DNA from: a virus
Length of the DNA stretch: 31,591 nt
Virus record (IMG/VR): IMGVR_UViG_3300009149_009790
Location: 1-31,591 of that record
Strand: one strand, 5' to 3'
The notes below the pieces were generated by a model that did no database searches, had not been told where the DNA came from, and saw only the letters and a list, made by a program, of their open reading frames with translations. This document shows positions 1 through 31,591 of the stretch, piece after piece (within the stretch, counting starts at the first letter, position 1; each line of letters starts with the position of its first letter). Position numbers and translations under genes: made by a program.

Positions 1-11
1 AATTTTTCCAC

Positions 12-46
12 AAAAAAAAGCGAAAACATTTTCATGCTCTCGCTTT
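12..46 (-). terminator. Intrinsic terminator ending the replication operon
   Basis: A 13-bp stem (arms at 17-29 and 34-46, with two G-U pairs when read as minus-strand RNA) closes a GAAA tetraloop. The minus-strand transcript then runs into eight U residues (12-19 on the plus strand). It lies 22 bases past the stop codon of the 116-aa gene. The geometry is that of a strong rho-independent terminator for leftward transcription. Confidence 0.85.
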
Positions 47-68
47 ACGTTATATGTCTGATGAGTTG

Positions 69-419
69 TTAAAGCCCTGACGGACCGCTGTCTCCTGATG
101 GACCGGTGCTTGCCGATGGACCAGTAGAAGGAAACTCTACTACTTGTGTCTCTTTTTCGACCTCTGCTTCCACTGGTCCTGTAGTCGGTCCAGATGGACC
201 GCTCGCATTTGCTTTTTCTAGCTCGGCCTCGTAGCCTTCTAGTTTAGCTTTGACGTTCGCAAGTTCTGTTTCGTTCGAGGAGTCTATAATCTGACCAGCC
301 CGACTAACGCAAGCGTCCCTTAGAACATTCAAAGCCTCACTTAAAGCGACTGTATTGATAAGCATGTTTGAAAGCCGAAGCTTCAAATCTCCGATGGTGT
401 TTTCTTTTGGTTCTGACAT
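69..419 (-). CDS. Small protein with a Gly-Pro-Ser-rich (collagen-like) tail
   Basis: This is a 116-aa protein of unknown function. Residues 1-72 are predicted to be largely helical (charged and Leu/Ala-rich). Residues 74-82 and 99-115 are rich in GPS, GPT and TGP units, with a Glu-rich linker between them. The tail resembles the short collagen-like stretches of phage structural proteins, but it is brief and imperfect, so a stable triple helix is uncertain. It is the last gene before the terminator and has its own promoter-like sequence (TTGAAA, 18-nt spacer, TTATAA). It may therefore be expressed separately from the replication genes. I do not recognise a family. A virion or assembly role would be a guess. 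Confidence 0.75.
   Translation of the reverse strand: MSEPKENTIGDLKLRLSNMLINTVALSEALNVLRDACVSRAGQIIDSSNETELANVKAKLEGYEAELEKANASGPSGPTTGPVEAEVEKETQVVEFPSTGPSASTGPSGDSGPSGL
75..200 (-). repeat. Gly-Pro-rich codon repeat in the 116-aa gene
   Basis: The plus strand shows several near copies of GATGGACC or GACGGACC between 75 and 200. On the coding strand these read as Gly-Pro-Ser and Gly-Pro-Thr codons. The unit is short and degenerate and encodes the collagen-like tail. Confidence 0.6.
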
Positions 420-455
420 TTTATTTTATAATGTATTTCTAACTTCGTTTTTCAA
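420..455 (-). promoter_or_regulatory. Putative promoter of the 116-aa gene
   Basis: On the minus strand a TTGAAA hexamer (450-455) is followed after 18 nt by TTATAA (426-431). The ATG starts exactly 6 nt further on. A transcript starting at the usual distance would begin at or next to the ATG, so it would be leaderless. Assignment is by eye only. Confidence 0.45.
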
Positions 456-462
456 TAAAAAT

Positions 463-729
463 TTAAGAATATAATCCTGTAAAGGTTTCGGGTCGAAATC
501 CTACGTCATAACTATCAGTAATAAAAGAGGATAGGTTATGGTAAAAAAGACTTCTGAAAAGCTCTCTCACTGCGTGGTCTCTTAAGACCGCCTCGTCCCC
601 TATGTTTCCTGTCGACAATAAACCCGTTATTTGAGGGTTATAGCCTGTGGCCAAAAACCCCGTGTCCGTCTCCTGATGTATTATCTGAGACAAAATCATA
701 GGATTATTTCCATTATAAACTATTCCCAT
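463..729 (-). CDS. Small protein of unknown function
   Basis: I choose the ATG at 729, giving 88 aa, over the GTG at 744, which would add five residues. The ATG is preceded by a 19-base sequence nearly identical to the one in front of the 110-aa gene at 15420, whereas the GTG would lie inside that conserved sequence. The protein is short, Gly/Thr/Leu-rich, has no signal peptide or membrane segment, and matches no family I recognise. It lies between the ClpA-like gene, whose stop is 17 nt upstream of the ATG, and the collagen-tailed gene. Confidence 0.65.
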   Translation of the reverse strand: MGIVYNGNNPMILSQIIHQETDTGFLATGYNPQITGLLSTGNIGDEAVLRDHAVRELFRSLFYHNLSSFITDSYDVGFRPETFTGLYS

Positions 730-745
730 ATAGAATATATACACT
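727..745 (-). promoter_or_regulatory. Conserved start-site motif, copy A
   Basis: The minus strand reads AGTGTATATATTCTATATG, ending in the start codon of the 88-aa gene. Sixteen of 19 bases match the sequence in front of the 110-aa gene at 15418-15436. A TATATA hexamer (736-741) lies exactly 6 nt before the ATG. I read it as a -10-like element; no clear -35 is visible. Confidence 0.5.
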
Positions 746-746
746 C

Positions 747-3125
747 TTAAGGCATCAAAATTTCTTTTTTATCAAAATCAAATGAGACTTTTATATTTTT
801 CCTTTTGCTGTTTCTCAAAAGATATAAGGACAAAGGGTCTAAAACCTCTCTTTGTATAAATCTTTTTATTTGTCTCGCTCCGAATTCGTTTTCTTTGTTC
901 TCTTGGTAAACGAAATCAGATACAGACTTATCGAAACTAATTCTCACATCTTTATGTCGCGATAAAATTGACAATTCCGACGTTATAATATTCTTGAAAT
1001 CGTCCTCCTTTAAATTCTCAAAAAATATCACGTCATCGAACCTATTGATCAGCTCCAGCGGCATTTTCTTTTTCAAAGCCGTAAAAGCGGAGTCCTTCCT
1101 CTCTTTCTCCCCTATATTGCCTCCGAAACCTAAAGCCTGAGTTTTCACAAGTAAATCAGAGGCTATATTCCCTGTTATAGCTACAATGCAGTTATTAAAA
1201 CAAGCCTCCCTTCCAATAGAGTCCGTTAGTTTACCGTCCTCTAAAATCTGAAGTAAAACTCTTTGGACATCTTCGTGAGATTTTTCAATCTCATCAAAAA
1301 GGACAACGCAATGAGGATTGTTGTATACTTTTTCTACTAAAGCTCCTCCTCTTTCATGCCCTGAGTATCCAGGTGGCGAACCTACTAGCTTTGAGACACT
1401 ATGGCTTTCTGAGTATTCAGACATGTCTAATCTTATAAAATTGTCATTTCCGGCGAAGGCTTCTTTTGCTATTATTTTAGCTAGGTGAGTTTTCCCTACT
1501 CCAGTCGACCCCAAGCACAAAAAACTTCCAATCGGTTTAGATTCGTCTCTGAGTCCGCTCTTATAACGAATTAAACTTTTACATATTTTGTTTACCGCCA
1601 CATCTTGGCCAAACACTCGTTTTTTGATTCTAGAAGCGAGGTTTATGTATTTTTCAGAACCGTCCCTAGAGAATTTGTCTTTTGGTATATCTAGTTTTTG
1701 AGACAGCACCTCTATAATGTCTTCTTCTTTCAACGAGACTTTGTTTTTTTTAGTCTTCTTTATCCAGTTTTCATACGAATCTCTGTATTGAAGTAGACGT
1801 TCCGATTGAATGTCTTTATCGGCCTCTTCATCTAATAGTATTTTTATCAGATCGCTTTCCTCCTCGATTAGTTTTTTTGGCTTTTTGACTTTTTTGATCT
1901 TGCAGTGGCTACAAGCCAAATCTAACAAATCAAAAGCCTTATCAGGAAACCGAAAGCTTTTCATATATGTCGACGAAAGGCCCACTATCGTTTGTAAGTT
2001 TTTTTCTCCAATCTTTACTGTGTGGTAATCTTCGAAAGAGGCCATTTTACTTTTAAGCATTCCTAAAACATCGCTTTCAGAAGGTTCTTTTACTTTTACT
2101 ATGTCAAACCTTCTGTCTAAAGCTTTATCTTTTGAGATCTTCCCCCTGTATTCAGAATAAGTAGTAGAACCTATGATAGTGATATCCCCGTTAGACAAGT
2201 AAGGTTTTAAGATGTTGGCGGCATCCAAGCCTCCTTCTGAGTCTCCTGCCCCAATAATGGTATGTATCTCGTCAAGAAAAAGAATAACAGAGGGGTCTTT
2301 CGCTTCTCTGATTATAGCTTCTAGTTTCTCTTCGAAATCCCCTCTGTGTTTGCTGCCTGAAACCATAGAGGTCAAGCTCAAAGAAAAGATGACTTTGTTA
2401 GCTAAATAGTGGCTGCACTTATTGTTAGCGATCCTATGCGCCAAGCACTCGACTATAGAGGTCTTTCCTGTTCCTGACTCCCCCGTGATAAGCACGTTGT
2501 TTTTGTTTTTCCTGTTTAAAATAAACTCCATTTTAGCCAGCTCGCTATCTCTGAACAAAAAATCGAACTCATCACCCTCGCATTTGTCGTTTAAGTTTGT
2601 TCCGTATTTTTGCAAGTTAGCAGTCCTTCCAGAAGGAATAGGTTTCGCCATGTCTCCCCCTCTCTCCCCTTGTTCTATAAAAGTTTCCCCTTTGAGATAT
2701 TTAGCTAAATCTTCTTCAAATTTCTTATAATCAAAATCCAACCGATCTAAAACCATAGGCTCTAAATGATCAGAGAGACTAATGACGCCCACGAACATAT
2801 GGTCAACAGAAATCCACTCGTCACCTTCGCCGCTTTCTTCTGCAAATTTAGCAGCATGAGCGAAAACTTCTTCAACCATGGGTCCTACCTCAGGAATCGC
2901 GTCGGTTGCCCCTCTGTCTGAAAAATAACTTTCCGTCATCCAATCGGAAAACTTTTTAACATCCATACCCGCTTCATGCAAAAGAATAATAGTTTTAGCT
3001 TCTTCGCAAGAGCATAACGCGGTTAACATATGCTCCAGCTGCAATACGTCGTGTCCGCAAGACATCGCTATATCGATAGCGCTTTGCTTTACCTCTTCTG
3101 CCATTGGCGTCAGTTTATATGTCAT
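747..3125 (-). CDS. clpA: ClpA/ClpC-type AAA+ protein unfoldase
   Basis: This 792-aa HSP100 protein should thread substrates into a barrel peptidase using ATP. Residues 1-150 form a Clp N-domain. The first AAA module has Walker A GESGTGKT (215-222), Walker B ILFLDE (281-286) and a pore loop around HRGDFEEK (260-267). The second has GSTGVGKT (539-546), VVLFDE (607-612), pore motif GSPPGYSG (582-589) and sensor-2 GAR (749-751). Residues 665-667 are LGF, placed where ClpA and ClpC carry the IGL/LGF/VGF loop that docks ClpP. ClpB disaggregases lack this loop, and the short middle region here lacks a long ClpB coiled coil. There is no clpP in the window, so it may recruit host ClpP. Its ATG overlaps the polymerase stop (ATGA), which suggests co-translation. 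Confidence 0.93.
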   Translation of the reverse strand: MTYKLTPMAEEVKQSAIDIAMSCGHDVLQLEHMLTALCSCEEAKTIILLHEAGMDVKKFSDWMTESYFSDRGATDAIPEVGPMVEEVFAHAAKFAEESGEGDEWISVDHMFVGVISLSDHLEPMVLDRLDFDYKKFEEDLAKYLKGETFIEQGERGGDMAKPIPSGRTANLQKYGTNLNDKCEGDEFDFLFRDSELAKMEFILNRKNKNNVLITGESGTGKTSIVECLAHRIANNKCSHYLANKVIFSLSLTSMVSGSKHRGDFEEKLEAIIREAKDPSVILFLDEIHTIIGAGDSEGGLDAANILKPYLSNGDITIIGSTTYSEYRGKISKDKALDRRFDIVKVKEPSESDVLGMLKSKMASFEDYHTVKIGEKNLQTIVGLSSTYMKSFRFPDKAFDLLDLACSHCKIKKVKKPKKLIEEESDLIKILLDEEADKDIQSERLLQYRDSYENWIKKTKKNKVSLKEEDIIEVLSQKLDIPKDKFSRDGSEKYINLASRIKKRVFGQDVAVNKICKSLIRYKSGLRDESKPIGSFLCLGSTGVGKTHLAKIIAKEAFAGNDNFIRLDMSEYSESHSVSKLVGSPPGYSGHERGGALVEKVYNNPHCVVLFDEIEKSHEDVQRVLLQILEDGKLTDSIGREACFNNCIVAITGNIASDLLVKTQALGFGGNIGEKERKDSAFTALKKKMPLELINRFDDVIFFENLKEDDFKNIITSELSILSRHKDVRISFDKSVSDFVYQENKENEFGARQIKRFIQREVLDPLSLYLLRNSKRKNIKVSFDFDKKEILMP

Positions 3126-6061
3126 TTTAAATCAGAAAGTTTCATAAATATTTTATCGTCCAAAATCTTTAGGTCGTTTATCGTAATAGCGTCGGTCCTT
3201 CCCCTTTTCGCTCTCACGGATACGATGTTTTCCTTTTCTAAACTTATACCATCGTATTCTAATCTCGTCAACATGTCATTCCATATAAAACAAGTAATAT
3301 CCCCTTTTTCGTCGCTCAAAGAAAATCTGCAATATTTTTCATTTTTAACTTTCGTTCTTCCGTTAGAAACGCTCGTGATGATTCCTATGACGTAAAAATC
3401 TGCGTTCTGAGGTCTCTCGCTTATCTCTTCTATCCCGATTCTCATTTGGGAGTTTTCGTAAATGTCTTTCAATCTTGCGGAATAACTATAACCTAGTAAT
3501 TTTCTTTCAAAAAACCAATTCGCAAAATCTACGTTCTTATTGTTTTTGACGTAAATCTCCCTGTATTTTAAACATTTTTCCTTGATAGTATTTATCCTCG
3601 ACTCTTTGATAAGGGGTTTTCCGTCATCTGCTATATTAGGCCCTTCTTTCACTTCCTCTTTCCATATTTTAAATAAGTCGTAATCGTATTGAGGACCCAG
3701 AATCAGGAAGTTCCTTTTTTCTCGGCTTGTTAAAGTGTTGAATACTTGGGCTTCATACACCATATAAGCTCTATCATTGTGTGCGCTGCTCAAAGCCCCT
3801 GCTTGTATAAGACCACTTAGCACCCCAATATTTATCTTGGCTTGTTTTGCCGCGACAAAAACATCAAATTTATTTGTCGCCTCTGAATCTCTGAATTCAA
3901 TGATAGCCTCCAAGCTTCTCTCGCTTACTCCTTTGATAGAGTTTAACCCATAGCGAATACCGTTTCCTTCTATGCTAAAATCCATTTTACTTTTAGCTAA
4001 GTCTGGCCTCAAAAACGGTATCTCAAAATAATTAAGCTCTTTAGATATCTTATTTACGATCTCAAACGGGTCTTGCTCGTGTTTAGAGTTTCGCAGCAAC
4101 GCAGCAAAAAATTCGATAGTATGATTAAACTTCATGTATAAAGTCCACATAGTCAACACGCTGTACGAAATAGAATGTGAGTTAGAAACAACCAGATCCT
4201 CTGCATAAAAATTGTGATCTTTATGGTTTACTTCTAAATCTAATGTTTTTTGCTCTCCTATCGACTTATAATATTTAACTTTTGTAGTTTCGTTACACAC
4301 GATAGAGTGGCCGTTAGAAATAATCTCTTTAAGGGGCCTCATTTTTTTGTCGGAACAAAGGAATTTATGGTTCATAGAGCATTTTATTACGGAACCGTTT
4401 TCCATCTCCACCTCAAATAATTCCACTTCATTTTCGTGGACACCTAAAACTTCCACGAAATGGTCTTTATCATTATCGACATCATGACTTTTAACGAAAT
4501 CGCCTTGAGAAAGTTGAAACAAACACATAGGACCAATGCTCGTCTCTACTACTGTATCAGGACTTAAACATCGATTGAACGAATAATTTGCACTATCCTC
4601 TGCGATTTTCCACAAGATATCTCCTATCTCGGGATCGAGCTTGTTTTCTTTTATTTTGTCTGAGATCTTATCTTTCCACAAAGGCATTTGGTCTACCTTT
4701 TTTTTGCCCACTATCCTTCTCAACAACTCAGCCTCATCTAACGTAAATCCAACGGCGACAGCCATTTTCATCATTTGCTCCTGGTATAAACAATTACCTC
4801 CTGTATAAGATAATATGCCATCAAAAAACGAATGCTGCCCTTGGAATTCTCCTGTTTTCACATATTTGGCATAAGGGCTTTTAAATTGCAAGGCACCTGG
4901 TCTCGCTATAGCTACCGCAGCGCTAACGTCATCGAGGTTTCTGGGTTTGATTTCTTGGCACACTTGCAGGTTGGTGTCAGCTTCAATCTGAAATAGTCCT
5001 TGAGGATTTTCTAAATTTTGGAAATGGACGTATAAGCTTGGATCACGAACATCTATTTCGTCTAGTTTAACTCCTGTTTGGTCGCAAACATCGTGTAACA
5101 CAGTCAAGGTTTTCAGTCCTAAGATATCGAATTTAACCATAATCTCTGCCACCCACTTCATATCATAACAAGAGACTAATTCGCCTTCTTTCGTTTTTTG
5201 GAGAGGACAAATATCAGTAAGTTTTTGTCTTGAGATAGCGATGCCTGAAGCATGAACCCCCGCATTTTTTATCAAACCTTCTATTTTTTGTGCTATCGTT
5301 TTTATTTTTGGGTTCTCCTCTGCCCATTGAGCGAAATGTTCGTTTTCTTCAATCGCTTGCTCAAAATTGCAAGTCTTCCCAAAATGAGAAGGAATAAGAC
5401 TGCTCACCTCGTTCATTTCTTGCTCCGAGTATTCCCCTATAATCTTTCCTTCTTCTTTGACGCAAATCTTGCCTCCAAGGGTCATCAAATTAAGAATGCG
5501 GCATGACCTTTCAGGATGCCTGTCTTTAATGTAATCGATAACTTCTTGCCTGCGGTCAAACGCTATATCATTATCAACATCGGCTAACAAGCTGCCATCA
5601 AGAAAAGTTACTCCATTTTTCTCTATTTTTTTAGCTCTGCTTTTCGATACGAATCGTTCAAAAAATAACCCGTATTCAATAGGGTCAACTTTTGTAACCC
5701 CAAGAAGATAAAGGACTAACGATCCGGCAGCGCTTCCACGCCCAGCTCCCACTGGTATATCGTTAACCTTGCACCACTTTAAAATATCCCAGTTCAGAAG
5801 GATGTAGTCTGTAAAAGATAACTCATCTAGAATATCTATCTCATAACGACATCTATCTATGTATTCTTTCTTGTTGTCTTTTTTATCTAAACCTTTTTCT
5901 ATGAAGCTTTGGGTGCAAAGGGCCTTTATGAACTCAAGATTTGTAGAGGTGTCGGGTATACCTACTTTTTCATAACACTCTTTCTCTATCTTAATTTCCG
6001 GCAAGAGCACTCCTGCTGGAACACAGTCGTCATATTTTTTAAATTGATCGTAAAAATTCAT
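3122..6061 (-). CDS. dnaE: DNA polymerase III alpha subunit core, with mini-intein
   Basis: This is the catalytic core of a bacterial-type replicative polymerase (979 aa before splicing, 849 after). It has the nucleotide-binding motif GAGRGSAAGS (105-114), palm aspartates in ADVDND (D161, D163, D165) and the third aspartate in FDILGL (D312). Further on come the helix-hairpin-helix region and a C-terminal OB fold. All catalytic acids are present, so it should be active. Unlike normal DnaE (about 1,160 aa) it begins just after the PHP domain, which is encoded separately at 8064-8807. A 130-aa intein (residues 498-627) interrupts the conserved FNR-SHS segment. The start overlaps the homing-endonuclease stop (ATGA). 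I see no obvious clamp-binding motif. Confidence 0.95.
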   Translation of the reverse strand: MNFYDQFKKYDDCVPAGVLLPEIKIEKECYEKVGIPDTSTNLEFIKALCTQSFIEKGLDKKDNKKEYIDRCRYEIDILDELSFTDYILLNWDILKWCKVNDIPVGAGRGSAAGSLVLYLLGVTKVDPIEYGLFFERFVSKSRAKKIEKNGVTFLDGSLLADVDNDIAFDRRQEVIDYIKDRHPERSCRILNLMTLGGKICVKEEGKIIGEYSEQEMNEVSSLIPSHFGKTCNFEQAIEENEHFAQWAEENPKIKTIAQKIEGLIKNAGVHASGIAISRQKLTDICPLQKTKEGELVSCYDMKWVAEIMVKFDILGLKTLTVLHDVCDQTGVKLDEIDVRDPSLYVHFQNLENPQGLFQIEADTNLQVCQEIKPRNLDDVSAAVAIARPGALQFKSPYAKYVKTGEFQGQHSFFDGILSYTGGNCLYQEQMMKMAVAVGFTLDEAELLRRIVGKKKVDQMPLWKDKISDKIKENKLDPEIGDILWKIAEDSANYSFNRCLSPDTVVETSIGPMCLFQLSQGDFVKSHDVDNDKDHFVEVLGVHENEVELFEVEMENGSVIKCSMNHKFLCSDKKMRPLKEIISNGHSIVCNETTKVKYYKSIGEQKTLDLEVNHKDHNFYAEDLVVSNSHSISYSVLTMWTLYMKFNHTIEFFAALLRNSKHEQDPFEIVNKISKELNYFEIPFLRPDLAKSKMDFSIEGNGIRYGLNSIKGVSERSLEAIIEFRDSEATNKFDVFVAAKQAKINIGVLSGLIQAGALSSAHNDRAYMVYEAQVFNTLTSREKRNFLILGPQYDYDLFKIWKEEVKEGPNIADDGKPLIKESRINTIKEKCLKYREIYVKNNKNVDFANWFFERKLLGYSYSARLKDIYENSQMRIGIEEISERPQNADFYVIGIITSVSNGRTKVKNEKYCRFSLSDEKGDITCFIWNDMLTRLEYDGISLEKENIVSVRAKRGRTDAITINDLKILDDKIFMKLSDLK
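4181..4570 (-). mobile_element. Mini-intein (no endonuclease) inside DnaE
   Basis: Residues 498-627 of the polymerase do not align with DnaE and carry splicing motifs. The first residue is Cys (block A, CLSPDTVVET). Block B is GSVIKCSMNHKF, with the conserved His at 565 and Ser in place of the usual Thr. Block F reads LDLEVNHKDHNFYAEDLVV, and the element ends Ser-Asn before the +1 extein Ser. The penultimate Ser replaces the common His, as in the cyanobacterial DnaE inteins. At 130 aa there is no room for a LAGLIDADG or HNH domain. The host site is just before the conserved SHS, four residues downstream of the classical cyanobacterial DnaE split-intein site. Confidence 0.92.
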
Positions 6062-7044
6062 ATTTCAATTATTTCTTCCATCCTTTTTATGATATCCTCA
6101 TCGTATGCTATCATAAAATATTTAAAACCATTTTCTTTTGCCCAGTTTTTCTTTATCAAATCTCTTTTCTGAAGCTCTTCCAATCCTTTTTTTGTTTTGC
6201 TAAAATGTTTTACAAGTTTAAAGTGTTGTTTTCCGTGATGTTCAAGCAATACTCCGAAATCCTCAAGATAAAAATCAAATCGTAATTTATAATTTGTTTC
6301 GGGATTTTTACAAGTATCAAAAGTTTTTTCTTTTTTGTATCTTATTTTGTTGCGATCTAGCCAGTTCATTATAATTTTTTCCCTTGTAGAACTATAGCAA
6401 TCAGGGCAGCCATTCGTATTATACTTGCTTATGTGGTTCAAAGGGATCTGGGAAAAAACAGTTAAACATTCGTTGCAAATGATATCAATTTTAACCCTGT
6501 TATTTTTATAATTGATTAAAGAATAGTTAAAATTATCCCCGTGTATGCTTTTTGCTTTGTTTATGAAACGCTTATTACCAAGCCTATTATCTAAGCTTTT
6601 TTTTCTTGCCGCGCATTTAGGGCAGCCCGTTTTGTATTTTCGAGATTTTCCTGCATGATTCTGAGGGGTTTGCTCAAATATGTTTTTGCAGATATTGCAA
6701 AATATTTTAATTTTCGTCTTGTTATTTTTATAATCCACCAAAGAATAGTCATATTTATTACCATGGATTTTTTGAGCCGAATCAACAAACTCAAAAAAAG
6801 TTTTCCTTTGCTTTTTTGCGACCTCTTCTCTTTTGCAAAATTTACACCCAGACCTTCTCTTTTTGCTTATATGATCATGAGGATAAACAAAAACTTCCTT
6901 TCCGCATTTTTTGTGGATTATCTTTATTCGAGTCACGGAGTCTGTGTAATCGGTATTACTATAGTCAAACTCATCCCCGTGAATTTCCTCGGCTATCTTA
7001 AAAAACTCCCTTGAGGTTCTTTTCTTTATATCTCTATTTGCCAT
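6058..7044 (-). CDS. Free-standing EDxHD (Vsr-like) homing endonuclease
   Basis: This 328-aa protein has three tandem zinc-ribbon-type DNA-binding repeats (about residues 10-72, 82-145 and 159-217). Each carries the pattern IHGxxxxYS, then paired cysteines (for example CNIC and CPKC). A Vsr-like nuclease domain follows (about 220-318), with FDFYL (D257), LLEHHGKQHF (E268, H274) and RDLIKKNWAKENGF. This architecture is that of phage homing endonucleases of the EDxHD family, represented by I-Bth0305I. It overlaps the polymerase start by ATGA and the exonuclease stop by 19 nt, so it looks like a late insertion between polymerase-related genes. It may promote spread of the neighbouring endonuclease-less intein; this is inference. 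Confidence 0.88.
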   Translation of the reverse strand: MANRDIKKRTSREFFKIAEEIHGDEFDYSNTDYTDSVTRIKIIHKKCGKEVFVYPHDHISKKRRSGCKFCKREEVAKKQRKTFFEFVDSAQKIHGNKYDYSLVDYKNNKTKIKIFCNICKNIFEQTPQNHAGKSRKYKTGCPKCAARKKSLDNRLGNKRFINKAKSIHGDNFNYSLINYKNNRVKIDIICNECLTVFSQIPLNHISKYNTNGCPDCYSSTREKIIMNWLDRNKIRYKKEKTFDTCKNPETNYKLRFDFYLEDFGVLLEHHGKQHFKLVKHFSKTKKGLEELQKRDLIKKNWAKENGFKYFMIAYDEDIIKRMEEIIEI

Positions 7045-7679
7045 ATCAACCTAGAAAACAATTCAAAGTTTTTAAAGGTATCGTATTTTGAATTGTGTAA
7101 CATTTTCTCGTCAAATTCAATATCATACTCCTTGAGCAATGCCTTTAAGTTCGTCTTCACTCCTCTTTTCCGAAAAGATGCCAACCGAAACATCCATTGT
7201 ATAGTGGACTCGTCTTTTTGTCGAGGGATATCGCACTTGATGGCCTTCGCAAGACAATTGGTATCTATCAGGTTGTCAAGATAAGAATAATCCGTCTTTT
7301 TGCCGCAAATTCTGCGATGTGTATTGTGAATAAAAACATCAAATCTTAATATGTTATGTCCTACCACCAAATACTCAGGATCGTATAAATACTTTTCAAA
7401 AGAATCTAAAACGAAAGCTTTGTCTTTTTTGAGCCTATTATACTTATCCCAAGAAAACCTCGTCACCTTAGCGGCTTCATCAGACATTTTCAAATCAGGC
7501 ACATCTATGTAATGATCCTGCTCTTCTATGATGTTTGGGCCCTCCCCTACCACGAAGGAAAGCTGGAAAGGTCTTGAGTAATAGAGGTTTAGACCCTCCG
7601 TTTCATAATCGAAGCAACAGTATTTTTGTTTCTTATTGTATCTTAATAAATTGTCTAACATATTATTTTTTAGATTCAT
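7026..7679 (-). CDS. DnaQ-like DEDDh 3'-5' exonuclease
   Basis: This 217-aa single-domain exonuclease probably proofreads for the polymerase. Exo I is FDYETEG (D24, E26), Exo II is GHNILRFDV (D114) and Exo III is HNSKYD (H195, D200), so all four acids and the histidine of the DEDDh class are present. It resembles the epsilon-subunit fold but lacks a long tail. Two starts are possible: ATG at 7679 or ATG at 7661. I keep the longer form, since neither has a convincing ribosome site. Its place between the PHP gene and the polymerase core recalls the PHP-exonuclease-polymerase layout of PolC, though here each part is a separate gene. Confidence 0.9.
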   Translation of the reverse strand: MNLKNNMLDNLLRYNKKQKYCCFDYETEGLNLYYSRPFQLSFVVGEGPNIIEEQDHYIDVPDLKMSDEAAKVTRFSWDKYNRLKKDKAFVLDSFEKYLYDPEYLVVGHNILRFDVFIHNTHRRICGKKTDYSYLDNLIDTNCLAKAIKCDIPRQKDESTIQWMFRLASFRKRGVKTNLKALLKEYDIEFDEKMLHNSKYDTFKNFELFSRLIWQIEI

Positions 7680-8076
7680 CTGACAAAATTAACTCTTCTC
7701 CTGTTGATATCTTTCGAGCAGCTTTGATTATCAAAGTATTTTGAGGAGTGACTCTCAGATCGAGGTTTCCTTTTTTTGCTTTACTGTAAACCATTGAGTA
7801 TCCTGAGCCACAGGTAGGTCTTGTGACATGAGCCTTTAACACTCCTCCGTTTTTATCTGCAAAAACTTTGCTATCTTCCCTCAGGTGAGGGATACCTATA
7901 AAATGAGAAATAAAAGCCTCGTCCATCTCTTCCCATTTGTCGCTTTTTGGAACGATTAAGACGCATTCTTCAAGTTTTTCTCCCTTTTTAATGTCGGTAT
8001 TAGCGAAAACTCCCTTAATTGCGCCTTCGTCGTCTACTCTTAAATTGATTTTTTGTGATAATGTTAAATCTCGCAT
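7663..8076 (-). CDS. SET-domain-like protein
   Basis: This 137-aa protein resembles the SET fold of protein-lysine methyltransferases. The N-terminal strand pattern (about GVFANTDIKKGEKLEECVLIV) and the C-terminal AARKISTGEELILSD match the ends of that fold. The usual NHS motif, which binds the cofactor, is replaced around YSKAKKGN, so catalysis is doubtful. I choose the ATG at 8076 because a GGCGGA sequence precedes it. A TTG at 8088 would add four residues. It overlaps the end of the PHP gene. Small SET proteins occur in phages with no settled role. Modification of replication proteins is a guess. Confidence 0.7.
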   Translation of the reverse strand: MRDLTLSQKINLRVDDEGAIKGVFANTDIKKGEKLEECVLIVPKSDKWEEMDEAFISHFIGIPHLREDSKVFADKNGGVLKAHVTRPTCGSGYSMVYSKAKKGNLDLRVTPQNTLIIKAARKISTGEELILSDESKK

Positions 8077-8807
8077 TTTTCCGCCCAACTTTCTATGCAG
8101 AATTCACTGCTGCCGCATTCTTCTAGTTCAGGGCGGCTAATATTTGTCGCTTTTCCTCCTTTACGTAAGCTAATAATCCTAAACGTCTGGTAAGCTTTCA
8201 GGTCTTCTCTTTTTTTGTAATAAATAGACTTTGCGAATACCACTGAAGCGTTACTGGCCTTAGCTACCGACTCTACCTTTTCCCTTAAAAAAACATCTAT
8301 CGGCAAAAGGTTGCTTTCGATAAAGAAGCTAACTTTTCCCAACCCATTAAAATTAGGTACGAAAGAATCGAAACTAAAATTATTGCGGTGGATATAAGAA
8401 TCATAAAAAGGAATAAACAACAATAAATCATCGCCATTCCAATGCTTGCTAAGATCCTCCAGAGTGATCCTTCCTTCGTGTCCGCAGTTCGCTTCTGAGT
8501 AAATTTTATACAGCTTTTTGATTCCTTCATCGTTTTTTGCGAAAATAACTATTTTATGAGTTTCTTTTTGTTCGTAATTGTCTGACACCGGAAGCCTTAA
8601 GCCGAAAACAAAGTCGAGGTTATTTTTTTCTACTTCTGATTTCGTCTTCAGAAACCCATGCATCTGATCTTCGACAAAAACTACTTTTTCAATTTTGTGT
8701 TTTTTCGCAAGTTCGATAACGCTATCTGCGCCTCCTTCTTTCGTCTCGCTTTCTACGTTCAGAATAGACTTGCCAATACTATAATGCGTTTTAAATAAAG
8801 GAATCAT
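8064..8807 (-). CDS. Separate PHP-domain protein of DNA polymerase III alpha
   Basis: This 247-aa protein covers the N-terminal PHP domain of DnaE as a stand-alone gene. It starts FKTHYSIGKSIL, equivalent to the DnaE HxHSxYS start. It continues through a DFVFGLRL segment equivalent to KPIIGCE, and ends ESWAEKCEI, where DnaE reads like NTVEIAKRCNV. The polymerase core resumes at the very next part of the DnaE alignment, so little or nothing is missing at the split. Most metal ligands are gone (HxH to KTH, TDH to VEDQ, GCE to GLR), which argues for a structural role rather than phosphoesterase activity. It probably binds the core or the neighbouring exonuclease. Its ATG is 4 nt after the preceding 54-aa gene. 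Confidence 0.85.
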   Translation of the reverse strand: MIPLFKTHYSIGKSILNVESETKEGGADSVIELAKKHKIEKVVFVEDQMHGFLKTKSEVEKNNLDFVFGLRLPVSDNYEQKETHKIVIFAKNDEGIKKLYKIYSEANCGHEGRITLEDLSKHWNGDDLLLFIPFYDSYIHRNNFSFDSFVPNFNGLGKVSFFIESNLLPIDVFLREKVESVAKASNASVVFAKSIYYKKREDLKAYQTFRIISLRKGGKATNISRPELEECGSSEFCIESWAEKCEI

Positions 8808-8811
8808 AATA

Positions 8812-8976
8812 TCAATTTGCCCAATCTTTTAATTCGTCCACGGCAAGCTGTAACTCTTCGGCTAATTCTAAAGCCTCTTTTTTACCATGGAAGCCTAAAT
8901 CTATTTCTGTATTTTGGGTGACGACTTTAATGTCTATATATTCACCTCCCATTATCCGTCTTATGTCTATGTTCAT
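8812..8976 (-). CDS. 54-aa protein of unknown function
   Basis: This short frame runs from an ATG at 8976 to TGA at 8812 and fills the gap between the RecB-like nuclease and the PHP gene. An AAAGG ribosome site lies 6 nt before the ATG, and spacing to both neighbours is under 10 nt, as expected of an operon member. The product begins MNIDIRRIMGGEYIDIKVV and ends with an acidic helix (about 31-54). It has no cysteines or membrane segment. I recognise no family. Confidence 0.7.
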   Translation of the reverse strand: MNIDIRRIMGGEYIDIKVVTQNTEIDLGFHGKKEALELAEELQLAVDELKDWAN

Positions 8977-8984
8977 TTTAACCT

Positions 8985-10025
8985 TTAATAACTTGTTCTA
9001 TTCCATCTCGGGCATCCTTCGTAATGCTCCTTCTTAATACTATAGCCCTCTTTTTTCATTTGGACAAGCTCATAATAGTCATCAATGAAAACTTTTTTGA
9101 CCAAGTCGCCTTTTTCGTCGTAAAGAGAGTAGTAATCAAAAGGAAACTTATACGCGCAATGCCACATAGGATCACCGTTCTTTTTCGGCTGCCCTGGGTA
9201 TTTAGCAAAACCGCAAACGATTATTCCTGCGAACCCGTCTTCTTTGGTTATTTTTTTATCAGCGGCATAAGCGGACTTGGCGCTATTGGCGTTGAAGTTT
9301 TCTAAGTATTTTCGCCATTTGACCAATGATCCTTCGAAGAGGTCTAGTTCTTTTTTTGAGATCCTTTTCGTCCTTAGTATTCCTTTTGAATCTTTTATGC
9401 CTGACTTCATGTCAAACTTAAGAAACAAAAACTCACTCTCCCTTTTTGTGTAATCGGGAAACAAATGACGTACGGCCAAAGAATAAATGTAATCTTGGTA
9501 ATTTTCACTTACCTCTTTTCCTTCGAAAACTTTCTTGCTCGTCTTGAAGTCTCTGATTAGTATGAACTTTTTAGTTTTGTAGAGAAACAGTTTGTCTATG
9601 AAGCCTTTGATTTTGTATTTCTCGCCCTTGGACTCCAGTTCTAGGTCAAACGCCAACTCCGAATAAGCTTCTGTCGGCTTTTGCAGATCGTTTCCGAAAA
9701 AATCATACTCAAGACCAGCCACTATCATGTCATTTATTAGCCGCAAATTTTCTTCGTCGTCTACCCCATGGCCGATGGCTTTTTTCATGATGAGCCTTTT
9801 TATAGACGGCACGGAAAATACGTCCTTGTTTTTCGTTATTTTCGTGAAATACTTCTTCTTGTCTTTTTTGCCTAAACACTCAAAAACACAATGGCAAATA
9901 TCTCCCCTCGAAGCTCCGTCGTTCTTTTTGTCTGGAAGCTTTAGCTTGTATTTTGCGTGATACAAAAAACTACAAGTTTTCGCTGTCTTTATTCTGCTGG
10001 CGGATAATTTAATTTCTTTGCTCAT
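8985..10025 (-). CDS. RecB/Cas4-like PD-(D/E)XK nuclease
   Basis: This 346-aa nuclease should process DNA ends or help recombination. It carries the RecB-family motifs: H45 in GDICHCVFE, D144 in KGFIDKLFL, D159-x-K161 in RDFKTSK, and the QDYIYS motif (Q177, Y181). One N-terminal cysteine (C18) and three C-terminal ones (C271, C290, C338) could hold an Fe-S cluster as in Cas4 and AddB. The spacing is wider than usual, so this is tentative. There is no helicase domain. It sits between the primase, joined by a TAATG overlap, and the polymerase genes, which supports a replication-recombination role rather than CRISPR adaptation. No repeats or other cas genes are present. Confidence 0.88.
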   Translation of the reverse strand: MSKEIKLSASRIKTAKTCSFLYHAKYKLKLPDKKNDGASRGDICHCVFECLGKKDKKKYFTKITKNKDVFSVPSIKRLIMKKAIGHGVDDEENLRLINDMIVAGLEYDFFGNDLQKPTEAYSELAFDLELESKGEKYKIKGFIDKLFLYKTKKFILIRDFKTSKKVFEGKEVSENYQDYIYSLAVRHLFPDYTKRESEFLFLKFDMKSGIKDSKGILRTKRISKKELDLFEGSLVKWRKYLENFNANSAKSAYAADKKITKEDGFAGIIVCGFAKYPGQPKKNGDPMWHCAYKFPFDYYSLYDEKGDLVKKVFIDDYYELVQMKKEGYSIKKEHYEGCPRWNRTSY

Positions 10026-11107
10026 TATAAAATGTCTTCGTTAAAATGTGATGAGAATTTTGCGATTTTGCTTTTTATTCCCTCTTTTTTTCGAAATACC
10101 GATGTATTCCGAGGATCTTTCAAAAAATTAAAAATATATCTTCTTTGCTTTTCTAGGTCCACCTTCTTTCCTATCCAAGATCCTATGGTGGAGTTTTTAT
10201 GCATGTCAGACAGGTCGTTTTGTTGCGGTAATTTGATTTGGATTTTTTCCATATCAAAGAAGTCCATCAGGGAAACGAAATGCTTGATAGCGCTTATTAG
10301 CCCTGCGTTTTTGGAGGAAGAGGAATCGTTATTCATCGCAATGATTATTTTATCGGGAGACAGAGATAGTAACGCCATCTTTTGTGACTGGCTAAGATCG
10401 ATCCCGAATGTCACCATATGGTTGTAAATTTTATTTTCTGTCAAGGCTAAGCTGTCTCCTATCGACTCGACCAATATTACCTCTTTCGAACTTTCGATTT
10501 CTTGCTCGAACACCCCTTTAAAACATAGCGGAAAAATCCAGCCCTTCTTCGTTCCCAAGTGTTTCCATTTCGGAAAAGAATCGTCTCCGTCTTTCCACAG
10601 TAAGCTTCGGCCTGAAAACCCTATTAGCTTTTCTTCAAATTCGTAATCCAAAATAGGAAAAACATACCTATTATTCATTTTCCCTTTCGTGCAAAAACCA
10701 GACCTATACATCTTGAGAGTTTGCTTTGAAATCTTTTTGTCTTCGTAAAATTTGTAATGAGGAAGCAAATCTTTCAGGTCCTCGATATTGTAAGTTTTGT
10801 CCATTTTTATTTCTGGCTTGTTTTCTTTGAAATCGAATATATCTCGTTCGGAAGGAAGGTTGTTTATGTCATATTTGTCTAATTCTTTGTCGCATTGTAT
10901 CCCTAGAGCTTTCGCTACCAAAACTTTGAAAGGAGACGGTTGGGTTCCGTCCACATAATCTCTCCATACTCCTGAATCCTTATAAATTTGGACCGCTGAA
11001 TAGTTATCACCATTTCTCCATATCGCGTTAGTAGACCAAAAGTGGCCTTTGTCGTTTAACTTGAAACCTAGCTCTCTCAAAGTTTCTTTTATTTCAGATG
11101 TAAGCAT
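10025..11107 (-). CDS. Toprim DNA primase (phage DnaG-like)
   Basis: This 360-aa protein should make RNA primers for the helicase encoded just upstream. The central part has the RNA-polymerase-like segment (NNRYVFPILD at about 145-154, GFSGRSL, KWKHLGTKKGW). The Toprim fold follows, with ILVESIGDS (E214, D218), IIIAMNND (D261) and QQNDLSDM (D298). In the second motif the first acid of the usual DxD is Asn, a variant known from phage primases. No N-terminal CHC2 zinc finger is visible, since the cysteines are absent. It joins dnaB by a TAATG overlap, so primase and helicase are probably made together. Confidence 0.87.
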   Translation of the reverse strand: MLTSEIKETLRELGFKLNDKGHFWSTNAIWRNGDNYSAVQIYKDSGVWRDYVDGTQPSPFKVLVAKALGIQCDKELDKYDINNLPSERDIFDFKENKPEIKMDKTYNIEDLKDLLPHYKFYEDKKISKQTLKMYRSGFCTKGKMNNRYVFPILDYEFEEKLIGFSGRSLLWKDGDDSFPKWKHLGTKKGWIFPLCFKGVFEQEIESSKEVILVESIGDSLALTENKIYNHMVTFGIDLSQSQKMALLSLSPDKIIIAMNNDSSSSKNAGLISAIKHFVSLMDFFDMEKIQIKLPQQNDLSDMHKNSTIGSWIGKKVDLEKQRRYIFNFLKDPRNTSVFRKKEGIKSKIAKFSSHFNEDIL

Positions 11108-12618
11108 TATAATAATTGCTTTGGAACTCCTCCGCTGCCTATCGCCTGTTTGACCGTTGGTGATAAATTCAAAAAATCTTTAAGGTCTACTTGGTCGCCT
11201 TTACAGCTAACATCAAAACCCTCCATGTCCAAATGTATCTTATTAGGAACAAACTTTCCTCCTCCCATGTCTACAGGTGAAGTCGCTCTTTTATACCATT
11301 TACCGAGATGCCTCGATTTTAAGTTGATCAATAAGTGAGTTCCGAACTGTTGATTTTCGTCTGCTATCTGGTCTAATGTTTTATCTCTAAGGATAAATAA
11401 GTGGCTACAATATTGGGTCACTCGGTCAGAAAGGCTGACTATCCCTTCGTCATCGTTAATATCTTTGGAATGTTTATTCGTAACGATTCCCGAGCGGTTA
11501 CTCTGGATGCTGGTAAACATCGGTATAACGGGCTCTCCTTGGTATTTTATTTCCTCTTGGATGGCTCTTTTAAACCTGTTTACCATAGAACCTACTACTT
11601 GCCACTCACTTCTTCCTGCTTCTTCCGTTGGTTTGATGTAGTCGAAAGAAAAAATCATTCTTTTTCCTCTCCCTATTTTGGAGTAATAGAATCGCTTTAA
11701 AAGGTTCACCATCTTTTCTGAGTCGTGTCCTCCCACTCCATAATAATAACACTCAAGATCTTTGATCCTTTCCCATATGTCTCTTACCTTTTCTACTGTA
11801 GCTTTTCCCGCCAGCCTCCATTGCCCCGTTTCCAAAAGATGAGAGGACACTCCTGAAAGGCTACAACACTGCCTGATAATGAGTTCGTTTTTACTCATTT
11901 CCCCGTTGTCAAAATGTAAGACAGGGACGTTGTATTTTTGAGAGACTTTCATTGTGTAATTCATAGCCAGGCGCGTTTTTCCTACTCCTGATCTCGCAAC
12001 AATTACAGTTATATTACCTGGTCTCAGCAAGCTTCCGTAAAGGTTATTTACAACATCAAAAGGCCCCATAAGCCCCATCTCGTCTTTCGGATTTTCCCCT
12101 AACGTCTCTATGTGATTCTCCATCTCGGCATAGATGTTAGAAAAGGCTTTTTCGCCGCAACCAAACATGTCTACTTTTTTGTTAAAAGTCTTGTCGGCCA
12201 AATCAATAATGTCGTCATAAGACGCGTCGGAGCTGATTGTTTTCACCTTTTTTGCTGTATCAGCCGCAGCCTTATAGATTTCGCGACGAACAGTGTATTT
12301 TTTCAATTCTCTCGCTACGTCTAAAAACTGCTTTTCAGAAATCTTTTGCAAGGATAAGGAGCGAATATAGTCCCCAATCTCTATATCTTGTGGAAAAGAA
12401 ATGCCGAGCGATTTTATTCTTTCGATAAGAATAACCTCGTCTACTCCTCCTCCGTTTTCGCACAAACCTTTTAGAGCAGAAAAGATTGTCTTCGTTATTT
12501 TGTTTTGATCGCTAGAAAAATCACCTTCTCCTATGATATCCGCTATATCTCCATAACAATTAGGGTATTTTATTAGTCCCGCTAATAATCTTTGCTCTAA
12601 TCCTAAATTGTAAATCAT
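11107..12618 (-). CDS. dnaB: Replicative DNA helicase (DnaB family)
   Basis: This 503-aa hexameric helicase should move 5' to 3' on the lagging strand. Residues 1-110 match the DnaB N-terminal, primase-interacting domain (starting GLEQRLLAGLI). The RecA-like motor has Walker A ARSGVGKT (208-215), the catalytic Glu in DNGEM (E240), Walker B FSFDYIKP (D326) and an SIQSNR motif (about 370-375). Length is close to that of E. coli DnaB (471 aa), with no intein. The start overlaps the previous stop by ATGA, and the stop overlaps the primase start by TAATG. No separate helicase loader is recognised. Confidence 0.95.
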   Translation of the reverse strand: MIYNLGLEQRLLAGLIKYPNCYGDIADIIGEGDFSSDQNKITKTIFSALKGLCENGGGVDEVILIERIKSLGISFPQDIEIGDYIRSLSLQKISEKQFLDVARELKKYTVRREIYKAAADTAKKVKTISSDASYDDIIDLADKTFNKKVDMFGCGEKAFSNIYAEMENHIETLGENPKDEMGLMGPFDVVNNLYGSLLRPGNITVIVARSGVGKTRLAMNYTMKVSQKYNVPVLHFDNGEMSKNELIIRQCCSLSGVSSHLLETGQWRLAGKATVEKVRDIWERIKDLECYYYGVGGHDSEKMVNLLKRFYYSKIGRGKRMIFSFDYIKPTEEAGRSEWQVVGSMVNRFKRAIQEEIKYQGEPVIPMFTSIQSNRSGIVTNKHSKDINDDEGIVSLSDRVTQYCSHLFILRDKTLDQIADENQQFGTHLLINLKSRHLGKWYKRATSPVDMGGGKFVPNKIHLDMEGFDVSCKGDQVDLKDFLNLSPTVKQAIGSGGVPKQLL

Positions 12619-13085
12619 AAATTTTCTACCCCCTCTGGTTGGAAGGAGGACTCTGCAAACTCCACGCTTTCTAAAAACTGGCTTATTCCTTTTTTTAGCC
12701 CTTTTTTTACCATTCTCGACGATGTGTCGAAGGCTATTTTTGGGTCTCCCTTTTGGTCAATGTATACTATTAAATAGCCGCCTGCTTTTTTAGAACTGTT
12801 TTCTAAAACCTTATTTAGAATTGACTTCGGTATTCCAAATTTTTCAGCTTCGCTTTTCATCTTCTCTGCCGACGAAGATTTAGGTTCGTCTAAATAATCC
12901 TCCAAATGTTGCCTTAAAGCTAAATTAGCTATCTCAGAATTGGTTCTCAAGCTCACTATCACAGATCCTTCTGGATCGACATGAACCATAATAAACCCTC
13001 CTTGTTGTTCCTTGTTTGTGAATTCTGATATTTTGTTTAATAAGTTTTCAGGTAAACCCTTTTGTTGCTGTTCTAATTTTCCCAT
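12615..13085 (-). CDS. Unknown protein with two tandem copies of a ~58-aa domain
   Basis: This 156-aa protein is built from an internal duplication. Residues 10-67 (GLPENLLNKI, GGFIMVHVDPEG) align with residues 84-140 (GIPKSILNKV, GGYLIVYIDQKG). Each copy looks like a helix, two or three strands, then a helix. The linker (68-83) is Ser/Glu/Lys-rich. I know no family for it. Its place between the recombinase/nuclease genes and dnaB makes a helicase loader, a recombination mediator or an ssDNA-binding accessory reasonable guesses, but no motif supports any one of them. The ATG is embedded in the 3' end of the amber-interrupted nuclease frame and overlaps dnaB by ATGA at its end. Confidence 0.8.
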   Translation of the reverse strand: MGKLEQQQKGLPENLLNKISEFTNKEQQGGFIMVHVDPEGSVIVSLRTNSEIANLALRQHLEDYLDEPKSSSAEKMKSEAEKFGIPKSILNKVLENSSKKAGGYLIVYIDQKGDPKIAFDTSSRMVKKGLKKGISQFLESVEFAESSFQPEGVENL

Positions 13086-13198
13086 TTTTCCCCTTTTAAA
13101 AAGTTTTCCAGTCTACAGGTATCGTCTTCGTCGTGTATCTCTATTAAGAGAATACCATTGATTTCGCAAAAGTCAAATTTATCTTGGTCCCTTTTTAG
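13073..13198 (-). other. In-frame continuation of the Vsr-like nuclease past an amber codon
   Basis: After the TAG at 13199-13201 the same frame stays open for 41 codons to a second TAG at 13073-13075. It encodes LKRDQDKFDFCEING and then ILLIEIHDED. This is the expected second half of a Vsr-like nuclease: compare RDLIKKNWAKENGFKYFMI in the homing endonuclease at 6058. The frame ends in a 13-nt overlap with the next gene's ATG, normal spacing for this operon. This indicates that the full gene is 139 codons including the amber (13073-13489). Confidence 0.8.
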
Positions 13199-13489
13199 CT
13201 ACGCCAAATAACTAAGTTTGCTCGGCCCATGGAAAAACTTGACATATTTTGTATGTTGCCGCCCTTGGACCTCTATCGCTACTTTTAAAGTCTCGTTATA
13301 AATATCCAAACTTAACCTCGTGGAGACAACAGGGAACTCCTCAAAAACGATATGGCTAGACCAATAAGGGTTTACTATGTTTTTGATCCTTGTTTGGAAT
13401 TTACTTCGACTTTTTTTTTCCCAATCTATTCTGTATTTGTGAGCATGTCGAAGTGTTTTTGCGGAGCCTAATATTGTTTTAAATCTCAT
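13199..13489 (-). CDS. Vsr-like nuclease, N-terminal part ending at an in-frame amber codon
   Basis: The open part is 96 aa and contains a Vsr/EDxHD-like core: LSLDIY (D62), VAIEVQGRQH (E73, Q75, H79) and then FFHGPSKLSYLA before TAG. The rest of the fold lies downstream in the same frame, so the product as terminated would lack the RD-containing helix and last strand and is probably inactive. A single C-to-T change from CAG (Gln) would create this TAG. It has no DNA-binding repeats, so it may be a repair or recombination nuclease rather than a homing enzyme. The start overlaps the recA-like stop by ATGA. Alternatives are a recent nonsense mutation, a sequencing error, or true amber readthrough. 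Confidence 0.75.
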   Translation of the reverse strand: MRFKTILGSAKTLRHAHKYRIDWEKKSRSKFQTRIKNIVNPYWSSHIVFEEFPVVSTRLSLDIYNETLKVAIEVQGRQHTKYVKFFHGPSKLSYLA

Positions 13490-14643
13490 TCTGAAAGGAT
13501 AATTTGCTTAAAATAGTCAAACAAAACAGTTTTTAATTTTTCATCTTTTTCTATCCATGAGAAGAGTTTGTTTTCCCCTTGTATGCTTGCAGGTAAATCG
13601 ATCCCTTTTTCTTTCATCTCTTCTCTGAAATCGTCCGAAAAAGAAAACCAGCTACCTTTTAGTATCGCAAAATTCCACATCCTCAAAAAGTCCACAAGTT
13701 CTTTTTCCACCCAAACGCTCTTCCCCCCTACTCTGCCATATTTTATAGGGTATTTAATGATAGCATTAGTCTTCTCGTTCGGACTCTTTTTGACTACCAC
13801 CTTCGCAAAATGGCCTAAGTATTTGTTTGTGACGGGATCGTATTTTTTGTCTTTAGAATTGTCTTCTAAGATCATGTCACCCGTAAACCGAGGCTGGAAC
13901 TCTAAGATGAAATTAGCAAAATGGAGCAACGCGTTTCCTCCCGTAGCCGTGGTCTGGCGAATCGGGGCTCTGGAATAAGTGTCCAATTGAATATCCGCTC
14001 TGACCTGAGAAACGAACACCGCGATATGTCCTCTTTTCTGTATGGCGATACTGACCCTTTTCATAAAATTTGATGCAATGACTGCTCCGCCTGCTACTTT
14101 TGAGGATTCTTCGAACTTTTTATCGATATCGTTTTTTGAAATTAAACCATCCACACTATCTAGAAGGAAAAAGAATTTCTTTTCTTCTTCATTCTCATAA
14201 ACGAACGTCCTCATCGCTTCTACCGCTGTTTCATAAATGTTACAGTCAAAAACAAAACAGGTTCCGTCTACCCAGTCTTCGGCATGATGAACAAACTTAA
14301 CCCCAGACCTCTCTGCCATTTCTGGACTGAGTCGGCCTTCAGCTTTAATTAGGAACCCCCTGCCTCCGGTAGAAAACTTATCCAGAAAATTCTTCATAAA
14401 AAGCAACGCCTGTGAACTTTTTCCTCCTTCATTTACCCCTACAAACCTATGTAGCCCAGGGGTTAACCCTCCGTTCAAATCAAGATCCATCGTCAAACTC
14501 CCAGATGGAACTTTATAATATTTTTCCTCTTCAAAGTTGTAATGGTGTTTTTCGTTGTCTTTTAGAAAAGAAGAGAACTTTTCGTTCATGCTTAACTTCG
14601 CCTTTTCTTTTTTTTCTGTTGTTGCTTTTTTTTGTTTAGCCAT
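13486..14643 (-). CDS. recA: RecA-family recombinase
   Basis: This 385-aa recombinase should form filaments on ssDNA and drive strand exchange during phage replication. A Lys-rich N-terminus (1-20) precedes the core. Walker A is GVNEGGKS (69-76), the catalytic Glu lies in KAEGRLSPE (E102), Walker B is FFFLLDSVD (D162), and loop 2 is near TTATGGNALLHFANF. The GVNEGGKS form differs from bacterial GPESSGKT and fits a phage RecA/UvsX-like protein. It overlaps the upstream small gene by 8 nt and the nuclease downstream by ATGA. No intron or intein interrupts it. Confidence 0.93.
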   Translation of the reverse strand: MAKQKKATTEKKEKAKLSMNEKFSSFLKDNEKHHYNFEEEKYYKVPSGSLTMDLDLNGGLTPGLHRFVGVNEGGKSSQALLFMKNFLDKFSTGGRGFLIKAEGRLSPEMAERSGVKFVHHAEDWVDGTCFVFDCNIYETAVEAMRTFVYENEEEKKFFFLLDSVDGLISKNDIDKKFEESSKVAGGAVIASNFMKRVSIAIQKRGHIAVFVSQVRADIQLDTYSRAPIRQTTATGGNALLHFANFILEFQPRFTGDMILEDNSKDKKYDPVTNKYLGHFAKVVVKKSPNEKTNAIIKYPIKYGRVGGKSVWVEKELVDFLRMWNFAILKGSWFSFSDDFREEMKEKGIDLPASIQGENKLFSWIEKDEKLKTVLFDYFKQIILSE

Positions 14644-14971
14644 TTATAAAATCTCTAAGTGTTAAGTTTTTGTTTCTTTTTGTGTTTTTCCCTGATTTTC
14701 TTGTTGAAAGCTCGATCTCCTCGTCTTTCGGAAGCGTCAAATGGAAGTTTCGGTATCTTTGTCGTAAAATCTCATCAAACGGATAAGCATATAGTTGAGC
14801 GATGCTTTCTATTTTTTCCTCTAAGCTGAATTCTTTCCAAAAAGATTCGTCAGGATACGTCTCTATGAGGGCTTTTAACAACTTACTTTCTTTACCCCAG
14901 AAGCCTTTGATGTTAGGAGGCGTCGTATCAATCAGATTATTGATGATATCTGTGAGTTTTAGTTTTGCCAT
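14636..14971 (-). CDS. Small protein heading the replication operon
   Basis: This is a 111-aa protein of unknown function, predicted mostly helical, with a Lys/Arg-rich C-terminus (about 89-103) that could contact nucleic acid. It is the first gene of the long operon that ends at the left edge. A clear promoter stands in front of it, with the -10 only 6 nt from the ATG, so translation is probably leaderless. No Shine-Dalgarno at useful spacing is seen. The stop overlaps the RecA start by 8 nt. Position suggests an early regulator or recombination accessory, but no family is recognised. Confidence 0.75.
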   Translation of the reverse strand: MAKLKLTDIINNLIDTTPPNIKGFWGKESKLLKALIETYPDESFWKEFSLEEKIESIAQLYAYPFDEILRQRYRNFHLTLPKDEEIELSTRKSGKNTKRNKNLTLRDFING

Positions 14972-14977
14972 TCTTCT

Positions 14978-15005
14978 ATAATATAGATAGATTTCAAGCT
15001 GTCAA
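14978..15005 (-). promoter_or_regulatory. Sigma-70-like promoter of the replication operon
   Basis: The minus strand has a perfect TTGACA (15000-15005), a 16-nt spacer and TATTAT (14978-14983). The ATG of the first gene follows after 6 nt. The element lies between a terminator and the first gene, exactly where a promoter is needed. It is the best promoter match in the window. Confidence 0.75.
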
Positions 15006-15036
15006 CAAAAAAAGAGCCCCGATTTGGGGCTCTTTT
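15006..15036 (-). terminator. Intrinsic terminator after the nrdJ operon
   Basis: AGAGCCCC (15013-15020) and GGGGCTCT (15026-15033) form an 8-bp GC-rich stem that A-T pairs extend to 10 or more. The loop is 5 nt. The minus-strand transcript then reads into a run of seven U residues (15006-15012). The T run on the other side is four long, so it may also act weakly on plus-strand transcription. It separates the nrdJ unit from the replication operon. Confidence 0.9.
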
Positions 15037-15087
15037 CCATGTGACCATGCGGTGTCTTGCGTGAGGTAGTGGGAAATTTATAAATGA

Positions 15088-15420
15088 TCAATAACAATCA
15101 TAGCACTCTGAACCAGATCTTTCTTTTCTTTCCGCAATCCTGACCACTTCTTCCTCTTTCCATTTTATTAAAGAAGCCTGAACTTGCTCTGGAAGCGCTT
15201 TTTGAGCTTCTGTCAACTCCCCTTCGGGATCTTCGAGAATAGAATCTCTGTCTTTTCTGTAATAAATCGAGCATATCTGCTCAGCGTCCCAAACGGTGAA
15301 CCCTTTTGTGTCAACAAAAAGATCATCGTTCCCCATGCATGCCTTGATGTATTCTGACCTTACTTCTTGTTCTCCGTCTTGGTATTTCGCCAAAGAAACT
15401 TCTATTTCTTCTGTTTTCAT
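15088..15420 (-). CDS. Small acidic protein with a CxxC tail
   Basis: This 110-aa protein is acidic and helical, with many Glu residues in the second half, and ends ECYDCY. The terminal CxxC could be redox-active or metal-binding. It is the last gene of the ribonucleotide reductase unit, so a thiol-delivery role for NrdJ is conceivable, but there is no thioredoxin or glutaredoxin fold. I recognise no family. A TATATA hexamer 6 nt before the ATG and a 19-base motif shared with another gene suggest its own leaderless promoter. Confidence 0.75.
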   Translation of the reverse strand: MKTEEIEVSLAKYQDGEQEVRSEYIKACMGNDDLFVDTKGFTVWDAEQICSIYYRKDRDSILEDPEGELTEAQKALPEQVQASLIKWKEEEVVRIAERKERSGSECYDCY

Positions 15421-15436
15421 ATCTTATATATACACT
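15418..15436 (-). promoter_or_regulatory. Conserved start-site motif, copy B
   Basis: The minus strand reads AGTGTATATATAAGATATG, ending in the ATG of the 110-aa gene. It differs from copy A at 727-745 only in three central bases. TATATA (15427-15432) is exactly 6 nt from the ATG. Confidence 0.5.
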
Positions 15437-15444
15437 TTCTTTTT

Positions 15445-15500
15445 AGATTAAAGAATACTAATCGAACGTATGTTATCTTATTTTTGTTCCTCTTTAATCT
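15445..15500. repeat. 10-bp inverted repeat upstream of the 110-aa gene
   Basis: AGATTAAAGA (15445-15454) and TCTTTAATCT (15491-15500) are perfect inverted copies 36 nt apart. They flank the intergenic region and reach into the end of the zinc-ribbon gene. No U tract follows, so this is not a terminator. It might be an operator or chance in AT-rich DNA. Confidence 0.4.
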
Positions 15501-15850
15501 TTAATAACAACAGTCAAATTCACGGTTCTCAAGGAACCGACCTCGTCATGAACGCTGATGTCAACGCAAGGTATTTCTCGACCATAAAATAGCAAAGCAT
15601 TGTATTTGCGGCCATCATGATCTTTTTCTGTTATTTCGAATTCTTTAGGTTCTTTGAATTGACAATGAATACCCGACTCTTTGTAGACGGCGACTTCATC
15701 CTCTTTTGTGATACCTTGTTTGCAACACGCGCATTTGATAATCTCTTTCGTTTTAGAACAATCGTTACAATACCAAGTATATTTTTCCGTAATTCCGCTA
15801 AGGGAGCTACGCTTACCACATTTAGAACAATATTGGAAATTATCTTTCAT
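15494..15850 (-). CDS. Zinc-ribbon protein downstream of nrdJ
   Basis: This 118-aa protein has three CxxC-type pairs in its first half: YCSKCGK (8-11), WYCNDC and IKCACC. They fit one or two zinc ribbons. The second half is beta-rich and ends VNLTVVIKD. No catalytic motif is seen. It begins 30 nt after the nrdJ stop, so it is probably transcribed with nrdJ. Zinc ribbons in phage genomes often serve nucleic-acid or protein binding; a link to nucleotide reduction would be inference from position only. The ribosome site is weak. Confidence 0.75.
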   Translation of the reverse strand: MKDNFQYCSKCGKRSSLSGITEKYTWYCNDCSKTKEIIKCACCKQGITKEDEVAVYKESGIHCQFKEPKEFEITEKDHDGRKYNALLFYGREIPCVDISVHDEVGSLRTVNLTVVIKD

Positions 15851-15880
15851 ATATGCTGCTTTTGATGAGTCGTTTTCTGT

Positions 15881-17809
15881 TCATTTTATTGGGCAAGCGC
15901 CGCCTTCGCATTCTATGCCTTCTAACGTATCCCCAGACATAATGTTTTCAGAAGTGATCGACTTCACCTTGCTATAGAGTTTGTGATATGTTTTCTCATC
16001 AATCTCTTCGAACGGGGCTTGATCAAAACCATGATCAGAATGAAGAAGAAAACTTACACTTTTCACTCCGGTCTTGTAATTTTCTTTAAGCCAAGATTTT
16101 ATTTCGCCTAACTCTTCCTTTTTATAGTAAACCGTGCAAGAAACCGCTTGGTCCGCCCAGATAGTCTGAAGTTTTTTTACAAGGTTCAATTGCTTTATCG
16201 CAGACATATCCTTCGCGAGGACAGTATCGTTTTCAAAATAACAAGGAAATTCTACGACAACAGTATCATGGTTGAAAGTTCCATCGAAGTTTTTGACATA
16301 TTCGGCCTTGTATCCGTTTTTCTTACAAAGATCTACTAAAGGATCGTTCGCCGCGATCCTAATTCTGCGAATAAAATACTGAGAATAACCAGGGTGAACC
16401 CCTGGACTAGCACCCCCTAATAACGAAAGAGTCCCACTCGGCTTTACCACTGTCAATTTGATACTTTCTGGCCAGCCTCTTTTTAGGCTCCATTCTTTAT
16501 CAAATGCCCTGAGGTCCTTGTAAACCCCATCTAACCAGTCTAGTTTATGTTCTGATTGACAGATCCCCGTGACGCCGATGCCAATTCTCATATTCCTTCT
16601 AACTACTTCTTCTGTTTTTTTACTAATAGACGGTAATCTTAAAATGCATTTGTTAGTCTTATATAAAAGTCTGGCGCATCTTTTCGCCTCTTCTTCGCTT
16701 TTGATCCTGTTGAGGTAAAGCTCTGCTAAGTCGCAAGGCTCAGAGTCTTCAAGAGTAGCTTCGGCGCAGGGATTAAAACCTAAACAGGCATCTTTGATCC
16801 TCTCTCCTAGTCTTCCGTATTTTTGGGAAAGTTTGATATTGATAAACCCGTATGGCTCCCCATTTCCTGCGTAACCATCCCATACGTTTTCCATGATATG
16901 ATCATAATCATCAGCGTAAATAGAGTTATTTGACATCGCTCGCCAATTCGGAATGTTTCCGAGGTCCCATCTTTTTGCTCTTATGTATAGCATGTCGTCT
17001 GGATCTCCAATTGCAATCAAAGCAGACCTTCTGACGTTTCCGCTAACGACACAAGACCCTATAATATTACAAATATCAAGGACATCTATACTTCTTAATT
17101 TCTTCCCTTCTCTTGAGGATACCACGGAATGAATCTTGTCGATCATTTCCATCAAGAATTTCGGCCCAGAAGCTTTTCCTCCAAAACCGCCAATGGGTTC
17201 GCCAGATCCCCTGACGAGAATCGTTGAATATGTGAAGGATTCACCTGTATTAAAATAAGAGTCTAAGACTTTTCGGAGCAACGAAACCCAACCTTCTCTA
17301 GAATCGGGAACAATAAAATCAGAATCATTTGTGTTTTTATGTTCGATTTTTACTCCTTTTTGTACCTTTGGCAAGTCATGAATGTCCTCTCTTTTGACGG
17401 AGAATCCTACTCCTCCTCCTAACATCAGATGCTCAAATAACATGCAAAAAGCTTCTAACCTATTCATTGTGAAATACCAACAATTGCACAAACTCGGCAA
17501 CCCGAACCTGTCTACGGTTTCGGTCCCTAATTGCCAAAGCATTCTTCCAGCAAAATTACATTTAAGATCAAAAATCAAATCAAATAATTGCTCTGCCTCT
17601 TCTTTCGTATACTCCGCCCCGATTTTCTGAGCCCCGTTGATACATCTTTGGATAGTCTCATGCCACTCTTCTGTTCTGCCTTGCCCTTCTACTTGTCTGG
17701 CGTAAGTCCTTTTGTACGTAACATACCCCAATCCGTTAAAACCCCAATCTGGTTGTTTTCCCTCGTATTTAGCGGTAAACTCATCTGTAATTATCTTAAA
17801 ATCTTCCAT
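15881..17809 (-). CDS. nrdJ: Adenosylcobalamin-dependent ribonucleotide reductase (class II, monomeric)
   Basis: This 642-aa enzyme should reduce ribonucleoside triphosphates to deoxy forms for phage DNA synthesis, without needing oxygen but needing host-derived vitamin B12. Features of the RTPR type include GYVTYKRTYAR (28-38), NCWY (C110), FGGKASGP (209-216), the thiyl motif NPCAE (C348, with N346 and E350) and EPCDLAEL (C359). The C-terminal redox pair reads CEGGACPIK (C634, C639), with the same spacing as C731/C736 of the Lactobacillus leichmannii enzyme. It is shorter than that enzyme (739 aa). It heads a three-gene unit ending at the 15.0 kb terminator. Confidence 0.95.
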   Translation of the reverse strand: MEDFKIITDEFTAKYEGKQPDWGFNGLGYVTYKRTYARQVEGQGRTEEWHETIQRCINGAQKIGAEYTKEEAEQLFDLIFDLKCNFAGRMLWQLGTETVDRFGLPSLCNCWYFTMNRLEAFCMLFEHLMLGGGVGFSVKREDIHDLPKVQKGVKIEHKNTNDSDFIVPDSREGWVSLLRKVLDSYFNTGESFTYSTILVRGSGEPIGGFGGKASGPKFLMEMIDKIHSVVSSREGKKLRSIDVLDICNIIGSCVVSGNVRRSALIAIGDPDDMLYIRAKRWDLGNIPNWRAMSNNSIYADDYDHIMENVWDGYAGNGEPYGFINIKLSQKYGRLGERIKDACLGFNPCAEATLEDSEPCDLAELYLNRIKSEEEAKRCARLLYKTNKCILRLPSISKKTEEVVRRNMRIGIGVTGICQSEHKLDWLDGVYKDLRAFDKEWSLKRGWPESIKLTVVKPSGTLSLLGGASPGVHPGYSQYFIRRIRIAANDPLVDLCKKNGYKAEYVKNFDGTFNHDTVVVEFPCYFENDTVLAKDMSAIKQLNLVKKLQTIWADQAVSCTVYYKKEELGEIKSWLKENYKTGVKSVSFLLHSDHGFDQAPFEEIDEKTYHKLYSKVKSITSENIMSGDTLEGIECEGGACPIK

Positions 17810-17826
17810 ATTAAATTAGTGTTTAT

Positions 17827-17855
17827 ACCTTACACTCTAGCCTCTTGGTTGACAA
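17827..17855 (-). promoter_or_regulatory. Possible promoter of nrdJ
   Basis: The minus strand shows TTGTCA (17850-17855), a 17-nt spacer and TAAGGT (17827-17832). The ATG of nrdJ is 17 nt after the -10. The match is moderate. The about 107-base gap holds no gene and no terminator I can see, so read-through from the glycan operon is also possible. Confidence 0.35.
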
Positions 17856-17916
17856 CAAGAATCGTTTTTTATTTTCCCAGATGCTTCTCGACAGCTTTTT
17901 TATCATATTTTGTTTT

Positions 17917-18984
17917 TTATTGTTTTAGCAGATTAAAATCAGTTTCTACCATTTTTTTAACTAAACCTTTGAAATCTGTTTTCGGCTTCCATCCTAGTTC
18001 ACTTTTAATTTTGCTAGGATCTCCTAGTAAGAGGTTTACTTCGGCGGGTCTGTAAAAAACAGGGTTCACGTTGATTAGCACATTTCCCTCTGAATCTTTG
18101 TATTCCTCTTCCTCTGGGTTATCAAATTTAAACCATTTTCCATCGATACCCGCAACAGAAAACGCCTCTTCAACAAAATCTCGAATTGAATAAGCTTCAC
18201 CAGAAGCCACTACATATTCAGAAATGTCTTTCGCCCCTGCCCAGTTTTTTTTGTGAACATCTTGGTTCAGCATTCTCCAAATTGCATCAACAAAATCTTC
18301 CGCATCGCTCCAGTCTCTCTTGGCGTCAAGGTTACCCAGCGAAATAGGAAGGTGTGTTTTTCCGTTTTCCTTATCTTTCTTTATTCTAGCTACCCCCATG
18401 GAGACTTTTCTCGTTAAAAACTCAGGGCCTCTTCTGCTTCCTTCGTGATTCATTAGCCATCCTTGCACCGCGTATAAGCCATAGCTATCCCTATAAGTCT
18501 TGACAAGGTGCCTAGCGGCAGCTTTCGAAGCTCCGTACGGAGATCGAGGTCGCAAAGGGTGAATCTCGTCTTGGGGAGAATACAAGACATCTCCGAATTC
18601 TTCGCTTGTTCCTGCGTTATAGAATCTAGTTTCTGGGCTAAAATTCCGAATAGCTTCTAGGATATGCAAAACCCCCGTAGCGTTAGTGTTCCAAGTCACC
18701 ACTGGGATATCCCAGCTTGAACCGACAAAACTTTGCGCCGCCAAGTTGATAAAATATGATGGCTTATATTTTTTTATGATGTTTTGGATTGATTCGCTAT
18801 CCGTCAGATCGAAATAAACAGTCTCAAACCTATCTGAATTTATATGTTCGATGTTTTGATGATTAGGCACAGAAAGCCGCCTCAAGGTTCCTATTATATG
18901 GTAATCTGTATTCTTAAGCAGATAATCTACCATATGGCTGCCGTCTTGTCCTGTTACACCTGTAATTATGACTTTTTTATTCAT
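17917..18984 (-). CDS. gmd: GDP-mannose 4,6-dehydratase
   Basis: This 355-aa extended-SDR enzyme converts GDP-D-mannose to GDP-4-keto-6-deoxymannose, the first step to GDP-L-fucose. It has the NAD(P) motif TGVTGQDGS near the start, the GMD signature around NAGTSEEFG, the catalytic SPYGASKAAARHL (YxxxK), and the RGPEFLTRKV and KRDWSDAEDFV segments typical of the family. I choose the ATG at 18984, just after the fcl stop. An upstream TTG at 19002 would add six residues that do not match the family. It is the last gene of the glycan cluster. Its neighbour, GDP-fucose synthase, completes the pathway. GDP-mannose must come from the host or from genes outside the window. Confidence 0.95.
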   Translation of the reverse strand: MNKKVIITGVTGQDGSHMVDYLLKNTDYHIIGTLRRLSVPNHQNIEHINSDRFETVYFDLTDSESIQNIIKKYKPSYFINLAAQSFVGSSWDIPVVTWNTNATGVLHILEAIRNFSPETRFYNAGTSEEFGDVLYSPQDEIHPLRPRSPYGASKAAARHLVKTYRDSYGLYAVQGWLMNHEGSRRGPEFLTRKVSMGVARIKKDKENGKTHLPISLGNLDAKRDWSDAEDFVDAIWRMLNQDVHKKNWAGAKDISEYVVASGEAYSIRDFVEEAFSVAGIDGKWFKFDNPEEEEYKDSEGNVLINVNPVFYRPAEVNLLLGDPSKIKSELGWKPKTDFKGLVKKMVETDFNLLKQ

Positions 18985-18989
18985 GATTA

Positions 18990-19901
18990 TCAACGATACC
19001 AATTATAAGTCCTATTCAGCGTTTCTTCTAAAGAAATTTCAGCCTCGAATCCAAATTTTTCCTTGGCCTTAGACACGTCGAGGCATCGTCGAGCCTGACC
19101 ATTAGGTTTAGACTCGTCGAACACTATCCTGCCGTTAAAACCCACTGTATTTTTGACCTGAAGCACAAGGTCTTTGATTGTTATTTCTTTTCCTGTGCCG
19201 ATATTGACAGGCTCAGGGGAATTATAGTTTTCCATCGCCATCACTATTGCTCTCGCACAATCTCCAGCATATAAAAATTCACGAGAAGCGGACCCGTCTC
19301 CCCAAATCACTACTTCTTTTTTATCTTCCAGTTTTGCTTCGTGCATTTTTCTGATCAAGGCCGGAATAACATGAGAGTTTTCTAGATCAAAATGATCATA
19401 TTCACCCGCTAAGTTGACAGGAATAAGGTGTATAAAATTGTCGCCATACTGAGAATTGTAGGCTTTACACCCTTCCATCAATACTCTTTTCGCGATCCCA
19501 TAAGGAGCGTTTGTCTTTTCTGGATAGCCGTTCCAAATGTTTTCTTCTCGAAATGGGACGGGGGTAAGAGAAGGGTAGCTACACACGGAGCCTAACGTCA
19601 CCAGTTTTTCTACTTTGGTTTCATGGCATGCTTTTAAAACATTCACGCCCATCATAAGGTTTTTTTCGAAAAAGTCTGCCGGACTATTTTTGTTAGCTCC
19701 TATTCCTCCGCAAACCGCTGCCAAATGGATAACGATATCTGGTTTGTAAAACTGAACCTTAAACAAGGTATCATGATAGTTTGTCAGGTCTGCGTTTTTG
19801 CTGCTAAGCGATATGGCTCTGTATCTATTGTCGTCGTCTAAAAGCCTATTGAGGTGTCGCCCTAAAAACCCTGTTCCTCCTGTTATTAAAATTTTCTTCA
19901 T
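18990..19901 (-). CDS. fcl: GDP-L-fucose synthase
   Basis: This 303-aa SDR enzyme should do the epimerisation and NADPH reduction that turn GDP-4-keto-6-deoxymannose into GDP-L-fucose. It shows ITGGTGFLGRHL at the N-terminus, the family-specific CGGIGANKNSPADF, the GSVCSYPS segment with the catalytic Ser/Cys region, PYGIAKR (YxxxK) and NLAGEYDHFDLENSHVIPAL. Length matches the family (about 310-320 aa). The start overlaps the aminotransferase stop by ATGA. With gmd next door it makes the donor for the family-10 fucosyltransferase at 29748. Confidence 0.95.
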   Translation of the reverse strand: MKKILITGGTGFLGRHLNRLLDDDNRYRAISLSSKNADLTNYHDTLFKVQFYKPDIVIHLAAVCGGIGANKNSPADFFEKNLMMGVNVLKACHETKVEKLVTLGSVCSYPSLTPVPFREENIWNGYPEKTNAPYGIAKRVLMEGCKAYNSQYGDNFIHLIPVNLAGEYDHFDLENSHVIPALIRKMHEAKLEDKKEVVIWGDGSASREFLYAGDCARAIVMAMENYNSPEPVNIGTGKEITIKDLVLQVKNTVGFNGRIVFDESKPNGQARRCLDVSKAKEKFGFEAEISLEETLNRTYNWYR

Positions 19902-20941
19902 ATTTGCTCCATCTCTTTGAAAAAATCTTGAATTAAAGTTTCTGGCCCTATAGTCAACCTCGCCCAGTTCTTTCTGCTATCAAAAGGAATTTTTATTTTG
20001 TTTTTAAAACTTATTTTGTGCTTTTTTAAAATTTTGTCTAATGAGGCGTTATCGTCTTTTCTATTTATATGCACCCAGTTCGTGGCCGAAGGAATGATGT
20101 CAAACTTGCCTTCTAACTTTTGGACAAAAACTTTCATTTTCTCTAGCGTCTGAGAAACATAATAACGATAAGGAGAAGGATTGTCTAATAAAAAATTGAT
20201 ATACTTCAAAGACGCCCCGCTCAAAGGAAAGGAAGGTCGGCTTTTTTCAAAAAGCTGAATATTGCGTTCTTGCGATATAACATATCCAAACCTACACCCT
20301 GCTCCCCCCCAAGCCTTAGAAAAAGTTCTGCTTATGACTAAATTATCATGCTTGGCTATTAAGTCTGAGCAATTGTAATCAATGAAATCGACATAAGCCT
20401 CATCAAGTAAAAAATAAACGCCTTTCTTTTTTAATCTTTCGCATATATAGTCGACCTCTTCTTTGGATTTTAAATCTCCCAAAGGTGAATTTGGGTTGGC
20501 TAATATCGCTATGCTGACATTTTCATCAGCTTTCTTTAGGAAATCATCGATAGAAAAGTTCAGATCTTCATTGAACTCGACTTCAGATTTTGTCATGTTG
20601 AACATGTCGCAGTAAACATGATACATAGGAAACGAAAGTTTGTTTAACAAAGCTTCTCCTTGGCCATATATCCAAAAAAAATCTTTTATTAGTTGATCTG
20701 ATCCGCTTCCTAGGCTTATATTTTGAGGGTTTGCTCCTGCTACTTTGGAGACCTTTTTTTTCATGTCCGAAAAATTTGATTCAGAAGGGTAGCATATAAA
20801 ATCCTCCTGAACCAGCGTGTCTTTAAACGCTTCAAAGAAAGACGTTTTAAAATTTTCTAACCTTTCTCCCATATCGTATCTTTTTTGAGGAGAAATCGCC
20901 TCTCTATGGCAAAACCTCCTTAATGTCCTTTGGTTAAACAT
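19898..20941 (-). CDS. HisC/CobD-like PLP-dependent aminotransferase or decarboxylase
   Basis: This 347-aa fold-type I PLP enzyme resembles histidinol-phosphate aminotransferase. Key segments are GSGSDQLIKDFF, LANPNSPLG (substrate/PLP Asn), LLDEAYVDF (Asp and Tyr) and SRTFSKAWGGAGCRFGY, with the Schiff-base Lys. A true histidine-pathway role is unlikely in this setting. HisC-like enzymes in capsule loci can act on small phosphates: Campylobacter Cj1436 decarboxylates serine phosphate and Cj1437 makes serinol phosphate. Together with the nearby nucleotidyltransferase and APH-like kinase it may make an activated amino-alcohol phosphate; that is inference. The start overlaps the radical SAM gene by TAATG. 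Confidence 0.85.
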   Translation of the reverse strand: MFNQRTLRRFCHREAISPQKRYDMGERLENFKTSFFEAFKDTLVQEDFICYPSESNFSDMKKKVSKVAGANPQNISLGSGSDQLIKDFFWIYGQGEALLNKLSFPMYHVYCDMFNMTKSEVEFNEDLNFSIDDFLKKADENVSIAILANPNSPLGDLKSKEEVDYICERLKKKGVYFLLDEAYVDFIDYNCSDLIAKHDNLVISRTFSKAWGGAGCRFGYVISQERNIQLFEKSRPSFPLSGASLKYINFLLDNPSPYRYYVSQTLEKMKVFVQKLEGKFDIIPSATNWVHINRKDDNASLDKILKKHKISFKNKIKIPFDSRKNWARLTIGPETLIQDFFKEMEQI

Positions 20942-21876
20942 TAGCCTCCCACTCCTAATTCCCCGAGTAAAGGAGACAATTCTTTATAAGAGCAGTTTTT
21001 GCAATGGTCCGATTTTTTGTCTTCCCCGCATTGTTTAGCTATTTCTGCGTATCTGCTTGATTTTCTAATCTCCTGCAAACTATCTTTGAATAAATTTCCA
21101 AAAGGTTTTGCCCCTGTGTTCAAGCAACACATTTTCACATTTCCCTCTACGGTAGTGTAAAGTCCGTTTTTAGGCCAAAAACAATCATTCCAACTCCAAG
21201 GGGATTTACCTTTAATAAGACTTCTAAATGTTTTAAGGTATTCAAGCTGTTCTTCGGTATAACCCCATGTGTTTTCGTTTGATTGCACAGATTTATCTTG
21301 AGACCAGTCTTGAGCGATGTTGAGTCTAAGTTCGCTTAAATTATATTTAGATAAAAATTCTTGAATTTTAGGAATGTCTTTAAGGTTTTCCTTGTTGACC
21401 ACATAATTTATTACTATTTGGCACCCTTTTCTATCTATGTTTTGTAGATCATTTAGGAATTTTATAAGTTTGTCCCATTTGGCAGGGGAACGATCTCTTT
21501 CGTAGCTTGCTTTGTATCCATCTATGGACAAATATAAAACATCGATATATTCTAAGCTGTCCTGAAAACGTCTTTTCATCTTGGATGTGTCGCCTATATC
21601 GTATTGGCAATTCGTAGCCACGATAACTCGGCAAGAAGGAAAAACCTCTTTAAAAACCTTGGTTACGCCGTCGAATTCGGGGTGTAAAAAAGGCTCCCCC
21701 ATTCCCATCAATTTGCACTCTTCAAGAGGGTGGTCTTTTATTTTTCCTAGCATCTCTTCCCACTTATTCAGGGGCATATGCTTTAACGGTCCTATGACTT
21801 CTTTTCTGTTGCAAAAAGAACAAGAAAGGTTGCAGTAATTCGTTGTTTCTAAATATGCGTATGTTATTTTATTCAT
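20941..21876 (-). CDS. Radical SAM/SPASM enzyme
   Basis: This 311-aa protein binds a 4Fe-4S cluster through CNLSCSFC (CxxxCxxC) near the N-terminus. GMGEPFLHPEF is the GGE-like SAM-binding motif. A SPASM-type C-terminus has further cysteines (CFWPKNG, KMCCLNTG, HCKNC). I choose the ATG at 21876 (MNKITYAYLETT), which has AAGGA 8 nt upstream. The longer frame from 21909 adds eleven unrelated residues and overlaps the previous gene by 41 nt. Substrate is unknown. Its neighbours suggest it modifies a small precursor or sugar for the glycan rather than a peptide, since no precursor peptide is seen. Confidence 0.88.
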   Translation of the reverse strand: MNKITYAYLETTNYCNLSCSFCNRKEVIGPLKHMPLNKWEEMLGKIKDHPLEECKLMGMGEPFLHPEFDGVTKVFKEVFPSCRVIVATNCQYDIGDTSKMKRRFQDSLEYIDVLYLSIDGYKASYERDRSPAKWDKLIKFLNDLQNIDRKGCQIVINYVVNKENLKDIPKIQEFLSKYNLSELRLNIAQDWSQDKSVQSNENTWGYTEEQLEYLKTFRSLIKGKSPWSWNDCFWPKNGLYTTVEGNVKMCCLNTGAKPFGNLFKDSLQEIRKSSRYAEIAKQCGEDKKSDHCKNCSYKELSPLLGELGVGG

Positions 21877-22570
21877 CTTTGTTTTCCTTCCACTCTTTTT
21901 CTGTTCCAAAGTCTAGATACTTCGAACACTCCACGTAATTAAATATGTTTCCATATTTCAATATTATATGAGAAAAAACATGACTAACATAAACTTCGGC
22001 ATCACATAATCGCAGGCCCGAATCTATTATATTTTTGTAAGACCTCTCGAAATGGTCGCACAAACAAGAATAAACTCCGACGCAGATCTGGGAGGAAACT
22101 ATCCTTTTTTCCATTATATCTATTACGATATCGTTTTCGTCTTTTATTATGAAGCTTTTAGCGTTGAGCCTTCTCGTGTCCGAGTCCACTTTTTTTCCTA
22201 CTATATATTCCTCTTTTTCTTCGGGATCGAATTGCACATCGCAATCCGAGTCTTTTATCGTTATAAACCCTTTTACAGATTTTTGCCTGATTGTTTCGAA
22301 TACCGTTTCAGAAGCAGAAAAGGTGTCGTTTTTCAAAATACAAACGTCCACTGTTTTTCCTTTGAAGACTTTTTTTAGAAAGAGTTGACAATCAAACTTT
22401 TCTTCTTGGGAACTTGTCACCGTTATGATTACTTTGTCGTAAAGACCAATAAGGGCTTCTGTCGATTTTGATATCATAGACACCCCTTTAGAATCTTCAA
22501 GCATCCACTTGGGCTTCTCTCCTAAGAAGCGGGACGATTTTCCTGCACAAGGAATAATTAGCGTTTTCAA
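21869..22570 (-). CDS. LicC-like nucleotidyltransferase
   Basis: This 233-aa enzyme should couple CTP or another NTP to a phosphorylated substrate. The N-terminus LKTLIIPCAGKSSRF and KPKWML match the GxG/K signature of sugar-phosphate and phosphocholine nucleotidyltransferases, and an Asp pair lies in IKDSDCDV. The start I support is a TTG at 22570: AAAGGAG stands 6 nt before it, and it overlaps the kinase stop as TTGA. The longer frame to 22600 lacks such support. Placement beside an APH-like kinase resembles phosphocholine-type pathways, where a kinase is followed by a cytidylyltransferase. The actual substrate is unknown. Confidence 0.8.
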   Translation of the reverse strand: MKTLIIPCAGKSSRFLGEKPKWMLEDSKGVSMISKSTEALIGLYDKVIITVTSSQEEKFDCQLFLKKVFKGKTVDVCILKNDTFSASETVFETIRQKSVKGFITIKDSDCDVQFDPEEKEEYIVGKKVDSDTRRLNAKSFIIKDENDIVIDIMEKRIVSSQICVGVYSCLCDHFERSYKNIIDSGLRLCDAEVYVSHVFSHIILKYGNIFNYVECSKYLDFGTEKEWKENKDE

Positions 22571-23367
22571 ATAAAGCTCCTTTCTGCAAAGGCTAAACAT
22601 TTTTCTATAAAAACTTTATCTTTTTCTTTCTCGCAGTATGGCAAAATTCTAAGTAAATGAAGGGTCATAAGCTTTTCGCACAAAACCCCTTCTTCTTCGG
22701 ATAATTTTTGTCTAATTTCCTCATACATGATAGACGCTTTGACGAGAGGAAAACTTTCGTTTCTCCACGACCAACCAAATACTAGGTCTTTTAAAATTTT
22801 AGACAAATCTAAGTAAGAAGAAGAGGAAAAACAGTCTAAAAAATCTATCAAATAAATATCGCCATCTTTTATTATTATATTCTCGAAACTAAGATCCCCA
22901 TGGCACTCATCTTTTTTTATGACACCCCAGTCAAAGTCGAGGCAGTAATCAATCGCCCGACCAAAACTATTGGAATTTTTTTTCAACCCTAATATCTTGT
23001 TTACGATTTTAGCTCCTTCGCTGTGTTCTCTTTCCTCACTTTTGTTAAAGCTAGACAGTATCTTGTCCAAGCAACTCAAGCTCTCTTTCACGGAGTTCTC
23101 CACAAAAAGAGATTGAAACGGAACTCCTTTTATATATTCCATGTCAAAATAAAACAAATCTTCCTCAAACCCTTTGCTTAAGATTTTTGGTTTTTTCACG
23201 GCGGAAGAGGCGGAAAATTGAAATTGTTTTTCCTGCTGGTTTATAAGTCTTTGGTTGTAAGCTAAAGATGGTGACTTTTTCCTTACGAAAAACGATCCGT
23301 CTTCATCTCTCCACACAGCGACCGCACACCCAGAATTCCCTCCTAGTAGCTTAACCTCTCTTTTCAT
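22567..23367 (-). CDS. APH/choline-kinase-like phosphotransferase
   Basis: This 266-aa kinase has the Brenner motif CHGDLSFEN (HxDxxxxN) and the metal-binding LIDFLD, typical of aminoglycoside, choline and ethanolamine kinases. A hydrophobic N-lobe with FFVRKKSP (likely the ATP Lys) precedes it. It overlaps the GHMP kinase stop by ATGA and the nucleotidyltransferase by TTGA. I infer it phosphorylates a small alcohol or sugar that the next enzyme activates. Antibiotic resistance is unlikely in this setting. Confidence 0.82.
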   Translation of the reverse strand: MKREVKLLGGNSGCAVAVWRDEDGSFFVRKKSPSLAYNQRLINQQEKQFQFSASSAVKKPKILSKGFEEDLFYFDMEYIKGVPFQSLFVENSVKESLSCLDKILSSFNKSEEREHSEGAKIVNKILGLKKNSNSFGRAIDYCLDFDWGVIKKDECHGDLSFENIIIKDGDIYLIDFLDCFSSSSYLDLSKILKDLVFGWSWRNESFPLVKASIMYEEIRQKLSEEEGVLCEKLMTLHLLRILPYCEKEKDKVFIEKCLAFAERSFI

Positions 23368-24350
23368 CTAAAATCTCCTAATATTTTCGCTCCTTCGTAG
23401 TCGGGAGAGAAATTTAATTTCTTACATTTTGCTTTCTCCATATATCTCTGAAGTTCGTTATGTCTATCTTCCGAGTATGTCATTAAAAAACCTCCTCCTC
23501 CTGCTCCTATGAGTTTTCCGCCGACTACTCCAAATTTTTTCTTCACGGTATCGTAAAGATCATCTATGCTGGAATTAGAAACCTCTTCGGACAATTGTTT
23601 TTTTATGTTCCAATACTCGTTTAGCACGTTGCCGTATTCAGACAGGTCTCCGTTTTCTAGAATATCTAATGTCTGGTAACCTAACTCTTTCATTCTAAGA
23701 AGAATTTCTTCGTTCTTTTGGCAATTTTGTTTTTTTAAGGCGTGAGAGGCACTTCTAGGGCGACAAAAATTAGAACCCAAATAATACAAGTGAATTTTTC
23801 GTTTCAATTCTCTCATTTTTTCCGAGGTTATGTTCACAGGGTCGACTGTTACTTTTCCGTTTTTATCTATGAAGAATGAGTTAAAGCCCCCATAAGCCGA
23901 AATAAATTGATCTTGTTTTCCCACTGGCAACTTTAGAGTCTCTATCTCTATGCGGCAAGCATCTTCCGCCAAATCATAAACGCTACAAGATTTTCTTTTG
24001 AATTTTTGTATAGCTTTGAGCAGTGCTACTAGGTAGCTGCCCGACGATCCCATACCTGTGTTCGCAGGAATATCACCGCTGCTAGAAATTTCGATAGAAT
24101 CTTTTAACCCATATAACTTTAAAGCTTCCCTAGCTCTATCATGTTGCAGGTCCTCTATATTCTCCACTTCCTCTGATTTTGAGTATTTTAATTTTACCTT
24201 TCCTTCTAGGGAATCAGTTTTTAGTGAAATGTAGAGATAACTATTGATAGCCATCGAGATAAAAAACCCTCCATGTTTTTTGTAAAACTCTGGCCTATCA
24301 TTGCCTCCTCCTGCGAACGTCACTCTATATGGGGCCCTAGAAATTATCAC
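23364..24350 (-). CDS. GHMP kinase, HddA-like (heptose 7-phosphate kinase family)
   Basis: This 328-aa sugar kinase has the N-terminal SRAPYRVTFAGGGND, the ATP loop PANTGMGSSGS (95-105), the KQDQFISAYGG segment and the C-terminal GAGGGGFLM. These match HddA, which phosphorylates D-glycero-D-manno-heptose 7-phosphate at C1 on the way to GDP-heptose. No GmhA isomerase is present in the window, so the exact sugar is uncertain. Both ends overlap neighbours by ATGA, in one translationally coupled block with the epimerase and the second kinase. Confidence 0.9.
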   Translation of the reverse strand: MIISRAPYRVTFAGGGNDRPEFYKKHGGFFISMAINSYLYISLKTDSLEGKVKLKYSKSEEVENIEDLQHDRAREALKLYGLKDSIEISSSGDIPANTGMGSSGSYLVALLKAIQKFKRKSCSVYDLAEDACRIEIETLKLPVGKQDQFISAYGGFNSFFIDKNGKVTVDPVNITSEKMRELKRKIHLYYLGSNFCRPRSASHALKKQNCQKNEEILLRMKELGYQTLDILENGDLSEYGNVLNEYWNIKKQLSEEVSNSSIDDLYDTVKKKFGVVGGKLIGAGGGGFLMTYSEDRHNELQRYMEKAKCKKLNFSPDYEGAKILGDFR

Positions 24351-25231
24351 GATAAGTATTTTCTAATCCTCACTTCAGGTTCGTACGACAATAAGTCTCT
24401 CGCTTTAGAAATGTCGGCTATTGTCGTTTCAGCTTCTCCTTCTCTTTTCGGGACGAACGAATAATGACTACTGATAGTTTTGGCTATCTCTAGGATTGAG
24501 ATATTTTCTCCTGACCCCACGTTGAACACTTCACCTAGAATATTCCTACTTTCGCCTTTCGCCGCCTTCATGTTAGCTTGGACGACATCTTTGACATTAA
24601 CGAAATCTCTTTTCTGTGATCCGTCTCCTACTATGGTTAAAGGAATGTTTTGGTTTTTTTGTTTCTTGAAAACCCCTATGACTGGAGAATATAAACCTTT
24701 CGTAGGCGACCTCTCCCCATAGACATTGAAATACCTCAGAATAACAGTAGGCAAACCCCAAAGCGTGTAATACATCCTCACGAGATCTTCCGCCGCAACT
24801 TTAGAAACAGAATAAGGATTCAGGCAATCTCTTGGCATATCCTCTTTTAAAGGGCGAGTGTTATTTCCGTATGCAGAAGATGTCGAAGAATAAATCAACT
24901 TTTTTGAATGGTGTTTGCGAGCAGCCTCCAAAACATTACAGGTTCCTACGAAATTAACTAAGCAAGCATCCATCGGCCTCTCCAGAGCCGGTTGGATACG
25001 AGACTCGGCAGCTAAATGAAAAACATAATCGACGCCTTCGAACAAAGGTTGAATTGATTCGTAGTTACAGATGGAAACCTTGTTATAAGAAGCTTTTTCG
25101 TTGTAATAGAATTTGTCGTTGCACTCTGCGCTCTCGTCGTCTATGACTACGACCTCATGTTTTTCTTTTATTAGTTCGTCGACGATATGAGACCCTATGA
25201 ACCCGCACCCGCCTGTCACTATCGACTTCAT
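24347..25231 (-). CDS. NAD-dependent sugar-nucleotide epimerase/dehydratase
   Basis: This 294-aa extended-SDR protein has VTGGCGFIGSHI, FHLAAESRIQPAL, the catalytic SSTSSAYG, NPYSVSKVAAEDL (YxxxK) and RYFNVYGERSP. It looks like the UDP-glucose/UDP-glucuronate 4-epimerase group. The substrate cannot be fixed from the sequence. The C-terminus is slightly short (family usually 310-330 aa). It overlaps the methyltransferase stop and the kinase start by ATGA. Confidence 0.9.
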   Translation of the reverse strand: MKSIVTGGCGFIGSHIVDELIKEKHEVVVIDDESAECNDKFYYNEKASYNKVSICNYESIQPLFEGVDYVFHLAAESRIQPALERPMDACLVNFVGTCNVLEAARKHHSKKLIYSSTSSAYGNNTRPLKEDMPRDCLNPYSVSKVAAEDLVRMYYTLWGLPTVILRYFNVYGERSPTKGLYSPVIGVFKKQKNQNIPLTIVGDGSQKRDFVNVKDVVQANMKAAKGESRNILGEVFNVGSGENISILEIAKTISSHYSFVPKREGEAETTIADISKARDLLSYEPEVRIRKYLS

Positions 25232-25905
25232 ACGTTTTCGTTTGTGAAAAATAACCCTTTTTTAATAAAATGATAAGGATACCACCATTTCTCCATTGGG
25301 GATTGATCGACAGGGCTTTTGGCGTTTTCTTGATCTTCTTTTACTTTTTCTCGTAACTCAAACGTCATATGAGGGTCAAACGCAAGGCCTCTTTTAGAAA
25401 ATTCTCCAATCCAGTATTCTTCTGTGTTCTCATTCACATGATTATGTCCGCTTTGCCCTATCGTTGCATATGTTATAGCAACGTGCTTTCCTTTTTTAAA
25501 GGTTTGCATAAAATTATCCACAAATTCTCGGGGGACATGCTCTACAAACTCGCAGCTCCAAATCAGATCTGTGGTATCTTTGAGAATATACGGCCCTTCG
25601 CAGTAATCGTGGACAACTATGTCTTCTTTATTCAAAGCTAGATCTCTTACTTTGGAACTTCCTTCTACGCCAAAAGCCTCTACCCCTAAATCATTCTTAA
25701 AAAAGTTCAAAGTATACCCAAAGCCGCACCCAACGTCTACCATGGATTTTATGTTGAGTTTATCTGTTAAATGCTTCCACATCATAGGGTAATGGGTTGC
25801 TGGGTCACCGTTTGTGCCGCACCCCCCTAAGTGATCGTCGTTAAAGGAGTTTCCTTTTAAGTTGTCAGGGTATAATTCTGCCGCTTTATTTTGTATTTTA
25901 CTCAT
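25228..25905 (-). CDS. Class I SAM-dependent methyltransferase
   Basis: This 225-aa protein has the SAM-binding glycine motif VDVGCGFGYTL, the acidic second motif VEGSSKV and a later WSCEFVEHVPREF segment. It belongs to the broad methyltransferase 11/23 type. The substrate is probably a sugar or lipid-linked intermediate of this cluster, judged by context only. Both ends overlap neighbours by ATGA. Confidence 0.85.
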   Translation of the reverse strand: MSKIQNKAAELYPDNLKGNSFNDDHLGGCGTNGDPATHYPMMWKHLTDKLNIKSMVDVGCGFGYTLNFFKNDLGVEAFGVEGSSKVRDLALNKEDIVVHDYCEGPYILKDTTDLIWSCEFVEHVPREFVDNFMQTFKKGKHVAITYATIGQSGHNHVNENTEEYWIGEFSKRGLAFDPHMTFELREKVKEDQENAKSPVDQSPMEKWWYPYHFIKKGLFFTNENV

Positions 25906-26627
25906 CCTTTTTTAATTCTATCTCTCAATTCTGAAGAAGACCAATTATGGTTTCTAATATGGTAAACAACTCCTTCTGAGTATTCTTGTCCTGTAGCCTT
26001 TACTCCTTCGTAATCCGAACCTAGCACTCTTATATCTGGTTTTAGTAGTTTTAATATTTGTGCCAGCTCTTTTTCGTCCTTGTATTCTTTTATTTCGTCT
26101 ATATATTTGACAGACTCTAACTGGATCTTTCTTTCTTGAGTGGTTTGAATGGGTTTGTTTTTCGTTTTCCCTAAAGGTCTGCCTCCCCCTTTTTCGCACG
26201 AAGGGTCTTTTTGGAGTCCCACGTAAAGATAATCGCAAACTCTCTTCGCTTCTTTTAAAAAAAGGCAGTGTCCAGCATGCAGTAAATCGAATCCTCCGGC
26301 GACGAACCCTGTGACGCCTTTTCCTTCTTGCTTTCTCCAGTCTCTTGCGTTGACAGCTTTATCGTCTATCAAAATATCAAAATTAGGTTTCCCTTTGTCT
26401 ATCAACTCGTGATATTTCACGCCCCACTTTTTCAGTTGAGAAAGGGTGGTCTCGTGCCAATCGATCCCAGACTGGTAACCTCTAGCCGTAAAGATTTTGA
26501 TATAATGCTTTTCGTCGTAAAGATTATTGATCCTCGATATTGCCCCTCGAAAAGGTATTCCATCTTCGTAATTCTTAGAAGGTGGGCTCGCACAAATGGT
26601 GTCGTCTATGTCGAAGCAGTATATCAT
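25902..26627 (-). CDS. HAD phosphatase-cytidylyltransferase fusion
   Basis: This 241-aa protein joins two domains. Residues 1-105 are a small HAD phosphatase (CFDIDDTI with D6 and D8, FTARG, DILIDDK) like those of capsule loci. Residues 107-241 are a nucleotidyltransferase of the TagD/RfaE type: GGFDLLHAGH (HxGH), then WSSSELRDRI. Such a pair could dephosphorylate one position and activate another phosphate with CTP. It may act with the HddA-like kinase, but the chemistry here is inferred. AGGAAG lies just before the ATG. The end overlaps the methyltransferase by ATGA. Confidence 0.85.
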   Translation of the reverse strand: MIYCFDIDDTICASPPSKNYEDGIPFRGAISRINNLYDEKHYIKIFTARGYQSGIDWHETTLSQLKKWGVKYHELIDKGKPNFDILIDDKAVNARDWRKQEGKGVTGFVAGGFDLLHAGHCLFLKEAKRVCDYLYVGLQKDPSCEKGGGRPLGKTKNKPIQTTQERKIQLESVKYIDEIKEYKDEKELAQILKLLKPDIRVLGSDYEGVKATGQEYSEGVVYHIRNHNWSSSELRDRIKKG

Positions 26628-26637
26628 ACTTCCTATC

Positions 26638-27729
26638 TTATGTCACAGAACTATAAATATCAACATATTTTTTAACACATTGCTCTAAATTATACGTGCT
26701 TTGCCATTTTTCGGTCGATTTCCTAGACAGAAATTGGTAATAATCCTCGTTGCTTTTTAGCTCTTCCATCGAGGAAGAATAAGATTCTATAGAATTGCAA
26801 ATAATCCCACATCCTTCTAGTTGCTCTAAATGCCCATTGTTTATTGCGGGGTGAGAAACGCAAGGTTTTCCGTGATACAGCGCTTCTATTATTGCGGCGG
26901 AACACACTTCTCCGTCTTTTCTTCCGTGAGCGAATACGTCGATTCCTTCTACGAAGTTGTTAATGTATTCTACGTCAGAATTGAACTCTAAAAAATAGCA
27001 ATTCTTTAAACCTAATTCTTTCGCTTGTGCTTTGTATTGTTTTGCGCCCCCTAAAATAACAAAACAGGTATCATCAGCCTCTATTTTAGAATAAGCCGAA
27101 AGAGGCGCAGGGGAAAAAATGTCCTCCCTATTTCCTTGGTGCATCCCGAAAACAAACTTACCCTCTATTCCTAAGGAAGACTTTAAGTCAGAATCTTTTC
27201 TTTCGGGAACCTCCACGAGAGTAGGTATTATTTCTATTTTTTTAGAGTCTCCTCCGTTCGTTACCCATTGGTCTGCTTGAGTCTTAGATATCAAGACCGT
27301 CTTTAAGATATTATTTCTGACTTCTACCCCTTCGTTTCCTTGCGAGTGAACGCTATCTACAAACAAACTGTCTTCCATGTTATAAAAAGGATACTCTTTA
27401 TAACCCCCTCTCCCTGTTTGCACTAGATCGTATTTTTCCCCGTCAAAAACTTCAAAAAAGTTAGTGCCTACCCATTCAGAGTGTTTTCCTGCTCTGTCGT
27501 CCCTAGCGGCGCATTCTATTTTTATAAGATTAATGTTGTTAGACAACATGTAATCAATTCTACCTTGGTCCGTAGAAGGATGAACAAATGAATTTCCGAT
27601 CAAAGGAGTGTCATCTGTATAATAAAAGTCTACCTCTATTTCGTTAGGCAAATGGACGGCCAGTGTTTGAAGGTATTTTTCTACTCCTCCTGATGCCATT
27701 CCTGCGTATTTAATGAAAGCGATTTTCAT
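26638..27729 (-). CDS. GT4-like glycosyltransferase
   Basis: This 363-aa GT-B protein starts KIAFIKYAGMASGGVEKYL, the usual family-4 N-terminus with the acceptor-side Gly-Gly. It ends with a donor-binding segment DGEVCSAAIIEALYHGKPC, which carries the E-x7-E-like pattern of GT4. It should add one sugar to the growing glycan; donor and acceptor are unknown. The start overlaps the FkbM gene end by 20 nt. Confidence 0.85.
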   Translation of the reverse strand: MKIAFIKYAGMASGGVEKYLQTLAVHLPNEIEVDFYYTDDTPLIGNSFVHPSTDQGRIDYMLSNNINLIKIECAARDDRAGKHSEWVGTNFFEVFDGEKYDLVQTGRGGYKEYPFYNMEDSLFVDSVHSQGNEGVEVRNNILKTVLISKTQADQWVTNGGDSKKIEIIPTLVEVPERKDSDLKSSLGIEGKFVFGMHQGNREDIFSPAPLSAYSKIEADDTCFVILGGAKQYKAQAKELGLKNCYFLEFNSDVEYINNFVEGIDVFAHGRKDGEVCSAAIIEALYHGKPCVSHPAINNGHLEQLEGCGIICNSIESYSSSMEELKSNEDYYQFLSRKSTEKWQSTYNLEQCVKKYVDIYSSVT

Positions 27730-28321
27730 GTTTTTTTGCTATCACATTCCAATCTTCATAATTTTCTAAAAGATAACCATGCTGCTTTAGCTTATAATAC
27801 AATAAATTTTTCATTCTAGACCCATATTTGTTATGGGGGCCATCTAAATGCAGATGTTCAAACATTATATACTTCACGTCATACTTAGAATAGTCGAGAC
27901 TAAGAAGGACCCCGCTATCGAGACCCTCTACATCCAAGTAAAGCCTGTCTATTCTTTCTAAATTGTTTTCTTCAAAAAAAAGATTGATTGTTTTGCATGG
28001 CACTGATATTTTTGTCAGGCTGCTTTTCCCATGTTGTATCAACATATTAACATCTACGGAGCTGAATCCGCTCGAATGATCATCTTTAGGCATAAAAAAA
28101 TTAACATTTTTTATGTCAGGGGTTTCCATGACAGCAAACTGAAAAAATTCCATCCTACCTATCAAATTCGGAATTTCCCTTTTATACATTTCGCTGCATT
28201 TGTCCACGCTTTCTTTAGAAGCGTCAACAAAAAAAGCCTTAGTTACCCTCGCTTCGTTTTCTTTTAAAAATTTGAAAGCGTCATCTTTGTTTTTGTTGCA
28301 TCCTATGTTTACTATTATCAT
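27710..28321 (-). CDS. FkbM-family methyltransferase
   Basis: This 203-aa methyltransferase begins MIIVNIGCNKNKDD (SAM loop), with FFVDASKESV as the acidic strand and the FkbM signature LYLDVEGLDSGVL near residue 130. It ends shortly after the KLKQHGYLLENYED segment. FkbM enzymes usually O-methylate sugars or lipids. It begins 6 nt after the TAG stop of the GT25 gene and lies in the same frame as it. An AAAGG site overlaps that stop, which supports independent initiation. Confidence 0.85.
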   Translation of the reverse strand: MIIVNIGCNKNKDDAFKFLKENEARVTKAFFVDASKESVDKCSEMYKREIPNLIGRMEFFQFAVMETPDIKNVNFFMPKDDHSSGFSSVDVNMLIQHGKSSLTKISVPCKTINLFFEENNLERIDRLYLDVEGLDSGVLLSLDYSKYDVKYIMFEHLHLDGPHNKYGSRMKNLLYYKLKQHGYLLENYEDWNVIAKKHENRFH

Positions 28322-28327
28322 ATCTCT

Positions 28328-29071
28328 CTACCTTTGTCCTAAATCTAACTCTGATTGATACATTCCTGTTTTTGACCCTTGTCTGACGGGGGAAGGATAA
28401 TACCAGCAAACCTTCATGTTATGCTTCGCAAATTGATAAGCAAATTCCCAGTCACTTACCAAATGAAAAGGGGAACAAGATTTTACTATCTTTTTTGCTG
28501 CTCTGCTAGATATCATATACGCCTCTGCGCAATTAGTCGCAGGGTGGGTTACTTCGTATATGTTGTCCGTTACCTTGTTAGAGCTACTTAGCTTTATTTG
28601 TTGAAAATTATGGCCGCAACCTTCCCCAAAGAAAATAACATCCACGTCCTTCAAGTGATTTTTATAATTTGCAATGCTTTCGTGAAACAAACCTGTGTTG
28701 AGCAACTCTACTACAAACTTACTATCGAAAACACAATCATCTTCTAGTATCATGCCTCCTCCGCTAAACTCGTCTGAAGCTATTTTTTTCATAGCTAACA
28801 GATGCTTCATCGTGCAAGAAATCTCAGGCAAGTTCAAAGGTCGGTATTTGAATTCTTCAGAATCCCATAAATCTTTTATTTTATTTTCGTAGGCTTCAGG
28901 GTTTTTTTCGTAAAAAAAGTCTATAGTTTTGTCGTCTAGGTATTCTTTATCACATTCTGTGATATATGAAACTTCTCCAAATTTATCCTCATAACCAGAG
29001 GCTTTAAGTTGAAATTCCATGAACTCTTTTCTTTCTTTTAATTTTGTGTAATGAATTATATAAGTTTTCAT
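28328..29071 (-). CDS. Glycosyltransferase family 25
   Basis: This 247-aa protein matches GT25, the LPS beta-1,4-galactosyltransferase type. It has MKTYIIHYTKLKERKE at the start, the metal-binding GGMILEDDCVF, CAEAYMISSRAAKKI and VSDWEFAYQF. I choose the ATG at 29071, which overlaps the upstream stop as ATGA, over the one at 29101. It ends with TAG, the only undisputed TAG stop in the window. After AGA GAT the next gene's ATG follows in the same frame, so suppression of this TAG would give a GT25-FkbM fusion. Confidence 0.85.
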   Translation of the reverse strand: MKTYIIHYTKLKERKEFMEFQLKASGYEDKFGEVSYITECDKEYLDDKTIDFFYEKNPEAYENKIKDLWDSEEFKYRPLNLPEISCTMKHLLAMKKIASDEFSGGGMILEDDCVFDSKFVVELLNTGLFHESIANYKNHLKDVDVIFFGEGCGHNFQQIKLSSSNKVTDNIYEVTHPATNCAEAYMISSRAAKKIVKSCSPFHLVSDWEFAYQFAKHNMKVCWYYPSPVRQGSKTGMYQSELDLGQR

Positions 29072-29751
29072 CTCGTCGTCGAAAAAAACAAATCGCCGCA
29101 AACTCTACTCTCTTCTTCGTAATCAAAATCGAGCAAAAGAGTTTTCGCTTCTATGTCGGACTTTCTGTTTTTATTTTCTTGGTTTTCAACGCTTATTAGC
29201 GTAGGTCTGTGCTTGCTTAAATCTAAACCCTTCAATATTTTTGCTTCGGCCCCTTCGCAATCTATTGATAAGTAATCTATTTTTGTAATTTCTAACTCCT
29301 CTATGAGAGATTTCAAAGTTCTCGTCGGCATTGCCACATCTTTATAAGTTACCGAGTATCTCTCCACTTCCTCTTCTATCCTTTGTTTGTGGTCCTCCTC
29401 AAAAAAACCCTCAATCCCTCCGATGCAGGCCGCCTCACCTTCTATTATTCTGAACATTTCGTTCTTTTCTTCGTCAGAGCAACATTCGTTCAGGTTAATG
29501 GATGTCCTTATCCCGTCGCATAGGTTAAAGAGTTCTGGGTTAGGTTCTATACATATACCTTTCCAATGAAGTTGTCTTTCTAAGGCTAAAGAATTAGACC
29601 ATGTGACTCCGTCATGCGCCCCTACGTCTACAAAAAACCCATTCTTTTTTCTCGAAAAGAAATTAAATACGAAATCTATAGGCTGAGGCCTAGGAACTCC
29701 GTCATGAGGCTCACGAAAACATATGTCAGGTTTTTCTTCTTCGTTTTTCAT
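29068..29751 (-). CDS. FkbM-family methyltransferase (second copy)
   Basis: This 227-aa protein has FFVDVGAHDGVTWSNS (SAM loop), ICIEPNPELF and the FkbM signature KIDYLSIDCEGAEAKIL, with a conserved RPTLISVENQ strand. It is a fuller match to FkbM than the gene at 27710, and the two are not close copies of each other. Likely role is methylation of a hydroxyl on the surface glycan. Overlaps both neighbours by ATGA. Confidence 0.88.
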   Translation of the reverse strand: MKNEEEKPDICFREPHDGVPRPQPIDFVFNFFSRKKNGFFVDVGAHDGVTWSNSLALERQLHWKGICIEPNPELFNLCDGIRTSINLNECCSDEEKNEMFRIIEGEAACIGGIEGFFEEDHKQRIEEEVERYSVTYKDVAMPTRTLKSLIEELEITKIDYLSIDCEGAEAKILKGLDLSKHRPTLISVENQENKNRKSDIEAKTLLLDFDYEEESRVCGDLFFSTTR

Positions 29752-30674
29752 TTTAAAATACCGTGAAAAAAGTTCAAAACAGAATTTGGCCGAAACTCCT
29801 CTTTTATATGATTATTTTTGAAAAGAGGTTCGTTAAGATACGACAGATATAAATTATGATCTTGATCTACTTTTTTTACATACTCTACTAAGTCATCCAT
29901 ACTAGAGAAGTCACCGTAATTTATAAAAGCTTTTTCGTTCATATCATGAGCAACGTTTTTGCTCGAAAAGTAAATCGGGATGGTTCCCGCCGTCTTTGCA
30001 TGAAATGGTTTCTCAGTATAATAGCCATCGTAATCTCTGTTTTCGAAGCAAATAGAAAACTTATAATGCCGCAAAACATCATACTTGCCTTTTTCGCCGT
30101 CGAACCAATTGCCAAATGGCCTTCCATAACCATGAACTTGCTTGTATTCGCTAAACTTTCTGAAAGCTTCTGCTCTCATTGGAACAGGGTTGTTGAAAAT
30201 AAAAGCACAGAAATGGGTTTTAGGAGTTTTTATGTATTCGTTTGACTTGATGTCCTTTAGGCTCATCAAGACCTCTGGGTTCCCGTAACCTTTTTTATCA
30301 AACCAGTCTATTTGTAGCGCCCATAGCGGAAGCCTATACTGTCTCGGGTCGCTAGAAAAGTCAAAAGTAAAAGCAAAATCGCACTTCCCTATACTGTAAT
30401 GAGCTTGATGATTACTCATCTCTATAGAGCCTTTTTTGTCGAAGTTAGCGGAAACGCTCTCTCCTGTGTAGAATATCTTTTTGCACCGATGGTCCTTATA
30501 ACGATCTCTCTCTTTTTTCCTGTTATAATCTACTGAAAAAAACAGCAAATCAGGGTCCTCCTCGTCTATCTCGACATCATATCTTCGGCTCAGTAAATGA
30601 TAAAAATAATTGTTCTCCTTGTCGAAGTTAGGCCAAAAGTCGCAAAAGTTTAATTTTAATTTACCATTTCTCAT
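29748..30674 (-). CDS. Alpha-1,3-fucosyltransferase (glycosyltransferase family 10)
   Basis: This 308-aa protein carries the GT10 donor-binding signature YKFSICFENRDYDGYYTEKP, followed by KTAGTIPIYFSS and AFINYGDFSS. The N-terminal half has the family's FYTGESVSANF segment. GT10 enzymes transfer L-fucose from GDP-fucose to GlcNAc or glucose in alpha-1,3 linkage. The donor pathway is encoded at 17917-19901. There is no membrane anchor, as in bacterial members. The start overlaps the sulfotransferase end by 14 nt. Confidence 0.92.
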   Translation of the reverse strand: MRNGKLKLNFCDFWPNFDKENNYFYHLLSRRYDVEIDEEDPDLLFFSVDYNRKKERDRYKDHRCKKIFYTGESVSANFDKKGSIEMSNHQAHYSIGKCDFAFTFDFSSDPRQYRLPLWALQIDWFDKKGYGNPEVLMSLKDIKSNEYIKTPKTHFCAFIFNNPVPMRAEAFRKFSEYKQVHGYGRPFGNWFDGEKGKYDVLRHYKFSICFENRDYDGYYTEKPFHAKTAGTIPIYFSSKNVAHDMNEKAFINYGDFSSMDDLVEYVKKVDQDHNLYLSYLNEPLFKNNHIKEEFRPNSVLNFFHGILK

Positions 30675-31305
30675 ACTGAAATCGTTCGAAATCTTCCTTA
30701 TATAACTCGTTAACTATCTGTATTTTTCTGTTAGAATTTTTCCCCTCGAAATAAGACGGGTATTTTTCGTGCTTTGTTTTGTTTTTTATTTCATTCTTTA
30801 TTTCGGGTAAGCCTAATATTTCGCATACTTCACTAAAATCTTGCTCCATTTTCTCCGTCTTTCCTACGAAATCCATGTAAGTTTTGCCAGATTCGTCTTC
30901 TATAAAAGACGTTTGGGTATCAAAATGATCATTCCAAAAAACCTTATCGCCTTGAACTCTTCTGTAGGATGATTTGTGTGTTTTTGAGTTTGCCATACTT
31001 ATATGCCCGTCCTCGCCTTCAAAATTACTCAATACGAACTCTTCGAAATTTTTATAGCAATTGAAATTATGGTATTTCTCAAAATGGTGATAAGCAGAAA
31101 CAATTCTATCATAAGGGTTTCTCACGAAACAAAATTTAAAAAACAGATCGCAATTGACCCTTTCTTCTATTTCTCTGAGCTTTTCATGGTTTCCTGCCAT
31201 AGACTCAGAGCCCTTTCTTATATCGGGGTGACTGAAGACAAAGGAACCCGCGTTTTTGGGTATCCAGATCCATATGAAATTTTTAACGCTATTAATAACT
31301 GCCAT
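30661..31305 (-). CDS. Carbohydrate sulfotransferase (Sulfotransfer_2 type)
   Basis: This 214-aa protein has both PAPS-binding motifs: IWIPKNAGSFVF near the N-terminus (5'-phosphosulfate loop) and FCFVRNPYDRIVSAYHHF (3'-phosphate site). A later FVGKTEKMEQDF segment is common in family-2 sulfotransferases. It should move sulfate from PAPS to a sugar hydroxyl. PAPS would come from the host. The start overlaps the upstream stop by TAATG. It implies the final glycan is sulfated. Confidence 0.88.
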   Translation of the reverse strand: MAVINSVKNFIWIWIPKNAGSFVFSHPDIRKGSESMAGNHEKLREIEERVNCDLFFKFCFVRNPYDRIVSAYHHFEKYHNFNCYKNFEEFVLSNFEGEDGHISMANSKTHKSSYRRVQGDKVFWNDHFDTQTSFIEDESGKTYMDFVGKTEKMEQDFSEVCEILGLPEIKNEIKNKTKHEKYPSYFEGKNSNRKIQIVNELYKEDFERFQYEKW

Positions 31306-31591
31306 TATATAAAATAGTTCTTACCTTCTAGTTCTATGTCTTTTTCAAAAAAAGGATAAAAAAGATAATTAAAACACTGAAAAGACGCTTTTTTAGAGTT
31401 TTCCTTGTTTTGCTCGGTCCATGGCCATGTTTCGTGGTCGTATTTTTCTTGTAGTAATCTACCTCCGATCTGAATGTCTAAATCAGGGTCTAGCCATCTT
31501 CCTCCTTTATGGCTATATCGAGCATCGTCCATGTTTGAGTCTAAAATCCTGCCTAACCTAACTAGCCGAAGATCTGGATCGACTTGGTTAT
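31305..31591 (-). CDS. Partial gene at the right edge, function unknown
   Basis: The frame is open from the window edge, so the gene's start lies outside. About 94 C-terminal codons are visible; an internal ATG at 31532 is probably not the start. Two similar segments, VDPDLRLVRLGRIL and LDPDLDIQIGGRLL, lie about 29 residues apart and suggest short repeats. The rest is aromatic and acidic (DHETWPWTEQ). I recognise no family. It is coupled to the sulfotransferase by TAATG, so it probably belongs to the glycan cluster. Confidence 0.6.
   Translation of the reverse strand, partial: NQVDPDLRLVRLGRILDSNMDDARYSHKGGRWLDPDLDIQIGGRLLQEKYDHETWPWTEQNKENSKKASFQCFNYLFYPFFEKDIELEGKNYFI

What the first reader, a model, noticed from the sequence alone, without database searches (positions are those of the whole stretch)
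3122..8807. Replicative polymerase split into PHP protein and catalytic core, with exonuclease and SET genes in between
The 247-aa gene at 8064 aligns with the N-terminal PHP region of DnaE and stops where the core gene at 3122-6061 begins to align. Between them lie a DEDDh exonuclease, a SET-like protein and a homing endonuclease. PHP, exonuclease and polymerase in this order echo PolC, where the exonuclease is inserted within PHP. This may be a polymerase assembled from three or four separate chains.
Basis: partly seen in the sequence, partly recalled or inferred. Interest (0 to 1): 0.75.

Follow-up and report, generated by a model that had tools for sequence, protein, structure and literature searches.

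The report
Phage DNA polymerase in separate pieces
A large group of uncultured phages makes its main DNA-copying enzyme as separate proteins (a lifeless scaffold domain, a proofreading nuclease and the copying core) that are one chain in most relatives, which lets biologists test what that scaffold domain is really for.

Summary
The gene at 8064-8807 encodes a complete DnaE-type PHP domain. The gene at 3122-6061 encodes the DnaE palm, fingers, HhH and OB parts and has no PHP. A DEDDh exonuclease, a SET protein and a homing endonuclease lie between them. The split is not a local accident: 123 of 123 loci with all three genes, from a large uncultured phage clade (at least 566 IMG/VR contigs encode the PHP), keep the order PHP, exonuclease, core, and none is fused. 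The PHP has lost at least 8 of 9 metal ligands but is under strong purifying selection; exonuclease and core keep their active sites. Most likely this is a polymerase of three non-covalent subunits: core, dead PHP scaffold, proofreader. SET and homing endonuclease are passengers. Likeness to PolC is not supported for PHP or core. The split is not unprecedented: isolated actinophages (Grayson, Trina, Chivey, Wollypog) also encode PHP and core separately, by independent fissions, with intact PHP sites. In several clade members the core is further broken by a split intein, sometimes around a homing endonuclease. Assembly is inferred; no interface was shown.

The parts
8064..8807 (-). Stand-alone PHP domain of a DnaE-type polymerase, 247 aa, metal site lost
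   Evidence: Pfam PHP 1.2e-6; profile hit to Thermus DnaE 4e-11; Foldseek top 19 all C-family alpha subunits; at most 1 of 9 metal ligands in 126 homologues
7663..8088 (-). SET-domain protein (probable start ATG at 8076); passenger, not part of the polymerase
   Evidence: Pfam SET 1.8e-6; also between PHP and exonuclease in L063-L073 and a few others, absent in most relatives
7026..7679 (-). DEDDh 3'-5' exonuclease, the presumed proofreading subunit
   Evidence: profile hit to PolC exonuclease 2p1j 4.6e-9; D24, E26, D114, H195 in 125 of 125 and D200 in 124 of 125 homologues
6058..7044 (-). Free-standing endonuclease (homing-endonuclease-like), inserted between exonuclease and core in this genome only
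   Evidence: phrog_559 2e-59, phrog_9084 homing endonuclease 1.7e-21; no full-length homologue in 134 related loci
3122..6061 (-). DnaE-type polymerase core (palm, fingers, HhH, OB), no PHP; contains the intein
   Evidence: Pfam domains; Asp triad in 110 of 110 homologues
4181..4570 (-). Mini-intein, 130 aa, between YSFNR and SHS
   Evidence: Cys1 and C-terminal SN followed by Ser; phmmer to DnaE inteins 4e-8; absent from most relatives, split in others
4571..6061 (-). N-extein part of the core
3122..4180 (-). C-extein part of the core, stop codon included

Best explanation
The genes encode a C-family (DnaE-type) phage replicative polymerase made of separate chains. The core polymerises DNA after removing its intein by protein splicing. 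The PHP protein binds the core in trans where the PHP domain sits in a fused DnaE; it has no nuclease activity and acts as scaffold and probably as the landing site for the proofreader. The DEDDh exonuclease supplies 3'-5' proofreading. SET and homing endonuclease genes are passengers in the operon. Shown here: domain identities, complementarity of PHP and core, clade-wide split and gene order, loss of the PHP metal site, conservation of the other two active sites, purifying selection. Inferred: binding in trans, docking of the exonuclease on PHP, splicing activity.
For: PHP and core profiles of the clade align to consecutive, non-overlapping stretches of single fused phage DnaEs (e.g. residues 33-231 and 280-1052 of a 1170-aa protein in L055). 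Order PHP < exonuclease < core on one strand in 123 of 123 loci, no ORF with two of the three domains. Contigs of 37-170 kb hold one core and one PHP (one contig, core near its end, lacks the PHP) and no second DnaE. PHP keeps 0 or 1 of 9 metal ligands in 126 homologues, exonuclease DEDDh kept in at least 124 of 125, core triad 110 of 110. PHP median dN/dS 0.076 (0.051 for pairs with dS < 1). PHP and core distances correlate, Spearman 0.81. [quoted passage not shown] PMC3666897 shows that E. coli PHP is structurally needed and reports that epsilon binds it and that PHP inactivation goes with a separate DEDDh proofreader.
Against: No interface was demonstrated: an AF2 model of PHP and exonuclease joined by a same-frame read-through (L019) folded both domains but gave pTM 0.51, so no confident arrangement. 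The exonuclease lacks an evident C-terminal tail like the PHP-binding tail of E. coli epsilon. The PHP lacks the segment that links PHP to palm in fused DnaEs. Loci were found with clade proteins as queries, so the count of 0 fused is biased towards split members.
Confidence: 0.8

Rival explanations
1. Recent, local disruption: a once fused DnaE gene was broken in this genome by insertion of the SET and homing endonuclease genes, and the pieces are decaying.
For: Mobile-type genes do lie between PHP and core here, and in Arthrobacter phage Wollypog an HNH endonuclease sits between PHP and core.
Against: The split is present in the whole clade, mostly with only the exonuclease in between; PHP dN/dS 0.05-0.08; all reading frames open.
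Confidence: 0.03
2. A PolC-type polymerase taken apart: PHP, exonuclease and core are the PolC domains as separate chains.
For: The exonuclease is closest to the PolC exonuclease and lies between PHP and core.
Against: Core and PHP are DnaE by NCBIfam and PDB profiles, the OB is C-terminal, and the PHP is contiguous while in PolC the exonuclease is inserted inside it.
Confidence: 0.05
3. The PHP protein has left the polymerase and does something else (for example binds a host protein); the core works without PHP.
For: No interface shown; the link segment is lost; the active site is gone.
Against: Strict co-inheritance and neighbourhood with exonuclease and core; fold match to DnaE PHP rather than to other PHP enzymes; PHP integrity is needed in E. 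coli Pol III (PMC3666897).
Confidence: 0.1
4. The chains are joined after all, by protein trans-splicing or ribosomal frameshift across gene overlaps.
For: Split inteins do join core halves in some relatives; PHP/exonuclease and exonuclease/core genes often overlap.
Against: No intein sequence seen at the PHP C-terminus or core N-terminus; whole unrelated genes intervene in the window and other relatives.
Confidence: 0.02

Closest known systems
Split DnaE of isolated actinophages: Rhodococcus Grayson gp102/gp103, Trina gp101/gp102; Microbacterium Chivey gp57/gp58; Arthrobacter Wollypog gp56/gp59
   Same: PHP and core encoded as two ORFs; in Wollypog an HNH endonuclease lies between them
   Different: PHP keeps all nine metal ligands; the split point is later in the protein; no exonuclease between the two parts; other branches of the core tree, so independent fissions; Trina's relative NiceHouse is fused
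E. coli Pol III core (DnaE alpha plus DnaQ epsilon)
   Same: dead PHP plus a separate DEDDh exonuclease
   Different: there PHP is covalently part of alpha; epsilon has a PHP-binding C-terminal tail
PolC
   Same: PHP, exonuclease and polymerase together; exonuclease of the PolC/DnaQ type
   Different: PHP and core are DnaE-type; PHP is not interrupted; OB at the other end
Pbunavirus PB1 polymerase module
   Same: exonuclease gene next to a DnaE gene, PHP ligands mostly lost
   Different: PHP fused to core, exonuclease gene upstream of both
Naturally split and fractured-gene inteins (Npu DnaE; gp41-1; Aes123 PolB1 of Aeromonas phages, PMC11923092)
   Same: N part about 94-103 aa, C part 38-41 aa; in L133, L150 and L151 a homing endonuclease gene lies between the halves
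   Different: in a phage C-family polymerase, at FN(K/R)/SHS, which from my own knowledge is a few residues from the cyanobacterial DnaE site

Membership tests
C-family DnaE polymerase | palm, fingers and HhH of DnaE type with catalytic Asp triad | tested here: met
C-family DnaE polymerase | PHP domain in the same chain | tested here: not met
   0 fused ORFs in 135 loci; PHP is a separate gene
PolC | exonuclease inserted in PHP, PolC-type core | tested here: not met
   contiguous PHP; core 451 bits DnaE vs 36 bits PolC
Active PHP nuclease | nine metal ligands HHDHEH(C/H)DH | tested here: not met
   0 or 1 of 9 in 126 clade PHPs; all nine in most fused phage DnaEs
DEDDh exonuclease (DnaQ/PolC type) | D, E, D, H, D motif and fold | tested here: met
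DnaQ/epsilon subunit of Pol III | binds PHP of alpha | tested here: inconclusive
   AF2 of a same-frame read-through of PHP and exonuclease, pTM 0.51
Multi-chain polymerase complex | PHP, exonuclease and core form one complex | not testable with these tools
   no multimer prediction or biochemistry available; synteny and co-inheritance only
Mini-intein (window) | Cys1, block B His, C-terminal Asn, nucleophilic +1 residue, insertion in a conserved motif | tested here: met
   C...SMNH...SN|S at the conserved YSFN(K/R)SHS motif; splicing itself not tested
Fractured-gene split intein (relatives) | intein halves on two ORFs, with or without a homing endonuclease between | tested here: met
   L002, L144 without; L133 (GIY-YIG), L150 and L151 (DUF559/NUMOD3) with

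The most novel reading that the evidence does not exclude
A widespread phage clade uses a replicase whose PHP domain has become a dedicated, non-catalytic adaptor subunit that loads a trans-acting proofreader onto the core, and in some members the core itself is assembled from two chains by protein trans-splicing, so that four translation products make one polymerase.
Probability: 0.5. Interest if true: 0.72.

Novelty: new variant of a known kind. Interest (0 to 1): 0.6.

Why it matters
[quoted passage not shown] Phages that encode it as a separate, conserved, inactive protein allow the domain to be left out, added back or swapped without cutting a protein. The contrast with actinophages, where the split-off PHP keeps its active site, suggests that fission and inactivation are separate steps and that inactivation goes with a DEDDh exonuclease. 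The natural split inteins at a site in a phage DnaE are also possible protein-ligation tools.

Tried and rejected
Single-sequence searches with the PHP found nothing; the alignment was needed. A first alignment for the PHP-exonuclease read-through was misaligned and was replaced by a smaller set; the resulting model was inconclusive. I first took the split to be unique because the first isolates checked were fused; a wider check found split actinophages, and the novelty was lowered. The homing endonuclease of the window is not related by phmmer to two of those inside the split inteins, L150 and L151, so I do not claim that it mobilises the window's intein. No Rfam match, so no intron evidence around it. 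No beta clamp (PF02768) in ten clade contigs of 95-170 kb. L065's broken core is probably a sequencing error (L064 is intact). Kazlauskas and Venclovas 2011 on viral replicases is not held, so prior mention there was not checked; the paper searches found no description of a trans-encoded PHP.

Full report
What is there. The window is a whole IMG/VR contig of 31,591 bases. On its minus strand runs a replication block: DnaB-like helicase 11107-12618, primase 10025-11107, PD-(D/E)XK nuclease 8985-10025, PHP 8064-8807, SET 7663-8088, exonuclease 7026-7679, endonuclease 6058-7044, polymerase core 3122-6061, ClpA/B-like ATPase 747-3125. Neighbouring genes from PHP to core overlap by a few bases, which suggests a translationally coupled operon (inference).

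PHP and core are two parts of one DnaE. The PHP protein matches phrog_405 (a fused phage DnaE family) at columns 51-266 and the core matches it at 326-1054. NCBIfam DnaE models give the same picture. Profiles of clade PHPs and cores hit consecutive stretches of the same ORF in fused phage polymerases, for example 33-231 and 280-1052 of a 1170-aa protein. A PHP profile hits Thermus DnaE at 4e-11, and the AF2 model of the PHP (pLDDT 82, pTM 0.82) has only C-family alpha subunits among its best 19 PDB matches. The short segment that joins PHP to palm in fused proteins is missing.

It is a property of a clade. The core query fetched 49 loci, 47 of them close relatives. Of 135 loci examined, 123 hold all three genes, all in the order PHP, exonuclease, core on one strand; no ORF holds two of the domains. 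In 77 of 123 loci PHP and exonuclease lie within 30 bases, in 70 exonuclease and core do. Genes between them vary: SET in the window's nearest relatives, a cupin-like gene, a small ORF and others. PHP and core are each single-copy in the longer contigs; one contig, with its core near an end, has no PHP. The clade is one branch of the core tree with support 100. Because the queries came from the clade, the absence of fused members is partly by construction; the tree and the isolates give the independent view.

Active sites. Against the nine PHP metal ligands, most fused phage DnaEs have the full set; 126 clade PHPs have none or one, with charged replacements (R at E. coli position 69 in 122, K at 83 in 125). 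The exonuclease keeps D, E, D and H in 125 of 125 and the last D in 124. The core keeps its three aspartates in 110 of 110. PHP genes evolve under purifying selection, median dN/dS 0.076 over 132 pairs and 0.051 over 37 pairs with dS below 1; exonuclease and core 0.03-0.04. A dead, conserved PHP together with a DEDDh exonuclease is the E. coli pattern (PMC3666897).

How it most likely works. Core polymerises, exonuclease proofreads, PHP holds them together and stabilises the core, all as separate chains. Binding is inferred. My one structural test, a same-frame read-through of PHP and exonuclease in L019, gave two well-folded domains and no confident arrangement.

The intein. The core carries a 130-aa mini-intein at 4181-4570, between YSFNR and SHS. 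Most relatives have no insertion there. L002 and L144 have the same intein cut in two, with in-frame stops or a short gap between the halves. L133 (and L127) has a GIY-YIG gene on the other strand between the halves; L150 and L151 have a DUF559/NUMOD3 endonuclease gene on the same strand. These resemble the fractured genes known from other phage proteins; the scatter over the tree fits a mobile element (inference). In those phages four translation products would make the polymerase.

What is already known. Reviews call PHP universal in bacterial C-family polymerases (PMC12926913). Among isolated phages I found the PHP/core split in Rhodococcus Grayson and Trina, Microbacterium Chivey and Arthrobacter Wollypog, annotated as two DnaE ORFs; PHROGs holds a family, phrog_11165, whose profile begins almost at the core. 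Their PHPs keep all nine ligands, and their cores lie on two other branches, next to fused relatives, so PHP/core fission happened at least three times (a quick tree with long branches). The window's clade therefore is a new variant: clade-wide, PHP dead, exonuclease always alongside, recurrent split intein.

Verdict. Observation confirmed. Interpretation partly supported: separate chains yes, PolC kinship no, SET and endonuclease not parts. No isolate of the clade was found; PHP searches of 50,697 phage records gave no close match.

Noticed in passing
window 4181-4570: 130-aa mini-intein in the polymerase core, with naturally split versions at the same site in relatives L002, L127/L133, L144, L150, L151.
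   Followed up: yes
window 7663-8088: SET-domain gene between PHP and exonuclease, weakly closest to the PBCV-1 viral H3K27 methyltransferase (E 0.005); kept at this place in the nearest relatives.
   Followed up: partly
L002:9768-10004, L014:9754-10002 and others: Conserved small ORF of 66-86 aa (starting MPSLDFVYDL or similar) between exonuclease and core in many relatives; the L002 copy has no Pfam match; not seen in the window at this place.
   Followed up: no
window 13199-13489; about 135-aa genes such as L084:1762-2169: Gene near UvsX matching phrog_559 (window), and genes in relatives matching the C-terminal part of the window's endonuclease; possibly a conserved nuclease.
   Followed up: no
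L034:1751-3070, L046:5295-6614: PHP gene with a C-terminal extension to 439 aa of unknown function; a 2.7 kb stretch lies between exonuclease and core.
   Followed up: no
window 17917-31589: Surface-sugar gene cluster: epimerases, glycosyltransferases, a GT10 fucosyltransferase, a sulfotransferase, FkbM methyltransferases, a radical SAM protein.
   Followed up: no
window 747-3125: ClpA/B-like ATPase overlapping the end of the polymerase gene; a similar gene follows the core in L150 and L151.
   Followed up: no
L154:3029-6337: Stenotrophomonas phage BUCTxx99 DnaE carries a uracil-DNA-glycosylase-like domain at its C-terminus.
   Followed up: no
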